This document shows, in pieces, positions 1 through 64,000 of a stretch of 64,000 nt of DNA. Made by a program: the position numbers and the translations under genes. Source of the DNA: Akkermansia muciniphila (GTDB taxonomy: Bacteria > Verrucomicrobiota > Verrucomicrobiia > Verrucomicrobiales > DEV007); assembly GCA_945883495.1 (NCBI GenBank), contig CAMCXS010000009.1, positions 1 to 64,000 on the forward strand, given 5' to 3'. The notes beneath the pieces are model-generated. The model worked only from the letters and a program-made list of their open reading frames with translations. It was not told the DNA's origin and made no database searches. How positions within the stretch are numbered: position 1 is the stretch's first letter; each line of letters starts with the position of its first letter.

Positions 1-239
1 CCCACCCCCGTGAGCATCGAGGTGTGCGCGGGCAGCGTTAGCGAAGGAAAAATGGTGCTCGCCGCCCAGGTCACCGCTCCTTCCGCCGCGAGCCGTTTCA
101 AAGTCGGCATCTCGCTCTCAGCCACCACGGACGGTTTCGCCCCGTCGATGCTGATGACGAAGACATGTCCAGGAGCGGGCGCGGCCCAGCTGGACAGCGG
201 CCAGAGCAGAAAGAGGCACAGTCGGGCGATCCGATTCAT
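1..239 (-). CDS. Secreted type I phosphodiesterase / nucleotide pyrophosphatase family protein (3' end outside window)
   Basis: This gene runs off the left edge, so only its first 79 or so codons are visible. The reading starts at an ATG whose A is base 239. It begins with a short basic segment and a hydrophobic stretch ending SSWAAPAP, a good Sec signal peptide. The mature part opens with HVFVISIDGAKPS, then MPTLKRLAAEGAVTW and FPSLTLPAHTSMLTG. This matches the start of the alkaline-phosphatase-like phosphodiesterase fold (PF01663), where the Asp of the VISIDG strand and the Thr of the TLPAHTSML segment bind catalytic metals. The family hydrolyses phosphodiesters outside the cytoplasm; the substrate cannot be told. 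No stop codon is in view. Confidence 0.8.
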   Translation of the reverse strand, partial: MNRIARLCLFLLWPLSSWAAPAPGHVFVISIDGAKPSVVAESEMPTLKRLAAEGAVTWAASTIFPSLTLPAHTSMLTGV

Positions 240-325
240 GATTTGAGACCGGGAACACGTCGCTTCTCCCGGCGATATCGCAATGCAATTCGCGCGCGGC
301 GGAATCCCCCCGCCGCGAAACAGCG

Positions 326-1312
326 CTACCGCAGCATCATCCAAAGCGTGCTCGATCCATGACCCGGCGGAAAGTCCACCGGCAATCCAAGCTGAAGATA
401 GGTGGCGGCCCGCCGTTTTCCTTTCGCGCAGGCCCTCGCCCTTCGTTCCAACGCTCCTGGATCGAGCGCTTTGCAATTCGTGGACAGCAGAATCGCGCAG
501 CTCGGCATCGCAACTTCCAGTGCGGCGTTGAGCAAGTCCTCGAAGTGATCTTCCACCTGCCAACGACGTCCGTTTGCCCCCCGGGAAAAGGTAGGGGGAT
601 CCAGGATGATGGCATCGAACCGCTCGTTGACCGCGTCGAGTCGCGGCAACAGCTCCAGAGCGTCTTCCGCCAGAAACCGATGTCCGCTTTCGTCCAAGGC
701 GTTGCGTCTCAGATTGCGACGGCCGCGATCCAGGGATTTGCGGGACAAATCCACGCTCAAGGTTTCTGCGCCCGCCAACGCGGCCACGACGCTGAAACTG
801 CATGTATAGGCAAATGTGTTCAACACGCGGCGAGGTTGCAAAGCCCGCAGCTTGGCCCGGTTCAACCGTTGATCCAAGAACAGACCATGGCTGTAGCCGG
901 CTGCCATATCGATTTCGTAGCACACTCCGGCTTCGGTCACCACCCAGGTCAGCGGCAAGGAAGCGTCACCGCTGTGGAGGACGGCCGGAATCCGCTCAGC
1001 GTTCTTCAGCGGCAAGAACCGGGTAAAAATCCGCCCCGGCATCCAGCCAATCTTCTCGCCCTGCCGGGTCAAACCGGAGAGGAGCTCCTCCAAGGCAGCC
1101 TCGCTTTTGTAGGAAATCAGCACGTCGCCGCCAAGCCGTTCCACCCAACCTTCGGAGCCCGAGGCCAGCCGGAACGCGTTCGTCCCAGCCTCCTCGAGGG
1201 CTTGGCATGACTCTGCCGCCATCCAAAGGGGGGCTTGAAACCACGGAGTTCGACGTAGCGGTTGCGGAGTCACAGTCCGCAGCAGCTTTCCGCAAAATCC
1301 CGCCAGCGGCAA
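326..1312 (-). CDS. RlmI/RlmK-like class I SAM-dependent methyltransferase
   Basis: The 328-residue protein has the C-terminal layout of 23S rRNA m5C methyltransferases of the RlmI/RlmK type (PF10672). The SAM-binding region begins at VLNTFAYTCSFSVVAA (about residue 165), where most homologues have LNLFAYTG. An acidic residue follows the next strand (ETLSVDLSRKSLD), and the catalytic strand reads DAIILDPPTFSR (about residue 235). The N-terminal 150 residues are shorter than in RlmI and contain no clear PUA domain, so the target may differ. The FAYTCS motif replaces the usual Gly by Cys. It is convergent with nothing and separated from the phosphodiesterase by 86 bases. rRNA as substrate is inferred from the family only. 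Confidence 0.75.
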   Translation of the reverse strand: MPLAGFCGKLLRTVTPQPLRRTPWFQAPLWMAAESCQALEEAGTNAFRLASGSEGWVERLGGDVLISYKSEAALEELLSGLTRQGEKIGWMPGRIFTRFLPLKNAERIPAVLHSGDASLPLTWVVTEAGVCYEIDMAAGYSHGLFLDQRLNRAKLRALQPRRVLNTFAYTCSFSVVAALAGAETLSVDLSRKSLDRGRRNLRRNALDESGHRFLAEDALELLPRLDAVNERFDAIILDPPTFSRGANGRRWQVEDHFEDLLNAALEVAMPSCAILLSTNCKALDPGALERRARACAKGKRRAATYLQLGLPVDFPPGHGSSTLWMMLR

Positions 1313-1381
1313 CGGGGATCATCCGAATCGACTTTCCCGTTCGACAACCAGTCTTCCACTCATCCAAAGTGGCACTAGTTT

Positions 1382-2227
1382 ATGCACTCGTCGCCCTTCG
1401 TCCTTTTGGTGGTTCTGGCCGCTCTCGCGCTCCCCCAGGTTCAAGCCGAGCCCGCTCCGCTCCCGCTCTGGCCCGAAGGGGCTCCCGGGTCCGAAGCCCG
1501 ACAGGATGAGCCAGAACAAATCGAAGGCACGAACATCACCAACGTTCACGATCCGTCGATCACCCCCTACCTGCCGGAACCGGGGAAAGCCACAGGCACC
1601 TCGGTGATCGTCTGCCCAGGAGGCGGCCACGCCAAACTCTGCGTCGGTCACGAAGGATACGCCCTCTGCGAATGGTTCCGTGAGCAGGGGATCGCCGCGT
1701 TCCTGTTAAAGTATCGTCTCAGCCGGGAAGAAGGCTCGAACTACAGTCTGGAAGGCCACGCCATGGACGACACCCATCGTGCCCTGCGCCTCGTGCGTTC
1801 CCGGGCGGCCGAGTGGGGCCTCAAGCCGGACCGGATCGGCATCCTCGGCTTCTCCGCCGGAGGAGAACTCGCCGCCTACGCAGCCATGGACCCTTGCCCG
1901 GGCGATCCCGAGGCCAAGGACCCAATCGATCGACTTCCCAGCCGGCCAGACTTTCACGCGCTGATCTATCCTGGGAAATCCGGAACCTTCGTCGCCAAAC
2001 CCGGGATGTCCCCAGTCTTCATCGCCTGCGGCTACAGTGACCGGGCCGACATCGCCGAAGGCATGGCCACGGTCTACTTAAACTACAAAAAGGTCGGCGT
2101 GAAGGCCGAGCTGCATATCTATGCGAATGCTGGGCACGGCTTTGGCTACCGTCCAGGAGCTACGACCCCAGCCGCTAAGTGGGTGGAACGGTTCCGCGAA
2201 TGGCTGGCGGATAGTGGTTTGCTTTAA
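1382..2227 (+). CDS. Secreted alpha/beta-hydrolase, acetyl-xylan esterase / BD-FAE type
   Basis: The 281-residue protein starts with a Sec signal peptide (hydrophobic core after MHSSPFV, cleavage near VQA-EPAP). The body has SVIVCPGGGHAKL (oxyanion-hole HGGG-like segment, about residue 77), the nucleophile elbow GILGFSAGGELAA (Ser near residue 158), and a C-terminal NAGHGFGYR segment that supplies the catalytic His. This is the family of endo-xylanase-associated esterases common in Planctomycetes and Verrucomicrobia, which remove acyl groups from plant polysaccharides. A role in polysaccharide degradation is an inference. The gene stands alone, with 193 bases before the PSCyt1 gene. Confidence 0.82.
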   Translation: MHSSPFVLLVVLAALALPQVQAEPAPLPLWPEGAPGSEARQDEPEQIEGTNITNVHDPSITPYLPEPGKATGTSVIVCPGGGHAKLCVGHEGYALCEWFREQGIAAFLLKYRLSREEGSNYSLEGHAMDDTHRALRLVRSRAAEWGLKPDRIGILGFSAGGELAAYAAMDPCPGDPEAKDPIDRLPSRPDFHALIYPGKSGTFVAKPGMSPVFIACGYSDRADIAEGMATVYLNYKKVGVKAELHIYANAGHGFGYRPGATTPAAKWVERFREWLADSGLL

Positions 2228-2420
2228 TCCGCTCCGGTTCTCCGCGCACCGCATCAGTGGCCCTTGGGGACTTCGCCAAAAGGCCGCGCTCGCGGAAGCA
2301 ATACAGCACGTTTGTCGATTCAGCGGCCGATCCGGGCCGGTGCTGGATTCATTTCCTGCAACCCTCGCCAAAAGAATCGGGCCTCGGGAGCGGTGTATGC
2401 ACCAAGGCTCCAAAATCCCG

Positions 2421-5015
2421 ATGAAGTCCGTCGCCCTGCTCTTCCTGCCACTCGCCGTCTCCGCCGCGGAGCCCGTCCTCACGTTTGAGAAAGACGTCCG
2501 CCCCATCGTGAAGGCGCATTGTACCCACTGCCACGGGGAAGAAGAGAAGCCTGAAGGAGGCGTCGATCTTCGGCTGCGCCGTTTCATGGACGAGATCGTC
2601 GTCCCTGGCCAGCCAGCCCAAAGCAAGCTCGTAGAGGTCGTCCGTAGCGGCGAAATGCCGGAGAAAGGCAAACCGCTCACCAAGGCGCAGCTTGCGGTCA
2701 TTGAGCGATGGATCGAACAAGGCGCCAAAACCGCGAAACCCGAACCAGTCACCCTCGCGCCTGGGCCCGTGATTCTCGATGAGGACCGGGAATATTGGGC
2801 CTTCCAACCCGTCCAGCGGCCCACCGTGCCAGCAGGCGGAGGCAAAAATCCCATCGACGCTTTCGTCTCCACCAAACTCGCGGAAGCGGGGCTCCAGATG
2901 GCCCCAGAGGCAGATCCCCGCACCCTCATCCGCCGGGTGACCCTGGACCTCACCGGCCTGCTCCCGACGCCCGAGGAAGTCGAGGCCTTCTTGACGGATC
3001 AGTCGAATCTGTCAGATCGGACGGATCCGTCCCCAGCCTATACCCGCCTCGTAGACCGGCTCCTCGCCTCCCCAGCCTACGGCGAGCGATGGGCCCGTCA
3101 CTGGCTCGACGTCGCCGGTTACGCGGACTCCAACGGATACACCGAGGCTGACAGCGTTCGCCCCCACGCCTGGCGCTACCGCGATTACGTGATTCGCTCT
3201 CTCAACGAAGACAAGCCTTGGGATCAGTTCCTCCAAGAACAACTCGCCGGAGATGAACTTGCCGCCGCCACCCACGCCGATTACCAACAAGCCGTGCTCG
3301 ATCCGAAGCGCACCGACCAGCTCCTGGCCACCGCCTTTCTCCGCATGGCGCCCGATGGCACCGGTGACACTGTCGATGACCCGAAGCTCGCGAAAAACAA
3401 CGTCATCGCCGAGCAGATGAAAATCCTCGGCTCATCGGTCCTTGGCCTGACGCTTTCCTGTGCCCAGTGCCACGACCATCGCTACGATCCGATCACACAG
3501 ACCGATTACTACCGCCTCCGGGCCATCTTCGATCCCGCCTACAATTGGGAGAACTGGCGCCCGCCGAACACCCGCCTCTACTCCCTCTATACCCCCGAGG
3601 AACGCGCCAAGGCCGCCGAGATCGAGGCTAAGGCCAAGGAGATCGAAGCCGAGGCCCGCGTCCTGTCGAAGAAGTTCCTCGACGAAATCTTCGAGGTGGA
3701 GATCAAGAAAGTCCCCGAAGCCGAACAAGCCGCCTTCCGCGTGGCCCGGGATACCCCGGTGGCGAAACAGACTCCGGAGCAGAAGGCGCTCATCAAGAAG
3801 TATCCTTCCGCGCTCGCCACCTATTCGCTGGAGCTGTACGACAAGAAGAAGCAGGACATCGTCAATGCCAAGATGGCCGAGGCCACCAAGCTGCGCGCCA
3901 CGAAACCTCCCGAAGGCTTCGTCATGGCTCTCACCGAGGTCAAAGGTCAGGTCCCGGCCTCCAAATTGTTCCACCGCGGGGATCACGACCAACCCAAACA
4001 AACCGTAGCTCCTGGCGAACTCGGCATTCTCGCCAACCCCATGATCGAGCCCTTTCAAGCTGTGCCCGTGAGCAGCGGATCCTCCGGCCGCCGTCTCGCC
4101 TACGCTCGTTGGCTCACCAGCGGCCAGCACCCGCTCACCGCACGCGTCCTCGTAAACCGCTTCTGGATGCATCACATGGGCCGCGGCTTGGTCAATACGC
4201 CGGGCGATTTCGGCCGCCAGGGCGAGCTTCCCTCCCATCCCGAATTGCTCGATTACCTCGCGGATGAGTTCGTCAAGGGCGGCTGGAAACTAAAGTCCCT
4301 GCACCGCCTCATCGTCCTCAGCGCGGCCTATCGCCAGTCGTCCGTGAACGAGGCCTCTCTGCAAGCCGATCCCGAAAACCGCCTCTACGGCCGCTTTCAA
4401 CTCCGCCGCATGGATGCCGAATCCCTGCGCGATTCCATGCTCGCCATGACCGGTACCCTGGTCCGCACCAGCTACGGCCCGCCCAGCGGCATCGGCCGCG
4501 ATCCCGAGGGACGGATCATCACTGGCATCGACAAGGGCACCATCACCTTGAACAAGGTCGATCCAGCCGGCGAAGCCGATTTCCGCCGCTCCATTTACAT
4601 CCAGATGCGCCGCACCAAGCCGCTCACCGTGCTCGATACCTTCGACGCCCCGGTGATGCAGCCGAACTGCGAGATGCGCTCCCAAACCACCGTGGCGCCG
4701 CAATCGCTTCTCCTCATGAACGACACCTTCGTGCTCGATTGCGCCCGCCGCTTGGCCGATCACGTCGAAAAGCAGGCGCCGGGCGATCGGACGAAGCAGG
4801 TCGAGCGACTCTGGAACATCGTTTACGGCACCCCCGCCACCGAGGGCGAGGTCGCCCAATCTCTCGCCTATCTCGAAGCGCAGACCGTGGCCCTGACCCA
4901 GTATCACCACGACATCCAGCATCCGAAAGGCGTCGTGCCGAATCCACCGCAAGAGGCCATGGCCAGCCTCTGCCAGGTGCTTTGCAGCTCCAACCGTTTC
5001 CTCTACATCCAATGA
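2421..5015 (+). CDS. PSCyt1 / DUF1549 / DUF1553 secreted cytochrome-like protein
   Basis: I chose the ATG at 2421, because the reading from there opens with a signal peptide (MKSVALLFLPLAVSA) followed at once by the mature start LTFEKDVRPIVKAHC; upstream in-frame starts would overlap the esterase. The 864-residue protein has a CTHCHG haem-binding motif near residue 35 (Planctomycete cytochrome C, PF07635). A DUF1549 domain (PF07583) follows, with a second CxxCH in LSCAQCHDHRYDPI, then a DUF1553 domain (PF07587) with the typical WLTSGQHPLTARVLVNRFW segment. About 130 residues in the middle are rich in Lys and Glu and probably helical. The ATGA overlap with the next gene shows a two-gene unit. 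The biochemical role is unknown; the family is a hallmark of the phylum group. Confidence 0.9.
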   Translation: MKSVALLFLPLAVSAAEPVLTFEKDVRPIVKAHCTHCHGEEEKPEGGVDLRLRRFMDEIVVPGQPAQSKLVEVVRSGEMPEKGKPLTKAQLAVIERWIEQGAKTAKPEPVTLAPGPVILDEDREYWAFQPVQRPTVPAGGGKNPIDAFVSTKLAEAGLQMAPEADPRTLIRRVTLDLTGLLPTPEEVEAFLTDQSNLSDRTDPSPAYTRLVDRLLASPAYGERWARHWLDVAGYADSNGYTEADSVRPHAWRYRDYVIRSLNEDKPWDQFLQEQLAGDELAAATHADYQQAVLDPKRTDQLLATAFLRMAPDGTGDTVDDPKLAKNNVIAEQMKILGSSVLGLTLSCAQCHDHRYDPITQTDYYRLRAIFDPAYNWENWRPPNTRLYSLYTPEERAKAAEIEAKAKEIEAEARVLSKKFLDEIFEVEIKKVPEAEQAAFRVARDTPVAKQTPEQKALIKKYPSALATYSLELYDKKKQDIVNAKMAEATKLRATKPPEGFVMALTEVKGQVPASKLFHRGDHDQPKQTVAPGELGILANPMIEPFQAVPVSSGSSGRRLAYARWLTSGQHPLTARVLVNRFWMHHMGRGLVNTPGDFGRQGELPSHPELLDYLADEFVKGGWKLKSLHRLIVLSAAYRQSSVNEASLQADPENRLYGRFQLRRMDAESLRDSMLAMTGTLVRTSYGPPSGIGRDPEGRIITGIDKGTITLNKVDPAGEADFRRSIYIQMRRTKPLTVLDTFDAPVMQPNCEMRSQTTVAPQSLLLMNDTFVLDCARRLADHVEKQAPGDRTKQVERLWNIVYGTPATEGEVAQSLAYLEAQTVALTQYHHDIQHPKGVVPNPPQEAMASLCQVLCSSNRFLYIQ

Positions 5016-6463
5016 TCCCGTCCCGCTTCTGTTCCCGCCGCCACTTTCTCCAGGCCAACGGTTTCGGCATTGGAACGCTGGCTCTCGCGTCGCTCCTGCA
5101 ACGGGACCGGCTCCTCGCCGCCCCGCTCAAGCCGGAAAGCTTCACCGGCGAGATCCGCTATGATCTGACGCCCAAGAAAACTCACTTCGAGCCCCGGGCC
5201 AAGGCCATGATCTCCCTCTTCATGATGGGCGGGCCGTCCCAAATGGATCTTTTCGATCCCAAGCCGATGCTTTCCAAGTATCACGGCAAACCGTTCCCCG
5301 GCGAGATCAAATATGACAACTTGGCTCAGGCGTCCTCCAAGTGTTTCGGCTCCCCGTGGCAGTTCCACAAACGAGGGCAATGCGGCATGGAGCTCAGCGA
5401 ACTCTTGCCCAATCTGGGCCAAGTCGCCGACGAGATTACCCTAATCCGCTCGATGGCGTCCGGCGTCAGCAATCACGCCCAGGGACTCTACGCCATCAAC
5501 GCCGGCCGCGTCACCGCCGGCCGCCCCGCCCTCGGCTCCTGGCTCACCTACGGCCTCGGCAGCGAAACCGACGAATTGCCCGCTTACATGGTCCTCTCCC
5601 ATCCCGGCGGCCTGCCCACCTTCAGCGGTGAGCACTTCACGAACGGCTGGCTCCCCGCCCTCTTCCAAGGCACCCTCGTCCGCCCCACCGAACCGCGCAT
5701 CCTCAACCTCGATCCCCCGGCCTCCCTCGCCGGCGCCCCCCAAGCTCGCCAACTCGCCCTCCTAAAAGCCTTCAACGAGGAGCACGCCCTGGCCCATCCT
5801 GGCGAGCACGATCTCCAGGCTCGCATCGCCAGCTACGAACTCGCCGCCAAAATGCAGACCGCCGCTAAGGAGGCGCTCGATATCTCCAACGAGCCCGAGC
5901 ACATCAAAAAGCTCTACGGTGTCGATCACCCCGTCACCAAAGACTACGCCACCCGCTGCATCATCGCCCGTCGCCTCATCGAACGCGGCGTGCGCTACGT
6001 CCAAGTCCTCAACGCCGGGCAAAGCTGGGACCAACACGGCTCCCTCGTCTCCGCCCTCCCCAAACTCTGCGCCGCCACCGATCAACCCAGCGCTGCTCTC
6101 GTGCTCGACCTGAAACAACGAGGTCTGCTCGACTCCACCGTCGTCCATTGGGGCGGCGAAATGGGACGCCTCCCCGTCCTCCAGAACGACGCAGGCTACG
6201 AAAAGTGGGGCCGCGACCACAACACCTACGGCTTCAGCATGTGGCTCGCCGGCGGCGGTTTCAAGAAAGGCTACGTCCACGGCGAAACCGACGAGTTCGG
6301 CCACAAAGCCGTCGTCGATGAAGTGAAGCACTACGATTACCACGCCACGCTCCTCCACGTCTTCGGCCTGGACCACACCAAGCTCACCTTCAAGCGCAAT
6401 GGTCTCGCCGCCAGCCTCACCGACAGCCAGGGCGCCAAGGTAGTCGACCGGCTGCTGGTGTAG
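5012..6463 (+). CDS. DUF1501 family Tat-exported sulfatase-like protein
   Basis: The start overlaps the stop of the previous gene as ATGA (5012-5015), which fixes the start and implies translational coupling. The 483-residue protein begins with a twin-arginine signal: CSRRHFLQANGFGIGTLAL. The mature part has FMMGGPSQMDLFDPKPML (about residue 70), TLIRSMASGVSNHAQG, and a C-terminal VVHWGGEMGRLP and GRDHNTYGFSMWLAGG, as in DUF1501 proteins (PF07394), which have an alkaline-phosphatase-like fold. It is the standard partner of the PSCyt1/DUF1549/DUF1553 protein in Planctomycetes and Verrucomicrobia. The pair probably works together outside the cytoplasmic membrane, but the reaction is not established. 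Confidence 0.9.
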   Translation: MIPSRFCSRRHFLQANGFGIGTLALASLLQRDRLLAAPLKPESFTGEIRYDLTPKKTHFEPRAKAMISLFMMGGPSQMDLFDPKPMLSKYHGKPFPGEIKYDNLAQASSKCFGSPWQFHKRGQCGMELSELLPNLGQVADEITLIRSMASGVSNHAQGLYAINAGRVTAGRPALGSWLTYGLGSETDELPAYMVLSHPGGLPTFSGEHFTNGWLPALFQGTLVRPTEPRILNLDPPASLAGAPQARQLALLKAFNEEHALAHPGEHDLQARIASYELAAKMQTAAKEALDISNEPEHIKKLYGVDHPVTKDYATRCIIARRLIERGVRYVQVLNAGQSWDQHGSLVSALPKLCAATDQPSAALVLDLKQRGLLDSTVVHWGGEMGRLPVLQNDAGYEKWGRDHNTYGFSMWLAGGGFKKGYVHGETDEFGHKAVVDEVKHYDYHATLLHVFGLDHTKLTFKRNGLAASLTDSQGAKVVDRLLV

Positions 6464-6560
6464 GAAAACCCGGCGGCCGACCCAGCTTAAGCGGGAGGCG
6501 CATCCAGGTTCCTTTGGCCACCGCTGGCGTCGCTTGCCGGGCAGTTGTGCCTCTTTCTCC

Positions 6561-7247
6561 TCAATCCAAAACCTTCACTTTTACATTCCGGAACGAAACT
6601 ACGTTTCCGTGATCCTGAAGGCAGATGTGGCCCTTGGCTAGTTTCCCGAATTGGGGGAATTTGGAAAACTTGCTTGCGGCGACTTTGGCATCCCAATCCG
6701 CGGAGCCCTTGACGTACTCCACATACTTGGTGCCGTTCATGAGGTGGATGCATTTTTCCGGAGTGATAATGATGTGAAGAGTGTTCCATTCACCGGCCGG
6801 CTTGGTCGTATCGACCGTCGGCGCATAAAGCTGGTATAGCCACCCCGCCTTTTGCGGATCGTGACCATCCACGTTGTCTTGAATCTGGACTTCCGGGCCC
6901 GTCATCCAAGGAGTTTTCTCACCCTCGCCGACGTGAAACATAAGTCCGCTATTCCCGCCTTTGGAAATCAGATAATCCAGCTTGAGCTCGAATGCTGCAT
7001 ACTGGTTTTTCGTGATGATGTCGCCTCCGCCCTTCTCGGTGAGTGTGAAGCTGCCGTCGGTGACCTTCCACTTTTCGTTCACCTCCCCTTCCTGCCGGTA
7101 GTTGCGCCACTGGGTAAGATCTTTGCCGTCAAACAGTAGAGTCCAGCCTTCGGCTTTCTCCGCGTCGGTCAGGATGTTCCCTGGGTCGGCCAGAGCGGCG
7201 CCATGCATGGTTAAGATAAGGCCCCAAAACAGTATCGTTCGTTCCAT
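6561..7247 (-). CDS. Secreted DUF1080 (3-keto-disaccharide hydrolase-like) protein
   Basis: The 228-residue protein has a signal peptide (hydrophobic LFWGLILTMHGAALA) and then the family opening GWTLLFDGKDLTQWRNY. Further conserved pieces are the DGSFTLTEKGGGDIITKNQY stretch, the KGGNSGLMFHV strand, GPEVQIQDN and GEWNTLHIII. These are typical of DUF1080 (PF06439), a concanavalin-like fold that includes enzymes splitting 3-keto sugars and many proteins of unknown activity. It faces the DUF1501 gene tail to tail with 97 bases between them. A role in extracellular carbohydrate turnover is inferred from the family. Confidence 0.88.
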   Translation of the reverse strand: MERTILFWGLILTMHGAALADPGNILTDAEKAEGWTLLFDGKDLTQWRNYRQEGEVNEKWKVTDGSFTLTEKGGGDIITKNQYAAFELKLDYLISKGGNSGLMFHVGEGEKTPWMTGPEVQIQDNVDGHDPQKAGWLYQLYAPTVDTTKPAGEWNTLHIIITPEKCIHLMNGTKYVEYVKGSADWDAKVAASKFSKFPQFGKLAKGHICLQDHGNVVSFRNVKVKVLD

Positions 7248-7362
7248 GAGTCGTGGCTAAGTCATGATCGTTCGAATGACAAGCATCAATCCTGAAACCA
7301 CGGCAGGAGGGCCTCGAGGAAGGCTGTTCCCAATCTGAGGCAGAGTGGAGAGGCGCCACCGG

Positions 7363-9075
7363 TTACTTCCCGGGCAAGGTCCAGACGAAGTCCAACGGCT
7401 CCTCGGGAGCGAGCATGGCTTCGGCGACCCGCAGGTTGAGGAGGCGGCCGGGGCCGTCGTCCGGGAAGTGCTGGAAGAGTTCGCCCATGGCGAGGTCGGA
7501 CTCGGCGAGGTTTCCGGCTTCGAACGCGTGAATCGCTTTCTCGTAGAGTGTGCGCAGCACGTCCCACTGCGGGCCGCATTGAGAGGTGAGCTGGTAGAGC
7601 TCGATCGGCGCGGCGATGTTCTGCACTTTCACGTGGCAGATTTTGCGCAGGGAAGTGGGATCCCAGGCGGGCGAGAGGCGGCGTCGGGTTTCTCCCGTGA
7701 TGAGGAGGCGGGTGCGCAAGTACTTGGTGGCTCCCTGGACGCGGCTGCCGAGGTTTACGGTGTTCCCAAGCGGCCCGTATTTGAATTTCCGGTCCGTGCC
7801 GATGTTGCCCACCAGGGCGCGGCCGGAATTGACGCCAATCCCGAAATCCGTCTGAAACCCGACGGTGGACTGCCATTCCTCGTTCAGATCGTCCACCAGG
7901 GCGAGCATACCCAACGCGGCGTTGCAGGCTCGGTCGGCGTGATCAAGGCACTCACGCGGGGCGCCCCACATGGCGAAGAGCTCATCCCCGGCGTAATCCA
8001 CCAACACGCCGTCGTGCTCAATCACCAGGTTGGAGAGACGGTTCATGATGGCGCGGAGCCAACGGACGGTAACTTCCGGGCCTGCCTTTTCGCTGACGGT
8101 GCTGAAGCCGCGAATGTCACAGAAGAGCACGCTGACATCAACGGCGCGTCCATCCATGTTGCGCAGGTCTGGGTGCCGGGCGAACTCGCGGGCGAGGTCG
8201 GCGGGGAAGAACTGTTCAAATTCCTTCTGCCGCAGGCGCTTGCGTTCCAGGGAAGACTTCACCCGCGCTGCCAGGAGATCGACGTGAAACGGTTTGGGAA
8301 TGAAATCGTCCGCGCCCAGGGCGATGCAGCGCACGGCGGCATCGACGAGCCGCTGTCCGGTGACCACGAGGACGGGCGTGTGTTGCAGGTGCCCATTGCG
8401 GGCGAGTTGTTCGAGAACTTCAAAGCCGGAAAACTTCGGCATTTCGAGATCGAGGAGGAGCAAATCGTGGTCTCCAGTGGCGATGGCGTGGAGCGCGGCT
8501 TCGCCGTCTTCGACGCCGGTAACTTGGTAGCCCATCTGCGTGAGAACATCCGTCAGGCTCTCGCGGTTCAGGGGATCATCATCGGCTACCACGATGGAGG
8601 CGGATGTTGTATCTGGCGCCAGGTGCAAAGGGGTAGGGGAAGTCTCGCCCCGGCCGAGGACGCCGAGGAAGCCCTGCCCGGTGCCGGAGCCGTAGGCATC
8701 GACAAGTTCCAAGCAGGCGTCCAGGGTATCCCGCATCCGATTGGTGGAGGAGGACCACGGCTCTTCCGGAAGATAGCGGAGCAGCATTTGCGCGGGCCCG
8801 CTCAGGTGATTGAGATGATTCCGGGCATCGTGACGCACCGCGCGGATCGTGGCCTCGTCGAACTCCCCGGCAGCGCACCAGCCCTCGTGGGCGAGTTCGG
8901 CGGCGGCAAAACGGATATTCTCGGCAACGGCCTCCTTCATCCGGGCGATGTAGCGGACGACGCGTTCGTCAGGCGTTGCGGGGCAGGCGTTGAGTCCGCA
9001 TTCCAGGGCCTGCAACTGCGCTTGGAGGCTGCCGAGATGGTCGAGCAAAAGATCCTTTGGGGTTGGAGCGCTCAC
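7363..9075 (-). CDS. Receiver-linked class III adenylate/guanylate cyclase with an N-terminal kinase-like helix region
   Basis: This 570-residue protein has three parts. Residues 1-150 are helical and contain AVRHDARNHLNHLSGPAQML, which resembles a histidine-kinase dimerisation box but has no ATPase domain after it. Residues about 158-275 form a receiver domain: SIVVADDDPLN, phospho-acceptor Asp in LLLLDLEMP, and the Lys in FIPKPF. Residues about 310-500 form a class III nucleotide cyclase: VLFCDIRGFS with the first metal Asp, DYAGDELFAMWG with the second, and GNTVNLGSRVQ. The usual Lys before the second motif is Tyr here, so substrate choice is open. It is the last gene of a three-gene operon, five bases after the receiver gene. 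Confidence 0.88.
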   Translation of the reverse strand: MSAPTPKDLLLDHLGSLQAQLQALECGLNACPATPDERVVRYIARMKEAVAENIRFAAAELAHEGWCAAGEFDEATIRAVRHDARNHLNHLSGPAQMLLRYLPEEPWSSSTNRMRDTLDACLELVDAYGSGTGQGFLGVLGRGETSPTPLHLAPDTTSASIVVADDDPLNRESLTDVLTQMGYQVTGVEDGEAALHAIATGDHDLLLLDLEMPKFSGFEVLEQLARNGHLQHTPVLVVTGQRLVDAAVRCIALGADDFIPKPFHVDLLAARVKSSLERKRLRQKEFEQFFPADLAREFARHPDLRNMDGRAVDVSVLFCDIRGFSTVSEKAGPEVTVRWLRAIMNRLSNLVIEHDGVLVDYAGDELFAMWGAPRECLDHADRACNAALGMLALVDDLNEEWQSTVGFQTDFGIGVNSGRALVGNIGTDRKFKYGPLGNTVNLGSRVQGATKYLRTRLLITGETRRRLSPAWDPTSLRKICHVKVQNIAAPIELYQLTSQCGPQWDVLRTLYEKAIHAFEAGNLAESDLAMGELFQHFPDDGPGRLLNLRVAEAMLAPEEPLDFVWTLPGK

Positions 9076-9080
9076 GGCGT

Positions 9081-9479
9081 TTAGGAGGGCTTGTGAAGGT
9101 GGCCTTCGATGGTGTCGAGCAGGGCGGCGAAGTCGTAGGGCTTGGCCTGCAACCCATCACATCCAGCTGCGAGGATCCGCTCTTTCTGATGCAGCATGTT
9201 GTGGGCGGTGAGGGCAATCACCGGGATGTGGCGGGTGGCGTTGTTCCCCTTAATCGCGCTGGTTGCTTCCAGGCCGGCTTCGCGGTTGAGGACATCGGAC
9301 GCCTGGGAATCCGGCATCTGCACGTCCATGAGGATGAGGTCCGGTTGTTCGGATTGCGCGAGGTTGATCGCGTCCTCGCGGGTGGTGGCGATCACCAGGG
9401 CGTAACCCTCGTCGGCCAGCAAATCGCTGAGGATCTCGATGTTGTTCCGGTCGTCTTCGGCGATGAGGATTTTGGGCAT
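9081..9479 (-). CDS. Stand-alone response regulator receiver with a short insertion
   Basis: The 132-residue protein is a CheY-like receiver. It has the acidic pair in KILIAEDDRNN, the phospho-acceptor Asp in LILMDVQMP, the Thr in VIALTAHNM and the Lys in LQAKPYD. Between QMP and GLEAT, where receivers normally have no extra residues, there is an insertion of about 13 residues (DSQASDVLNREA). That sits next to the phosphorylation site, in the loop that carries partner specificity. The gene lies seven bases after the sensor kinase and five before the cyclase. A phosphorelay from the kinase to this receiver and to the cyclase receiver is therefore likely. Confidence 0.88.
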   Translation of the reverse strand: MPKILIAEDDRNNIEILSDLLADEGYALVIATTREDAINLAQSEQPDLILMDVQMPDSQASDVLNREAGLEATSAIKGNNATRHIPVIALTAHNMLHQKERILAAGCDGLQAKPYDFAALLDTIEGHLHKPS

Positions 9480-9486
9480 GAGCTGA

Positions 9487-11841
9487 TCAGGCTGGCAGTG
9501 TCGGCGCGGCGGGCTTGAGTTCCAGGGGAATCTCGACAGTGAAAGTGGAGCCCTTGCCGGGCACGCTGGATTCCAGGAAGACTCGCCCGCCGAGAAGACG
9601 GCCCAATCCCTCGGAGATCACAAGGCCGAGGCCGGTGCCGGATTGGTTCATCTTTTTGTTGGTGTAAAAACGGGTGAAGAGGCGCGCTTGCTCTTCCTCG
9701 TTCATGCCGCGGCCGGAATCGATGACGCGGAAGCGGACCCAAAGAGCATCGTCCTTCTTAAAGCGCTTGGCCTCCAGGCGGACGACGCCTTCTTTGGTGA
9801 ATTTGCAGGCATTGGAAATGAGATTGGTCAGCACCTGGCGGAGGCGATGGCGATCCGTGTGGAGATCGACGAGGCGGTGATCCCAGGAGAAGTCGAGGGT
9901 GTTGTTGTTCTTGCGGGCCTGGAATTGGAGGCTTTCGCGGAGTTCGAGGAGGAACTCTCCGGCTTTGAAGGTCTCCGGCTCGGCGGTGATGCCGCCCATG
10001 ATGATCTTTTGAAAATCGAGAATGTCGTCGATCAGGGTCTCCAAGTGAGCGGCGGCGGCCAGGGATTTGGCCACGTAATCCTTCTCCTTCTCCCCGAGCG
10101 GCTGATCGCGTTGCAGCTTGCGCTGGAGGAGTTGGAGAAAGCCGGATACCGCCGTAAGCGGGGTCCGCAGCTCGTGGCTGACGTTCGCGAGGAATGCGTC
10201 CTTCTCCTTGGCCAAGCCTTCGAGTTGGAGATTGGCTGCGCGGAGTTCCGCGGTGCGTTCCTCCACCCGCTTTTCGAGTTGCTCCTGGGCGGAGATGATT
10301 TCTTCGAACAGTCGTTTCGAGGCGCGGCCCACGTCGCCGATCTCGTCTTCGCGGTGGAGGGGGAGGGTGGACACTAGTTCGGCTAGGCGTTCGTGCAAGG
10401 CGCCACCTTCATCCGCCAAGATGTGATGAGCGGTGGCGGTCATGCCGCGAATGGGTTGGACGATGCTCATCGCGGCCGCCGTAGCCACGAGGAGCGCCGC
10501 CGCGCCGAGGAGGATGACCCAGGACAGCAGCTTGGAGCGGATTTCGTATCGGATGGCACCCGTGAACTCCTCCTGGAAGGCCGCATACATCAGGAGATAG
10601 CGCCGTTGGGCCTGGCCAGTGCGCAGGTGGAGATCGATACAGGAAATATGACAGTGCTCGCAGCGCAAAAGCTTCTTCCATTCAAACGCGTCGTGGTTGG
10701 CGGGCAGGCCGGCGTATTTGAGAATTTCTTTCTCCAGCATGCGGACGAAGTTGGGCTCGCCCGTCTTGGTTCCCTCAAACGCTTCTTTGTTGGGCGCCAG
10801 GAGCCGGACATCGCTGACGTTGCTGGCGAGACCTCCGAGTTGCCAGCTCATCCCACGGAAGCGTTTCGTGAGGGCTTTGAAATAGGCGGCATCGCCCTCG
10901 GGATCCGCCTCTCGCTTGGCGAGCAAGGCTTCCCGCAATTCGGGCGACGGACGGCCTTCACGGAAAAAATAGGGTTCGCGCAACGCCTCGGCTTCGAGCA
11001 AACCTAGCGTATCCATCCGGGCATCCGGAGTCAATACGGTGGTCTTGCGCAGCTCATCGACTTCCTTGCGAAGGTCGCGCTTGAAAAGTCCGTCCCGCCC
11101 AAAACCCCGGGAAATGGACATGTCCGGGTGCATGATGAAGGGCTGACCAGGGGCGTCGATATCGACAAGGAAGAAGAGATGCCGCGGGGAGTAAAACTGC
11201 TCCAGGCGGTAGGCGATGGTAAGGTAGCGCGCTTCGCCGGTCCAGGAGACGGGCGGCTGGACGCGGACGCAGACCCAGAAAACCGTCATCCATTCGTTGC
11301 GCCAAACCGGGTCCGTAAGGTCGCCGTCCCGCGCCGCTTCCTCGCGCACCTCCGCTTGGGCGCGGACGAGGTTGGACACCAGCGGAATGCTGCGCGTCTC
11401 GAAATCGGCGAGCTTGAGAAGGTCGAGCTGTTCGGAGTTGTCGAGCCCGCGAATCCGGCTGATGACGGCGGGCCCAGCGGGATCACCGGTGGAATTCAGG
11501 ATTTCCACGGCGAGATATTCTTTCCAGAGCGGGCAGGTCTGCTCCCCGCGGACCAAAATGGTCGGGAAATCGCCTCCGTAGACCGCCTCTTGGATCTCCC
11601 GATCAGCCGCCAACTTGCCGGCTTCTTCACGAAGCGTGGCGGATTGATCGATGATCGACCAGCCGCGCAGGGCGGATTCGTCGGTGAGATCGACAAGTTC
11701 GTGGTTCTCGACGGTGCGCGCGGCGATTTGTTGGAGGAAGAGGGCGGTACCGACGGCCACAAAGACGGCAACGGCCATGACGAGCAGGCCGGCCTTCTCC
11801 TGGATGCCAAACTTGAGGTTGAGGTTCAGCTTGAGCTTCAT
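9487..11841 (-). CDS. Membrane sensor histidine kinase with a CxxCH haem motif in the sensor domain
   Basis: The 784-residue kinase starts with a basic segment and a membrane helix (LLVMAVAVFVAVGTALFL, about residues 19-36). A large extracytoplasmic domain follows to about residue 445. This domain contains RCEHCHISC near residue 390, a CxxCH motif that binds c-type haem in exported proteins; a DUF3365/Tll0287-like haem sensor would fit. A second membrane helix (LSWVILLGAAALLVATAAAM) is followed by a HAMP segment and a coiled coil. Then come the phospho-acceptor box LANVSHELRTPLTAVSGF and an HATPase domain with LISNACKFT, DSGRGMNEEE and GTGLGLVIS. It probably senses redox state or a diatomic gas and drives the two downstream genes. 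Confidence 0.87.
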   Translation of the reverse strand: MKLKLNLNLKFGIQEKAGLLVMAVAVFVAVGTALFLQQIAARTVENHELVDLTDESALRGWSIIDQSATLREEAGKLAADREIQEAVYGGDFPTILVRGEQTCPLWKEYLAVEILNSTGDPAGPAVISRIRGLDNSEQLDLLKLADFETRSIPLVSNLVRAQAEVREEAARDGDLTDPVWRNEWMTVFWVCVRVQPPVSWTGEARYLTIAYRLEQFYSPRHLFFLVDIDAPGQPFIMHPDMSISRGFGRDGLFKRDLRKEVDELRKTTVLTPDARMDTLGLLEAEALREPYFFREGRPSPELREALLAKREADPEGDAAYFKALTKRFRGMSWQLGGLASNVSDVRLLAPNKEAFEGTKTGEPNFVRMLEKEILKYAGLPANHDAFEWKKLLRCEHCHISCIDLHLRTGQAQRRYLLMYAAFQEEFTGAIRYEIRSKLLSWVILLGAAALLVATAAAMSIVQPIRGMTATAHHILADEGGALHERLAELVSTLPLHREDEIGDVGRASKRLFEEIISAQEQLEKRVEERTAELRAANLQLEGLAKEKDAFLANVSHELRTPLTAVSGFLQLLQRKLQRDQPLGEKEKDYVAKSLAAAAHLETLIDDILDFQKIIMGGITAEPETFKAGEFLLELRESLQFQARKNNNTLDFSWDHRLVDLHTDRHRLRQVLTNLISNACKFTKEGVVRLEAKRFKKDDALWVRFRVIDSGRGMNEEEQARLFTRFYTNKKMNQSGTGLGLVISEGLGRLLGGRVFLESSVPGKGSTFTVEIPLELKPAAPTLPA

Positions 11842-11874
11842 TGGCGCCGCGCGCCCGCGCCTCTCACCGAGACA

Positions 11875-12021
11875 TCAAAACGGCACGAAGTCCAAAACTT
11901 CCGGTGAGGTGACGATGAAACGGGTTTCTATGCCCGGGACGTCGCGGACTGTGTCGATCTCGGCCGCGACCTCGGGATCGATGGAATCCTATTGGACGTT
12001 GCGGCGGAGGCTTGAGATGCC
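11875..12021 (-). pseudogene. Remnant of the C-terminal end of an HEVGH-type metalloprotease gene
   Basis: Read on the minus strand, this stretch gives GISSLRRNVQ, a stop codon, then EVAAEIDTVRDVPGIET. The intact metalloprotease at 49,093-51,936 has ISSLRRNLQQ and, about 45 residues further on, ELVAEIDKVRDLPGLDP. The two matching blocks lie in the same order and frame, with the intervening segment deleted and a stop between them. This is what a decayed copy of a related gene would look like. It lies just upstream of the sensor kinase start. The match is short and I have no search behind it. Confidence 0.5.
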
Positions 12022-12111
12022 GACGTCCGGATCTCGCTAACCGCAGCGCGGGGCAAAGCCAGCCTGCCCAGGTCGTGCCCGCTCAAGGAGCAGGACTGGG
12101 CAAGCCGCCAA

Positions 12112-12882
12112 TCAGCTACTGAGTTCAGCGACGTTGACGCCAGCCGTCCCTTGGCGATTCGCCTTTGCGTTGGCCTTAGATGCCTTTTTGGCATCAGCCG
12201 CCTGACGCGAAGCCTGCCGGCGCGCCCGCGGAATCACCGGAAGATCCACCAATGCCCGCGCGTTGTGATAGTTCGCATAAAACTGCGGATGAGTGGCTTC
12301 GAACTGGCGCATCAGCGGATCCAGTTCTTCACGCAACACCGCGCAAACTTCCTTCATTTCGCTGGCGACCAAGCCGGTGAGGGTTTTGCGGCGGTTGATC
12401 ACCTCACGCGGCACGAGGAGCACCGACGCGAACGCCGCGATCTCCGTTTCCATCTTGGCGAGCAGCGCATCGGTCATTCCGAAGGCAGTCAATGCCGTGC
12501 GATGTTCCCGCGCCAATTCCAAAATCGCCTTGGCCCGCTCGCCCAGCTTGCTTTGCGGAACCTTCAGCCAAGCCGAACGCGGCTCGGAAGCCCGCTCCCG
12601 CACATCGGCATTGCCCGAGCGCTTCCCGAAAGACTTCAATTGCCCGCAAACCGTGAGCGTGACATTCACCAAATTGGTGCGCGCCGTGTTCTTCAGCTCG
12701 GTCAGACCCTTCTGATTCCGCTCTTGTTCTTCCACATAGGTCCCGACCAGCTTCATCCGTTCCCGGATGTCACGAGCCACATCACCGATCGCCGGAACCG
12801 TCCCGGTGATCGCGGTATTCTTCTCCAGAACGACCAAGGTGTTGTCCGCGGCGTTCATCTGTTCGTATTGCTTTTTCTCCAT
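12112..12882 (-). CDS. Conserved-looking helical protein of unknown function
   Basis: I do not recognise a named family. The 256-residue protein is almost entirely predicted helix and coiled coil: it has many Ala, Glu, Lys and Arg residues, one Cys, no signal peptide and no membrane segment. The middle contains LTAFGMTDALLAKMETEI and VPREVINRRKTL, then EELDPLMRQFEATHPQFYANYHNAR. The last 40 residues are basic and low in complexity (repeated Ala and Lys), which suggests contact with nucleic acid or a flexible tail. The upstream 130 bases are unusually AT-rich, a likely promoter region. The gene stands alone between a gene remnant and a repeat-rich gap. Confidence 0.65.
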   Translation of the reverse strand: MEKKQYEQMNAADNTLVVLEKNTAITGTVPAIGDVARDIRERMKLVGTYVEEQERNQKGLTELKNTARTNLVNVTLTVCGQLKSFGKRSGNADVRERASEPRSAWLKVPQSKLGERAKAILELAREHRTALTAFGMTDALLAKMETEIAAFASVLLVPREVINRRKTLTGLVASEMKEVCAVLREELDPLMRQFEATHPQFYANYHNARALVDLPVIPRARRQASRQAADAKKASKANAKANRQGTAGVNVAELSS

Positions 12883-13173
12883 TGGTATATCGATAGCTAA
12901 GTTACTGAATGACTCCGTGCATTGCCTCAGCAGCTCCCGCTGAAAGACGAAAGAACTATACTCATTAGAATTGCTAAGTAAATAGAAATATTAGTACTTA
13001 AGAAACTTTATTCTTAGGTGGTCGGTTTTGTCGTTGGATCCGATCTCAGCTGCGATGGGGAGGGGAGTTGCCACGGCAGCGGAAAGAGGGTTGAGATCCG
13101 GGGGCGCGGATCGTGTCCAAGGGTTCCATTGAACCCTGAGCTTGAATTCAGAAGCCCATCGGGCTTCAGCCGA

Positions 13174-13209
<36 letters not shown>

Positions 13210-13314
13210 AGCGAAGCGGTGCTCGTATTCGGAATCGATCCCAATTCCGAGCACGACCACGCGCTTGCCTAACCCGGAAGGGCTTGCGCACCCCAGCCCA
13301 GGGTTCGCAAAATC

Positions 13315-13335
13315 GTGGGTTGCTGAACAACCCAC
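13315..13335. repeat. Perfect hairpin GTGGGTTG / CAACCCAC
   Basis: An eight-base perfect stem with a five-base loop (CTGAA). It has no T run after it on either strand, so it is not a typical terminator. It may be part of a dispersed palindromic element. Confidence 0.5.
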
Positions 13336-13440
13336 TGCTCCTACCCCGAAGGTGGTTGCGTAGGCGCACAGGGCGCGAATCCCCGGCGTTCCAGTGGTTC
13401 CACCGCGTTTGGTCGCAGGAAACCGTTGCCTCGGTCTGAA

Positions 13441-13602
13441 TTAAGATCGCGCCCTCGCCCACGAGACGAGGTCCCGGCGGTGAATCAAATCGAGCACCCG
13501 GAGTTCGGTGCCATCCACTTCGAAGAGCAATCGCCAGTCGCCCGCGAGCCGTTGCCGGTGAATCCCTTTGCGCTCACGGCTTCCAGAGATGGCTGCGGGA
13601 AC
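13441..13602 (-). pseudogene. C-terminal remnant of a RelE/ParE-like toxin gene
   Basis: Between an in-frame TAG (13,603-13,605) and a TAA at 13,441, the minus strand encodes 53 residues. They include RQRLAGDWRLLFEVDG and LRVLDLIHRRDLVSW. This is the signature end of RelE/ParE-superfamily toxins: an Arg-rich Gly-Asp-x-Arg strand, LFEVD, then the LDLIHRRD strand. No start codon, N-terminal half or antitoxin gene remains. The stretch overlaps the end of the SEC-C gene in another frame, so the SEC-C protein now ends in an out-of-frame reading of the toxin. The family call rests on motif recognition. Confidence 0.6.
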
Positions 13603-14426
13603 CTAGCCATCGGGGAGCTGGCGGCGTCCGCGACGGTCTCCGGGGCGGCAGGTTGCTTTCCCTCGCAGCATCGTTTGTATTTTCTCCCAGATCCGCACAG
13701 ACAAAGGCCATTGCGTCCCTGTTTGGGCGACTCCCGTTTCAAACCAGATCCAGCGGGCTTCAACTCTCGCACCCACTCCAAAGGGGTCACCCGGCGAATT
13801 TCCCTGAGCCGGCGCCTGCCGCTTTCCTGAATATGGGGATCGACGCGGAACTTCTGACTGTCGAGGATTTGCTTGACGCTGGCATCGTCCACCAAGGTCA
13901 GCAGGATGTGGAACAGGGCGAAGTGAATCTCGTGCTCTCTCCACTTCTTCAACGGAATCCGTGCCAGCTTGCGCAGCTCACCAATCGCCGTTTCCGGGAG
14001 CGGTTCGGAACGATTCTCCTGCCACCACAAGACCACGAAGAGCATCCCTACGGTCCGCGATCCTGGATCCAAGCAGTCTTCCCGCATCGCCTCAAGCATG
14101 CAGGCCGCCGGATCTCCGGTGAATTGCGATCGGGCGGGGAGCATGATCCGCGCGTTGGGACACAGCTTTAGCGCCGCCCCAACGTGTCTCCCGTCCACTT
14201 CGCGCCCGGCCACCAAAGCCGCCATCCACAGCAAACTGAACGGATGAAGATCCTGCTGGCGGATCAAGGCGGCCAATAGCCCGTCAAGTTCCTCCGCAGA
14301 GTGCGGAAGCGCCTTGCTCAACCGAACGATGTCTCCGCGACATTCAAACATGCCGCGCGCCATTTCCACCAATTGCCTCTGAGCTGGTGTCAAAGCGGAA
14401 GCCTGAGGAAGAGCATCGATCGCCAT
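13485..14426 (-). CDS. SEC-C metal-binding motif protein of unknown function
   Basis: The 313-residue protein has one recognisable element, a SEC-C zinc motif GRNGLCLCGSGRKYKRCC near residue 250. This is the same Cys pattern that ends SecA and many small accessory proteins. The 240 residues before it look helical (for example LPETAIGELRKLARIPLKKW) and match nothing I know. SEC-C motifs are normally at or near the end of a protein, but here some 50 residues follow. The last 39 of them are an out-of-frame reading of a RelE-like remnant, so the natural stop was probably lost. The start ATG follows an AT-rich stretch (14,430-14,475). Confidence 0.72.
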   Translation of the reverse strand: MAIDALPQASALTPAQRQLVEMARGMFECRGDIVRLSKALPHSAEELDGLLAALIRQQDLHPFSLLWMAALVAGREVDGRHVGAALKLCPNARIMLPARSQFTGDPAACMLEAMREDCLDPGSRTVGMLFVVLWWQENRSEPLPETAIGELRKLARIPLKKWREHEIHFALFHILLTLVDDASVKQILDSQKFRVDPHIQESGRRRLREIRRVTPLEWVRELKPAGSGLKRESPKQGRNGLCLCGSGRKYKRCCEGKQPAAPETVADAASSPMARFPQPSLEAVSAKGFTGNGSRATGDCSSKWMAPNSGCSI

Positions 14427-14552
14427 ACAATCGAATATGTTTCGGAAACCTTTTAAGTCAAGCTTCTAATATATTACGGACCGAAATGCGGGCTAGGCTG
14501 CCGGGTCCTCAGCGCGCGCTCTTTGCTGGCTTCTATCTCCCAATCTGAGCTT

Positions 14553-14811
14553 TTACCCACAAGGTTTGCTTCCCTTTGAGGCCCACAGGGCCGGGATAAG
14601 ATAGCCCAGGTCGAAGGGAGCCGAAGGCGACCGCAGGCCTGGGTGGACGTTGAATGTTGCATCCGCGCTGCAAGTGCGGGACAACCGTTATCTCGCCCTT
14701 GCAGGGCTTTGGTCAGATCGGGTGCAAACCCAGGGTGCCGCTCGTTCCTCGCTTTGCCCTGGGCGATCTTGTCCCGGCCCGTCGGGCCTATTGAATCCAA
14801 CTTACGGGTAA
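14553..14811. repeat. MITE-like element, copy A
   Basis: This copy starts TTACCCACAAG and ends CTTACGGGTAA, imperfect terminal inverted repeats. Inside it shares TGCGGGACAACCGTT, TCTCGCCCTTGCAGGGCTTT, CGCTCGTTCCTCGCT and GTCCCGGCCCGT with copy B at 15,788, in the same order and orientation. It has no open frame of its own. The stop codon of the DUF4058 gene lies inside its right terminal repeat. Confidence 0.75.
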
Positions 14812-15665
14812 GGGTCAGCTCCCAATCCCGCCTCCCGAAGCCGCTCCGCGATCCATTGAGCGTCTTCGTCGTTCGGGGGCGGGACCAGGGGCGCGGCGTA
14901 ATCCAGCTTCCAATAGCGGCCGGTTTCGTAACACCGATTGACCAGAAGCTGAATGTCCAGGGGGACGTCAAGGTCCGGATAGCGCAAGGGGATGTGGATG
15001 CAGGGAAGCGGCTCGCGCAAAGGACAGGCATAGACTTCCAGGCGATCTGGGTCGAAGGAGCGGGTCGCGGAGACGAAGTAGGTTTCTTCCGCTGGTCCGA
15101 ACTCGGCGCGGAGCTGTTCTTCGGTCATGTCGAGCAACCGTTTTCCGCCGCGAAGGAGATCGATCTCCACCACGTTGACCCCGGCGGCCAAGTAATCGGC
15201 GCGTTTGGTGAGGTATTCCAGCCGACGGGAACCGCGATTGGCGGGGCTGGCGATCTCGATGACGGTGACGAGGGTGCCGTCGTCGTGACGGATTTCCACC
15301 CAACGCTCTTTGGGGAGCTCTCGCCGCACGATCCGTGGCATCCGCACCGGAGCCCTGGCGCCCCCGGTCCAGGGGCTGCGTAGTTTCGATTCTGACTCGA
15401 GTGCCCCGGCCTCCTCCGGCGTCCACACCGAGGGAATGCCGTGTCGCCAGGTCTCTTCCACCACCGCGACGTCCGGATAATACCCCGTGGCACCGCTGCC
15501 TTGGACGCTGACGTGTTCCTGGCCGATAGCGCTGTAGGCTTCTGGAAGCGTTACTCCCAATTCCTCCAGAGAGCCGGAGATCATTCGAAGATGAGCATCG
15601 GACCAGCGCTGTTCCATGAACGGATTCATGCCTGGAAACGGATTCTGGTTTCGGTGGAAGGCCAT
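14802..15665 (-). CDS. DUF4058 family protein
   Basis: I chose the ATG at 15,665, giving MAFHRNQNPFPGMNPFMEQR, the usual opening of DUF4058 proteins (PF13267). The 287-residue protein then has WSDAHLRMI, YPDVAVVEE, VTVIEIASPANR with an Asp/Glu-type strand, and GVNVVEIDLLRGG. The layout recalls PD-(D/E)xK nuclease-like folds such as Uma2-type proteins, but no function is established for this family. The last four residues and the TAA stop come from the terminal repeat of MITE copy A, so insertion of the element may have set the present end of the protein. The gene is bracketed by two same-orientation copies of the element. Confidence 0.85.
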   Translation of the reverse strand: MAFHRNQNPFPGMNPFMEQRWSDAHLRMISGSLEELGVTLPEAYSAIGQEHVSVQGSGATGYYPDVAVVEETWRHGIPSVWTPEEAGALESESKLRSPWTGGARAPVRMPRIVRRELPKERWVEIRHDDGTLVTVIEIASPANRGSRRLEYLTKRADYLAAGVNVVEIDLLRGGKRLLDMTEEQLRAEFGPAEETYFVSATRSFDPDRLEVYACPLREPLPCIHIPLRYPDLDVPLDIQLLVNRCYETGRYWKLDYAAPLVPPPNDEDAQWIAERLREAGLGADPYP

Positions 15666-16167
15666 CGCTGGAGACAGTCTACCACTGCGTGAGGAAGGCC
15701 GCAATCGCGGGAGGCGGGACCAGCGGCAAACCTGTTCGGTCTAATGGTAGAGCCCACGAGATAAACTGCGGGGACTAGAGCTGACCCTTACCCAGAAGTT
15801 TTGCTTGCATTTGAGGCCCAACGGGCCGGGCCTGGGTTGCCGTGGGAGTTCAGCATCCGCGCTGACTACCTGCTGCGGCAGCAGCAATGACATTGGCCGA
15901 AGGCAATCTGGGAGAGCCGGAGCCCAGCGGAGGATAAGGTGCGGGACAACCGTTGTCTCGCCCTTGCAGGGCTTTGCCCAAATCGGGTGGAGAACCCAGG
16001 GCGTCGCTCGTTCCTCGCTGTGCCCTGGGCTACCATGTCCCGGCCCGTTGGGCCTATGTGGACCATGATTACTAAAGCGAACCATAGGTTCCAACTTGTG
16101 GGTAAGGCTCAGGACTAGATGGGTGTCCTCTGCGCGGAATCCTGGGACCGGAGTGGGGTGTTCCGGT
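15666..16167. other. Gene-free stretch holding MITE copy B
   Basis: About 500 bases between the DUF4058 start and the end of the DUF3883 gene. Most of it is the MITE-like copy B (15,788-16,105). A TAATGGTAGAGCC segment near 15,743 looks like a tRNA D arm, but no anticodon or T arm follows. Nothing else is seen. Confidence 0.6.
15788..16105. repeat. MITE-like element, copy B
   Basis: This copy starts TTACCCAGAAG and ends CTTGTGGGTAA, and carries the same internal blocks as copy A, plus an extra 60 or so bases after the left third. The bases just outside the left end (AGCTGACCC) are the reverse complement of those just outside the right end of copy A (GGGTCAGCT), so the true inverted repeat is about 20 bases long. 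Confidence 0.75.
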
Positions 16168-17490
16168 TCATGGGTCAAACCTCACCAGGTACTGGGTAGG
16201 CTGAAGATGTGCTGCGGTCAATTCCTTGGCGCTCAGGCACGTGATATGGGGAAGCCCGGAGTCGGTCCGGCTGACCAAGTAAAACCAGTAGTTTGGCAGG
16301 TTTTGGCCGTGCAGCCTTTCGTTCTCGGAAAGGAAGAATCGGTTTCCGTTGGTGACGTTCTTTACCTCGATGAATCGCTCGGTGCCGTCGATCTCCACGG
16401 ACCGGATGTCATATCCGAGTCCGGGACGGTCGGATACGCTTTCAACCGACGCCGCCAAGTCGGCATGCCCGGCATCGATCAGTCGTTGTTTCTCCGCGTT
16501 TAGCGCGATTTCTTCGGCGATTTGCCCGGATGCGCGGCGCTTCTCTGCTTCCTCGGCCATGTCGATGATTTCCGCGGATTCGCGAGGCGTAAACGGCTTG
16601 GCCGGTTCCGCGGTTCGCAGCTGGCCGGAGAACGCACGCATCGTGGCCGGTTCTAGGGCTAGCGGTGCGCTTGTGGCTCCGTCCTGATGGCGGGCCAGAA
16701 TCCAGCAGAAGGAATGCGCATCGAGCAGTCTCGCGTCCGCAATGCCCTCGGCGTGAAGGCATCGCTGAACTTCCTGCATGACATTGACGAAGGCCAGGTA
16801 GTTCTCCCAACTTGCCTGACCGGACGTTCGCAGATCCACACCCAATTCCTCGAGCGCCTTGTCGAACGAGTCCGGCCGGATTGGCAGAAATCGCTCCGGC
16901 GCGGCAATGAAAAAGAGATAACCGAGCAGATCGTAGCGCTGGCCGCAAAGTTCGACGAGTCGCCCAAACGTCGCCCGGTTCGCATCGCCATTTTTGAAGA
17001 GCGCGAAGAACACGGTCTCCAGATCCCGGCATGCGGTGGAATCCGAGAGAGCGGCAATGACCCGTCGATGCGTTTGGCTGTCAGGACCTTTTCGTGCCTG
17101 CCACTGCAGAAGATTGTTCCCTGGCAGTTCGATGGCTTGGATCACGCTCTTCAAGATGATGCCGGAACCGATGTCCGATTGCTTCCAGCGCTTGGGGCTC
17201 ATCACCTCCCGGGCGCGGCGGGGGATGTCTCTCTTGTAGCCCTCCCATTCCTCCACCGGGGTTCCGCTCATCCCAAAGCTCTCCAACTCCAAGCCGCATG
17301 CCTTCCGGTGGATGGACTGGAAGCGATCGAAGGCGTGGCGAAAGCGGGATGGGGAAATGTTCATGGCGAGGGAAAGTTCCTTCAATCCATCACTCGGAAG
17401 CGAGGAGTTCAAGCGCGCGTCAAACTGCGGCACGACCCTCTTCACGATAGTGAAGTTTGCAGAAAAAATAAGCTTGAATTCCGCAGACAT
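16168..17490 (-). CDS. DUF3883 domain protein, divergent to the restriction-modification operon
   Basis: The 440-residue protein ends in a DUF3883 domain (about residues 345-440), recognisable from GLGYDIRSVE, the catalytic-looking FIEVKNVTNGNRFFLS, and NYWFYLVSR. In other proteins this domain has a PD-(D/E)xK-like E-x-K signature, here EVK. It is often found in defence islands next to helicases, kinases or restriction genes. The first 340 residues contain ATFGRLVELCGQRYDLLGYLFF and an acidic helical stretch (AEIIDMAEEAEKRRASGQI) that I do not recognise. It starts 60 bases from the half-length HsdS gene and points away from it, so the two may share a control region. A nuclease role is an inference. 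Confidence 0.75.
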   Translation of the reverse strand: MSAEFKLIFSANFTIVKRVVPQFDARLNSSLPSDGLKELSLAMNISPSRFRHAFDRFQSIHRKACGLELESFGMSGTPVEEWEGYKRDIPRRAREVMSPKRWKQSDIGSGIILKSVIQAIELPGNNLLQWQARKGPDSQTHRRVIAALSDSTACRDLETVFFALFKNGDANRATFGRLVELCGQRYDLLGYLFFIAAPERFLPIRPDSFDKALEELGVDLRTSGQASWENYLAFVNVMQEVQRCLHAEGIADARLLDAHSFCWILARHQDGATSAPLALEPATMRAFSGQLRTAEPAKPFTPRESAEIIDMAEEAEKRRASGQIAEEIALNAEKQRLIDAGHADLAASVESVSDRPGLGYDIRSVEIDGTERFIEVKNVTNGNRFFLSENERLHGQNLPNYWFYLVSRTDSGLPHITCLSAKELTAAHLQPTQYLVRFDP

Positions 17491-17550
17491 GCGGCATATG
17501 AGTTTAGGGGAAGCAAGAGTGGGAGCGTGCTCTTGCGGTAACTTCCCGTC

Positions 17551-18150
17551 ATGAAGTCGATCCTTGTAAAACCCATCAGCGACCTAGCGGACATCCGCAT
17601 GGGCGTCACCTTTCGGGGGCGGGATGCGACGCGTCCCGTCCCTGGCGGGACCTGCCGGATGATCCGGATCAGCGATGTATCGGACGACGGCGATCTGCTG
17701 GCGTCGTCATTGCTAGAGTTTGATCCGAAAGAAGCCGTGAAGCCCGATCATTACCTGCGGCCGGGGGATATCCTCTTCCCGAACCGCGGCACCCGGACCA
17801 CGGCCCATGTCTTTGATCTTCCGGACAAAAACGTGGTCGTTGGCGCCCAGTTCTTTGTGATCCGGCCGGAGAGCACGGATATTCTGCCCGAGTATCTAGC
17901 TTGGTATCTCCGGACTGATGTAGCCGCTCAGCACTTCCAGCTGCGGCGCAAGGGGACGCTCGTCCAAACCATTCAGCGCATGGATATCGGCGAGCTCGAG
18001 GTCCCGGTTCCGGACCTGGAGCGCCAGCGGATCATCGTTGAGCTGGCAGATCTCGGGGTTCAGGAGCGGGAGATCAGCGTTCGACTCGCCGAACTCCGGA
18101 CGACTCTCCTGCAACGGCAGTTGCTCAGCGCAGTTCATGCGATATCCTGA
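17551..18150 (+). CDS. Half-length type I restriction specificity subunit (one target-recognition domain)
   Basis: The 199-residue protein has one HsdS repeat: a target-recognition domain (LADIRMGVTFRGRD, MIRISDVSDDGDLL, YLRPGDILFPNRGTRT) followed by a conserved helix (ELEVPVPDLERQRIIVEL, then VQEREISVRLAELRTTLLQRQLL). Full-size HsdS proteins have two such units. Half-size subunits can act as dimers that read a palindromic site, so this may be functional rather than truncated. It comes 104 bases before hsdM, and a complete HsdS is encoded further down. Whether the two give two specificities is unknown. Confidence 0.83.
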   Translation: MKSILVKPISDLADIRMGVTFRGRDATRPVPGGTCRMIRISDVSDDGDLLASSLLEFDPKEAVKPDHYLRPGDILFPNRGTRTTAHVFDLPDKNVVVGAQFFVIRPESTDILPEYLAWYLRTDVAAQHFQLRRKGTLVQTIQRMDIGELEVPVPDLERQRIIVELADLGVQEREISVRLAELRTTLLQRQLLSAVHAIS

Positions 18151-18192
18151 TCCTCACACGTTTCCAGGCTACGCGTTCTCGTTCCCCTCATC

Positions 18193-18240
18193 TCTCCAGC
18201 ACTCCAGCACTCCACCACTCCACCACTCCACCACTCCGCT
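18193..18240. repeat. Eight-base tandem repeat (ACTCCACC-type, six units) upstream of hsdM
   Basis: Six units with an exact period of eight bases: TCTCCAGC, ACTCCAGC, three ACTCCACC, then ACTCCGCT. It ends 14 bases before the hsdM start codon and fills half of the 104-base gap between the half-HsdS and hsdM. Slippage here would change promoter or ribosome-site spacing of hsdM. Confidence 0.85.
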
Positions 18241-18254
18241 GCCCCACCGTTCCA

Positions 18255-19745
18255 ATGCCCAAAGTCAATCAATCCGAGATCAACGACGTCGCTTGGCGCG
18301 CGTGCGATACCTTCCGGGGCGTCGTCGATGCCGAGAACTACCGGAACTACATCCTCGTGATGCTCTTCTGGAAGTACATGACCGACGTCTGGCGAGATCA
18401 TCGGGACGCTTACCTCAAGGAATACAAGGGGGATCAGGCCCGGGTGGCTCGGCGATTGGCGCGGGAGCGGTTTCAGCTGCCGGAGGGTTGCGACTTCTAC
18501 ACGCTCTACGGCTTCCGCAATGAGCCGGACATCGGCGAGCGCATGAATATCGCCCTGGCCGGGATCGAGGAAGCGAACAAGGCAAAGCTCGAAGGCGTGT
18601 TCCGCGAGGTCGATTTCAATTCGGAGAACAAGCTGGGACAAACCAAGGATCGCAATGCGCGCTTAAAGCTCCTCTTGCAGGACTTCGCGGATCAACGGCT
18701 CGATCTCCGGCCCTCGGTGGTCGGGGAAGAGGATGTCATTGGGAATGTCTATGAGTATCTCCTGGAACGGTTCGCGTCCGATGCCGGGAAAAAGGCTGGG
18801 GAATTCTATACTCCGGGGATGGTTTCCCGTCTCTTGGCGCTGCTGCTCTCGCCGAAGAAGGGGAACACCATCTGCGATCCCGCGAGCGGCTCCGGGTCAT
18901 TGTTGATCAAGGTGGGGCGGCAGGCCGATGAACGGGATTTTGCCTTGTTCGGTCAGGAGATGAACGGCACCACGCATGCGCTCTGCCGCATGAACATGTT
19001 CCTCCACGGCATGGACAACTTCCGGATTGAATGGGGCGATACCCTGCGCAATCCGCGCCTGGTCGAGAAGGACCAGCTCATGAAGTTCGATGTGGTCGTG
19101 GCGAACATGCCGTTCTCCTTGGACAAGTGGGGCTACGACGAGGCCACTGCGGATCCGTATCACCGCTTCCATCGCGGTCTCCCGCCCAAGTCCAAAGGGG
19201 ATTACGCCTTCATCAGCCACATGATCGAGACCGCCCGCGAAGGCACCGGCAAGGTCGGGGTCGTCGTGCCCCACGGCGTCTTGTTCCGCGGCGCGGCGGA
19301 AGGGCGGATCCGGCAGAAGCTGATTGAGGAGAATCTCCTGGAAGCGGTCATCGGGCTGCCGGCGAATCTCTTCTTTGGCACCGGCATCCCCACCGCCATC
19401 CTCATCTTCAACAAAGGGAAGACCCACGGGGACGTCCTCTTCATTGATGCGTCCCGGGAATACAAAGACGCCAAGAACCAAAACATTCTCACGGAAGAGC
19501 ATCTCGCCAAAATCGTGGCCACCTTCCAGGCGTTCCAGACCGTGGAAAAGTACGCCTACCGCGCCACCTTCCAAGAGATCGCGGATAACGATTTCAACCT
19601 GAACATTCCGCGCTACGTCGACACGTTCGAGGAAGAGGCGGAGATCGACCTGGACGCGGTCAAAACAGAGATCAACCGCCTCGAAACGGAACTCGTCGCG
19701 GTCCGCGAGAAGATGGCGGGGTATTTGAAGGAGTTGGGATTGTGA
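18255..19745 (+). CDS. hsdM: Type I restriction-modification system DNA methyltransferase subunit (HsdM)
   Basis: The 496-residue protein has the HsdM layout. The N-terminal helical domain begins MPKVNQSEINDVAWRACDTF, then come YTPGMVSRLLALLL, the SAM-binding motif ICDPASGSGSLLIKVG (about residue 207) and the catalytic strand VVVANMPFSLDKWG (about residue 283). N6-adenine methylases usually read NPPF; here the second position is Met. Nearby HGVLFRGAAEGRIRQKL and TGIPTAILIFNKG match the family. It methylates adenine in the host recognition site together with HsdS. Its stop overlaps the GTG start of the next gene as GTGA, so translation is coupled. Confidence 0.93.
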   Translation: MPKVNQSEINDVAWRACDTFRGVVDAENYRNYILVMLFWKYMTDVWRDHRDAYLKEYKGDQARVARRLARERFQLPEGCDFYTLYGFRNEPDIGERMNIALAGIEEANKAKLEGVFREVDFNSENKLGQTKDRNARLKLLLQDFADQRLDLRPSVVGEEDVIGNVYEYLLERFASDAGKKAGEFYTPGMVSRLLALLLSPKKGNTICDPASGSGSLLIKVGRQADERDFALFGQEMNGTTHALCRMNMFLHGMDNFRIEWGDTLRNPRLVEKDQLMKFDVVVANMPFSLDKWGYDEATADPYHRFHRGLPPKSKGDYAFISHMIETAREGTGKVGVVVPHGVLFRGAAEGRIRQKLIEENLLEAVIGLPANLFFGTGIPTAILIFNKGKTHGDVLFIDASREYKDAKNQNILTEEHLAKIVATFQAFQTVEKYAYRATFQEIADNDFNLNIPRYVDTFEEEAEIDLDAVKTEINRLETELVAVREKMAGYLKELGL

Positions 19746-20803
19746 ACGGTGGCGAGATCATCTTCTACCAAACGGAGGACGGGGCGTCCCGGATCGATGT
19801 CCGGCTCGTCAGCGAAACCGTTTGGCTCTCCGCCGGGCAGATGGCCGAATTGTTTCAACGAGATAAGTCCGTGATCCTCAAGCACGTGAAAAACGTGTTT
19901 GCCGAGGGGGAGCTCGATGCTTCCGCAACCGTGGCAAATTTTGCCACGGTTCAAACGGAAGGAGCCCGCGAGGTCACCCGGGAAATCGAGCACTACAATC
20001 TCGATGTCGTCATCTCCGTCGGCTACCGGGTCAAATCCCATCGCGGCACCCAGTTCCGCATCTGGGCCACCCGGCAGCTCCGCGACTTCTTGGTCAAGGG
20101 CTTCGTTCTGGACGACGAACGATTCAAGGAGGGGCGATCGGCGAATTACTTCGAACAGCTCCTCGATCGCATCCGGGACATTCGGTCTTCCGAAAAGGTG
20201 TTCTGGCGCAAGGTCTTGGAAATCTATGCCATGAGCATCGACTACGAGGCGGATGCGGAGGCATCCCGGCGCTTCTTCGCTACCGTGCAGAACAAGATGC
20301 ACTGGGCGGCGCACGGACACACCGCGGCGGAGCTGATTCATCGCCGTGCCGATGCCACGCTCGCCCACATGGGCCTCACCACCTGGAGTGCCGGACAAGT
20401 GGAACCACGCCGGGCTGACGTCTCCGTCGCCAAGAACTACTTGTCCGAGGAGGAGATCGATACCTTAAACCGGATCGTGAACATGTACCTGGAATTCGCG
20501 GAACTCCAGGCCCGGGATCGCAAGCCGATGTACATGAAGGATTGGCTCAAGAAGCTCGATCAGTTTCTGCAAATCAGCGACCGGGAAATCCTGACGCACG
20601 CGGGAACAATCAGCGCGGACATGGCCAAGGCCAAAGCGGAGGCGGAATATGAGAAGTTTCGTCATCTGCTCGACACCGAGCCTTCGCCGGTCGAGGCGGA
20701 CTTCGCCCGGGCCGTGGCCAAAGCCGCGGAATTGGAGGCCACCGCGAAATCCGGCCGGAAGCCGGCCAAACCGCGTCGGCGGAAAGGAGATTCGACCACA
20801 TGA
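19742..20803 (+). CDS. RhuM family protein
   Basis: The start is a GTG inside the stop of hsdM (GTGA). The 353-residue protein opens EIIFYQTEDGASRIDVRL, then VWLSAGQMAELFQRDKSVILKHVKNVF, as in RhuM (virulence protein) family members (PF13310). The GYRVKSHRGTQFRIWATRQL segment and LTTWSAGQ are also typical. The first half contains a putative helix-turn-helix; the last 60 residues are rich in Ala and Lys. RhuM genes are often nested in type I restriction operons, yet their function is not known. The end overlaps the Fic gene start as ATGA. Confidence 0.88.
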   Translation: MNGGEIIFYQTEDGASRIDVRLVSETVWLSAGQMAELFQRDKSVILKHVKNVFAEGELDASATVANFATVQTEGAREVTREIEHYNLDVVISVGYRVKSHRGTQFRIWATRQLRDFLVKGFVLDDERFKEGRSANYFEQLLDRIRDIRSSEKVFWRKVLEIYAMSIDYEADAEASRRFFATVQNKMHWAAHGHTAAELIHRRADATLAHMGLTTWSAGQVEPRRADVSVAKNYLSEEEIDTLNRIVNMYLEFAELQARDRKPMYMKDWLKKLDQFLQISDREILTHAGTISADMAKAKAEAEYEKFRHLLDTEPSPVEADFARAVAKAAELEATAKSGRKPAKPRRRKGDSTT

Positions 20804-22122
20804 CCTCCGCCCTCCAATCCCTCACCGACCTCCACGCCGAATGGACCGCCGCGCAACCGCTCCGGACGGAGGACGCGGCGCGGCTTTGGAGGAAGCTGCG
20901 GTTGGAGTGGAATTACCATTCCAATCACATCGAGGGCAATACCCTCACTTACGGAGAAACGGAACTCCTCCTCCTCCACGATCGCACCACGGGGAACCAC
21001 ACCTTGCGGGAGTACGAGGAGATGAAGGCGCACGACGTGGCCATCGATCACGTGCGCGCCCTCGCGGCGGACGCCGGACGCGTCATCACGGAGGCAGAGA
21101 TCCGGGATCTCAATCGCATCATCCTCAAAGAACCGTTCTGGGGGAGCGCGGTGACGGCCGATGGGCAAGCCACCCGAAAGCAAATCATCCCAGGGCAATA
21201 CAAGACCACGCCGAACGTGGTCCGCACCGCCACCGGGGAAATCTTCCCCTACGCCTCGGTGGAAGACACTCCGCCGCGCATGGCGGCCCTGACGGCGTGG
21301 TTGCAAGGGGAGCTCCATGCCCCTTCGCTCCATCCCGTGGAAACCGCCGCCCGGCTCCACCATGACTTTGTGCTCATCCATCCGTTCGATGACGGAAACG
21401 GCCGCGTCGCCCGGCTTCTCGTGAATTATGTGCTGATGCGGCACGGCTATCTTCCGCTGATTGTGCCGACCACGGAGAAGGCGGAATATCTGAATGTCCT
21501 TGGGCTGGCCGATGCTGGGGATTTGGGGCCGATGACGCGATACCTGGCGCGGTTGGCGGCAGCATCACTTCGGCTTGGCCTGCGCGCCGCCAGGGGCGAA
21601 TCGATTTCCGAGCCCGACGATTTGGAGAAGGAGTTGGCCATTTTCATCCGGAATCAGACGAGGGAAGGGGAAGTCGTAATTCGACGATCCCGGCCATTGC
21701 GCCCGGACGTCTATCAAGGTGTAGAGGCGCTTGTATTCCGGATCGTGGAACGCATGCGGAAGTTGGAACCACTGTTCCTCCAGTGCCGATTGAAACTTGA
21801 GCCGGAGGAACCGGGAGCCAGAGGAGACGTCCGAGCCGCGCTCCTCTATGCCGTCGAAGAACTCCAACCCCGCTTCAGGATGGATTTTCAATTTCGCGGC
21901 TACCGTGGCCAATCGACGGAACCCTTTCAGCTCGACGTCAAGTTTCTCATCGATTTTGCGGAGTTTGACTATGTGATCTCCGGCGATGGAAAGTTGAGAG
22001 TCGGCAAGCGGTATTCGGATCCTCTCCTAACGGAGGAGATTGAATCGATTTCCGGCCGGGTTCTTGAAACTGCGTTTGCGCAAGTTAAGAAGCTCAGCGG
22101 CGTAACGGATACGGAAACCTAA
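20800..22122 (+). CDS. Fic domain protein (AMPylase-type)
   Basis: The 440-residue protein has the full Fic active site HPFDDGNGRVAR at about residue 194, with the catalytic His first and the nucleotide-binding Gly-Asn-Gly-Arg. Near residue 40 it carries SNHIEGNTL, the inhibitory helix whose Glu blocks ATP binding. The helix comes before the Fic core, which makes it a self-inhibited class II Fic protein. The last 150 residues are of unknown fold. Fic enzymes usually attach AMP to Ser, Thr or Tyr of target proteins. Its place inside a restriction operon, with one base before the next gene, suggests a controlled toxic effector, but the target is unknown. Confidence 0.9.
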   Translation: MTSALQSLTDLHAEWTAAQPLRTEDAARLWRKLRLEWNYHSNHIEGNTLTYGETELLLLHDRTTGNHTLREYEEMKAHDVAIDHVRALAADAGRVITEAEIRDLNRIILKEPFWGSAVTADGQATRKQIIPGQYKTTPNVVRTATGEIFPYASVEDTPPRMAALTAWLQGELHAPSLHPVETAARLHHDFVLIHPFDDGNGRVARLLVNYVLMRHGYLPLIVPTTEKAEYLNVLGLADAGDLGPMTRYLARLAAASLRLGLRAARGESISEPDDLEKELAIFIRNQTREGEVVIRRSRPLRPDVYQGVEALVFRIVERMRKLEPLFLQCRLKLEPEEPGARGDVRAALLYAVEELQPRFRMDFQFRGYRGQSTEPFQLDVKFLIDFAEFDYVISGDGKLRVGKRYSDPLLTEEIESISGRVLETAFAQVKKLSGVTDTET

Positions 22123-22123
22123 G

Positions 22124-22999
22124 ATGAACAAACAGCAGATCACCCAACTCAATTCACGTTTCGACGGGATCGCCCAGACGACGGCGGAGGACAATGTGGA
22201 ATTCTGGTATGCCCGCGATCTCCAGGATATCCTCGGCTACACCGAGTGGCGGAACTTTCAACGGGCAATCGACGACGCCAAGGAAGCTTGTGCGGCGGCC
22301 GGCGGTACGACCGGGAACCATTTTGTTGACGTCAACAAAATGGTCCAGATCGGCTCGGGGGCTGAGCGCAAGGTGGCCGACATCATGCTCACCCGCTACG
22401 CCTGCTACCTCATCGCGCAGAATGGCGATCCTCGAAAGCCTGAGATCGCTTTTGCCCAGACATACTTCGCCCTGCAGACGCGGAAGCAGGAGCTGATCGA
22501 GGAACGCATTCGGCTCCACGAGCGGCTCCAAGCCCGGGAGCGACTCAAAGAATCAGAGATCGCGCTGTCCAAGAACCTCTATGAGCGCGGGGTGGACGAC
22601 AAAGGATTTGGCCGGATTCGCTCCAAAGGCGATGCCGCGCTGTTTGGTGGAAAGTCGACCCAGGCGATGAAGGATCACCTCGCTGTTCCAGGAAGCCGAC
22701 CTCTCGCCGATTTCCTTCCCACGGTCACCATCGCGGCAAAACACCTCGCGACGGAGATGACGAACCACAACGTCACCGCCAAGGAACTGACAGGAGAAGC
22801 GCCGATTACCCGCGAGCACGTCCAGAACAATACAAGTGTGCGGGCTATGCTCGGAGAACGTGGAATTCAGCCGGAGACTCTTCCTCCAGCAGAGGATCTC
22901 AAGAAGCTGGAACGGCGCGTGAAGGCGGCGGAGAAGAAAATGATTCGAGCTTCGGAGTTGCCAGGATACCCAACGGAGCAAGAAGAGGAGGAGCTGTGA
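22124..22999 (+). CDS. dinD: DinD-like DNA-damage-inducible protein
   Basis: The 291-residue protein opens with a BRO-N-like DNA-binding domain (VEFWYARDLQDILGYTEWRNF, about residue 25) and continues with the DinD signature GTTGNHFVDVNKMV, VADIMLTRYACYLIAQNGD and IAFAQTYFALQTRKQEL. The second half (SEIALSKNLYERGVDDKGF, LFGGKSTQAMK) also matches. E. coli DinD is SOS-induced and inhibits RecA strand exchange. Here it is one base after fic and overlaps the next hsdS as TGATG, so it is probably expressed with the restriction system. I see no clear LexA box upstream. Confidence 0.9.
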   Translation: MNKQQITQLNSRFDGIAQTTAEDNVEFWYARDLQDILGYTEWRNFQRAIDDAKEACAAAGGTTGNHFVDVNKMVQIGSGAERKVADIMLTRYACYLIAQNGDPRKPEIAFAQTYFALQTRKQELIEERIRLHERLQARERLKESEIALSKNLYERGVDDKGFGRIRSKGDAALFGGKSTQAMKDHLAVPGSRPLADFLPTVTIAAKHLATEMTNHNVTAKELTGEAPITREHVQNNTSVRAMLGERGIQPETLPPAEDLKKLERRVKAAEKKMIRASELPGYPTEQEEEEL

Positions 23000-24276
23000 T
23001 GGTGACGAAAACCTCCGCCGGAAGAAACGGAAGAATGAATCGACGACCTGCAGGTAAACAAGGTTGGGAGTCCCAGCGGCTTCGTAATCTTGTAAGTCAA
23101 CCCGAATCGGGCGTAAGTGTCGTCTGCGAGGAGCGTGATCCGGCGATCGGGGAACCAGGTGTCCTGCGGTTGAGTTGTGTGACGGGTGGGCGTTTTAACG
23201 ATCGAGACGTGAAAACACCCCTAATGTACGAGAGGTCCAGGCTGTCAGTCTCCCCAGAGGCCAATACGATTCTTATCAGTCGAAGCAATACACCGGCTCT
23301 GGTTGGGGCTTCTGCCTTCGTTGCTCAGTCGGTGTCGAATGTCTTTCTTCCGGATACGTTGTGGCTTCTCCGTCAAGCACCCGGCACTGAGGTCTGTATG
23401 CGGTGGCTTGCCTTCGTTTTAGGCTCCTCTCGATACAGAGTTGAGCTGCAACGAATTGCTTCCGGCACAAGCCAGAGCATGAAAAAGATCCAAAAGGGCG
23501 CATTTCTCAACCTCTCCGTCTGCGTCCCCCCTCTCCCCGAACAACGCAAAATCGCCGAAATCCTGACCACCTGGGACGAGGCCCTGACCCAGCTGGATGC
23601 CCTCATCGATGCCCAGGAGCGCCGGAAGAAGGGGCTCATGCAGCAGCTTTTGACGGGGAAGAAGCGGCTGCGTGCGTATGCGAAGTCCCCCTGGAAGAAG
23701 GTCCGAATGGGAGAAGTGCTGAAGCGGGTCTTTCGGCCCATCGATTGGTCGCCGGAAATGGCCCTCTCGCTCGTGAGCTTGCGCCGTCGTTGTGGAGGAT
23801 TGTTCCGGCGGCCCGACGTGCTCGCGGCGGATTATAAGACGCAGGATCTCCACGAACTGCACGCGGATGACTTCCTCATTTCCAAGCGGCAAGTCGTTCA
23901 CGGTGCGTGGGGACTGGTGAAATCTGAGTTCGCCGGGAGCCACGTCTCCAAGGAATACGCAATCCTGGTGAACACCGCGCCGAAGAGTTTGCACATGCCC
24001 TTTTTCGCTTGGCTCTGCCAGACGCCACGCATGATTCGTCTCGCCAGGGTCGCCAGCACCGGTGTTCATATCGAGAAACTGATCTTTGATCCCGAGGTCT
24101 TTCTTCGGGATTCGATCCGGATTCCGGGAAGTGTTGAGGAGCAGCGGGAGATTGCGGCCGTACTAGATGCGGCGGAACGGGAAACGGTTCTTCTGCGTGA
24201 CCAGCGCGACGCGATCGATCAGCAGAAGCGTGGATTGATGCAGCGGCTTCTGACAGGGAGGGTTCGTGTGAAGTGA
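22999..24276 (+). CDS. hsdS: Type I restriction specificity subunit (HsdS), full length
   Basis: I chose the ATG in the TGATG overlap with dinD. The 425-residue protein has two target-recognition domains, each followed by a conserved helix: the first ends PPLPEQRKIAEILTTWDEAL with ERRKKGLMQQLLTGKKRLR, the second ends EEQREIAAVLDAAERET with KRGLMQRLLTGRVRVK. This is the normal HsdS plan, in which each domain reads one half of a split DNA site. It differs from the half-size subunit at 17,551 in both sequence and length. It comes after dinD, not directly after hsdM, so the operon has been filled with three cargo genes. Confidence 0.92.
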   Translation: MVTKTSAGRNGRMNRRPAGKQGWESQRLRNLVSQPESGVSVVCEERDPAIGEPGVLRLSCVTGGRFNDRDVKTPLMYERSRLSVSPEANTILISRSNTPALVGASAFVAQSVSNVFLPDTLWLLRQAPGTEVCMRWLAFVLGSSRYRVELQRIASGTSQSMKKIQKGAFLNLSVCVPPLPEQRKIAEILTTWDEALTQLDALIDAQERRKKGLMQQLLTGKKRLRAYAKSPWKKVRMGEVLKRVFRPIDWSPEMALSLVSLRRRCGGLFRRPDVLAADYKTQDLHELHADDFLISKRQVVHGAWGLVKSEFAGSHVSKEYAILVNTAPKSLHMPFFAWLCQTPRMIRLARVASTGVHIEKLIFDPEVFLRDSIRIPGSVEEQREIAAVLDAAERETVLLRDQRDAIDQQKRGLMQRLLTGRVRVK

Positions 24277-24309
24277 TTGTGCCCCAACCGAACGGTAGCT
24301 CCACGATAG

Positions 24310-27015
24310 ATGATTAATTGCTCCCAACTCTTTAAAGGCCACCAGTTTAGCGGTCTCCGGCTTTTGGCGAACGATGTGCGTCAACTTTTTGCGGAAGATG
24401 GCCAGTTGCGTTGTCAGCTCAAAGAAAACTGGAGGGCCATACTCCGGGCGAGCATGATGACTTTGGCGCTTTGGATTTTGGTTCACGCAGAGCTCCTAAG
24501 GTTACCAACCGGCGCAAAGCTTCTGAGCAAGGTTCCTGTGGGCGATGCTAAGGCATGGATTGCGATCGGTTTGCTTGTCGTTGCTGCGGCAGCACTCCAG
24601 CTGGTATGGTCGGTCTGGTTAAGGCTGTGGCACTACCTGCGGCGCACGTGGTTTGCTGCGCCGATTGCGACTGTAGCAGCGATCTTGGCTTGGCTGGGAA
24701 ACAGTAATGGTGCTCCGCAATGGCTCGTTGGTTTAGCCCTGGTGGTGTTTTGGGTCGCAATCACTGCTTTGTTCTGGCTTCCGACACCACGGGACGCAGA
24801 TGAAACGGATTTTCTGCAGAGAAGTTATTTCGTAGATCGACTCCTTGAACACTTTGCGGCTCCGGCGGCTGGGGCGGCCAATACCAAGCTGCGCCGGATT
24901 GCGATCCTTGGAGGCTGGGGGACGGGAAAGACTTTCTTACTCAAGATGCTTCGTCGGAAATTGAAGAAGAAGCCGAGTTTCGGGGTCGCCTTTGTGAATC
25001 CGTGGCAGGCACGTGATCCTGAGGAGTTCCGTGAAAGATTGGCAGCGGCGTTCGACGAAGCGCTGGGATATTCAGGTTACATGACCCCGTGGCCGGGTTG
25101 GAAGTGGCTCAAGAAAATGCCCCAGCTGAAGTTTGGACCGGAGCAACACGTATCGATCACAATCGATCTAGATCGATTGCTGAGGGGCGATGCCGCTGGA
25201 GACGAGGATATGTTGGTTCGGCGGATCAATCACGTTCTGGAGAAGCGCAAGCGGACGTGCGTGATCCTGGTGGATGACATGGAGCGGGCCGACAAGGACG
25301 TTGTGAGAAAAGCTTTCCCGCTAATTGATTTGCTTGGGCGAATTGAACATTGCTTTTTTGTGTTCGCTCTCGACCCGGAGCGAATTGCCGAAGCCTTTGA
25401 TGAAGACCGACACGGCTCACCACGAACCAAAGGGTATCTGGACAAGGTTTTTGAGCTGCAACTGGTTCTCCCGGAAGGACGTCCCATAGATCTTGCCAAG
25501 CTGTGCGCCGCAAGGATTGACGATGTGCGGACGCCAAAACTTGCTGCCGCTTGGCCTGTGTTGGCACCCCATGTTCCGACAACACCCAGGGAGGCGATTC
25601 ACTTTGTGAATTCCGCTGCGACTGCTGAGGTTTTGTTCTTGAGTCGGTATGACATCAATGAGCATCGCTACGACGGCTTTTTTCTCGCGATGATGTTGAT
25701 TCTGGAAGTGCCGTCAGCCGCTACGCGACTGGCAGGGGCGGTCGCAGACGTACGGGGCAAAGTTCGAACGAGGGCGTACATGGGCGTTCTGGGAGACGAC
25801 CGCGAATCAAAAGAGGAAAAGGCTCTATTCGATGGCGTCTGGGAGGAGATCACGAAGGATTCATTGGTTTCGGTGGGGAAAAAGGATCGTCTATACAGAA
25901 TCGTGAGAGGTTTGGTAACCTCGACGGTCAATATCGAGTGGGCGCTTCACCATCACAAGCGCCTGCTTGTGTTCGACGCAAAGCGTCGCCTTAAACTTGA
26001 ATTGGTGTGGGCCCGGGACGCAGGTAAACGGAGTATCAAAGACATGATCGCCGAAGTTGCCGGAAACGAATACTTCGAGGACGTGGAGGCAATCGGACGG
26101 AACTTGATTGAGCTGCAGTTTGACCGGTATTCAGAATGCAGGGGAACGTTTATTGGAGCATCTACCGCAAGCAGGGCGCAACAAGCTTTGGATTCTGCGG
26201 CCGAGATTCTCAGGCTTTTGCATCAACATTTTCAGTGGTCCTTTGCGAACGTCGTTCATTTTGATGCTAATTGCGTCGAGAGTTCAGACTTGGATAAATG
26301 GTGGGAGATTATCTTCTCCGGAAGATTGAGTGATTCTGTTCATATCGATCACGAGTTAACCCTGCTGGAGCGAGAGTTTGCAGTCGTATTGTCCGAGAAG
26401 CTCAATCTAGCAGATGCTGTCGAGTTTTCACTGAGAGATCCTGCGTTCATGGTGTGGAGCAAGAGTGATGCGAACAACAGGAATGACCTAATTCCAGATG
26501 TCGAAGCGGTACAATCGCGTCTTCGCCATCGCATCCGGATCGCGTGCTTGGATGCGATCCGCTCCGGTTCTGTTCTCGGAACGGAGTTCTACCGGAAGTT
26601 TTCAATTGGGTCGTTGGCGCACCTTTTTGGTAGCCCAAAGCTGTGGGGCTGCGAAGATGATTGGCAAGCCGTTTTCGGCGAGTTGAGTGATGAATCTAGA
26701 GCGGATTCTGGTCTCATCTTCCGATCTGCTGCTATGATCGCAGATTCTTTGCTCGGAGCGGTACGTGCAATTATCCAGGACGGAGATCGGAGGGAGGGCA
26801 ATCCCGTATGGGCCGCGTTGACGAAAAGCCCGGAATACTTCGCTGGATTTTGGTGTCTCGGGTTGCGTTGTGACGAACGACGGGAAGACCTTGAGGCAAG
26901 GCTTCGCAATCTCCTGAAGCGAATCGGTCCCAATTCGTCGATTGATCCGAATTTAGTTGAGCGAGCGTTTCCGTCTGACGTGCTGCGAAGCGCTGAGTTG
27001 GGAATTGAAGCTTAG
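24310..27015 (+). CDS. KAP family membrane-anchored P-loop NTPase
   Basis: The 901-residue protein has four likely membrane helices in the first 165 residues (for example MMTLALWILVHAELL, AIGLLVVAAAALQLVW, IATVAAILAWLG, ALVVFWVAITALFWL). A P-loop ATPase follows: Walker A GGWGTGKT (about residue 201) and Walker B CVILVDDMERAD (about residue 318). The KAP type is supported by VAFVNPWQARDPEEF and by CFFVFALDPERIAEAF. The last 450 residues are unrecognised. KAP NTPases are known from phage-defence contexts and from membrane-associated regulation. Base composition is visibly more AT-rich than in the flanking genes, which suggests separate arrival. It is 33 bases after hsdS. Confidence 0.85.
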   Translation: MINCSQLFKGHQFSGLRLLANDVRQLFAEDGQLRCQLKENWRAILRASMMTLALWILVHAELLRLPTGAKLLSKVPVGDAKAWIAIGLLVVAAAALQLVWSVWLRLWHYLRRTWFAAPIATVAAILAWLGNSNGAPQWLVGLALVVFWVAITALFWLPTPRDADETDFLQRSYFVDRLLEHFAAPAAGAANTKLRRIAILGGWGTGKTFLLKMLRRKLKKKPSFGVAFVNPWQARDPEEFRERLAAAFDEALGYSGYMTPWPGWKWLKKMPQLKFGPEQHVSITIDLDRLLRGDAAGDEDMLVRRINHVLEKRKRTCVILVDDMERADKDVVRKAFPLIDLLGRIEHCFFVFALDPERIAEAFDEDRHGSPRTKGYLDKVFELQLVLPEGRPIDLAKLCAARIDDVRTPKLAAAWPVLAPHVPTTPREAIHFVNSAATAEVLFLSRYDINEHRYDGFFLAMMLILEVPSAATRLAGAVADVRGKVRTRAYMGVLGDDRESKEEKALFDGVWEEITKDSLVSVGKKDRLYRIVRGLVTSTVNIEWALHHHKRLLVFDAKRRLKLELVWARDAGKRSIKDMIAEVAGNEYFEDVEAIGRNLIELQFDRYSECRGTFIGASTASRAQQALDSAAEILRLLHQHFQWSFANVVHFDANCVESSDLDKWWEIIFSGRLSDSVHIDHELTLLEREFAVVLSEKLNLADAVEFSLRDPAFMVWSKSDANNRNDLIPDVEAVQSRLRHRIRIACLDAIRSGSVLGTEFYRKFSIGSLAHLFGSPKLWGCEDDWQAVFGELSDESRADSGLIFRSAAMIADSLLGAVRAIIQDGDRREGNPVWAALTKSPEYFAGFWCLGLRCDERREDLEARLRNLLKRIGPNSSIDPNLVERAFPSDVLRSAELGIEA

Positions 27016-27033
27016 GAATCTAGATCAACCGCC

Positions 27034-28296
27034 ATGCCCAGAATTGAAGGTTTTCGCATTCGGAATTTCCGCGCGCTGCGGGACGTACAGCTCGGGAAGT
27101 TATGGAACGTTTCCTCGGACCCTCTTTCCCCGATGACGGTGGTGATCGGGATGAATGGGGTGGGGAAGAGCAGTCTCTTTGATGCCTTTGGTTTCCTGGC
27201 GGATTGCCTCAAGGGCGGGGTGGAAGAAGCCTGCGATGCCCGGGGACGTGGCGGCTTTGAGAAGATCCGGTCTCGCGGCACCACGGGCCCCCTCGCGTTC
27301 GAGATCTACTACCGGGAAGATGGGAGCGACCGCCCGTTCACTTATGAATTGGCGATCGATTTGGATCCACAGGATCGACCTGTGGTCACCCATGAACGGC
27401 TTCGGCAACGCCTTCAGGGGCAAGTTTATGGCCACCCTTATTCGTTTCTCTGGCTCTCTGGAGGCCGGGGGATTGCGTGGAAAGGAGAGTTTGCGGGTTC
27501 GCCGGAGGAAGAGTCTGATATCGACGAACTGATCAAGGCCGCCAAGAATGAGAGCCCGGAGCCCGAGGAGGTGCAGTTGGCGAGTCCTCGCGTGTTGGGC
27601 ATCGCTACCCTGGGCTCCCTGAAGCAGCATCCGCGGATTGCGGCGTTCCGGCGCTTTTTGGAAGGATGGTATTTGAGTTACTTCACGCCGGACGCGGCTC
27701 GTGGGCTTCCCCTAGCCGGGCCGCAAAAGCACCTGAACATGCACGGGGACAATTTGGGCAACGTGGTCCAATTCATGGAGCGCGAGCACAAGCTTCGGTT
27801 CCAACGGATCCTCGACCGCATCGCGAAGAAGATTCCCGGTGTGCAGAAGATCGATACGGTGAAGAGCGCGGATGGCCGGCTTTTGCTGCGCTTCAATGAC
27901 CGGGGCTTTGAAGATCCGTTTTACGCGCAACAGATGTCGGACGGGACACTCAAAGTGTTTGCCTATCTGTTGATGCTGGAGGATCCGGATCCTGCGCCGT
28001 TCATCTGCATTGAAGAACCGGAGAATGGTCTCTACCACAAGCTGTTGGCGCCGTTGGCCCGGGAGTTTCGCGAGCATGCGGTGCGGACCAAGGGCGGATC
28101 TCAGGTTTTCATCACGACCCATCAGCCCTATTTCGTCGATGCCTTGGCCCCCGACGAGGTCTGGATTTTGGAGAAGGGGACCGATGGATTCTCCACCATC
28201 CGCCGCGCCAGTGAGGATCCCGTGGTGGTGGCGATGGTGGACCAGGAGCTGCCGCTCGGCGGGCTGTGGTATAGCGATTACCTCGACCGGAACTAG
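27034..28296 (+). CDS. OLD-like AAA ATPase
   Basis: The 420-residue protein opens IEGFRIRNFRALRDVQLG, the typical SMC/OLD-type start. It has Walker A VIGMNGVGKSSLFDAF (about residue 40), an ABC-like signature QMSDGTLKVFAYLLML, Walker B FICIEEPENGL and the switch His in FITTHQPYFVDAL. There is no C-terminal TOPRIM domain; instead the next gene, three bases further, encodes a TOPRIM-like protein. The pair therefore looks like a split OLD or Gabija-type arrangement, but the family also pairs with DUF4276 outside defence. Upstream spacing to the KAP gene is only 18 bases. Confidence 0.88.
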   Translation: MPRIEGFRIRNFRALRDVQLGKLWNVSSDPLSPMTVVIGMNGVGKSSLFDAFGFLADCLKGGVEEACDARGRGGFEKIRSRGTTGPLAFEIYYREDGSDRPFTYELAIDLDPQDRPVVTHERLRQRLQGQVYGHPYSFLWLSGGRGIAWKGEFAGSPEEESDIDELIKAAKNESPEPEEVQLASPRVLGIATLGSLKQHPRIAAFRRFLEGWYLSYFTPDAARGLPLAGPQKHLNMHGDNLGNVVQFMEREHKLRFQRILDRIAKKIPGVQKIDTVKSADGRLLLRFNDRGFEDPFYAQQMSDGTLKVFAYLLMLEDPDPAPFICIEEPENGLYHKLLAPLAREFREHAVRTKGGSQVFITTHQPYFVDALAPDEVWILEKGTDGFSTIRRASEDPVVVAMVDQELPLGGLWYSDYLDRN

Positions 28297-28299
28297 AAC

Positions 28300-28956
28300 A
28301 TGCACTTCGAGTTTCTCGTCGAAGATCAGTCCGGCCAGGCGATGCTGGAACTGCTGATCCCCAAGCTTCTTGCGGATGCGGAACATACGGTGAACATCCA
28401 CAGCTACCGGGGCATCGGCCGCATCCCGAAAGGGCTCAAACCGGGGACCGAGGCGCGGAAGCGGATCTTGTTGGACCAGCTTCCGAAATTACTCGGCGGC
28501 TACGGCAAGGTCTTCCAGGGTTATGGAGACGACTACCCGGCGGCCGTCGTCGTGGTTTGTGACTTGGATGACCGTGACCGGGCCAAGTTCGAGGCGGAAC
28601 TCCGGGAGCTGGTGCAGAAGATCAACCCGTGTCCACGCCACGCGTTTTGTTTGGCGATCGAAGAAGGAGAAGCCTGGTATCTCGGAGACCTCACCGCGGT
28701 GACGACCGCCTATCCCAAAGCCAAGCAGCAGGTCCTCCGGTCCTATGTTCCGGATTCCATTTGTGGCACCTGGGAGGTGCTCGCCGAGGCGGTTTACCCT
28801 GGCGGGGCGGCGGCGTTGTCGTCCGAGGGCTGGCAACGAGTAGGGGAAGAAAAGAGCGTGTGGGCGCGGACCATTACCCCGCACATAGAACCCGGTCGCA
28901 ACCTGTCTCCGAGCTTTCGGGGGTTTGTGGCTACGGTCACCGGGATGGTCTCGTAG
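28300..28956 (+). CDS. DUF4276 family, TOPRIM-like partner of the AAA ATPase
   Basis: The 218-residue protein begins MHFEFLVEDQSGQAML, where the Glu takes the place of the first TOPRIM Glu, and has VVVVCDLDDRDRAKF (about residue 88) as the second acidic cluster. HAFCLAIEEGEAWYLGD is characteristic of DUF4276 (PF14103). TOPRIM-type domains cut or join nucleic acid with metal ions. Its start lies three bases after the ATPase stop, so the two are coupled and likely form one complex. Nuclease activity is inferred. Confidence 0.82.
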   Translation: MHFEFLVEDQSGQAMLELLIPKLLADAEHTVNIHSYRGIGRIPKGLKPGTEARKRILLDQLPKLLGGYGKVFQGYGDDYPAAVVVVCDLDDRDRAKFEAELRELVQKINPCPRHAFCLAIEEGEAWYLGDLTAVTTAYPKAKQQVLRSYVPDSICGTWEVLAEAVYPGGAAALSSEGWQRVGEEKSVWARTITPHIEPGRNLSPSFRGFVATVTGMVS

Positions 28957-29045
28957 GTGGAAGGAAATGCTCGTCCGTCATGCCGCAATGCTATCCCCAC
29001 TCATGAAATCCATCCAAGAACCACAGCGTGGTTTCCCCCGAATAG

Positions 29046-29104
29046 CCGGGGGTTGCCAAACCCCCGGAAACGTGAAGCCCCACGGCGTCAACCCCGACGG
29101 GGTT
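29046..29104. repeat. REP element upstream of the transposase
   Basis: Two hairpins: CCGGGGGTT-gcca-AACCCCCGG (29,046-29,067), perfect over nine bases, and AACCCC-gac-GGGGTT (29,090-29,104). They have the same stems as each unit of the array downstream of the transposase, so both sides of the gene carry the element. Confidence 0.8.
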
Positions 29105-29154
29105 GCCCAATGCGCGGGCACCGAATCGTTTCACCAATGATCGACCATTTTGGC

Positions 29155-29601
29155 ATGAGCACCTACACGGACATCAGCTGCCACCTGGTGTTTGCCACAA
29201 AGCACCGCGCTCGCGCGCTGGATAAGACACGGCGAGATGACCTCTACCGGTTCATCTGGGGCGTGCTCAAGGAACGCAAATGTCATCTCTATCGGATCGG
29301 CGGCATCGAAGATCACGTCCACATCCTGACATCGGTGCATCCCACCGTGGCATTGGCGTCGTTGGTAAAGGAAATCAAGACGGCGAGCTCGGCATGGATC
29401 AAAGGTCAGGCCGTATTTCCCAGCTTCGAGCATTGGCAGGAGGGGTACGGCGCGTTTAGCGTGGCCGCGAAGGATCGGCCCCGATTGATCGATTACATCA
29501 AGAACCAGGAACAACATCATCACGGGCAGGCCTTCGTGGAGGAGCTGCAACAGATGGTGGAGAACGCGCATCTGGAATGGAGGCCGGATTATTTGCCGTG
29601 A
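29155..29601 (+). mobile_element. REP-associated tyrosine transposase (RAYT, IS200-like Y1 family)
   Basis: The 148-residue protein, read from the ATG at 29,155, starts STYTDISCHLVFATKHR. It has the HUH metal motif GIEDHVHIL (His-x-His, about residue 54) and, near residue 112, LIDYIKNQEQHH with the catalytic Tyr. This is the single-domain HUH transposase of the IS200/RAYT group, which cleaves single-stranded DNA next to palindromes. No IS200 ends are evident, but REP hairpins stand on both sides, which is the mark of a domesticated RAYT. It sits between the DUF4276 gene and hsdR. An in-frame ATG at 29,137 would add six residues. Confidence 0.88.
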
Positions 29602-29624
29602 GGATGTGCACCGATCATGGGACA

Positions 29625-29880
29625 ACCCCCGGTTATTCATGGGGAACCCCTTCGGGGTTGGTCGTTCGGTTTGATCGCGGTCCCGGGGGTCGATTGACCC
29701 CCGGTTATTCATGGGGAACCCCTTCGGGGTTGGTCGATCGGTTTTATCGTGATTCCGGGGGTCGATTGACCCCCGGCTATTCATGGGCAACCCCTTCGGG
29801 GTTGGTCGTTCGGTTTGATCGCGTTCCCGGGGGTCGATTGACCCCCGGCTATGCATGGGAAACCCCTTCGGGGTTGTTGG
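29625..29880. repeat. REP array: 72-base tandem units, three full and one partial
   Basis: Units begin at 29,625, 29,697, 29,769 and 29,841, an exact 72-base period. Each holds hairpin AACCCC-ttc-GGGGTT, and across the unit joins the stem CCGGGGGTC-gatt-GACCCCCGG. The last unit stops 16 bases before the hsdR start. Since 72 is a multiple of three, frames stay open and create repeat proteins that should not be annotated. Confidence 0.92.
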
Positions 29881-29896
29881 GCGGTGCAATGTTGTG

Positions 29897-32800
29897 ATGA
29901 ATCCTTCCTTCCAAGAATCCCTCATCAGCCAAATCCCGGCGCTGCGGACGCTCCAGCAGCTCGGCTATGCCTACCTCACGCCGGAGGAATGCGCGGTGGA
30001 ACGGAAGGGACGGTTTGGCCGGGTGCTGCTCGAAAACGTCTTGGCATCGCAGCTGCGGCGGCTCAACCGGATCACGTTCAAAGGCCGGGAGGTGGCCTTT
30101 TCTGAGGAGAACATCGCCAAGGCGGTCGAGGCGTTGCGCGAGATCCCGTTTGAAGGGCTGGTGCGGAGCAGCGAGAAGGTCTACGACCTCTTGACCTTGG
30201 GCAAGAGTCTGGACCAAACCATCGATGGCGAGACCAAGGGATTCACCCTCCGTTTCATCGATTGGCACAATCCCCGGAACAACAGCTTCCACGTCACCGC
30301 CGAGTTTGAGGTGGAACGCACGGGGAGCCACGAGACGCGTCGCCCGGACATTGTCTGCTTCGTCAACGGCATCCCGTTTGTGGTCATCGAATGCAAACGG
30401 CCGGACGAGAAGGATTCCCTGGTCCAGGCGATGAATCAGAACATTCGGAACTGGCAGGAAGACGAGATCCCGCATCTCTTCGTCTTCAGCCAACTCGTTC
30501 TGGGCCTAAACAAGAACGATGGCAGCTATGCCACCACGGGGACGGCGCTGAAGTTTTGGGCGAAGTGGCGCGAGATGCAGGATGTGACCGCTCAGGTCCG
30601 CGCCCTGATCAACAGCCCGCTCCGGCCGGAGGAACATGCCAAGCTCTTCAAGGGGGCCTTTGCCTTTGCCCGGGAGACGTTCGAAGCCCAGATGCTCGAC
30701 CCGCGCGAGCCCTCGGCTCAGGATCGCTTGCTTTGGTCCTTGTGCCGGCCGGAACGGCTGATCGAGCTGGCCCGGCAGTTCATCCTCTACGATGAAGGCG
30801 GCGCCGTGAAGAAGGTGGCGAGGTATCAACAATATTTCGCCATCAAATCCACCCTGGACCGGGTCCGGCAACGCGATGTCCAGGGGCGTCGCAAAGGCGG
30901 CGTGATTTGGCATACGCAAGGCTCGGGCAAGTCCCTCACCATGGTGCTTCTGGGCAAAGCGCTGGCCATGGATCCGGAGATCCGCAACGCCCGGATCGTG
31001 ATCGTCACGGACCGGATCGATCTGGATGAACAGATCACCAAAACGTTCCGCCAATGCGGCAAGGAACCGCAACAGGCCAAGACGGGCACGGACCTCATCT
31101 CCCTGCTGCGTGATGAGCGCGTGGGCGTGATCACCACCGTCCTGTTCAAGTTCGAAACCGCGTCCAAAGCTGCCGCCGAGCTAAGGGAACTCCGGGATGA
31201 TCTCTTCGTGCTGGTCGACGAGAGCCATCGCAGCCAGTACGGCAGCGCGAACATCCGGATGCAGGAGGCGCTCCCGGGCGCCTGTTATATTGGATTCACC
31301 GGCACCCCGCTGATGAAGGCGGAGAAGAAGACGGCGGACCGGTTCGGCGGTTTTATCGAACCGGCTTACACGATCCGCGATGCGGTCGAGGACCAAGCGG
31401 TGGTGCCGCTCCTTTACGAAGGGCGGCACATCCTCCAGGACGTGAACGAAGGACCGGTGGACCGGATGTTTGAGGCGCTGTGCGAGGGATTGACCAAGGA
31501 ACAGCAAGGGGATCTGAAACGGAAGTTCGCGGCTCGGGATGAGCTGAACCGGCTCCACAGCCGCCTCTATCTCATCGCATGGGACGTCTCCCGGCACTTC
31601 GCCCAACAGTGGAAAGGGACCGGGTTCAAAGGCCAGCTCACGGCGCCCGGAAAGAAGGAAGCTTTGCTCCTCAAAGGATACTTCGACCAGTTCGGCAAAG
31701 TCAGCACCGAGGTGATCATTTCCGGACCTGGAGAGATCGAGAACCCGGAAGAACACGCCGTCGCGGAAGACGATGAAAGCGTGGAGCGCTTTTGGAAGGG
31801 GATGATGGCCAAGTATGGCACGGAAAAGGAATACAACCGCCGCCTCATCGATGCCTTCAAGAAAGGCGAGGATCCGGAGATCATCATCGTGGTGGACAAG
31901 CTCCTCACCGGGTTCGACGCCCCGCGCAACGTGGTCCTTTACCTAGCCCGCAATCTCAAGGGACATACGCTGCTCCAAGCAATCGCCCGGGTGAACCGGC
32001 TGCATCCCGGCAAAGACTTTGGATATATCATCGATTACTACGGCGTCGTCTCCGAGCTGCACGACGCCTTGGAGCTATACAGCAGCCTGGAAGGCAAGTT
32101 CGACGCCGAGGACCTGGAAGGCACCCTCACGAATGTGAGTGAGGAGATCAAGAAACTCCCCGGACTTCACGACGCGCTCTGGGATCTGTTCAAGGAGATC
32201 CCGAACAAGAAAGACGAAGAAGCCTTTGAGCTGGCCTTGGAGCCGAAGGAGGCGCGGGACGAGTTCTACACCCGTCTCTGGCGCTTCAGCCGCGTCCTCA
32301 AACTGGCGGCCTCCAACCTGCAATGGGTCATGGAAACCGCGCCCGCCCTGGCGAAGCGCTACAAAGACGACGCCGCCTTCTTCCAGAAGCTCCGTGCGAG
32401 CGTGAAGCTGCGTTACGCCGAGGAGATCGACTATCGGGACTACGAGAAGCAGATCCAAAAGCTGCTCAACACGTATGTCCAGGCCGGGGAAGTGATCCAG
32501 GTGGTGGAACCGGTAAACATCTTCGAGCGCGAAGCCTTCGAGCAAGAGGTCGAGAAAGCGAAATCTCCGCGAGCCAAGGCCGACACGATCGCGAACCGGA
32601 CCAAGAAGACGATCACCGAGAAGATGGAGGAAGATCCCTTCCTCTACCGCAAACTGGCGGCCTTGCTGCAACAGGTGATCGACGACTACAAAGCGGAGCG
32701 CCTCAACGAAGCCCAGTACCTCGCCAAAGTGACCGAGGTCATGGAACAGGTGCGCGGAGGAAAAACAGCTGATGGTCCGGCGTGCCTCAAGGATCGGGAT

Positions 32801-33178
32801 TTCTCCCGGGCCCTCTTCGGTGCGCTCAAGGAGCAGATCGAGGCGGGGGAGGCGCCGGAACCACAAAGGGAGGCAGATGATCCCTTTCGGGTCCAGTTGC
32901 CAGCGCCGGGATCATTTGGCGAACGCCGGACTGGCGCAACCCGGGCCGAGGACGATCTGCTCGCCGAGGCCGCCTGCACCATGGAGGAAATCATCCGCCG
33001 CCACGCCGTGGTCCGCTGGCGGGAAAACACGGACGCCCAGAACCGGATGCGGAATGATCTGGACGATTACCTCTTCGACCTGCAACAAACCCGGGGCATC
33101 ACTCTCACCTTGGCCCGAATGGACGAAATCATCGAAAGCGCCATCCGGATCGCGATGTTCCGGACGAACGATGTGTGA
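29897..33178 (+). CDS. hsdR: Type I restriction enzyme endonuclease/translocase subunit (HsdR)
   Basis: I chose the ATG at 29,897, because the upstream in-frame start at 29,855 lies in the REP array. The 1,093-residue protein has an N-terminal nuclease site of the PD-(D/E)xK kind, RRPDIVCFVNGIPFVVIECKRP being split as Asp at about residue 150 and Glu-x-Lys near 163. Then come helicase motifs: Walker A WHTQGSGKSLTM (about 340), VIVTDRIDLDEQI, the DEAD-type LVDESHRSQYG (about 440), YIGFTGTPLM, VDKLLTGFDAP and LLQAIARVNRLHPGK. The C-terminal part is helical, as in the HsdR family. It cuts foreign DNA after ATP-driven translocation. It is separated from hsdM by some 10 kb of cargo. Confidence 0.94.
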   Translation: MNPSFQESLISQIPALRTLQQLGYAYLTPEECAVERKGRFGRVLLENVLASQLRRLNRITFKGREVAFSEENIAKAVEALREIPFEGLVRSSEKVYDLLTLGKSLDQTIDGETKGFTLRFIDWHNPRNNSFHVTAEFEVERTGSHETRRPDIVCFVNGIPFVVIECKRPDEKDSLVQAMNQNIRNWQEDEIPHLFVFSQLVLGLNKNDGSYATTGTALKFWAKWREMQDVTAQVRALINSPLRPEEHAKLFKGAFAFARETFEAQMLDPREPSAQDRLLWSLCRPERLIELARQFILYDEGGAVKKVARYQQYFAIKSTLDRVRQRDVQGRRKGGVIWHTQGSGKSLTMVLLGKALAMDPEIRNARIVIVTDRIDLDEQITKTFRQCGKEPQQAKTGTDLISLLRDERVGVITTVLFKFETASKAAAELRELRDDLFVLVDESHRSQYGSANIRMQEALPGACYIGFTGTPLMKAEKKTADRFGGFIEPAYTIRDAVEDQAVVPLLYEGRHILQDVNEGPVDRMFEALCEGLTKEQQGDLKRKFAARDELNRLHSRLYLIAWDVSRHFAQQWKGTGFKGQLTAPGKKEALLLKGYFDQFGKVSTEVIISGPGEIENPEEHAVAEDDESVERFWKGMMAKYGTEKEYNRRLIDAFKKGEDPEIIIVVDKLLTGFDAPRNVVLYLARNLKGHTLLQAIARVNRLHPGKDFGYIIDYYGVVSELHDALELYSSLEGKFDAEDLEGTLTNVSEEIKKLPGLHDALWDLFKEIPNKKDEEAFELALEPKEARDEFYTRLWRFSRVLKLAASNLQWVMETAPALAKRYKDDAAFFQKLRASVKLRYAEEIDYRDYEKQIQKLLNTYVQAGEVIQVVEPVNIFEREAFEQEVEKAKSPRAKADTIANRTKKTITEKMEEDPFLYRKLAALLQQVIDDYKAERLNEAQYLAKVTEVMEQVRGGKTADGPACLKDRDFSRALFGALKEQIEAGEAPEPQREADDPFRVQLPAPGSFGERRTGATRAEDDLLAEAACTMEEIIRRHAVVRWRENTDAQNRMRNDLDDYLFDLQQTRGITLTLARMDEIIESAIRIAMFRTNDV

Positions 33179-33242
33179 GGAATTGCTCGTAGGATGGGCA
33201 TTCCTGCCCGTCCGAGTCACGTTCATGCGAAGGAAAATGGGA

Positions 33243-33314
33243 ACCACGGATGGCACGGATTTCACGGATAGTGGGGAGTTGATCGGATCCGTGCCCATCC
33301 GAGCGATCCGTGGT
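33243..33314. repeat. Imperfect palindrome ACCACGGAT ... ATCCGTGGT
   Basis: A 72-base segment whose ends are perfect inverted repeats of nine bases, with internal CACGGAT / ATCCGTG repeats. It lies between hsdR and the metallopeptidase gene, and contains a GTG that would be a false upstream start of that gene. Confidence 0.7.
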
Positions 33315-33336
33315 CTCCAACTCCACCTTTTGGCCC

Positions 33337-34041
33337 ATGGATGAATCCAACGTCACCATCGAAACTCCGTCCGGCCCGGCCACGCTGAAGCGGACGCGCC
33401 GCAAGACGCTGGCCATCAGCGTCCTCCCGGACGGCACGCTGGAGCTCATCGCGCCCGAAGCCGCTTCGCTCGATGCGATCCAAGCCAAGGTAGAAAAACG
33501 CCAGCGCTGGATCCGCGAACAACGTCGAGCGTTCGAAACGATGAACGCGGTCCGGCCGGCGCTGCGCTACGTCACCGGCGCCACCCACCGTTACCTCGGC
33601 CGCCAATACCGCCTGAAGATCACCTCCGGCCCCAAAACCCGAGTGGTCCTGAAAGGCGCCTATCTCCACATCGACCTGCCCGAGCCCACCGAGCCCAAAG
33701 TCGAAGCCGCGCTGGAAGCCTGGTATCGCGAGCGGGCCCAAGACCAATTCACCCGCCGCCTCCGGGCCTGGACCGAATGGTGCGAAATCCGGGGCCTGCC
33801 GCAACCCAAACTCTCGCTCCGCAACATGCCGAAACGCTGGGGCAGCGCCCACCTAGACGGCACCATCGCCCTAAATCCCCGCCTAGTTCGCGCGCCGTCG
33901 GCCTGCGTGGATTACGTGATCGCGCATGAGATCTGTCATTTGAAACATCCCGGGCATGGTCGGGAGTTTCAGGGGTTGCTGCGGATGATCATGCCGGATG
34001 CGGAGGAGCGGAAGCGGCGGTTGGAGGTTGGGGAGTGGTGA
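33337..34041 (+). CDS. YgjP/M48-type metallopeptidase downstream of hsdR
   Basis: The ATG at 33,337 is preferred over a GTG at 33,310 that sits in a palindromic repeat. The 234-residue protein matches the YgjP/DUF45 family (PF01863). It has RKTLAISVLPDGTLELIAPE (about residue 22), WGSAHLDGTIALNPRLVRAP and the zinc motif YVIAHEICHLKHPGHGREF (about residue 190), an HExxH site with a distal His. Genes of this family are commonly found beside hsdR in type I systems, where their role is unknown. Protein or peptide cleavage is inferred from the motif. Confidence 0.88.
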   Translation: MDESNVTIETPSGPATLKRTRRKTLAISVLPDGTLELIAPEAASLDAIQAKVEKRQRWIREQRRAFETMNAVRPALRYVTGATHRYLGRQYRLKITSGPKTRVVLKGAYLHIDLPEPTEPKVEAALEAWYRERAQDQFTRRLRAWTEWCEIRGLPQPKLSLRNMPKRWGSAHLDGTIALNPRLVRAPSACVDYVIAHEICHLKHPGHGREFQGLLRMIMPDAEERKRRLEVGEW

Positions 34042-34850
34042 AATCAACAAATCAACGGCGCCCTTCCAGGCCGTGGCACCCTAGGCCGACACGCCAACTT
34101 CCGCCTGCAACCGCCGAAACGCGTCAAGAGCTCCGGTCGCCGCAGATCGAGAAGGGTTTGCATCCAACATCCAACCACCAGTGAAGTTACAGTCACTTTG
34201 TCCACAGCAGCTGGGCGACCGCGGCTTCAATTACAGTTATCGTGCTCGCTAGGGTCGGCGTCGTCAGAAGGATCATCGTGAGTGCGAACTCAGAAGGAGG
34301 GGGCCGCGGCCGGACGCCCTTAGCAACTCCAACAGGCAACCTTTTAAAGCTATCACCACTCTATGTAGCGAATAAAGAGAATTGCCATCGTCCGTCAGCT
34401 CAACATTAAGCGAGCAAGAAAGAATCAACTGTTTTCGGACGAAGTTCATGCATGTGTCTGTGAGGGGGGCGGGTATGCCTGAATACCCTTGGACGCGTTC
34501 ACTGTCCCGATAATTCTGTACGGAGCGGGGATCGAGACCACTTCATCGAAACGTTGCTTCCTAGGCGATTACACGGTGTTGTCGTTAGTCGGGTGCGAAT
34601 GCCGAATGCCTTCGCGGTGGGTTCTTCGAAGTTATCCGCCCAGTAGCTCTCCAAATGTAGGCCATTCCCTGGACGTCGCTCTTGCTGTAGATCAAGGGAG
34701 GTGACTAAGGTAAACGAAATTGGGGAGGTCGTCGTAAAGGGGGTTGAGTTGGGCTGCATCGAGGCAGGGTTTGCCTAAACGAGCCGCCACCGAACCTAGT
34801 TCGCCCCGCTGTATTCTAGCGGGGCGAACCGACAAATCGCGATGTGCTTC
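34042..34850. other. Gene-free stretch of about 800 bases
   Basis: No reading frame here looks like a gene. A minus-strand frame before 34,700 ends LGKPCLDAAQLNPLYDDL and may be a fragment, but it has no start and no match I know. A strong hairpin lies at the right end (34,799-34,829). The composition is less GC-rich than the restriction island. It marks the border between the two accessory regions. Confidence 0.55.
34799..34829. terminator. Perfect 12-base hairpin after the 34,851 gene
   Basis: GTTCGCCCCGCT and AGCGGGGCGAAC pair perfectly around a seven-base loop (GTATTCT). It lies 21 bases past the stop of the minus-strand gene that ends at 34,851, where a terminator is expected, but no T run follows, so it could instead be a palindromic repeat or an mRNA-stabilising stem. 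Confidence 0.5.
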
Positions 34851-35537
34851 CTACTTACAAGAACACTCTCTCTGAGCATTCGCTACAGAGATCGGTAGAT
34901 CAACGCAGTAGTCCCACGACTTCTCGATGCCCCACTTTCCCACCGTGACCTTGCCGCAAATCTGCCGCGGGGCGCGGAAACATACTTCGAGTCGCGCCCA
35001 ACCGATCTCCCAGACTGTGTGACAATCTTGCAATGGCACGCAAATGGGGAATCTCTCGTTGAACGACGCCGATGCTCCGAAGATCTCGATCCGTGCCCAA
35101 ATGTGCGCATCAACGCAAGCCTTGCCGTCGCTGATGCGGGGGTTCTCCAGGGTAATGCCCCCATCGACACCCCGCAGTTCGGCCTGCCGAAGAATGTCCT
35201 CGATAGTACCGGAACTTGGCGTGAGCGCAGTGGAAGTCGCCGAGTATGGAACTTTCCAAACCAGATCGGTTGCCTCTGCACAAGTGTCCTCTGCTTGAGG
35301 AGGAGTTCCCTCTCCGGGAAGTGCGATTAGTATCGGCTGCGGTAGACGCCGACAGTAGGAATTAACGGCGAAGGCGCGAACCGCAACGAAAGCTAGCGAT
35401 TGCCCCTCGAGACCGATTGATCGTCCGTGGGAGCTTACGCTTAAATTGGGCACAAATTGCCGTCCGTAGACTCGGATCGACAGACCTTCATTCAGGAAAG
35501 CTTCCAAGCTATATGTGTTTTCATTTTGTCCAATCAT
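34851..35537 (-). CDS. Hypothetical cysteine-rich protein
   Basis: I do not recognise this 228-residue protein. It has many Cys residues, several in pairs near the end (CFRAPRQICGK, then ECSCK). It has no signal peptide, no long membrane helix and mixed strand-like composition (VDGGITLENPRISDGKACVDAHIWARIEIFG). It begins 30 bases after the cut-off CYTH gene on the same strand, so the two could have been one operon. Base composition is lower in GC than the flanking region 5. It may be a cargo gene or the remains of one. Confidence 0.45.
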   Translation of the reverse strand: MIGQNENTYSLEAFLNEGLSIRVYGRQFVPNLSVSSHGRSIGLEGQSLAFVAVRAFAVNSYCRRLPQPILIALPGEGTPPQAEDTCAEATDLVWKVPYSATSTALTPSSGTIEDILRQAELRGVDGGITLENPRISDGKACVDAHIWARIEIFGASASFNERFPICVPLQDCHTVWEIGWARLEVCFRAPRQICGKVTVGKWGIEKSWDYCVDLPISVANAQRECSCK

Positions 35538-35567
35538 ATGAGTTATGCTGTTATGGTTGTTCTGTAT

Positions 35568-36056
35568 TCAACGAAACACTCCGTTTCGGTGAAATTGGGC
35601 TAGTCTACGGTTGCGAGTTCTTCCACCAGAGGGGCTTTGGCGACTGAGACTTGGGTGCGTGCGGCATGTTGTGTCCTTCTTGTGGATTGGGCGGTTCTTA
35701 TTAGTTTTGACCACGCCGCTGGGGAGCGTTTCCAGGACTTCATTCGCCGCGGAGAGGTATCGGTCGGGAGAGCGGAATTTGAGGTTCAGCTGCGTCTTGC
35801 CGTCGTTTTCCCGGCGCACCCGCAGAGCGAGGCTTCGCTGGGAAAGTGCCATGTCCTTGGTATCAAGGTACGAGGTCTTGCGGACTTTCTCTGCATCGTT
35901 TTGAGGCTCCACGGCGTCCTTGCCCTCACCGCCAATGACACGCAAGAGATGCTCCGTAAGAGCCAACACGGCGTTGTAGCCTGCCACGCGGTCGACGAAC
36001 CGATCGACATTCAACAGGAGCTTGTATTCGCGCGATTTAATGGGGCGATTGGACAT
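35568..36056 (-). CDS. CYTH-like domain protein, apparently cut off
   Basis: Residues 1-105 look like the N-terminal half of a CYTH (triphosphate tunnel) domain: REYKLLLNVDRFVDR, then TSYLDTKDMALSQRSLALRVRRENDG and TQLNLKFRSPDRYL. The family reads phosphates with alternating Glu/Lys/Arg on strands, and the YLDT...LALRVRR block is a usual feature. After about residue 110 the sequence turns into a basic, low-quality tail (PIHKKDTTCRTHPSLS), with no further CYTH strands. The most likely reading is a frameshift or replacement of the second half, so an active tunnel enzyme is unlikely. Confidence 0.5.
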   Translation of the reverse strand: MSNRPIKSREYKLLLNVDRFVDRVAGYNAVLALTEHLLRVIGGEGKDAVEPQNDAEKVRKTSYLDTKDMALSQRSLALRVRRENDGKTQLNLKFRSPDRYLSAANEVLETLPSGVVKTNKNRPIHKKDTTCRTHPSLSRQSPSGGRTRNRRLAQFHRNGVFR

Positions 36057-36159
36057 GGAGGAAATCGTGCGGGGCTGCCGGAGGTCCGTAGACCTGCACG
36101 CGGAGTTTTGATAACCGCTGGCTAGGTGGTCTGTCTATCGTCCGTTACGACGAATTTGC

Positions 36160-37380
36160 TTGTTTTTCCTACGGCTTGAGCCAATCAGAGAGCTTGTGTC
36201 CTCATCCTGCACGCTCACTGCGAAGCTGACTGTTCCTCTGACCGGCTTGCAGCGCGCCGTGACCCGGGAAGCGGTGTGGGTGGCGGCGCTTGAGTTAGTC
36301 AAGACTGCCCTGCCGCTGGACGATGTGATCTTTGTCCTGGTGGACGATCCCACAGCGCCGGTGTATCTGCGATCCACGGCGGCTGTGAGAGACTGGGAGC
36401 GGTTTGCGGGCCTGAGTTTGTCCCGGGAGGGATCCTCCCTTAGGGAGGGAGCACTTGTGGAAACCATCGATCGGGACCTTGGATCGAACTGCCGATGGCG
36501 GCGTGTTTGGGTGGAGGAGATTTTGGAACCGATGGGATGGCATTTTGGGATGTACCTGCGCTTCCGGAGTGGTGCGGGGAGAGCGGCGCAAGGCGGGCTG
36601 ATGGGGCTGCGGGAAGCCTCACGCGGGAAGTTCACTTTGGCGGAAATGGAGATTGCCACCCACTTGCAGCCCATGCTGGAGGCCGCGGTGCGGCGGGCGG
36701 GCGAACAGGAACGGCAGGAGGCCACCCAATTTGCCTTGCAGCATCTGGTGCGGACGTTGCCATGGCCCGTGGCTGTGGTTGGCGCCGAAGGGGATGTGGT
36801 GTTTAGCAATCGGGCCGGTCGCGAAGCGATGGCGGCTTGGAGTCACGGGGGGATTGCGTTTCTCCGAACCTTGAAGCCCGGCGGGGACCTTCCGCAGGAC
36901 CTTCAGGCCACCTGCCGGGCGCTCGCTTCGGAGTGGAGGGATCGGAAAGGTGGTTCGGCCCGGAGTAGTGCCCGGAAGGTAACGCTGAATCACCAAAGTG
37001 ATCCATCGTTTCGTGCGGAAGTGGAACTCGTGGAAGCTCCGCCTGGGGGCGGAGCGCAGTCCTCCTTCGTGATTATCTTCTCCATCCCGGCGCCTCGCCA
37101 CGCGGAGTGCCAGAAGGCGCTGGCGGCGCTGCCGAGGCTGACCAGCGCCGAACTAGGCGTGGTGCGGCTCGCGGCCGCAGGCGAGGCGAATGGAGAGATT
37201 GCCGTGAAACTGGGGGTAAGTCTGAGCACCGTGCGGACGCACTTGCGCAATGTTTTCAAGAAGCTAGGAATCAGCTGCCGGTCCCGGCTTGCGCCGTTGA
37301 GTGAGGTGTTGGGAAAGTCGTCGCCCGGGGTTGGCACCGGGAAGGCTGCTACCGGCGACGGGGAATCCGCGCAGCCGTGA
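36160..37380 (+). CDS. LuxR-type transcription regulator with a PAS-like middle domain
   Basis: The 406-residue protein ends in a LuxR/FixJ helix-turn-helix (about residues 325-385): LTSAELGVVRLAAAGEANGE, then IAVKLGVSLSTVRTHLRNVF and KKLGISCRSRL. The middle (LVRTLPWPVAVVGAEGDVVF, about residues 195-215) looks like a PAS fold, and residues 40-150 resemble a GAF-like sensor domain. No receiver domain is present. The TTG at 36,160 and a GTG at 36,196 are both possible starts; the ribosome site does not settle it. It probably responds to a small ligand and controls genes of unknown identity. It sits beside IS debris. Confidence 0.75.
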   Translation: MFFLRLEPIRELVSSSCTLTAKLTVPLTGLQRAVTREAVWVAALELVKTALPLDDVIFVLVDDPTAPVYLRSTAAVRDWERFAGLSLSREGSSLREGALVETIDRDLGSNCRWRRVWVEEILEPMGWHFGMYLRFRSGAGRAAQGGLMGLREASRGKFTLAEMEIATHLQPMLEAAVRRAGEQERQEATQFALQHLVRTLPWPVAVVGAEGDVVFSNRAGREAMAAWSHGGIAFLRTLKPGGDLPQDLQATCRALASEWRDRKGGSARSSARKVTLNHQSDPSFRAEVELVEAPPGGGAQSSFVIIFSIPAPRHAECQKALAALPRLTSAELGVVRLAAAGEANGEIAVKLGVSLSTVRTHLRNVFKKLGISCRSRLAPLSEVLGKSSPGVGTGKAATGDGESAQP

Positions 37381-37394
37381 AACGGCCCAAGTCC

Positions 37395-37550
37395 GCGTTT
37401 CCAATGGTAAACAGTGGGCGCTGACACGCCGATCCGCCTGGCGAACGTTGCCACGGACATTCCCGATCGCTGGAACTCGTCTACCAGAGTGGCAATCTCG
37501 GCAAGGTCGCAGCGTTTTCGGGATTTACTGCCAGACACGCCAGAACCCAT
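37395..37550 (-). pseudogene. IS66-type TnpA accessory gene, 5' fragment
   Basis: The minus strand from 37,550 encodes about 50 residues. LVDEFQRSGMSVATFARRIG and VSAPTVYHWKRGLG form a helix-turn-helix as in the TnpA accessory proteins of IS66 elements. After that the reading becomes meaningless, because it runs antisense into the LuxR gene. No IS66 ends or other IS66 genes are present, so this is the trace of an old insertion. The LuxR stop is only 14 bases from its end. Confidence 0.6.
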
Positions 37551-37600
37551 GCCTCACTTCACCGCGCTGTCAGCACGGCTTGGCCGAGCGATTGCGCTAG

Positions 37601-37735
37601 GCCGAGATCTTGCGCGTCGCCCTGGACAATCCGCATCCAGAGGCGCGGGAGTTTGCCCTCCAGTCGCTCTGGGAGTTCGAAGCCGAGGGAGCTCCCTACT
37701 CCCGGGACATCCTCGCAGAGTGGCGGCGGCGTTGA
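37601..37735 (+). pseudogene. C-terminal fragment of an unidentified protein
   Basis: Between a TAG (37,598-37,600) and a TGA (37,733-37,735), the plus strand gives 44 residues, including LRVALDNPHPEAREFALQSL, WEFEAEGAPYSRD and ILAEWRRR. The pattern resembles one HEAT-like helical repeat at a protein end. There is no start codon or upstream remainder, so I read it as a leftover fragment. It could be chance. Confidence 0.3.
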
Positions 37736-37890
37736 CTCTTCTTCGCGTTTGAAATCGTCGAGTGCCCTAAAGTCGCGTCACCGTCCACCAGTATCCTCCC
37801 CTCTCTCCCAGAGATCGGGTGCGAATTTGACTGGTGGACCGAGGCGAGATTGATCTGGGGAGAACCGATCAATCAGTGATTGGGTCATTC

Positions 37891-37922
37891 CCTCTGTGCT
37901 CCCGGTGTCCTCTGTGGTGAAG
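37891..37922 (-). repeat. Dispersed repeat TTCACCACAGAGGACACC..., copy 1
   Basis: A 32-base segment that is the reverse complement of the one at 48,878-48,909 apart from a few bases. This kind of short repeat is scattered in intergenic DNA. The two copies stand at the ends of the patatin-to-uS9 block, in opposite orientation. Confidence 0.65.
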
Positions 37923-38134
37923 AACTACCATTTCCACAAGAGAGACCAGATTCTACCCGTCCTTCTCGTTGGCGAGTGGAGAAACAGCAGACACGCCAAG
38001 TGGGGCTGAAGCATGCAAGAGTCCTCACGAGCCCCAAGCTCAGCAATTTCAGCTCCTCAAACCATTTCGCGAGAACTACGCGTTTTCACGAGTTGTCACT
38101 TGCACTCGTCGATTCGCCTGCCTACCAAATTCGC

Positions 38135-40780
38135 ATGGCGGATGACGTCCTGATCGAGGGTTCTGAATTGGCTGGCTTGAGAACAGGGCTCCGGGAAGTC
38201 CTCCCAAAGTTTGGCGATGGCAAAAGCCCTCTAAACGCCCAACGGATCGACGTTGAATCCTTCAAGCGTTCGGACCGGTCCGCAGCCTGGGAAATCTACA
38301 TCGAGCTTTCCACTCGGGTCATCTCCAAAGAGCTTCCGTTTCGGGACGGGGAAGAGAAGTCTGCGCTCGATAGCGTCTACGCCTTCTTCAAGGAAGCTCG
38401 GGCCACCCTGCGCAAGCATCCCGGCGCCGTCCTGACAGCGGTAATCGTCACCAGCCTACTCAATACCGTCATTCGGAAGTTTACCGCCAAGTGGCACGCT
38501 CTCTCCGTCGCCGGTCAATTGAGCGGAAACGACGACTGTCGGCGTTCATTCCGTTCGGAGCTTGAGTCCCTTCAGATGAAGATCGCTCCCTACGGGGAAG
38601 CGCTGCGCGTCTTAGCGGGCGACTTTCCTCCGCCGCTAGCGGAGTCAAAAGAGCTGACTGATGAACAGCCGTCTGAAAGTCCCCAGAAAACAGCGGACTC
38701 ACCACCTCAGGTGTCTACAAAGCGAAAGCCAGGCATTCCTCTCAATTTCTCTGAGGTAGAAAGCCGTGAGCTGAAGCGAATTCAAGAGCGAAGGGGAAAA
38801 GCCACGAAATTCAACCTGTGCGGCGTGAGTTTTTCTGGTGGGGGAATCCGGGCTGCAGCTACTTGTCTGGGATTTGCTCAGGGGCTGAAACACTTGTGGC
38901 AGGATGTCGATTACCTCTCAACCGTGTCTGGGGGAGGGTATATCGGAGCTCTGATCCATCAAGAGCTGAATCAGACGATACCCCGCGCTGAGGATGAGCC
39001 ATTCCTAAAGGGGGCAGCCCAGCACGCTCGAGATAATAGCAACTACCTCACCCGCTCAGTTTGGGATTGGATCGCACTCTCCTGCTGGATTCTTTACGGA
39101 CTGTTCCTTAATCTGTTCTTTTTCGTCTGGATGGGCGTGATCGGAGGGTGGGCGATCTCTTGCATCGAGAACCTCCCCATCGATCCTGCCATCGCACGCC
39201 CGTGGCTGGCAGGTGGCGCCGTTGCGATCCTCGGGGCCCTTCTCCTCCTGTCCTTGTGGATCGCTTCCCGGCTCGATCACCGCTTACCCTTCGCCGCTCA
39301 GGCCCTGCGGTTCCTAGCACGGGTGACGGCTTTCCCGCTGCTCATCGCACTCACCACTGCTGTAATCGTGTGGTTTGAGTTCTTTCAGACCTCAATGAGA
39401 GGCCCTGATCGATTCGTTGGCTTTTCATTTTCAAGCCAAAATCTGGCCTCCGTTTGCCTAGTCGGTGCGGCAGCTCTTTTTATCGGAGCGATGGTCTGGA
39501 GGTCCAATTGGTCGGGCTTCATTCAAATCCTTCTCGGAACCTTGCCTAGATTCATCGTCGTCGGCTGCGTTGTGGGGGGCGGTTATCTTTTTGACTGGAT
39601 CTTGCCGTTGCTCGACCGCCTGGATGTTCCCTTCCAAGCCTGTGATCCTTTGGTCAAGGCAGCTCTCTGCTTAGTCGTAGGCTTACTGGTTCCCGGTCTG
39701 TTCCGCGTGAACTGGGCTTCACCGCACGGTTTTTATCGGCGACGGCTGAAGCGCGGATTCTTGAATCGTAACAGACTCAGAAAGGTCAAGAAAGTATCCT
39801 GCGATGGGGTAACCGGGCCTTACCCGCTGTTCAATGCGACAGTCAATCTCCCCTTGCTGACCACGGAGCGGCTTTGGGACCGGCGCAGCGATTCGTTCAT
39901 CTTCTCTCCCCTGGCGTTTGGCAGTCGCGTCACAGGTTACTACACCGCTGACGATTTCGAAGCGCGCAACGGCGGCTTCGACCTCGCCAGTGCGATGGCT
40001 GTTTCGGGGGCTGCCTTCGCCCCAAACATGGGCAAACTGACCTTACCGTATGCTCGCAAAATGCTTTGCCTTTTTAACATTAGGTTGAGCTATTGGCTCA
40101 AGAAGCCCAGTTCATTCTGCCTTTGGCCCTGTCATCCGGGATATCTGATCCGTGACCTCATGGGTTGGTATGACGGAAGCGAGACCTATCTCAACGTCTC
40201 CGATGGGGGGCACTTTGAAAACCTCGGCCTCTACGAGCTCCTCAAGCGCCGTGTAAACTACATTGTCGCCTTCGATTTTCAGGCCGACCCGCTATGCCGG
40301 TGTGATGAGTTCGCCAAGCTGATTTGCTATGCCCGCAACGACTTCGGCGTGGATATCGACATCGATTGGAGCCCGCTCAAGCCAAATGAGAATGGGATCA
40401 GCTATCGCCACTTTGTTGTTGGACACATCTATTACCCTGACGACCCCACGCGCGTAAAACCGGGGATCTTGGTTTACATCAAACCGACACTCACCGGGAA
40501 CGAGGAACCGGACGTGAGGGCTTACAAAGTGATTAGCCCACAGTTCCCCTTTCATCCGCTGAGCGACCAAGTTTTCGATGAAATCCAGTTCGAAGCCTAC
40601 CGCAGCCTCGGTGAACACATCGCTCGAGATTTGATCAGGTGGGGAAGGAACGAACGAAGCTCCCCCACCGAGTCATCCAGCTTTGTTGCCGTTCTCTCGA
40701 AGTTAGAAGACAAGCTTGGTCCCGAGAAGCCTACTCCTGCAGCGCCACTAGAATCATCCCCAGATTCGCCCAATCTGTGA
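38135..40780 (+). CDS. Membrane patatin-like phospholipase
   Basis: I chose the ATG at 38,135 (MADDVLIEGSEL); longer readings cross a repeat. The 881-residue protein has the patatin oxyanion loop GVSFSGGGIRAA (about residue 230), the nucleophile elbow STVSGGGYIGAL (Ser near 265) and the dyad Asp in LNVSDGGHFENLGLYELL (about 690). Between elbow and Asp lie about 200 residues with six or more likely membrane helices (for example WIALSCWILYGLFLNLFFFVW). The first 220 residues are an unknown domain. Patatins of this sort act as membrane-killing effectors in several bacterial defence systems; here the role is inferred from context. Its 3' end overlaps the Nudix gene on the other strand by 50 bases. 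Confidence 0.85.
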   Translation: MADDVLIEGSELAGLRTGLREVLPKFGDGKSPLNAQRIDVESFKRSDRSAAWEIYIELSTRVISKELPFRDGEEKSALDSVYAFFKEARATLRKHPGAVLTAVIVTSLLNTVIRKFTAKWHALSVAGQLSGNDDCRRSFRSELESLQMKIAPYGEALRVLAGDFPPPLAESKELTDEQPSESPQKTADSPPQVSTKRKPGIPLNFSEVESRELKRIQERRGKATKFNLCGVSFSGGGIRAAATCLGFAQGLKHLWQDVDYLSTVSGGGYIGALIHQELNQTIPRAEDEPFLKGAAQHARDNSNYLTRSVWDWIALSCWILYGLFLNLFFFVWMGVIGGWAISCIENLPIDPAIARPWLAGGAVAILGALLLLSLWIASRLDHRLPFAAQALRFLARVTAFPLLIALTTAVIVWFEFFQTSMRGPDRFVGFSFSSQNLASVCLVGAAALFIGAMVWRSNWSGFIQILLGTLPRFIVVGCVVGGGYLFDWILPLLDRLDVPFQACDPLVKAALCLVVGLLVPGLFRVNWASPHGFYRRRLKRGFLNRNRLRKVKKVSCDGVTGPYPLFNATVNLPLLTTERLWDRRSDSFIFSPLAFGSRVTGYYTADDFEARNGGFDLASAMAVSGAAFAPNMGKLTLPYARKMLCLFNIRLSYWLKKPSSFCLWPCHPGYLIRDLMGWYDGSETYLNVSDGGHFENLGLYELLKRRVNYIVAFDFQADPLCRCDEFAKLICYARNDFGVDIDIDWSPLKPNENGISYRHFVVGHIYYPDDPTRVKPGILVYIKPTLTGNEEPDVRAYKVISPQFPFHPLSDQVFDEIQFEAYRSLGEHIARDLIRWGRNERSSPTESSSFVAVLSKLEDKLGPEKPTPAAPLESSPDSPNL

Positions 40781-41720
40781 GCGGACGGTCCAGGAGGTCT
40801 CCCAGGCGGTAAACCTCCGTTGTCGTCAACTCGGTCTCCTCCCTCTGTCCCGCTGGGCCGAGACTGCGGACGTGTTTCATCTCCGCAGCGGTCAGCTTCA
40901 GGCTAAAGGCGTGGGCATGATGCGTCGATGTCGTCGCGGAGACTTGACGGCTTCCCAGGGGCTTGAGGCGGATGACATCGACCCCGAATCCGGTCTCTTC
41001 GGAGAACTCCCGCGCGGCATGATTCGCCAGATCGCCCGCCTTGGAAGCGGAACCGCCAGGCACTTCCCGGACAAACCCGTCCGTCGTCCGCCCGGGGGAA
41101 CGGAACTCCCGGACCAGGACCACCTGGGTGTCCCGGAAATCCGCCTTCGGGGGACGATGCCAGGCCACGACGTGGTGGATGTCCGGACGGCTGAAGACGA
41201 TCTCGTTGGATTTGCTGCGTCCCTCCGCCGCTACCCAGATGGACACCTTCGCCGCCCAAAAGAACACGAAGGAACCGCCCGGTCCGACCTGGAAGGCCAG
41301 GCGCGGATCCACTGATTCCAGCCGGTTCCCCGGGGGCTGCGCCCGCCACCAGGCCGCGAAGTGGGGGCAGCGACGCAAATACGGAGGGGCTGAATCTGGG
41401 AGATCCGCGGGAATCGCTCCCCGGGCTGCGAGCAGCTCCTCCCCGCGAGAGCGAGCCTTTTCCCCAGAGAAGAAGACCGGGACACCCCAGGTTTCCGCGA
41501 TGGTCAGGAGCGCACGGCTGGCGCCACCGCGGGCGGACAGGCGGAGAATCAGGTCCAAGCCGCCTCGTCGCACGGCCTCGGAGGCGAACTCCGCGACCAG
41601 GGACACCACGGCGGTAAGCGGCCCGTGTGACAGCGCCGGAAAATCGTAGATCAAGATCTCCGCGCGCAGGAGAACCGCCGCCGCCACTTCGGTCCCAGGT
41701 TGTCGCCAGACCATGCCCAT
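40731..41720 (-). CDS. Nudix hydrolase with an unknown N-terminal domain
   Basis: The 329-residue protein ends in a Nudix domain (about residues 170-329). Its Nudix box reads GGSASKAGDLANHAAREFSE followed by ETGFGV: the catalytic REFSEETG half is intact, while the first half lacks the usual Glu. The surroundings DTQVVLVREFRSP and EVPGG are normal for ADP-ribose pyrophosphatase-like members. The first 150 residues include LTAVVSLVAEFASEAVRRGG and ETWGVPVFFSG, which suggest a Rossmann-like fold, perhaps a nucleotide-sugar or deoxyribosyl-type binder. Nudix proteins remove nucleoside diphosphates. A link to the NAD-degrading TIR protein nearby is tempting but unproven. Confidence 0.8.
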   Translation of the reverse strand: MGMVWRQPGTEVAAAVLLRAEILIYDFPALSHGPLTAVVSLVAEFASEAVRRGGLDLILRLSARGGASRALLTIAETWGVPVFFSGEKARSRGEELLAARGAIPADLPDSAPPYLRRCPHFAAWWRAQPPGNRLESVDPRLAFQVGPGGSFVFFWAAKVSIWVAAEGRSKSNEIVFSRPDIHHVVAWHRPPKADFRDTQVVLVREFRSPGRTTDGFVREVPGGSASKAGDLANHAAREFSEETGFGVDVIRLKPLGSRQVSATTSTHHAHAFSLKLTAAEMKHVRSLGPAGQREETELTTTEVYRLGDLLDRPLTDWANLGMILVALQE

Positions 41721-41860
41721 GAGCCACTAGAATCCCGCCGGCTCACCGTGCGCAAGAAGGAACTCCGGATCGGTGTCACGGCGCACACTCCGCGGCCCGG
41801 CTTCCGGCGCGGGCTACGCACCGGCCTCCAGCGCGTGCCGCTCCGCTTTTTTCATTCGGG

Positions 41861-42697
41861 TTACGGAGGGGTGGATTTTGCCGGACCGGGGACCAAACAA
41901 ACACGGAATCCCTGGTACCTGACCCGGTCGGACGGATGCCTCCCGTTCCGGAAGGCGGAACGGCACCCCCAGGCCGCGTAGAGCCAGGACCCACCACGGA
42001 ACACGCGAAGCGGGTCTTCGGGATGCTCGTGGATTTCGTTCACCGGATCCTCGACACCGTCGGCCCGTTTCGCATACGCGGCGGAATCCCAGGCATCCTG
42101 GCACCATTCGTCGACGTTCCCGTGCATATCGAACAGGCCAAAACCGTTGGCGGACTCGGCACCTTTGCCCCGGACCGCGTGCGTGCTTCCTTTCTGAAAA
42201 TCTTCACCGTACCAACCCACCGCGTCGAGCGCCCCAGTGCCGGACCCCTTCCAATAATCGGTATTGGTTTCCGCCCGGCAGGCCCGCTCCCATTGAGCCT
42301 CCGTGGGGAGGCAAGCGTGGCCATTGCGGAAATCACGCGGGAACCGGCGGCGGCAGCGTTCCGTGAGCCAGGCGCAAAAGCCGGCGGCCTCGTCCCAAGC
42401 CATGTTTTCCGCCGGATGATCGGGGCGGTCCAGAAAGTGATTCCGATGCTTCGGCTTCCAGCAGGCGAACTGCGCCTGGGTCACCGGAGTTGCCCCGAGC
42501 CAATAATCCCGGGTGAGGATCACGCGATGGACGGGTTGTTCCGCAGTCGATTCGAGCGAACCCATCCGGAACCCCTCGGGCCCGGTCGCCGGGATATGGC
42601 GGAAGCGCATCTCCACGCTCCCCCAATCCTTGGCCGTGGGGAGGCGGATGACGTGCGGTTTGAGGATGCGGTGGCACCGGCGGTCCTGGGGAGCCAT
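41861..42697 (-). CDS. FGE-like (formylglycine-generating-enzyme fold) protein 1
   Basis: I chose the ATG at 42,697. The 278-residue protein has the FGE-sulfatase fold (PF03781): RFRHIPATGPEGFRMGS, then ATPVTQAQFACW, LPTEAQWERACRA, NGFGLFDMHGNVDEWCQD and FRGGSWLYAAWGCRSAFRN, ending YQGFRVCLVP. True formylglycine oxidases use two Cys, three and eight residues after GGS. Here the first is Tyr and only the second is Cys, so this is probably a binding or regulatory domain. It is paralogous to the gene at 45,878 and divergent from the LRR-Roc-COR-TIR gene, with 117 bases between the starts. Such FGE-like proteins accompany many STAND and Roc-type systems. Confidence 0.85.
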   Translation of the reverse strand: MAPQDRRCHRILKPHVIRLPTAKDWGSVEMRFRHIPATGPEGFRMGSLESTAEQPVHRVILTRDYWLGATPVTQAQFACWKPKHRNHFLDRPDHPAENMAWDEAAGFCAWLTERCRRRFPRDFRNGHACLPTEAQWERACRAETNTDYWKGSGTGALDAVGWYGEDFQKGSTHAVRGKGAESANGFGLFDMHGNVDEWCQDAWDSAAYAKRADGVEDPVNEIHEHPEDPLRVFRGGSWLYAAWGCRSAFRNGRHPSDRVRYQGFRVCLVPGPAKSTPP

Positions 42698-42814
42698 GGA
42701 TGGGAGATCTGTTATCGCTGAGGCGGGGCGTTGGCAATGGTTCTGTGGAGTGCTACGTCGAGCGGCAGCACGCCAGATCTTGAATTCCCGCCTGACCGGC
42801 GGTATCACCCTGGC

Positions 42815-45730
42815 ATGAAGTCCGCCGCGACACCGTCCGAGCCCAAACCGGTCGCCCGCTACTATCCGGACGCGAGCACCTGGGAGGATTGGAAAGCCGT
42901 TTCCAGCGCCGCTCGGCACGGAGTCACCACCTTGACGATCGGCAAACTGCATAAGGAATGGGAAAACTTCGGCGCCTTGCCGTCCCTGAACGATCATTTC
43001 CAGGATCTCCGCCATCTCCATCTCTGGGGTCTCCAAGGCCTGACCCAACTGCCGGTCCTGCCCAAGGATTTGCTGACGCTTGACATCCAGAACTGTCCGG
43101 ACCTCAAGACCCTACCGGAACTCCCCGGCGGTTTGCGTTTCCTGGTCCTCCACAACCTGCCCGCCCTGACCGGCGGGCCCAATCCCGGTCCGTTGGAGGC
43201 CATGGAGGAAATTTCCGTGACGAACTGCCCGGAGCTGGAGGACGGCTGGCTCTACAATCTGACGCATCGCGCGGCTCATGTCCGCAAGATCAACCTTTCC
43301 GGTTGCGCACGCTTGACCAAAATCTGGCAGTGGTCCGATCAACTCGTCGATCTCCGCCTCTCGGGGTGTCCTGAGCTGGACGCCACCTTCCCGGAAAAGG
43401 CCTGGCCTGCCACCCTCTACCGGCTCCACCTGCGCGGCGCGGTGAAGCTCTCTTCCTTTCCAGTCCCGCTCTCCACAGTGGATGATCTCGACCTGGGCGG
43501 AATGACCGCCTTGCGGGATCTGCCCGCCATGAAACACTGGCCGAGAACCCTACACCTCTACGGTTCTGCGATCCAGGTCCCCGTCCGCTCCGAACATGGC
43601 TCCGAGCCGGATGCAAATGTCTCCGAGGATGCCCAGGGCTACTTTGAAGACATCAAGGAGACGGGTCCCGGCCGGGTGGCGCGCTGCAAGATCCTCATTC
43701 TGGGCAATGGCCGAGCGGGGAAGACGGTCCTGAGGAGGGCACTTTTGGGGAACAAAGTGATAAAGGACAAGGAACCCGACACGACCCACGGAGTCGAGTT
43801 CGAGCCGTGGACCGGATTTCTGCCCAATGCAAAGATTCTAAGGGAACCTAATCCGCCCAAACCGCATGTCCACCTCTGGGACTTCGGCGGTCAAGAATTG
43901 TATCACAACACCCACCGGCTTTTCGTCAGCACCGGAAGCGTATTCATCCTGGTCTGGAATCCCAAGCAGGACGGAAAGCTGGTCAACGAGGACGGTGAAA
44001 CCCTCCGGCCGTTGGCCTATTGGATCGATTTCATCACGCGCACTTCGGATTTCGCGCACCCGAGGATTTTCCTGGTCTGCGCAGCGCACGCCGACAAGCG
44101 CGATGATCTCGAAGCCCGCTGGCGCGCCCAGGCCGGCGAACACGTGAGACGCGTCGAGAAATGTTACTACATCGATTCCATGGCCCCCGATGGGCATGAC
44201 GGTGATTTGTCTCTCTTGATTGAGGATCTCCGGACCGAAACCGGAAAGGTCATCGATGACCAAGGCACGAAGGTGCCCGCCTACTGGGAGATCGGCCTGG
44301 AGATGGTCGAGGGATGGGTGAAACAGATCCAAGCTGGCACAGGTCGCGATCTCCAACATCTGACCAAGGCGAAGTTCCAACAGCACTTGGAACAGCAGAT
44401 CGACAAGCAGAAGCGGCGCTTTCCGGAGCTAAAGAAGAAATGGCGGAAAAGCTTCCTGTTAACCCCCAAGCGGATCGAGCGGACCTTGCGCTTTCTCACG
44501 CACAGCGGCTGGGCTTACTTCAACTCCCGGTACCTCGGGGATTCGGTGATCATCGGCCAACGCTGGGCGCTCGACGGGATTTACACGCTGCTGCAACGCA
44601 CCGGTCCGGTGTTTGAATACCTGAAAACCACCGAGGGCCGCATCCGTCTCTCCGCCTTGGCGAAACTGGATGCGTGGGATGACGCGCAGAAGATCAACTA
44701 TACGAAACCGGAACAGGAGCTACTGCTCCAGTACGCCGAGGCCTGTCAATTGGTCTTCCCCATCCGCGATGCCAAGGAATCGTATTGGGGAGAGAAGGTC
44801 TACGCCGTCTTTGAACGCCTGCCCGAAGACGGGCTGGCCTGGGCGCTAGGCAGCGCGGTGCCGGTGCTGCCGATTCGCCCGGATCATCTCTATCGCCATC
44901 ATTGGCAACGCTTCCTGGCTGCGGTCGGGGAGCAGTATGGCGTCACCGCGGATTACGCGCAAAACGCGTTCCGGGTCACCACGGAAGACGGCCATCAGAT
45001 TTACGTTGGCTTCCACCTGGAAGAGTCCGGATATCGCGGCGGGATCGATCTCCAGGTCGCCGGGCCCAGAGCAGACGAGATAAAAGCCGGGTTCAAAGAC
45101 GTCATCGAGAAGACCGTCCAAGGCCACGGTGAGATCCACCTGACCGGGGCCGCAAAAGGAAAGAACGTGCCGAAAGTCTTCATTTCCTATGCACGGAACT
45201 CGGTACACGAGACGGATCCCGAGTGGTCCAAAACAATGGATCACATGGCACCAGTGCTCTGCTTGGACCGGTTGCTGAGTCCGCGGACGGACGAATTCAG
45301 GCTGTTGCTGGATCAAAACGAGATTCCCGACGGCGGATCCATCCCGCGCTTCATGATTGAAATCGGTCACGCGGACCGCATTATCGGCGTGTTCAGCTCC
45401 CGGTACTTCACCCGCCCCAATTGCATGTGGGAGCTGACGAAGATCGTCGAGAGCTGCGGGGGGAACATGGATCAATTCGCGAAACTGGTGATTCAGGTGC
45501 GCCACCTCTACAAAAAGGTCGATCCGAAAAGCGATTGGATCCATCGCGACAAGATCGAGAGCTACATCCACGACGGTAACTTGGAAGCTGTCCAGACCCA
45601 GTTTCCCGCACTGTCCCATAAGGTGCAGTCGTGGATGGAGAAACATCTCGGGATCGTATGGGATGAGACCAAAGAAGCCGAATTTGAAGCGCGGATCCTG
45701 AAGATGCTGAAGGATGGGGCATTGAAGTAG
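42815..45730 (+). CDS. LRR-Roc-COR-TIR protein
   Basis: The 971-residue protein is read from the ATG at 42,815. Residues about 45-255 hold leucine-rich repeats (LRHLHLWGLQGLTQLPVLP and similar). The Roc GTPase follows: P-loop ILGNGRAGKTVLRRAL (about 293), switch LWDFGGQELYHNTHRLF (about 355) and base-recognition VCAAHADKRDD. Residues about 480-760 form the COR dimerisation part (RTLRFLTHSGWAYFNSRYL). A TIR domain ends the protein (from about 785): PKVFISYARNSVHE, then NEIPDGGSIPRFMIEIGHAD and the catalytic-type Glu in PNCMWELTKIVE. TIR domains consume NAD or make signalling nucleotides. A sensor-GTPase-effector layout of this kind fits immune function, by analogy. Confidence 0.9.
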   Translation: MKSAATPSEPKPVARYYPDASTWEDWKAVSSAARHGVTTLTIGKLHKEWENFGALPSLNDHFQDLRHLHLWGLQGLTQLPVLPKDLLTLDIQNCPDLKTLPELPGGLRFLVLHNLPALTGGPNPGPLEAMEEISVTNCPELEDGWLYNLTHRAAHVRKINLSGCARLTKIWQWSDQLVDLRLSGCPELDATFPEKAWPATLYRLHLRGAVKLSSFPVPLSTVDDLDLGGMTALRDLPAMKHWPRTLHLYGSAIQVPVRSEHGSEPDANVSEDAQGYFEDIKETGPGRVARCKILILGNGRAGKTVLRRALLGNKVIKDKEPDTTHGVEFEPWTGFLPNAKILREPNPPKPHVHLWDFGGQELYHNTHRLFVSTGSVFILVWNPKQDGKLVNEDGETLRPLAYWIDFITRTSDFAHPRIFLVCAAHADKRDDLEARWRAQAGEHVRRVEKCYYIDSMAPDGHDGDLSLLIEDLRTETGKVIDDQGTKVPAYWEIGLEMVEGWVKQIQAGTGRDLQHLTKAKFQQHLEQQIDKQKRRFPELKKKWRKSFLLTPKRIERTLRFLTHSGWAYFNSRYLGDSVIIGQRWALDGIYTLLQRTGPVFEYLKTTEGRIRLSALAKLDAWDDAQKINYTKPEQELLLQYAEACQLVFPIRDAKESYWGEKVYAVFERLPEDGLAWALGSAVPVLPIRPDHLYRHHWQRFLAAVGEQYGVTADYAQNAFRVTTEDGHQIYVGFHLEESGYRGGIDLQVAGPRADEIKAGFKDVIEKTVQGHGEIHLTGAAKGKNVPKVFISYARNSVHETDPEWSKTMDHMAPVLCLDRLLSPRTDEFRLLLDQNEIPDGGSIPRFMIEIGHADRIIGVFSSRYFTRPNCMWELTKIVESCGGNMDQFAKLVIQVRHLYKKVDPKSDWIHRDKIESYIHDGNLEAVQTQFPALSHKVQSWMEKHLGIVWDETKEAEFEARILKMLKDGALK

Positions 45731-45877
45731 CCATGGGCATCCGGATAGTAATAGACCCAGCGATCCTCCTGCGAGTGGGCTACATCACCGGATCAAGAAA
45801 ATGAGGTACGGTCTTCGGGATGGCCCATCTGACAAATTACGCTGGCGGTTGGGAGACTATCCGGCTATCCATTCACC

Positions 45878-46675
45878 ATGGACAATCGGTGTCTACGCAA
45901 CCAGAAGCCATGGACCCTCATTCCTGAGGGGGGCTCCCGAGGTCGGGGGAAGGTTAAAATGACCTTCCGGCACATTCCCGCCACTGGAGAGCCAGGGTTT
46001 CGCATGGGTTTCCTGGGCAACGGCTATGAGCAGCCTCCGCACCGCGTCGTGCTGACGGACGATTATTGGCTCTTGGAAACTCCCGTAACCCAGAGGCAAT
46101 ACGCCTGCTGGAAGCCGGACCACCGGAACCATTTCCCGAACCGCCACGAGAATCCCGCGGAGAGCCTCTCCTGGAAAGATGCGATGGCCTTTTGCGATTG
46201 GCTTACAACGTGCTATCAAGGCAGGTTCCCGCGCGGGTTTGTCCGGGCCGGTCTTCCTACTGAGGCGCAGTGGGAATGGGCTTGCAGAGCCGGCACTCAG
46301 ACGGATTATTGGAGCGGAACCGGGACGGGGGCACTCGATGCCGTGGGCTGGTACGAGGAGCGGCTTCCAGCGGAAGAGGTCGATACCCGACCGGTCCGGT
46401 CCAAGGGGCTGGAGGCGGCCAACGGATTTGGTTTATGGGACCTCCATGGCAATGTCTTCGAGTGGTGCCTGGACTCTTGGGATTCGGAGGCCTATTCGCA
46501 CCGGATCGACGGTGTGCTGGATCCGCTTGTCGACGAAGCGGTGGGGAACCGGGTCGCAAGAGGCGGATCCTGGGCTGCGTCGGCGGCGGGCTGCCGCGCA
46601 AGTTACCGGTATCACTGGACCGCAACGGACGGGAGCCGTGAGATTGGCTTTCGGGTCTGCCTACGACGCAATTAG
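45878..46675 (+). CDS. FGE-like protein 2
   Basis: The 265-residue paralogue of the gene at 41,861 shares FRHIPATG, ETPVTQRQYACWKPDHRNHF, GLPTEAQWEWACRAGTQTDY, GLWDLHGNVFEWCLDSWDS and RGGSWAASAAGCRASYR. As there, the residue three after GGS is not Cys (Ala) while that eight after is Cys, so formylglycine synthesis is doubtful. The N-terminal 28 residues (NRCLRNQKPWTL) differ, and an internal ATG at MTFRHIP is an alternative start. It lies 147 bases after the TIR gene on the same strand. Two diverged copies on either side of one LRR-Roc-COR-TIR gene suggest variable partners or baits. Confidence 0.85.
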   Translation: MDNRCLRNQKPWTLIPEGGSRGRGKVKMTFRHIPATGEPGFRMGFLGNGYEQPPHRVVLTDDYWLLETPVTQRQYACWKPDHRNHFPNRHENPAESLSWKDAMAFCDWLTTCYQGRFPRGFVRAGLPTEAQWEWACRAGTQTDYWSGTGTGALDAVGWYEERLPAEEVDTRPVRSKGLEAANGFGLWDLHGNVFEWCLDSWDSEAYSHRIDGVLDPLVDEAVGNRVARGGSWAASAAGCRASYRYHWTATDGSREIGFRVCLRRN

Positions 46676-46736
46676 CTGAAGAAGGAGACGAGCAGTAACG
46701 AACCCTTGACGGAAACTAGATCCTCTCCAGGATGAC

Positions 46737-46766
46737 ACTCCACCTGGGTGAAGCGCCGGGTGGAGT
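46737..46766. terminator. Hairpin between the second FGE-like gene and the uS9-fusion unit
   Basis: ACTCCACCTGG pairs with CCGGGTGGAGT (one T-G pair) around an eight-base loop, followed by TTGT. It lies 60 bases after the FGE-like stop and 30 bases before the next start. It may end the upstream transcript, in which case the uS9-fusion unit has its own promoter, or act as an attenuator. Confidence 0.5.
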
Positions 46767-46795
46767 TTGTACGATTGTCAGGCTGATAATTTGAC

Positions 46796-47368
46796 ATGTT
46801 TGACTATTTGGAGGATTCAATGACAGAGGATACCTTTATGGCGGTAGCGATGATCGAGCCATCCCCGATGGGCCTGAATCCCGGTGAACCTGGAACGGTG
46901 TTCGTTGTCTGCGGCCGGGGTGAAGACCAAGGGCTCTACGGAGGGCACAGGTGGTTCACGCTGATCTCCCAATGGGAGTTTGAGTGGCCAGATGAGAAGG
47001 GGAGCGTTTCAATCAATGATCTCAAGGTATGCAACGAAACCGGCAAGGTGATACCATTTGAGAAGGCACCTCAGTTACTTGCGCAGGGCTTTGGGCGTCG
47101 GTCGACTCATTGGAGGTATCCTTTGGATTTAACCCATTGCAGCAATAGCCTGAGGAATCCGGAACTCTCCGATGTTGCCACCATTTCAGATCCCGCGGGC
47201 AATCGTCTGCAAGTCAACGCTCCCGTAACCTGGGCCGTGCGGGCATCGACTAGGCTGGCGCCGGATGGTTCACCTTTTGAAGATCTGTGTGACAAAATCG
47301 TCAAAATAGAAGAGTTGACGCCAAGGTTGAGCGTGACTGTGCCGAGCAAGCTCAGCGGAGGTTTGTAA
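46796..47368 (+). CDS. Unknown protein, first gene of the uS9-fusion unit
   Basis: I do not recognise this 190-residue protein. It has no signal peptide or membrane helix. The sequence is mixed alpha/beta, with TVFVVCGRGEDQGLYGGHRW, then WFTLISQWEFEWPDE and GSVSINDLKVCNE, and it ends in strand-like residues (TPRLSVTVPSKL). The alternative ATG at 46,820 (MTEDTFMAVAM) may be the true start. Its stop is four bases before the next start, so the two genes are very likely co-transcribed. Both are visibly more AT-rich than the neighbouring housekeeping genes. Given the arrangement it could be a partner, inhibitor or sensor for the uS9-fusion protein; nothing in it shows which. Confidence 0.65.
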   Translation: MFDYLEDSMTEDTFMAVAMIEPSPMGLNPGEPGTVFVVCGRGEDQGLYGGHRWFTLISQWEFEWPDEKGSVSINDLKVCNETGKVIPFEKAPQLLAQGFGRRSTHWRYPLDLTHCSNSLRNPELSDVATISDPAGNRLQVNAPVTWAVRASTRLAPDGSPFEDLCDKIVKIEELTPRLSVTVPSKLSGGL

Positions 47369-47372
47369 TACC

Positions 47373-48239
47373 ATGAACTTTCTTTTCGAGACCATTGTGA
47401 ACGAGGTGAATGAAGCCACGTCTTACGAGGCATCGAGCAAAGATCTCGACGCGCATGTCCATGTCCTGGCACCGGATGGGGATATTCTGGTGAGCCGGGT
47501 TCGCAAACATGACCGCGAACTGTTGCGTGAAGTCGGCCTCATCGCCCTAACTCCGGAAACAGTTTTCCGAGTCGAGGATGAACCACATGGCCAAGCGTCT
47601 TTGATTTTGAGGTTGGAAACAGACCGCGGCATCAACTTTGGTCGAGTTGATCCGGACGAGTCGGACGTCGCTAAAGAGTGGTGTGAAAAAGTAAACGCAT
47701 TTCTTAAAAAAAAACTCCCGGCGCCGCAGGTAGTTAACAAAGCTAGGTTAGCTACTGCCGTATCGAATTCGCATCCTCAACCATCGGGAAAGGATCGGAA
47801 ACAGCTCAACGGTCACCGCGGCCAGCAACAACGCTCGTTGGGTTTGCCCTCTCCCGTGGTCTATAAGGCTAGGGGTGGTCGAAAAAAAGCCGTGGCTAGC
47901 GTACGATTGATCTCTGGCTTTGGTCAAAACATGGTGAATGGTAGGGATTTGGACGATTACTTCCCCACCTTCTCACTTCAGAGCCGAGTGCTGCGAGTGC
48001 TGCGGGAAGCCAACCGACTCCACACGTTTTACGTCAAAATCAAAGTCCACGGAGGAGGGATCAGCGGTCAAGCCGATGCCACCATTATGGGGATCGCCCG
48101 TGCTCTTGAGCAATTGGATCCCGCCATCCGCTCCGCGATTAAGTCGCACGGTTGGCTACGTCGGGATCCGCGAGCGAAGGAACGAAAGAAGTCTGGCCAA
48201 CCCGGAGCCCGCAAGAAATTCCAGTTCTCGAAGCGCTGA
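47373..48239 (+). CDS. Ribosomal protein uS9 domain fused to an unknown N-terminal domain
   Basis: Residues about 163-288 are a complete uS9 (S9) domain: GGRKKAVASVRLISGFG, VNGRDLDDYF, VHGGGISGQADA, IARALEQLDP, RRDPRAKERKKSGQ and a C-terminal FQFSKR. Typical S9 reads GRRK..ARV, VNGR..EYF, GGG.SGQAGAIRHGI, TRD.R..ERKK and ends SKR. The SKR tail is the part that touches P-site tRNA. The GAIRHGI block is changed to DATIMGI, so this is a diverged paralogue. Residues 1-115 are unknown (DAHVHVLAPDGDILVSRVR, FRVEDEPHGQASLILRL), joined by a Gln/Lys-rich linker. There is no rplM gene beside it, unlike normal rpsI. Nine A bases (47,706-47,714) end the first domain. Confidence 0.85.
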   Translation: MNFLFETIVNEVNEATSYEASSKDLDAHVHVLAPDGDILVSRVRKHDRELLREVGLIALTPETVFRVEDEPHGQASLILRLETDRGINFGRVDPDESDVAKEWCEKVNAFLKKKLPAPQVVNKARLATAVSNSHPQPSGKDRKQLNGHRGQQQRSLGLPSPVVYKARGGRKKAVASVRLISGFGQNMVNGRDLDDYFPTFSLQSRVLRVLREANRLHTFYVKIKVHGGGISGQADATIMGIARALEQLDPAIRSAIKSHGWLRRDPRAKERKKSGQPGARKKFQFSKR

Positions 48240-48467
48240 AAACAGTTTGGCTTGAGTTCTTGCGCGTGCCAGCGTCAACTTCTGCTCCTCGCACCGAGGC
48301 GATTTCAGGGGCTGTTACCTCGCCCTCGACAATGCGCTAGACGACTCGCCTAAACGTTTTTTGTCCGGAATCTCCCTCAAGGTCAGTTGATAGGCCGGTA
48401 GCTACTCGTTCTACAGTCGCGCGATTAGCCCGAGCGTTTCCACCACGCCCCGCGCGAGTTGCGCGAT

Positions 48468-48770
48468 GATGCCGGTCGGCTTTGCGGCGACGCCGGTGGG
48501 CTGTGCGGTGATGCCGGTGGGCTGCGCAGTGGCGCCGGTCGGCTTCGCGGTGACGCCGGTTGGCTTCGCGGTGACGCCGGTCGGCTGCGCGGTGACGCCG
48601 GTGGGCTTCGCGGTGACGCCGGTGGGCTTCGCGGTGACGCCGGTCGGCTTCGCGGTGACGCCGGTCGGCTTCGCGGTGACGCCGGTGGGCTTTGCGGTGG
48701 CGCCGGTTGGCTTTGCGGTGGCGCCGGTGGGCTTTGCGGTGATGCCGGTGGGCTTTGCGGTGACGCCGGA
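48468..48770. repeat. 21-base minisatellite (14 full units plus a partial one)
   Basis: Units of the form GACGCCGGTGGGCTTCGCGGT repeat with an exact 21-base period from 48,468 and differ at a few positions (GAC/GAT/GGC at the start; TTC/TTT/TGC in the middle). One unit translated reads PVGFAVT. It is GC-rich and lies outside any convincing gene. Confidence 0.92.
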
Positions 48771-48779
48771 GTCAGATGG

Positions 48780-48807
48780 CAGTTAGCAGTTAGCAGTTAG
48801 CAGTTAG
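48780..48807. repeat. CAGTTAG heptamer repeat (four units)
   Basis: Four perfect CAGTTAG units directly after the 21-base minisatellite. The period of seven would shift reading frames, which also argues that this part is not translated. Confidence 0.9.
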
Positions 48808-48877
48808 CATTGCTCCAGCGCAAGATGGCGACCGGCGTTCACGGGGGGATGGCCCTTCGGAAGGCGGATGAGTGAGG

Positions 48878-48909
48878 TTCACCACGGAGGACACAGGGAG
48901 CACCGAGGA
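48878..48909 (+). repeat. Dispersed repeat TTCACCACGGAGGACAC..., copy 2
   Basis: Matches copy 1 (37,891-37,922) in the opposite orientation, differing at a few positions. Together they bracket the block from the patatin gene to the uS9-fusion unit. Confidence 0.65.
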
Positions 48910-49092
48910 GGGCTGTTTGGGGACCGACGACGCCGGGTGCACCACAGCACTCCAGTGTTGCCCGCTACCGCAGGCTCCCCGAGTTACCCTTCGGCACTCA
49001 GGTTTGCCGCTTCCGCGGCGGGTGGTCCAGTGCGCCAGCGCATTGCGAGACGGAAACCGGCGGCCACGGAGGATCCGCCCTCCGGAAGGTAG

Positions 49093-51936
49093 TCAGCGTC
49101 TTCCCAGGTTCACTACGAAGTTCGCTTCCAGCGCTTTGGTGATGCGGAGGGCGGTTTCGGCGAGGTGGGCTTTGGTGTAGGGGTCGAGGCCGGGGAGGTC
49201 GCGGACTTTGTCGATTTCGGCGACGAGTTCGCGGAGTTGGACGGCGGCGAGGTCTTGGACCGGTTTCTCGCCGATGCTCAATCCGGACTTGGGCTGCGTG
49301 AGATCGATGAGGCGGTCGATGTATTCCTGTTGGAGGTTGCGGCGGAGGCTGGAGATCATTGGCTGCCGGGCGGTGAAGGTGCCGTTGTGCTTCTGGCTCT
49401 CGCTTTGAAGATCGCCCCAGATCGAGGCGCGGAGGGTGTCGAGGAGCTCGGGGATGGTCAATGCTTCCTGGTCCGCCGGGATGCGGGCTTCGTTGTCGTA
49501 AACGCGTTCGAGGGTCTCGGGCCGCATCAGCATGGTGAGGACGGCTGCCTGGATGCCGAGGATGCGATCGTGGACCGGCCAAGCGGGATTTTCCATGAGG
49601 GTGGAGGGCATGGCGGAGTTATCCCACCACTTTTCAATGGTGAGGTGACGCAACAACTCGGGCGTCAGGCCATAGCTCGCTTCATCGAAGGTGTTGTGGA
49701 CCACGAATTGCAAGGCTTCCCGTTGCGCGGCGGCGGGGACGGGTTCCAAGGGGTCGCGGCTGTTCGCGCCGTTCTTCTTGTCCCGGTAGACGAAGGTTCC
49801 ACCGACCCAGTTTGCCATCATGGTCACGGCGGTGACTTGGGCTTGAAGAGTCAGTTCATAGCCGCGGCGAGCACGGGCCCAGCTTTCGCCATCCTTGACA
49901 AATTTGTCGAGGATCGCGGCGCGGTTTTTAGCGACCAAGCGCATTTGGTTCTGGGCATAGACCAGTGGGTTTTTGCCGAAGTCGTAGCGCCGGGCATAGG
50001 GGTCTGGACCCCAGGTATCTTCATCGGTGCCGAAGATCAGTTCCGGCTCGGTGGAACGGGCGAGGATCGGTTTGAGATCTTCTTGCGAGGTATAGCCGAA
50101 CTCAATGGCCCAGAGATCGTAAGGGCCGACGCCGATCATGCCGTAATCGCCTTGGATCTCGCCGGTGGCGACGTTGATATTCACCGGTATATAATCCATG
50201 ACGGAGCCCGTGAATGGCTTGTTGCCCTTGACCTTGGGGCTGTTGATTTCCTCCACGGTATAGACGGAGGAAGCCTTGAAGTTGTGCCGGAGGCCGAGGG
50301 TGTGGCCGACCTCGTGGGCCACCAAGTCCGCGAGCAGCGGGCCGACGAAGGATTCCGGGATGCCGTCGATCATCTGTTCGGCATTTTGGGCCTCCTTTTT
50401 CTTCTTCTCTTCCTCGGCCTTTTTCTTGGCTTCCTCGGAATCGGCGGGGGCGGGTGTGGGCGTTTCGCTGGCGGTGGCGGCTTCCGTCACTTCGGCGAGG
50501 CGGAGCATTTCGAGCATGGCGATGCCGTGGGATTTGCAGTTCGCGGCCATGCATAGCCCGTTCTTCTGGCTGAAGCGATGACCGAGGCCGGAAAGTTCGT
50601 GGGCGCCGAGGAGCTGACCCTTGGCGTCGGCCAGCGCATGGCCGCCGAGAGGGGGGAGGGGAGAGGTCACGCGGGCTTGGATGAGGGCGTCCCGTTCCGC
50701 CGGGGGGGCCAGACGCACCCGGGGGTCCCAGCGCGGATTCATTTGCAGCCAGGCCAACGTTTCCGGTGAGTAACCTTCCAGGGCAATGTTGCCGATGACC
50801 TCGTTATATTGCGACCAATAGTGCCGGATCCACCCGTCCGCGAGGATGATGTCGGCGTCGAGGATCTGGCCGGTATTGGGATCGACGCGGCTGGGGCCGA
50901 TGGCGACGCCGACGCCGTTGCTCAACCAGCGGACGAAATTGTAGCGGACATCCTCGGGGTCTTTCTCCATGTGGGATTTGGTGGCGGCGTCTTGTTGGCG
51001 GACTTCGATGGCGTCGATGAGGCCGACGCGCTCGAACGCCTTGTTCCACATGAGAATGCCTTCGCGGACCCAGCGGCGATAGCGGATGGGCGTGGTGTGC
51101 TCGATATAAAAGACGAGCGGCTCTTTGGGTGGGCTGAGCTTGAGGGAGGAGTCCGCTTTTTGCAGTTGCCAACGGTTGATATAGCGGACGGCAGTTTCGT
51201 CTTCGCGGAATTTGCCATAATCGGCAAACGTGGTCGTGAAATAGCCGATCCTTTCATCCGCGATGCGAGGTTTGTATTCTTTGGACTCGGGGATGAGGCT
51301 GATGGAATAATGCCAAGTGCGGATTTGGCCGTCCGCGCTGGGGACTTCGAGACCGATTTCGATGTTTTCGGGGAAAGCCTTGGCGGTCTTGATGGAGGTG
51401 AGATCCTTCTTTAGGCCCTTGGCGCGGGCGCCGAAGAATTTCTCGGCGTGGTCGACGAGCAGTGCATCGAGATCGATCACCGGGCCGCCCTTGGGCACCA
51501 TCGTGACGATCGGGATCTCGAGGAGGACTTTGTCCGTGAAGAGACGTTTCACGGAGGCTTTGGACTGGTCGTCGCCGGTGGAGCGGACCTCCATGGAGGG
51601 TTCAATGAGGGCGAGCTTTTTGTCATATTGGCGCCAATAGACATAGGCCTCGCCGGCTTGAAGGCCCGCGAATTCTTCGCCACCCGCGACCGTGAGGGCG
51701 AAATAGTGACGTTGCCTTCCAAAATCCTTGGGCAATTCCGCCAGCAATTGCTGATCTCGTTGGCGTCTCCAGACGGTATAGAAAGGTGGTTCCGCTTCGA
51801 TCGAGGAGATTACCTTTTCATAGCCTTCAGTGACTTTCTCCAGTGGCGGAAAATTCGTTTCTGTCTTGGGCGGTTCCTGGGCGACGGCGCAGGCGAGGAG
51901 GGAGAGCAGAATCCCGGCGGAGTACGGAGATTTCAT
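49093..51936 (-). CDS. Secreted zinc-dependent metalloprotease (DUF5117/DUF4953-type)
   Basis: I chose the ATG at 51,936, because MKSPYSAGILLSLLACAVAQ is a signal peptide, while the upstream ATG only adds 14 residues in front. The 947-residue protein has a large N-terminal half (FYTVWRRQRDQQLLAELP, RYINRWQLQKADSSLKLSPP), then LVAHEVGHTLGLRHNFKAS near residue 570, a metzincin-type HExxHxxGxxH zinc site with its extra His. A Lys/Glu coiled insert (EEAKKKAEEEKKKKEAQNAE) precedes it. The family is secreted and common in Bacteroidetes and the planctomycete group; proteolysis of extracellular proteins is likely. A decayed copy of its end lies at 11,875-12,021. Confidence 0.88.
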   Translation of the reverse strand: MKSPYSAGILLSLLACAVAQEPPKTETNFPPLEKVTEGYEKVISSIEAEPPFYTVWRRQRDQQLLAELPKDFGRQRHYFALTVAGGEEFAGLQAGEAYVYWRQYDKKLALIEPSMEVRSTGDDQSKASVKRLFTDKVLLEIPIVTMVPKGGPVIDLDALLVDHAEKFFGARAKGLKKDLTSIKTAKAFPENIEIGLEVPSADGQIRTWHYSISLIPESKEYKPRIADERIGYFTTTFADYGKFREDETAVRYINRWQLQKADSSLKLSPPKEPLVFYIEHTTPIRYRRWVREGILMWNKAFERVGLIDAIEVRQQDAATKSHMEKDPEDVRYNFVRWLSNGVGVAIGPSRVDPNTGQILDADIILADGWIRHYWSQYNEVIGNIALEGYSPETLAWLQMNPRWDPRVRLAPPAERDALIQARVTSPLPPLGGHALADAKGQLLGAHELSGLGHRFSQKNGLCMAANCKSHGIAMLEMLRLAEVTEAATASETPTPAPADSEEAKKKAEEEKKKKEAQNAEQMIDGIPESFVGPLLADLVAHEVGHTLGLRHNFKASSVYTVEEINSPKVKGNKPFTGSVMDYIPVNINVATGEIQGDYGMIGVGPYDLWAIEFGYTSQEDLKPILARSTEPELIFGTDEDTWGPDPYARRYDFGKNPLVYAQNQMRLVAKNRAAILDKFVKDGESWARARRGYELTLQAQVTAVTMMANWVGGTFVYRDKKNGANSRDPLEPVPAAAQREALQFVVHNTFDEASYGLTPELLRHLTIEKWWDNSAMPSTLMENPAWPVHDRILGIQAAVLTMLMRPETLERVYDNEARIPADQEALTIPELLDTLRASIWGDLQSESQKHNGTFTARQPMISSLRRNLQQEYIDRLIDLTQPKSGLSIGEKPVQDLAAVQLRELVAEIDKVRDLPGLDPYTKAHLAETALRITKALEANFVVNLGRR

Positions 51937-51996
51937 AAAGCGGGCGGTATTTAACGCGAAAAACCGCAACTTGGCCAATGCAATCGCGGGAAGATA

Positions 51997-52317
51997 CTAT
52001 GAAGCGACGTTGTCCGCGACCCACCGCAAATAGGTTTGTGCCCCTGTTTCCACCGGCAAGGCGATGATTTCGGGCACCTCGTAGGGATGAAGGCGCCGCA
52101 ATGTTTCCTCCAACTTGGGGAACCCAGCCCGGGTGGTCTTGATGAACGCGGGGATTTCCGTAGCCTTCTCCACGGCCCCTTGCCATCGATAGATCGACTC
52201 CGCCCCAGGGAGCAAATTGACGCAGGCGGCGACTTGCTCCTCGACCAGGTTGGTGCCAATTTGACGCGCGGTCTCGAGATCGGGAAAGGTCGTGAGCACG
52301 ATCAATACTTCGTCCAT
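51997..52317 (-). CDS. cutA: CutA1 divalent-cation tolerance protein
   Basis: I chose the ATG at 52,317, giving 106 residues, the normal CutA length. The sequence reads VLIVLTTFPDLETARQIGTN, ACVNLLPGAESIYRWQG, EIPAFIKTTRAGFPKLEE, LHPYEVPEIIALPV and YLRWV, which match the CutA1 ferredoxin-like trimer family. In E. coli, CutA was linked to copper tolerance; its general role is uncertain. It starts only 18 bases from the NtrB-like kinase start on the other strand, so their promoters must lie within each other's coding sequence. Confidence 0.92.
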   Translation of the reverse strand: MDEVLIVLTTFPDLETARQIGTNLVEEQVAACVNLLPGAESIYRWQGAVEKATEIPAFIKTTRAGFPKLEETLRRLHPYEVPEIIALPVETGAQTYLRWVADNVAS

Positions 52318-52335
52318 GAGGGGGAGGGTAACACG

Positions 52336-53511
52336 ATGAAAGCAGGTTTCCTGGAAAAGCTCATCAAGCGGGTGGACCGGATCGAGCCTGGGGAGGTTCA
52401 GGGCTTTTTGATCCGGCTGATGCAGGAGAAAGGGTTCCTGGAGCGAGTGTTCGAAGCGTTGCAAGAGGGCGTCGTGATCACCGACGCCAAGGGGATCATC
52501 ACGTACTTAAACAAAGCGACGGCGGATCTCTTTGGCCTGCGGCGGTCCGCATCGATCGGAGAGCCCGCCAGTCGGGTGTTTTCGGGGATTGATTGGGACG
52601 TGCTTGCGGGCCACAACAAGGTGGTAAGCCGGGATCTCGAGGTATTTTATCCGGCGAATCGATACCTGAACTTTTACGTGGCACCGATTGAGGATGGCGG
52701 GTTGATTCTGGGCCGGGTGATGATCATCCGGGATGTCACGCGGCATCGCCGGGTGGAGGCGGAGAAGATCGAATCCGAGACGCTCAATGTGCTCACCTTG
52801 CTGGCTGCGGGTGTGGCGCATGAGATCGGCAATCCGCTGAACTCCTTGAACATCCACCTGCAACTCGCGGAGCGGAAGCTCACCAAGGCACCGCCGAAGC
52901 TGCGAGAGGAGCTGCGCGGCATCCTGGCGATTTCCCGGGGTGAGATCAAGCGGCTGGATTCCATCGTAAAAAACTTCTTGGCGGCGATCCGTCCGACGAA
53001 GCCGAACCTGGAGAACCATGATTTGAACCGGCTGCTGCAGGATTCGCTCCGTGTCTTGGAGCCGGAAGTGGCGGATCGCAGCATTGAAGTGGTGTTGGAG
53101 TTGCACTCATCGTTGCCGGCCATGCGGATCGACGGGGATCAGGTGAAGCAGGCGTTCTACAACCTGATCCGGAACGCCTGCCAAGGGATTGGCACCGGGG
53201 GAATTTTGCGGATCCGTACGGACATGGACGACGACAATGTGTTCGTGCGATTCACCGACAACGGGGCTGGGATTTCGCCTCAGGATATGGCGAATCTTTT
53301 TAAGCCGTACTTCACCACGAAGGCGACTGGTTCGGGATTGGGGTTGCTGATTGTGCGGCGCATCATGCGGGAGCACGGGGGCGAGATTGAATTGGAGAGC
53401 GAGCCCGGGACGGGAACGACGGTGACCTGCTATTTCCCGAGGTTCGACCGGCGGATGCGGCTGTTGCAAGCGAAAGGCGATCGGGCAGCGGATGACGTCA
53501 TTGATGTGTGA
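52336..53511 (+). CDS. PAS-containing NtrB-like histidine kinase
   Basis: I chose the ATG at 52,336. The 391-residue soluble kinase has a PAS domain (EGVVITDAKGIITYLNKATADLFG, about 40-145, written here as EGVVITDAKGIIT), then the phospho-acceptor box GVAHEIGNPLNSLNIH (about 172), and an HATPase domain: NLIRNACQGI, FTDNGAGISPQDM and SGLGLLIVRRIMREHGG. There is no membrane helix. The H-box with Pro-Leu-Asn and the short layout resemble NtrB-type kinases that act on sigma-54 activators, but no regulator gene is adjacent. Confidence 0.88.
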   Translation: MKAGFLEKLIKRVDRIEPGEVQGFLIRLMQEKGFLERVFEALQEGVVITDAKGIITYLNKATADLFGLRRSASIGEPASRVFSGIDWDVLAGHNKVVSRDLEVFYPANRYLNFYVAPIEDGGLILGRVMIIRDVTRHRRVEAEKIESETLNVLTLLAAGVAHEIGNPLNSLNIHLQLAERKLTKAPPKLREELRGILAISRGEIKRLDSIVKNFLAAIRPTKPNLENHDLNRLLQDSLRVLEPEVADRSIEVVLELHSSLPAMRIDGDQVKQAFYNLIRNACQGIGTGGILRIRTDMDDDNVFVRFTDNGAGISPQDMANLFKPYFTTKATGSGLGLLIVRRIMREHGGEIELESEPGTGTTVTCYFPRFDRRMRLLQAKGDRAADDVIDV

Positions 53512-53579
53512 TATCAAGGGAAATTGATTGTTTGTGATTTTTTATTGCAGCTATATCGGAAGCATGTCAGGATCGCGAA

Positions 53580-55259
53580 ATGGCAACTCCTGTCAGCGGG
53601 CCCGATCGGCCGCACATACTGTTCGTGGGTCACGAGGCCTCGCGGACAGGTGCGCCGATCGGATTTTTGCGATTGATTCGCTGGCTGACCGAATCGGGCG
53701 CATTCCGAGCCAGCGTGTGGTTGCGACGAGGCGGGCCATTGGTGGAAGATCATCGAGCGGTGGCTGAAGCGGTGGTCGTGGGAGCAGATTTCGCTGGATT
53801 GGCTGGGCTTGGCTCTGAGTTTCACCTGGGCTACGTAAATACGGCTACGCTTGGGATGCAGGCAGAGGCGCTCAAGGCGGCGGGATTGCCTGTGCTCTGC
53901 CATGTCCACGAAATGGACTTCGAACTGGGATTGACGAGCAAGGCCAACCGGGAACGTTTGCGAAGGAGTGTCGACCGATTCATTGCCTGTTCGGAAGCCA
54001 CCCGTGAGGCACTGATCCGGTGCCTGGGCTTACCAGGAGATTTGGTGACCGTTGTCCAGGAGTGTGTTGATATCGATCGAGTGCTGGGTAGCGCGGAGAG
54101 GCCGCTTCCCTTTGCGGTGAAGGCGCCTGGGCAGAAGCTGGTGGCGGGAATGGGTGTAGTGAGCTGGCGCAAAGGCGTGGATCTGTTCGTGCGGGTTTGC
54201 GCGGATCTGGTCGCCCGTGATCCGGCATGGCGCGGCCTGTGGATTGGTGACTTGGAGTCCGGGCCGGATGGAGAGCGCGTGCGTCATGAACTCCGCATCC
54301 TCGGCATGACGGACCGGATCCGTTTTACCGGATCTTTGCCTGAACCGCATGCCGTGTTGGCACAGGCCGATGTGTTTTGCTTGACCTCTCGCGAGGATCC
54401 TTACCCATTGGCCATGATTGAGGCTGCCGCCTTAGGACTACCGGTGGTAGGCTTCGCGGGAACGGGAGGAGTGGAGGAGTTCTGCCGCGAAGCCGGAGGC
54501 ACCATTGTGGGGTACGCGGACACCTCGGCCATGGCGAACGCGGTGCAAGCCATGGAAACGGGCGAATCGGTCCCCGGCTGCGGGTTGGCGGCGGCGCGAG
54601 CTTTGTGCCATCCGGATGTCGTTGGGAATCAGGTAGAGAAATGGATCCGCAGGACGGCCTTGGTACGCCCGATGGCTTGGAGTCCGCAAATCGCTGCGTC
54701 GATCGCCTCAAGCGGAGGGGAAAACGTGCTGGTCTCCGTGATTGCGGAGTGTGGGGAACGTGAGCATAAAGTGGATTGGGAGGTTGCGGTCGTGGGCTCA
54801 GCGGAGGTCCGATTCGCTTTTTCAGATCCGCTCAGTGGAGCTCTGCGTCTCACGGTACAAACGGGGGCGGCCAATTTGGCACTGCATGACGTCGAGATTG
54901 GCTGGAGAAGTGTGACCGGGATGGAGGCGACGGTTATTCCCGAGGTGGCTACGGCGGGCCGGGCATGGTCGATCCAGAAAGGCGCGGCACCAATGTGGAT
55001 CGTCCTGGAGGGCCGGGGACGCTTGATCCTTGATGCGGGGAACGTGCCGCCGTTGAGCGCGTTGAGCGTTCGATGGCGATCAAGTTCTGATGTGAAGGGA
55101 GTAGTGCGCTCCCTGGTAAAGGGCAGTCCTGCGCCCATCTGGCAAGGAATTATCGATCTGCTACCGGCGGCTGTCCGATCGGCCTCCCTCGGCAGCAGAT
55201 TGCCGACGGGAAAAGCGATGCCGCCAGAACCTCGCGGTGCCGGTCCCCTTTGGTCCTGA
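53580..55259 (+). CDS. Glycosyltransferase family 4-like protein with an unknown C-terminal domain
   Basis: The 559-residue protein has the GT-B plan. Its N-terminal half has HILFVGHEASRTGAPIGFLR and LPVLCHVHEMDF. The C-terminal half has VAGMGVVSWRKGVDLFVRV, GMTDRIRFTGSLPEPHAVLA and the nucleotide-sugar site FCLTSREDPYPLAMIEAAAL with GLPVVGFAGTGGVEEF. Residues about 375-559 are a separate strand-rich domain of unknown role (MEATVIPEVATAGRAWS). GT4 enzymes transfer sugars to glycans or lipids; the product is not known. It stands alone, in an AT-richer start region. Confidence 0.87.
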   Translation: MATPVSGPDRPHILFVGHEASRTGAPIGFLRLIRWLTESGAFRASVWLRRGGPLVEDHRAVAEAVVVGADFAGLAGLGSEFHLGYVNTATLGMQAEALKAAGLPVLCHVHEMDFELGLTSKANRERLRRSVDRFIACSEATREALIRCLGLPGDLVTVVQECVDIDRVLGSAERPLPFAVKAPGQKLVAGMGVVSWRKGVDLFVRVCADLVARDPAWRGLWIGDLESGPDGERVRHELRILGMTDRIRFTGSLPEPHAVLAQADVFCLTSREDPYPLAMIEAAALGLPVVGFAGTGGVEEFCREAGGTIVGYADTSAMANAVQAMETGESVPGCGLAAARALCHPDVVGNQVEKWIRRTALVRPMAWSPQIAASIASSGGENVLVSVIAECGEREHKVDWEVAVVGSAEVRFAFSDPLSGALRLTVQTGAANLALHDVEIGWRSVTGMEATVIPEVATAGRAWSIQKGAAPMWIVLEGRGRLILDAGNVPPLSALSVRWRSSSDVKGVVRSLVKGSPAPIWQGIIDLLPAAVRSASLGSRLPTGKAMPPEPRGAGPLWS

Positions 55260-55365
55260 GGAATGACCTCAAAAGAGCCCTCCGCAGAGCTCGGCAGGCT
55301 AGGGGCGGTCTTCCAATATGTTCGACAGCCCCCTCCGGATCACGGATATGCGACTTCGCAGGGTG

Positions 55366-55968
55366 TTAGGCGTTCGTGAGATACGGAAGTCGGCTCGCGG
55401 TCTGGTCCACGTTGGAGGCGCCTTCCAGCAATTCGCCAATAGGGTCCCAGCGGCCATTGACCAAGGCAGCGTGCGCGGTGTCTGGGATGTCCGCCGACAG
55501 TACCATTTTACCGTAGCGGACCTCCTTGGCCTGCACGTCGACAGTTACCTCGAGCGACGGATCGGCATCGACGGCTGCGGCAAGTTTCGCGAGATCGGCC
55601 TCGGCTAAGGTGACGCAGGGCATCGCCAAGGTGGTGCAGTTCCCAAAGAAGATTTCCGCGAAGCTGCCGGCGACGACGGCCCGGAAGCCGTGTCGGTAGA
55701 GAGCCTGGGGCGCGTGTTCCCGGGAGCTGCCGCAGCCGAAATTCATGCCGGAAATGAGGATCGAGGCGCCGGCGCGCTCGGGCGCATTCACGGGATGTGG
55801 CTTGGGCGTGCCATCTTGTTCGAAGCGGACGTCGTAAAACGCGTATTCGCCAAGACCCTCGAAGGTGACGCACTTCATAAATCGCGCTGGGATGATGCGG
55901 TCAGTATCGATGTCGTTTCCCGGAACGTGAACGGCCCGGCCGGAGACTTGGGTGATGGGTGGAAGCAT
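55366..55968 (-). CDS. leuD: 3-isopropylmalate dehydratase small subunit
   Basis: The 200-residue protein is LeuD: GNDIDTDRIIPARFM, MNFGCGSSREHAPQAL and GFRAVVAGSFAEIFFGNC are diagnostic. It forms the swivelling domain that binds substrate with LeuC in leucine synthesis (isomerisation of 2- to 3-isopropylmalate). The length is normal. It lies 24 bases after the VOC gene, which itself is 9 bases after leuC, so the three are one operon. Confidence 0.95.
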   Translation of the reverse strand: MLPPITQVSGRAVHVPGNDIDTDRIIPARFMKCVTFEGLGEYAFYDVRFEQDGTPKPHPVNAPERAGASILISGMNFGCGSSREHAPQALYRHGFRAVVAGSFAEIFFGNCTTLAMPCVTLAEADLAKLAAAVDADPSLEVTVDVQAKEVRYGKMVLSADIPDTAHAALVNGRWDPIGELLEGASNVDQTASRLPYLTNA

Positions 55969-55992
55969 GGAATGCGAATTGCGGAATGAGGG

Positions 55993-56370
55993 TTATTCGG
56001 CTGTTTCTAGATTCGTGGGGCAGGCGACCTCCCAAAGGTGGCCGTCGGGATCGGCGAAGGAGCCGGAGTAGCCGCCCCAGATGGCGACATGCGGCTGGGT
56101 CACGATGCGGGCCCCGGCTTTTGCGGCAGCTTGCAGAAGCGCCCGGACAGCGGGGTTATCGGACACGTTGTGGGAAAGGGTGATCTTGGTGAGGGGACCG
56201 TTCGCGGGTTTTGCATTGGCGTAGAGGCCAAACTGGAAGTCGCCGAAATCCATGACCACTAGATCTCCTTTGCGGCTGGAAACGGAGACACCGAGTCCGT
56301 CACGGTAAAAGGACAAAGCCTTTTCGAGATCGCGGACCCCAAGGGTGATGATGGACGCGTTCGAGTCCAA
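55993..56370 (-). CDS. VOC (glyoxalase/dioxygenase fold) protein between leuC and leuD
   Basis: The 125-residue protein matches the VOC superfamily: IITLGVRDLEKALSFYRDGL, GDLVVMDFGDFQFGLY, GARIVTQPHVAIWGGYSG and FADPDGHLWEVA. The single-unit length is typical. The substrate is unknown. Its position between leuC and leuD, with gaps of 9 and 24 bases, means that it is co-expressed with leucine synthesis. This could be chance or a link to branched-chain metabolism. Confidence 0.9.
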   Translation of the reverse strand: MDSNASIITLGVRDLEKALSFYRDGLGVSVSSRKGDLVVMDFGDFQFGLYANAKPANGPLTKITLSHNVSDNPAVRALLQAAAKAGARIVTQPHVAIWGGYSGSFADPDGHLWEVACPTNLETAE

Positions 56371-56379
56371 AGCGTTGGG

Positions 56380-57795
56380 TTAGACGAGCGCGAGATCAAA
56401 CACTTCGCGCGCATCCGCCACCTTTCCTTCAATCGCGGCGGCCGCGACCATCACGGGACTCATGAGGATCGTCCGGCCGGTCGGACTGCCTTGGCGGCCC
56501 TTGAAGTTCCGGTTGCTGGAACTCGCGCACAGTTGATCTCCGATCAGCTTGTCCGGGTTCATGGCCAGGCACATGGAGCAACCGGCTTCCCGCCATTCCC
56601 AACCAGCGTCCGTGAACACTTGGTCAATCCCTTCGTTGCGGCAGAGCTGATCGACGATTTGGGACCCGGGGACGGCGATCGCTTTCACGCCCGGCGCGAC
56701 CTTGGTCCCACGAATGTGAGCGGCGACTTCGCGGAAATCGGAAAGCCGACCGTTGGTGCAACTGCCGATAAAGCAGACATCGACGGGGATGCCTTTCACG
56801 GGAGTACCGGGGGCGAGCTTCATGTATTCCAATGCTTCTTTCAACGAGGCGGTCGCCGCGGCATCGAGACCCACGAACGTGGGAATGTTCTCATCGATAA
56901 ATGCGCCCTGATCTGGACTGATGCCCCAGGTGACGCTCGGGGCGATGTCCTCGGCCCGGAAGACGACGTGGTCGTCGTAGGTGCAGTCCGGGTCGCTTGC
57001 GAATCCCTTCCAGCGCTCGACCGCTTCATCCCAAGCCGTGTCTTTGGGTGAGTAGGGGCGTCCCTTCAGGTAAGCGTAAGTCTTTTCGTCGGGGTTGACG
57101 TAGCCGCAGCGGGCGCCACCTTCGATCGACATGTTGCAAACGGTCATCCGCTCTTCCATGGACATCTTGTCGAAGACATCACCGCCGTATTCATAGGCGT
57201 AGCCGATTCCGCCGTTGGCACCAAGCTTCTTGATGATGTGGAGAATAACGTCCTTGGCGTAAACTCCTGGGCGGAGGGAGCCAGAGACCTCGATGCGGCG
57301 GACCTTAAGCTTGGAAAGAGCCATGGTCTGGGTGGCCAAAACGTCCCGGACCTGGGTGGTGCCGATCCCGAAAGCGATGGCTCCGAACGCGCCGTGGGTG
57401 GCGGTATGAGAATCACCGCAGGCAATCGTGGTGCCGGGTTGGGTGATGCCCTGTTCCGGTCCGACGACGTGGACGATGCCCTGACGGCCGCTGGCGAGAT
57501 CGAAGTAGGTGATGCCGAATTCCTGGGCGTTGCGCCGGAGTTCCTTGATCATCCCGTCCGCCAAGGGGTCGGAGAATGGTTCCTGGCGTTGATCGGTCGG
57601 GACGATGTGATCGACGGTCGCGAAGGTGCGATGCGGGAACTTCACGGTGAGCCCGAGATCGCGCAACATGCCGAAGGCTTGCGGACTGGTCACCTCGTGG
57701 ATGAGGTGGGTGCCGATGAGCAGTTGCGTTTGACCGTTGGACAAGCGGCGGACCGCGTGTGCTTCCCAGACCTTTTCAAAAAGACTTTTCCCCAT
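56380..57795 (-). CDS. leuC: 3-isopropylmalate dehydratase large subunit
   Basis: The 471-residue protein is Leu[53 protein letters not shown], and the iron-sulfur Cys residues in [15 protein letters not shown] and [12 protein letters not shown]. It binds a 4Fe-4S cluster and works with LeuD. The length is normal. It is the first gene of the leuC-VOC-leuD operon. Confidence 0.96.
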
Positions 57796-57955
57796 AGGAT
57801 GGCGCCCCGATACACGTGCGGGATGATGATGCTAGCACAAAAAATGAGTGGCGCTTCTGAAAAATGGACCGGAAGCCTAGAGAATACCCAGGTTTGAAAA
57901 GCAAAAGCATCGTTTTCGCTTTGGGATTCGCGTGGGCTCTGCTAGGATCAAATGC

Positions 57956-58360
57956 ATGAAACTTACCAAATTCTTGGTCCTCGGTGGGGTGGCCCTGCTC
58001 GTGGTCAGCTGCTCCAAAGAAACCGGCACGGAAGAACCCGCTGCCAAGGCTGAAGCTGCGGTGGAAGCTCCCAAGGCACCAGTGAAGGAAGAAGTCAAGG
58101 AAGCCCCTGCGCCAACGCCGCCTCCCGCTCCGGAGCCAGCGCCCCAGCCAGTTCCTGTAACTCCTCCTCCGGCGCCTGCGGTTGAAGTCCAGCCTCCTGC
58201 TCCCGTCCCAGCTCCTCCGGCGCCCGCTCCGGCTCCAGTGCCTCCCGCTACAGAGTCACCTGCCCCGGCTCCGGCGCCTCCTGCTCCTGCCGCCCCAGCG
58301 GTCGAAGCTCCGGCTGCGCCAGCCGAGCCCGTTCCTGCGCCAGCCGCCCCGGCACCCTGA
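57956..58360 (+). CDS. Proline/alanine-rich lipoprotein
   Basis: The ATG at 57,956 gives MKLTKFLVLGGVALLVVSCS, a lipoprotein signal with a lipobox (LVVSC, Cys about 19). The rest of the 134 residues is almost only Pro, Ala, Glu and Val (EEPAAKAEAAVEAPKAP, then many PAP and PPAP repeats), so the mature protein should be extended and disordered, perhaps spanning the envelope. No function can be assigned. The low complexity makes exact homology hard to trace. Confidence 0.75.
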   Translation: MKLTKFLVLGGVALLVVSCSKETGTEEPAAKAEAAVEAPKAPVKEEVKEAPAPTPPPAPEPAPQPVPVTPPPAPAVEVQPPAPVPAPPAPAPAPVPPATESPAPAPAPPAPAAPAVEAPAAPAEPVPAPAAPAP

Positions 58361-58424
58361 GCGCTCGATCAAGTGAGCGCATCTGCGCTTTGCTGAATTC
58401 ACGGTGGCCCGGTGGCTTGGTGCT

Positions 58425-59363
58425 TCAAAGCCCGAGCCACCGGGATCCCCAGTCCAGAATCCACGGCATCGTTGCCAAGCTGCAAATCGTAGACGCCAAA
58501 ACGATTTGAATGGCAGTCGCAGGGTGCCCTCCGTGCATCCGGGCCAAAATGATCGGGAACACGGCCGAAGGCATGGCTGCTTGCACCAATAGCACTTGCC
58601 TGATTTCCGTAGGAAGCGGCAAATATCGAGTCATCACCAGCATTACCAGCGGAATCGCCACCAAACGCATCACGCTTGAGCCCAGTACCGTCCGGGCCTC
58701 AAACTTCCACGGCTCCATTCTGGCTTGGGATGCGATCGCTGCTCCAATCGCGAAAAGCGCGATCGGTACCGCACAAGTCCCGAGCGAGCGAAATGTGCTG
58801 AGAATGGGCTGCGGGATCCAGTGTTCGCCACCGAGATAATGGAGCGTCAAACCAAGCACGACCGCGAGGCATGGGCCGTTCAACATCGACCGCCAACCTG
58901 CCTCCGAGACGCCGCACAGAACCATCACGCCAAGGGTCCACATGGCGAGTTCCACTCCCATTCCGTGCAAGAACAGCACACCGATCGGACCTTCCCCGTA
59001 GAGCGCCACCAATACTGGCAGGGCAATGAATCCATAATTCTGGATGGCCGTGACCACGGTGAAGGTGCGTTGGCCTTGCCCCGGTTGGAAGCGTAGCAAA
59101 CGTGCCGCGGCTCCGCTAAGAATGAGACCGGCCGTGACGACGGCAAAGCCGCTGGCGATGGCCCAGGCGACGGTTCCGATTTCCTTGAGGACTGGGTCGC
59201 CTATTACTTTGCCCAGGATGAAGGCGGGGAAGAATAAATTCAGATTGAGCCGCATTAGGCCGGTCTCCACCGCTGGCTCTAGCCAGCCAAAGCGATGGAA
59301 CGCCGCCCCAGTGACCACGATGAGGAACACCGGGATAATGGCTTGGAAGACTTGGGGGATCAT
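58425..59363 (-). CDS. AEC family transporter
   Basis: The 312-residue protein has about ten hydrophobic segments in two groups of five (for example IIPVFLIVVTGAAFHRFGWL, FGFIALPVLVALYG-like segments, and LVAIPLVMLVMTRYLPLP), as in the auxin-efflux-carrier family. The half-helix motifs LNLFFPAFILGKVIGD and QAAMPSAVFPIILARMHGG also fit. Members move organic acids or related anions. The substrate is unknown. It runs into the intergenic region after the lipoprotein, tail to tail. Confidence 0.88.
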   Translation of the reverse strand: MIPQVFQAIIPVFLIVVTGAAFHRFGWLEPAVETGLMRLNLNLFFPAFILGKVIGDPVLKEIGTVAWAIASGFAVVTAGLILSGAAARLLRFQPGQGQRTFTVVTAIQNYGFIALPVLVALYGEGPIGVLFLHGMGVELAMWTLGVMVLCGVSEAGWRSMLNGPCLAVVLGLTLHYLGGEHWIPQPILSTFRSLGTCAVPIALFAIGAAIASQARMEPWKFEARTVLGSSVMRLVAIPLVMLVMTRYLPLPTEIRQVLLVQAAMPSAVFPIILARMHGGHPATAIQIVLASTICSLATMPWILDWGSRWLGL

Positions 59364-59390
59364 GGGGCGGTGACCCGTTGAAGCCAGTGC

Positions 59391-60140
59391 TCAGGCGGCG
59401 AAGATCGCGTACTTGAGCCCAAGAATGCCAACGAGCAGAAAGACGCCTGTGCGCAACTTTGCTTGATCTGCGCGGGTCAGAAAATGCCCGCCGGCCACGA
59501 TGCCGGCCAGAGTGGCAGGGGTGGTCCAGAGGAGCAGCTTCAGGACTTGTGTGTCGAAGAACCCGTTTGAGCCCATCAGCAACATCCGGTAGCCTGCGCC
59601 CGCGACGAAAACGACCTGGAGGGTCGCCACGATCTGGGACTTGCTCCAGCCCTGGCTGTAGGCGTAGGCAACCACGGGAGGCCCACCGATGTTAAAGGCG
59701 CCGCCGAAAAATCCGCCGGCCAAGCCGAACGGAACCGCAAGACGCTTGTGAATGGCGAAGATCGCGTCCTTTCGAATCGCCTGAACGAGGTCGAACGCTG
59801 AGAATATGACGAGGACCACGCCGAAGAGGCGGATGAACCATTGCCCTTCAAGGTTCGCCTTCATGAAGTGAAAGCCGAGATAGGTTCCAATGAGTGTCCC
59901 GAGAGTCAGTCCGAGCGCAGGGCGGATCGAGAATTCGCCACCGTGTCGCTTGAGTAGCACAAACGGAATGAGGATTGAGTTCACCGCGACCAGGGTGACG
60001 CACGATTTCCAGTCCTGGCTCAGCATCGGGAGAAAAGCCATGCCGACGATGGCAAAGCCGAATCCAGTGAGGCCCTGGATGAAGCCGGCGGCGGCGAGGA
60101 CGACTCCAATCCCTACGACTTGGAATACATCGGCGCTCAT
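59391..60140 (-). CDS. TauE/SafE family membrane protein
   Basis: The 249-residue protein has about seven hydrophobic helices and the family signature near the start: AAAGFIQGLTGFGFAIVGMA, and in the second half GLAGGFFGGAFNIGGPPVVAYA. TauE/SafE proteins export or import small anions, often sulfur compounds; the substrate cannot be read from sequence. The start overlaps the end of the VanZ-like gene by four bases (ATGA), so the two are coupled. Confidence 0.9.
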   Translation of the reverse strand: MSADVFQVVGIGVVLAAAGFIQGLTGFGFAIVGMAFLPMLSQDWKSCVTLVAVNSILIPFVLLKRHGGEFSIRPALGLTLGTLIGTYLGFHFMKANLEGQWFIRLFGVVLVIFSAFDLVQAIRKDAIFAIHKRLAVPFGLAGGFFGGAFNIGGPPVVAYAYSQGWSKSQIVATLQVVFVAGAGYRMLLMGSNGFFDTQVLKLLLWTTPATLAGIVAGGHFLTRADQAKLRTGVFLLVGILGLKYAIFAA

Positions 60141-60553
60141 CGGGCGAGGCTGGTCGTGCGTTTCCGGGCGGTGGTAAGGGAGTAGATACCCCAGGCCAAG
60201 AAGATGCCGATCAAATTGGCCAACGTATCCTCAAACTCGGAGCTTCGGAGCGGCACAAAGCTTTGGCCTATTTCCATTAGGATGCCCCAAGTGAAGAGAA
60301 ACCCAGCGATGGCTCGGGGATGTCCGCGGAAAGCGAACATACCTGTGATCGCAAGAATGGTGTAGGCCGTAGCATGCTTGACCTTGTCCGACACGCCGGA
60401 AACAGGCGTGTGCGTGCCGCTAGCCAAGGACAACCACGTGAGCAGCGCAAGGCCGCACAGGAAGGCGGCTTTGAGCAGCAGGTCAGCCGTGGACTGCAAT
60501 CTCGGGCCGGGCATAATCGGCACGACGCTGCACGCATTCCAGGCAGCCCGCAA
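60137..60553 (-). CDS. VanZ-like membrane protein
   Basis: The 138-residue protein has four hydrophobic segments: LLLKAAFLCGLALLTWLSLA, AYTILAITGMFAFRG, AIAGFLFTWGILMEIGQ and LANLIGIFLAWGIYSL. The KVKHATAYTILA motif and LMEIGQSFVPLRSSEFEDTL are typical of VanZ-family proteins. VanZ-like proteins are small membrane proteins of mostly unknown role. An internal ATG 13 codons in may be the true start. The stop overlaps the TauE start. Confidence 0.8.
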   Translation of the reverse strand: MRAAWNACSVVPIMPGPRLQSTADLLLKAAFLCGLALLTWLSLASGTHTPVSGVSDKVKHATAYTILAITGMFAFRGHPRAIAGFLFTWGILMEIGQSFVPLRSSEFEDTLANLIGIFLAWGIYSLTTARKRTTSLAR

Positions 60554-60574
60554 CTTGCATGTCCAGAGAGTCGC

Positions 60575-62893
60575 TTAATTCGGGCTGGGAGCCGCTGGCG
60601 TCGTGGGCGTATCGGCCAAGCGCGGGAGCGGATTGCGAGTCAGCTGAATCAAATCTTGAAGGGTGGTGATCGCTTCGCGCTTGACGTGATTCATCGCGTG
60701 AGGGGGCTCGAGGGCGCGCTCTTCCGCCGTCCGTTCCTTCCGGACGCCGGTGAACATGCCGCTGAGTTCCTGATCTGAAATTTCGGAGAGCAGGCGCAGC
60801 TTTTCGTTCGCGAGGTCGTCCAGTGTGAGGCTGTACACGGAAAACAGCCCCTTTTCCGATTCCCTGAGCTTGGTATACCGAGTCTTCATTTCCTCGGTTC
60901 GAGCCTTGGACTTGGCATCTTGCTCCTTGATTTCCGCGATGCGGACTTCCTTATTTAGCGAAAGGGAGTTCTGCTCCTTGCGCTTTTGGAACCGGGCGAT
61001 CTCCTCTTTCACCCATTTGAAGTCTGGATCGGCGGCGACGCGCTCCTTAGAACGGCGAGCCAATTCCTCGATCGGCAGAGGCGTTTTTTCAAACAGCACG
61101 AAGTTCTGGCTTTTGATCTCATCGTAAGGGAGCGAATTCTTCATGGAGAGTTCGCCGATCTCCATCACTTCCGTGATCGACGGAAGATGGATGTCAGGGA
61201 TCACTCCTTTGCCCTGGGTTGACCCGCCTGCAATCCGGTAAAATTTCTGAATGGTCAGCTTCAAAGCGCCTTCCTCGTTGTTGTTCCCACCTGGAATGAG
61301 AAGGTTGAATTGATTGGTCGTTACCGGAAGAAGCTGTTGCACCGTCCCTTTGCCGAAGGTCGATTGCTCGCCGACGATGACCGCGCGGTTGTAGTCCTGG
61401 AGGGCGGCGGCGAGGATCTCACTGGCAGAAGCACTTGATTTGCTCGTCAGCACCACCAGCGGACCTGAGTAAACCGGCTCTGGAGTGCGCGACGCCTTGA
61501 CGTCCCGGTTTTCTCGGCTGTCCCGGGACTGCACCACGGGGCCACGAGGGATGAAAAGACCGGTCAGATTGATTGCCTCTTCCAGGGATCCACCGCCGTT
61601 CTGGGTCAGATCGAGAATTAAGCCGTCGATACCCTCCTTCATCAGGCGAGCCAAGAGCCGTTCCGTGTCCTTGGTCACGCTGGTTTGGCCAGTGTCCATG
61701 TCGCTATAGAAGGACGGAAGATCGATCCAGCCCAAGCGAAGCTGTTTGCCGTCCGCGTCCTTGGTCTCAATCAGTTCGGCTCGTGCCAAGCTTTCCTTCA
61801 GTTCCACGCGGTTCCGCTTGATTAGAATATCGACGGTTTCGGATGGATCTTTGCCGTTTGGAATGACTCGCAGCCGAACCACGGAGCCTCGCTTTCCGCG
61901 AATCAGATCGACGATCTTCTGCAGCTTCATGTGCAGGATGTCTTGCATCTCTCCGCTAGGGCCTTGGCCGACGTGCGTGATGCGGTCTCCGACCTGCAAC
62001 TCGCCAGCAGTCTGTGCAGGACCTCCAACAACCAAGCCCTTGATTTCGGCGTGGCCGGTATCCGTCGTGCTCAGTAACGCGCCGATTCCGTCGAGCGACT
62101 TCTGCATGGAGATGCGGAAATTGTCATACTCCGACTGGGTGAAATACTCCGAGTGGGGGTCATAGGCGTGGGCCAATGCCTTGAGAAAGAAACCGACGAT
62201 TTCTTCCGGGGAGTTCTCGTTGATTGACTCCAGAATGCGGTCGTAACGCTTGGCGACGATCTCCTTGGGGTTCTTCGGCGTGCCATCGGCATTCTTTTGT
62301 GATTCGTCTTCCGGTTCCTCCTCGGCGGCGGCATTCTTGTTCGGGATTTCCGCGCGCAGCACCTCTTGAAGAAGTTCGTTCTCGATCATGCGCGACCAAA
62401 GTTCGTCCGCAGCCGCCTCATCCGTCGGCCACTTCGCGTCTTTCCTGCTCACCTCGATTGTGGCCTTTGAGTCAAAGGTGAACTCCTTGGTCTTGATCAA
62501 CTCCTGAACCTTGGCGACGCGGGCAGAGACTCGCTCTTTGTAGATGTTGTAGATGTCCTCAGCGGCCCCGACGTTTTGCATGAGCAGCAAGTCGTCCAGT
62601 TTGTCCCGATACTTCGTGTTGATCAGATCGATATCGCTCTGGAGGAAGTACATGCGTCCCATGTCCAGAAACTCCAAGTAGTTGTCGAGCATGTCGCTGG
62701 ACACCTTGTCGTTGACCGGTTGGTCGTTGTAGTGTTCGTGCTGGAGGAGATTGGCGACTTTGGCGGCGACTTGGCCGAAGTTGGCGCCCTCGCGAGCACT
62801 GAGCCTTTCTGAAAGCAGCAGAGCTGGGCCAGCAAGGGCCAGGAGAAAGACGGTACGAAGGTGGAAAGGAAGGCTTCCGCGTTGCTTGGCCAT
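60575..62893 (-). CDS. Tail-specific C-terminal processing protease (CtpA/Prc family, S41)
   Basis: I chose the ATG at 62,893; the ATG upstream adds 28 residues that break the signal peptide. The 772-residue protein has a signal peptide (LRTVFLLALAGPALLLS), an N-terminal helical domain (NYLEFLDMGRMYFLQSDID), a PDZ domain (KGLVVGGPAQTAGELQVGDR), and the S41 protease core: DLTQNGGGSLEEAINLTGLF, TSKSSASASEILAAALQDY and VGEQSTFGKGTVQQLLP, with catalytic Ser and Lys. The long C-terminal part (KTPLPIEELARRSKERVAAD) is as in Prc/Tsp. It trims C termini of periplasmic proteins. Its start is 129 bases from the MBL gene on the opposite strand. Confidence 0.93.
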   Translation of the reverse strand: MAKQRGSLPFHLRTVFLLALAGPALLLSERLSAREGANFGQVAAKVANLLQHEHYNDQPVNDKVSSDMLDNYLEFLDMGRMYFLQSDIDLINTKYRDKLDDLLLMQNVGAAEDIYNIYKERVSARVAKVQELIKTKEFTFDSKATIEVSRKDAKWPTDEAAADELWSRMIENELLQEVLRAEIPNKNAAAEEEPEDESQKNADGTPKNPKEIVAKRYDRILESINENSPEEIVGFFLKALAHAYDPHSEYFTQSEYDNFRISMQKSLDGIGALLSTTDTGHAEIKGLVVGGPAQTAGELQVGDRITHVGQGPSGEMQDILHMKLQKIVDLIRGKRGSVVRLRVIPNGKDPSETVDILIKRNRVELKESLARAELIETKDADGKQLRLGWIDLPSFYSDMDTGQTSVTKDTERLLARLMKEGIDGLILDLTQNGGGSLEEAINLTGLFIPRGPVVQSRDSRENRDVKASRTPEPVYSGPLVVLTSKSSASASEILAAALQDYNRAVIVGEQSTFGKGTVQQLLPVTTNQFNLLIPGGNNNEEGALKLTIQKFYRIAGGSTQGKGVIPDIHLPSITEVMEIGELSMKNSLPYDEIKSQNFVLFEKTPLPIEELARRSKERVAADPDFKWVKEEIARFQKRKEQNSLSLNKEVRIAEIKEQDAKSKARTEEMKTRYTKLRESEKGLFSVYSLTLDDLANEKLRLLSEISDQELSGMFTGVRKERTAEERALEPPHAMNHVKREAITTLQDLIQLTRNPLPRLADTPTTPAAPSPN

Positions 62894-63022
62894 GAGATCG
62901 TTCCTAGATGGAGTGGTTGAGGCGTTCTGGGGATGAAGGCCGGTGGAAAACCTACACGGCCGGTTCATGTTTGACACGCTTTTTCCGATTGAAATTCACG
63001 GATGGACGGCGGATGTCCCTCC

Positions 63023-63658
63023 ATGGTGCGCGTTTACTCCCATTGTGGGGGATTCACTCAGACAAACGGATACGTCGTCGCCTCAGATTCTGGTGCATGC
63101 GTGGCGATTGATGCTCCAGGCGGGATGGCGGAGTGGTTGGCGGAGGATGGATTGCGCCCGACGCTGCTGCTTCTGACTCACGCGCATTTCGACCACGTTA
63201 CGGAGGCGGCGCGAGTCAAAGTCGAGGCGGGCTGCCAGGTCCAGGCATTTGCCGCTCCGAATCCTGATTTGACTCTGGAAGCTGCCTATGCCGGCATGGG
63301 GATTCGGGTGGTTCCTTACGAAGTTGACGAACCGGTCACCGGCGGTGGCGTCATCCCTGTGGGGGATTTGCGCTTCGAGTGTTTCCATGTGCCCGGGCAC
63401 TCACCGGACAGCATCTGCTTTTATCTTCCGCCGAGCGAGCCCAATAGCAGGCCGATGTTGTTTGGCGGAGACGTGCTCTTCCAGGGGAGCATCGGGCGAA
63501 CCGACTTTCCGCATGGCGATCACGATTTGCTGCTCCAGGGAATTCGGGACCAGCTCTTCGGGTTGCCAGATGATACCGTCGTTTTCCCTGGGCACGGTCC
63601 CGCTACTTCGATCGGCATCGAGAAACAGACGAACCCTTACGTGAGGCTTCGCGGGTAA
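63023..63658 (+). CDS. MBL-fold metallo-hydrolase (glyoxalase II-like)
   Basis: I chose the ATG at 63,023, where homologous sequence begins (VRVYSHCGGFTQTNGYVVAS); an ATG at 63,002 is also possible. The 211-residue protein has the MBL motif LLLTHAHFDHVTEA with HxHxDH, then HVPGHSPDSICFYL (His), GGDVLFQGSIGRTDFPHGD (Asp) and FPGHGPATSIGIEK (His). These are the two-zinc ligands of glyoxalase II-like hydrolases. The substrate is likely a thioester or a similar compound. It faces the SSB gene tail to tail with 19 bases between. Confidence 0.9.
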   Translation: MVRVYSHCGGFTQTNGYVVASDSGACVAIDAPGGMAEWLAEDGLRPTLLLLTHAHFDHVTEAARVKVEAGCQVQAFAAPNPDLTLEAAYAGMGIRVVPYEVDEPVTGGGVIPVGDLRFECFHVPGHSPDSICFYLPPSEPNSRPMLFGGDVLFQGSIGRTDFPHGDHDLLLQGIRDQLFGLPDDTVVFPGHGPATSIGIEKQTNPYVRLRG

Positions 63659-63677
63659 GAAGGCGGGGTTCCCGCGA

Positions 63678-64000
63678 TCAGAATGGAATGTCGTCGCCCT
63701 CGTCGGGGAGGGGGCCAGGGCTGTGGCTCGGTGCGGGACGTGGGGGGGGCGAAGAATACGACTGACCACCGCCGCCTCCGCTATTGTAAGAGCCTCCGCC
63801 TCCGCCGTAGGAGCCTCCACCACCTCCATAAGATTCGCCGCCGCCACCGCCGCCTTCGTTGCGGCCTCCGAGGAACTGCATGGCTTCTCCGACCACGGTC
63901 AGCTTGTTGCGGTTTTGACCGGTGGTTTTGTCCTGCCAACTCTCCAACTGCAGGCGTCCTTCGATGAACACTGGGCGTCCCTTTTTCAGATATTGCCCGG
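63678..64000 (-). CDS. ssb: Single-stranded DNA-binding protein, C-terminal part
   Basis: The gene runs in from the right edge, so only about 107 C-terminal residues are in view. The end of the OB fold is seen in GQYLKKGRPVFIEGRLQLES and WQDKTTGQNRNKLTVVGEAM. A Gly-rich linker with repeated GGGGGSY follows, and the protein ends LPDEGDDIPF, the acidic tip that recruits repair and replication proteins. The start is outside the window. Confidence 0.95.
   Translation of the reverse strand, partial: GQYLKKGRPVFIEGRLQLESWQDKTTGQNRNKLTVVGEAMQFLGGRNEGGGGGGESYGGGGGSYGGGGGSYNSGGGGGQSYSSPPPRPAPSHSPGPLPDEGDDIPF

Follow-up and report, generated by a model that had tools for sequence, protein, structure and literature searches.

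How does a ribosomal protein domain come to end a protein encoded beside an immune-type gene cluster, and what might it do there? To our knowledge, core ribosomal proteins rarely escape into accessory genes. The question is raised by a gene for 288 amino acids at 47373..48239 on the forward strand of the Akkermansia muciniphila DNA analysed here (the window, meaning the whole stretch of 64,000 nucleotides), which fuses a uS9 domain to a domain with no detectable relatives.

Layout of the fusion and descent of its uS9 half

The reading frame of the fusion begins with an ATG, about 11 nt after a GGAGG that falls within the 3' end of a gene for 190 amino acids; the stop codon of this gene lies 4 nt upstream of the fusion. 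The product has three parts: an acidic N-terminal domain (residues 1-118; 47373..47726, forward strand; pI 4.9), a linker (residues 119-161; 47727..47855, forward strand; pI 12, with seven K/R against one D/E), and the uS9 half (residues 162-288; 47856..48236, forward strand; pI 11.5). The junction of the rpsI copy with its partner domain lies near the start codon of rpsI. The frame of the N-terminal part has a coding-type composition, and the two other forward frames are full of stops. A scan of the window for runs reveals an A9 run (47706..47714, forward strand) at the end of the N-terminal domain, the sole A/T run of at least 8 in the 64 kb. It is a possible slippage site: a +1 or -1 shift there leads to a stop at 119 or 121 aa, a few codons on.

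Residues 168-288 cover positions 1-121 of the 121 in the Pfam Ribosomal_S9 profile (PF00380) with an E-value of 1e-37 and 129.7 bits against a cut-off of 22.5, and the NCBIfam S9 equivalog NF001099 gives 137.3 bits against a cut-off of 112. These scores exclude a chance match to S9. The first-pass annotation, made from the DNA letters alone, had described a uS9 match over the whole of a 126-residue domain, and the profile agrees, spanning 121 residues and about 126 when the homologous start is counted. It had also pointed to a FQFSKR end, a basic linker and an altered GAIRHGI block. All three are borne out: the tail GARKKFQFSKR is complete, the linker has the composition given above, and the block reads DATIMGI in the fusion and GAIRLGI in the genome's own S9.

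That annotation further took the fusion for a diverged paralogue and not the housekeeping S9, and named two findings that would speak against this, the lack of a normal rpsI in the genome and a restriction of the fusion to rplM-rpsI operons. A standard rplM-rpsI pair is present in the same genome (contig C17, locus L001), and the fusion is encoded away from it, outside any rplM-rpsI operon. The separate pair makes the fusion a paralogue and not the housekeeping rpsI. In a tree of 44 S9 sequences, the fusion S9 groups with its own rpsI and the rpsI of the same-genus genome G002 (support 100/99), on a branch of about 0.9 compared with about 0 for its own rpsI. This placement, together with the long branch, identifies a native, fast-evolving duplicate; on the tree, the fusion S9 descends from the rpsI of its own genus.

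Sequence comparison with the genome's own rpsI shows 60% identity, with 51 of 126 residues changed. Among the 40 near-invariant positions that the own rpsI keeps, just three are altered in the fusion (P ~6e-8, with columns treated as independent). Silent sites have moved much further, since 30 of the 46 shared fourfold sites differ, which indicates that the copy is old and not recent. Judged by these substitutions, the S9 fold and tail of the fusion have evolved fast but under selection. The last 28 residues hold only three differences from the own rpsI; over the last 14 codons, the own rpsI is no closer match than some other members of the family. Gene conversion is thus not needed to account for the intact tail, and the codon comparison gives no indication of it. 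Two changes stand out within the domain: an Arg that is invariant in 42 sampled S9 proteins has become Gly (GRRK to GGRK), and Ile replaces the Arg of GAIR(H/L)GI. The loss of both may lower the affinity of the fusion for rRNA.

Orphan partners and genomic neighbourhood

The N-terminal domain was said to lack a known fold, and its 118 residues indeed match nothing in Pfam, PHROGs, PADLOC or the PDB. Sensitive whole-genome searches for relatives of the fusion were made within this phylum; the domain has none in 387 phylum genomes, nor any in plasmids. A pattern scan sensitive to close relatives only, run on a single genome of each species, gave nothing for the domain among the matches listed, and neither did a pattern scan of viral contigs for the whole fusion protein. 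The preceding 190-aa gene (46796..47368, forward strand), whose product is likewise acidic, has no match in Pfam, PHROGs, PADLOC or the PDB and is absent from 75 family genomes. With both the domain and this gene lacking detectable relatives, the fusion so far stands alone.

Structure models of the N-terminal domain are of low confidence, and fold searches with such models are unreliable. Two fold candidates that emerged from them were rejected by profile tests with shuffled controls and working positive controls. A roadblock/LC7 fold, suggested by the same order of helices and strands in poor models and by the Ras-like Roc GTPase nearby, reaches an hhalign probability of 0.19% with Robl_LC7, and 27 of 60 shuffles score as well. 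An HPF/RaiA fold, suggested by weak Foldseek rows (E 0.36-0.96, model pLDDT 41), reaches 0.25% with S30AE, a score equalled by 12 of 60 shuffles.

The position after LRR-Roc-COR-TIR and FGE-like genes, as first described, is supported by domain matches. The first of these genes (42731..45730, forward strand) matches Roc at 1e-13, COR-A at 5e-9 and TIR_2 at 5e-5, the last below its cut-off, and its LRR part is recognised by eye only. It is followed by an FGE-sulfatase-domain gene (45878..46675, forward strand; PF03781, 2e-34). The fusion adjoins these genes, all on one strand, and the gaps from the TIR gene through the FGE gene to the 190-aa gene are 147 and 120 nt. The second gap contains an 11-bp hairpin (46737..46766, forward strand; -21.2 kcal/mol, z -3.1) without a long T run, a possible terminator or attenuator. 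GC3 is 0.55-0.61 in the 190-aa gene and in the fusion outside its linker, against 0.70-0.76 in the surrounding genes and 0.75 in the own rpsI. On the strength of the hairpin and this shared low GC3, the 190-aa gene and the fusion are treated as an accessory unit of their own. Any link of the fusion to the TIR gene or to immunity is suggested by proximity on one strand.

The first-pass annotation proposed looking for the same fusion with the same neighbours in other genomes, and a search with the N-terminal domain found none in the 387 phylum genomes. No conserved association of the fusion with TIR and FGE genes therefore appears in that set, nor in the 75 family genomes searched for the 190-aa gene. 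In the sister genome G002, DNA synteny (79%) covers the metzincin gene and the sequence onward and ends near window position 49103; past the break, the sequence of G002 includes an sppA-like gene and lacks an immune cluster. The genome itself carries a second LRR-Roc-COR-TIR gene (contig C11; 41% identity); an FGE-like gene is close by, and the locus contains no S9. Around that second gene (locus L063, C11:30000-49000), inspection by eye also finds more TIR-like and FGE-like genes and a 935-aa TIR-like/ATPase-like protein with an FGE-like C-terminus.

Several further features were noted in the window. A second FGE-sulfatase-domain gene (41861-43048, reverse strand) is divergent from the Roc-COR-TIR gene and overlaps its mechanical start. 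Near the immune-type cluster, 37880-40780 encodes a membrane protein of 966 aa that matches patatin weakly (8e-5, under the curated cut-off). Just downstream of the fusion, at 48462-48769, lies a 21-bp tandem repeat of 14.7 copies (CGCGGTGACGCCGGTGGGCTT) that is open in at least two frames.

S9 domains outside rpsI

A PF00380 search of 387 phylum and 384 class genomes, about 645 of them distinct by their handles, found one further S9 domain outside rpsI once fragments and split genes were set aside. It ends a 692-aa protein of genome G063 (L055:6939-9017, contig C67), matches positions 1-94 of the profile at 8.9e-17 and lacks the whole tail. The gene for this protein overlaps by 25 bp a gene for a 1571-aa DruE helicase (PADLOC, 5e-183). 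The protein itself matches no PADLOC model, including those of known Druantia partners such as DruH, and has no relatives in the collections searched. In Druantia III, DruE works with DruH, a proposed infection sensor (PMC13192584). The word "ribosomal" is absent from the main text of two Druantia papers (PMC13192584 and one other), and searches of open-access papers brought up no account of S9 fusions in bacterial defence.

Other apparent cases were set aside. The multiple S9 matches in G281, G584, G652, G694 and G706 are partial and have the appearance of genes divided among contigs or duplicated across them, or of broken frames, and the second match in G057 is below the cut-off. Most S9 matches in plasmid and phage records carry an rpsI annotation or resemble an ordinary rpsI, located on a large replicon or a piece of chromosome.

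A single origin of the two fusions is rejected, on the borderline, by tree comparison (p-AU 0.048), and the S9 fusion of G063 is probably of separate origin from that in the window. A second S9 domain beside DruE lends support to repeated recruitment of uS9 into conflict-type loci. It is a possible, if doubtful, extension of this finding that uS9 was recruited at least twice in the phylum as a module of defence proteins, as a ribosome-docking anchor beside the Roc-COR-TIR/FGE locus and as the end of a DruE partner in G063. Contact with the P site cannot be common to both fusions, since the G063 domain has no tail. If repeated recruitment is true, a class of immune factors would exist whose action depends on the uS9 site of the 30S head or on a mimic of that site. 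The two fusions in any case define a concrete genome-wide search, for S9 domains outside rplM-rpsI and in defence loci.

Possible roles and comparison with known systems

Our preferred reading, held tentatively, is that an accessory protein acquired a native rpsI duplicate as its C-terminal half, and that this S9 half docks on the 30S head and so brings along an acidic partner that modulates translation. The S9 half would still recognise the uS9 site in the 30S head, made of 16S rRNA, with its tail towards the P site, and the fusion would either join the 30S subunit as it assembles or take the place of uS9 on some of the subunits. Docking would fix the acidic N-terminal domain at the ribosome, perhaps with the basic linker lying along rRNA, and the domain could then modulate or halt translation or report the state of the ribosome. 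The setting might be a stress or anti-phage response in which the 190-aa partner, and possibly also the TIR protein encoded nearby, takes part. Slippage at the A9 run could also yield the N-terminal domain free of S9. If the fusion does bind the 30S subunit, it would be a case in which a bacterial protein of defence or stress gains access to the decoding site in the guise of a ribosomal protein.

In favour of docking are the completeness of the S9 domain and its tail, the sparing of near-invariant positions, the presence of a separate rplM-rpsI pair and the well-supported origin within the genus. Mitoribosomal uS9m shows that long N-terminal additions on uS9 are sterically possible in a small subunit, and the S9 domain outside rpsI in the Druantia-type locus of G063 indirectly favours docking or a role in conflict. 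Counted against docking are the loss of the GRRK and GAIR arginines, the lack of relatives of the fusion, the missing tail in G063, and the hairpin between the gene pair and the upstream TIR and FGE genes. The same observations bear on the other readings. The lost arginines, which may weaken docking, the tail-less S9 of G063 and the basic character of the S9 half and linker would suit a regulator that binds an rRNA precursor, tRNA or mRNA (for example that of its own operon) off the ribosome, with the acidic domain as its output. A general RNA binder would have no need of the P-site tail, which is nevertheless kept nearly unchanged, and we regard such a regulator as distinctly unlikely. Alternatively, a phage product might attack the 30S head and the S9 domain mimic its target in the host, so that the N-terminal domain or the Roc-COR-TIR protein senses modification or binding of the S9 domain and then acts, without any need for entry into the ribosome. 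The adjoining Roc-COR-TIR gene, the retention of near-invariant S9 positions and the S9 domain beside DruE, tail-less as it is, fit such a decoy or guard. However, a complete tail is not required of a decoy, the hairpin parts the fusion pair from the TIR/FGE unit, and we know of no phage factor that attacks uS9; we judge this explanation unlikely.

The fusion might instead serve as a second uS9 for some growth state, or for self-protection, as a copy with which ribosomes can go on working when attacked, with the N-terminal part as an appendage. Its domain passes the S9 equivalog cut-off, and N-terminally extended uS9 works in mitoribosomes. The long branch, the position away from ribosomal genes and a GC3 of 0.61 compared with 0.75 in rpsI tell against such a subunit and leave it quite improbable. 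Least weight is given to the view that an rpsI copy and an orphan reading frame came together by chance, giving a fusion with no function of its own. The fusion occurs in a single genome, its partner domain and the 190-aa gene are both orphans, and the sister genome lacks the cluster at the corresponding place. Against this, selection has acted on S9 positions despite near-saturated silent sites, and the frame is intact with coding composition, which makes a by-product very improbable. Ribosome docking remains the reading with the best support, since the S9 half has retained most of the features that uS9 requires for its place in the 30S head.

Among conflict systems that combine TIR, FGE and Roc-COR genes with effector-associated domains, ribosome-related domains of the S1-like and L12/ClpS types have been reported (PMC7159879). 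S9 is not among the domains named in the passages searched, and the orphan domain fits no described family, whereas the neighbours of the fusion, Roc-COR-TIR and FGE genes, are of the kind these systems contain. The G063 protein resembles the fusion in carrying a C-terminal uS9 domain on an otherwise undescribed protein in a defence-type locus, yet it has no tail, and its N-terminal part of 570 aa is unrelated. Compared with bacterial uS9 (rpsI; PF00380/NF001099), the fusion shares the complete domain and tail and descends from the rpsI of its genus; unlike it, the fusion is a second copy away from rplM, joined to a 118-aa orphan domain and a linker, with 40% of its residues changed. Mitoribosomal uS9m differs in being the S9 of its own ribosome and shows no sequence match to the N-terminal domain of the fusion, but its long chains, of 244 aa or more, likewise end in the S9 domain. 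In human mitoribosomes, the N-terminal extension of uS9m either closes the mRNA channel or opens it, and its final Arg contacts tRNA in the P site (PMC11106087); in yeast, the uS9 tail is required for initiation (PMC6344880).

Follow-up and report, generated by a model that had tools for sequence, protein, structure and literature searches.

The closest described counterpart of the site studied here is the dnaX gene of Thermus thermophilus, for which slippage at a run of nine A, with stops in both shifted frames, is reported to give tau and gamma at a ratio of about 1:1 (PMC1088944, PMC5009743). Nine A is reported as an established slippage length (PMC1088944), in keeping with the preliminary description of this DNA, which had called such runs known slippage sites in bacteria, and the same source has Baranov et al. 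taking under-representation in genes as a sign that A9 slips in a given genome. Incidental poly(A) runs at lysine codons are also described, as runs avoided in bacterial genes (PMC1088944, PMC4363877). The A9 run in the 64,000-nucleotide stretch of DNA that we analysed (the window) has features of both kinds. As in Thermus, the run stands in frame, nearby stops close both shifted frames and the shorter product would be without the C-terminal part; unlike the Thermus run, which lies at seven-eighths, this one lies at 39% of the ORF, in an unrelated gene for which slippage is predicted. With the incidental runs it shares the nine A, the lysine codons and the out-of-frame stops, but it differs from them in its position at the join of two domains of a gene without relatives.

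The A9 run and its host gene

The run lies in a gene for a 288-aa protein, in which an orphan N-terminal domain is joined by a linker to the ribosomal protein uS9. The features of this gene are as follows.

47373–48239, plus strand: ORF encoding the 288-aa fusion with its stop codon (weak, atypical codon score of 11.6)
47373–47714, plus strand: orphan N-terminal domain, residues 1–114 (no credible relatives; low-confidence strands, helix at 98–114)
47706–47714, plus strand: A9 run, codons 112–114 (AAA AAA AAA), also A_AAA_AAA in ribosomal-frameshift phase
47715–47868, plus strand: linker, residues 115–165, predicted unstructured, containing both out-of-frame stops (frame reading, structure model)
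47719–47765, plus strand: predicted RNA hairpin beginning 4 nt after the run (-18.3 kcal/mol, z -1.98)
47731–47733, plus strand: TAG closing the frame upon loss of one A (in-silico frame reading)
47735–47737, plus strand: TAA closing the frame upon gain of one A (in-silico frame reading)
47874–48236, plus strand: complete uS9 domain (PF00380 positions 1–121), the second uS9 of the genome, with 39 of 43 conserved columns kept
47882–47888, plus strand: A7 run, codons 170–172

The gene has two of the elements of a dnaX-type site: some nine A or T stand in frame, and nearby stops close both shifted frames. Read in silico, the gain of one A leads to ...KKK-TPGAAGS-TAA, with the stop seven codons on, while the loss of one A leads to ...KK-NSRRRR-TAG, with the stop six codons on. 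Sequence and frame reading agreed with the preliminary description on the run, its codons and both out-of-frame tails, and they bore out its proposal that a slip either way would yield the N-terminal domain by itself, here with a tail of 6–7 residues. Its placing of the run at the domain border agrees with the helix predicted at residues 98–114, although the confidence of the structure model is low there (pLDDT 29–49 by blocks of ten across the N-terminal domain). The second run to which it had drawn attention, A7, is present at the start of the uS9 domain but is of ordinary length, because the sampled genes (459 kb of sequence) contain 12 A or T runs of length 7. In the 64-kb window, the A9 run is the sole A or T run of length 8 or more.

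We also considered that the true run might be A8 or A10, through assembly or consensus error or through variation in the population, in which case the N-terminal domain and uS9 would be two genes in different frames. Homopolymers are error-prone, in-frame TTG and GTG codons occur upstream of the uS9 domain, and in its own frame the linker has a poor codon score (-0.10 per codon). However, the linker stays open in frame for 51 codons, the other two frames score -0.20 and -0.18 against its -0.10, and inspection by eye revealed no good ribosome-binding site before the internal starts. We regard two separate genes as very unlikely.

The C-terminal part of the fusion is a complete uS9 (residues 168–288; PF00380, E 1e-37, 129.7 bits against a cut-off of 22.5). 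The 39 columns that it retains are among 43 conserved at 95% or more, and the protein ends in KKFQFSKR, with the C-terminal SKR tail of uS9. Because of the retained columns, the second uS9 still looks like a working protein. Its highest identity, 61%, is to the canonical uS9 of its own genome, which is encoded elsewhere (contig C17, rplM-rpsI copy) next to a reading frame that we take from its letters to be uL13, and its end branch (0.87) is the longest among 104 rows. In the phylum sample, uS9 was found in 372 of 387 genomes, four of which had two matches: the genome of the window, G109, G386 and G392. The two matches of G109 look like one split gene, since they lie on different contigs and one is at a contig start; the second match of G386 is below the family cut-off, and that of G392 (L052) is a real domain. 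The codon usage of the fusion gene is atypical, with a score of -0.15 per codon for the uS9 part. The GC content of the gene is 0.535, and its lysine codons are AAA 14 and AAG 8 (AAA 7 and AAG 0 in the N-terminal domain alone), while the AAA share of lysine codons in the 459-kb sample is 0.359.

Searches with the N-terminal part found the fusion gene in one genome only, across both the order and the phylum. Residues 1–136 had no credible relative in 386 genomes of the order, where 10 genomes besides its own gave weak matches (E 6e-4 to 0.09), and no match at E ≤ 0.001 in 387 genomes of the phylum, its own excepted. The two best of the weak matches (L037 and L038) were rejected as antisense to long reading frames, which look transglutaminase-like and RHS-like, names that we presume from their letters. 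No match to the first 166 residues was found in GTDB contigs (pattern scan), plasmids (PLSDB) or viral contigs (IMG/VR), nor to residues 1–120 among PDB sequences, and PHROGs and PADLOC gave no useful match to the domain. The full fusion protein matched 19 records of a phage collection, nearly all to the uS9 domain alone and with best coverage of residues 103–288; in our judgement these records look like bacterial sequence filed under phages.

Coding A9 runs and the dnaX gene of the same genome

Counted over both strands, the genome (6.46 Mb) contains exactly 13 A9 runs, and none of A10 or longer. Genes were called by a codon-score gene caller trained on the 459 kb, that is, on the 64-kb window and 20 further stretches. 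Two of the 13 runs lie inside called genes, the uS9 fusion and dnaX, and the remaining 11 lie between chosen genes or in poorly scoring frames. Synonymous shuffling within the 326 sampled genes led us to expect, for sense runs of at least nine, 1.40 of A and 0.74 of T in the sample, or, scaled genome-wide, 19.7 A and 10.4 T (about 30). The observed numbers in genes were two A and zero T, a depletion of about 15-fold, which is approximate in that the fusion gene is itself part of the sample and atypical genes can escape the caller. Sense A or T runs of at least nine look avoided in the genes of this genome, and A9 is therefore likely to be slippery here by the criterion described for Baranov et al. 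(PMC1088944).

The other coding A9 run is at an in-frame KKK of locus L028 (G000:C16:6633-6643). From its sequence, we take this gene to be dnaX. Gain of one A gives KKKSSE-stop, and loss of one A gives KKK-stop. In a survey of 57 related genomes, dnaX was matched in 51, and 49 were examined (G043 and G055 were left out), of which 46 had a complete end. An in-frame A9 or A10 with both shifted frames closed was observed in three of these 46 ends (L154, L155 and L184); the three are all the genomes of the genus, and the arrangement occurred in none of the other 43 complete ends. The dnaX run is probably a tau/gamma slippage site of the Thermus type, here in Verrucomicrobiota, and its retention throughout the genus means that A9 slippage is tolerated, and probably used, in this lineage. 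Since coding A9 runs look avoided in the genome and a genus-conserved one is kept in dnaX, slippage at the A9 of the fusion gene is plausible as well.

The two runs are alike in that their length is equal within one genome, both encode KKK and both have the two shifted frames closed. They differ in conservation, the dnaX run being kept in three of three genomes and the fusion gene occurring in one, and in the distance to closure, which is immediate or three codons in dnaX as against 6–7 codons in the fusion gene. One genome with a genus-conserved A run in dnaX and one other A9 called coding offers a calibrated setting, and such a pairing could help to tell programmed from incidental slippage.

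An unpurged slippage-prone run or a programmed site

Although rare for its genome, the run is unsurprising for its gene, because, of 20,000 synonymous shuffles made with the codon usage of the fusion gene itself, 24% placed an A9 at KKK, and 35 of its 279 codon positions close both shifted frames as fast. The sample contains 18 KKK triplets, of which only the one in the fusion gene is written AAA AAA AAA, as against 0.83 expected from codon usage. In 3,000 synonymous shuffles of the fusion gene, both stops fell within seven codons in 3.1%.

We favour, with moderate confidence, the reading that the A9 is a slippage-prone site in a young, unpurged, AT-rich gene, that it probably slips in some transcripts, and that programmed use is needless to explain it. 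RNA polymerase would probably slip on the run in some transcripts, and the ribosome may do so too, though less, the products being mostly the 288-aa fusion together with some N-terminal domain of 119–121 aa ending in a short tail. The run would owe its presence to a young, AT-rich and fast-diverging gene whose slippery lysine codons are still unpurged. That this run slips, with what frequency, and that the slippage is without function are what we infer here. The GC content, the lysine codons of the gene compared with those of the sample, the 24% of shuffles with A9, the long end branch of its uS9, the lack of relatives of both the N-terminal domain and the 190-aa protein encoded upstream, and the end of synteny with genome G002 at 49103 favour an unpurged gene over a tuned one. 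In our reading, the host would be a second, diverged uS9 behind an orphan domain, within a TIR/FGE island. If slippage occurs, one frame would yield two proteins, the shorter of which ordinary annotation would overlook.

Three observations weigh against unprogrammed slippage and would fit programmed use: the small share of shuffles in which both frames close within seven codons, the position of the run exactly where the last predicted helix of the N-terminal domain ends, and the probable programming of the other coding A9, in dnaX, which raises the prior for this one. Under programmed slippage of the dnaX type, the cell would set the ratio of the free N-terminal domain to its uS9 fusion; the fusion could replace normal uS9 in the 30S subunit, carrying the domain with it, and the free form would act elsewhere in the TIR/FGE island. 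The dnaX-like layout within the same genome and the conserved columns and SKR end retained by the uS9 part are consistent with this. We nevertheless consider it unlikely, as the run arises readily in within-gene shuffles, 35 codon positions of the gene close both frames as fast, no homologue was found in which conservation of the run could be displayed, and the tails are longer than in dnaX. Distinctly unlikely is the specific arrangement in which slippage would set the share of domain-carrying ribosomes, with the one domain made both free and tethered to the ribosome via the spare uS9, in an immune-type island.

The predicted hairpin bears on a further possibility, namely that ribosomal -1 frameshifting at A_AAA_AAA, stimulated by this downstream structure, yields the short form. 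The run does provide a slippery heptamer (X_XXY_YYZ) in phase, and only 6 of 200 shuffles were as stable as the hairpin. However, 46 of 269 windows of the fusion gene are equally stable, so that a stimulatory structure above background was not found, and on an 86-nt window taking in the A9 run itself z came to only -0.94. No Shine-Dalgarno-like stimulator was seen upstream of the run by eye, and in E. coli A_AAA_AAA is reported to be far less shift-prone than A_AAA_AAG (PMC5009743). Frameshifting as the source of the short form is therefore highly improbable. A minus-strand terminator (hairpin followed by T9) was also considered and rejected, as no terminator-like site was found. The preferred reading remains slippage, without programming, at a run in a young gene.

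Genomic setting and a separate uS9 fusion

The genes upstream of the fusion are as follows.

41861–43048, minus strand: second FGE-sulfatase-domain protein (PF03781, E 3.6e-36)
42731–45730, plus strand: Roc-COR protein, with a TIR match below and an LRR match far below the Pfam cut-off
45878–46675, plus strand: FGE-sulfatase-domain protein (PF03781, E 1.9e-34)
46796–47368, plus strand: 190-aa orphan protein, directly upstream of the fusion

The two FGE-sulfatase proteins flank the Roc-COR-TIR gene and are encoded on opposite strands. Both FGE and TIR domains are reported as components of conflict systems of prokaryotes (PMC7159879, PMC10907252). The 190-aa protein was found in one of 74 genomes of the family, its own, and had no Pfam or NCBIfam match; its structure model has an overall pLDDT of 34.6. 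Beyond the second FGE gene lie a NUDIX gene and genes for a large protein that matches patatin weakly, a YgjP-like metallopeptidase and a type I restriction R protein; the last three are encoded in 29855–40780, a gene content suggesting a wider defence island. PADLOC gave only a weak bSEFIR match at the locus, and we do not claim membership in a known defence system. When the whole window was compared with 40 kb of a contig of G002, a genome of the same genus, synteny was observed from 49103 rightwards and none leftwards. A tandem repeat (48462–48769, 21 bp in 14.7 copies) lies just before the start of this synteny.

The host gene, in which a second uS9 follows an orphan domain within a TIR/FGE island, is odd in itself, and the same class contains another uS9 fusion. 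Genome G392 encodes a 692-aa protein (L207:8939-11017; G392:C67) with a diverged C-terminal uS9 domain, which covers PF00380 positions 1–94 (E 8.9e-17) and is without the C-terminal tail. Its gene overlaps the start of a gene for a 1571-aa protein that matches the PADLOC DruE models of Druantia (best E 5e-183). This fusion looks like a separate event, in a defence-type locus, because it matches the fusion of the window across the uS9 domain alone (32% over 100 columns). Among the papers listed in a literature search, none joined Druantia or DruH with ribosomal protein S9 (uS9), and a plasmid search with the G392 fusion protein gave three weak matches only, to the uS9 part. When the G392 uS9 domain was searched class-wide, 63 of 384 genomes gave a match; among those listed, the ones apart from G392 have the look of ordinary uS9, judged by the length of the reading frame.
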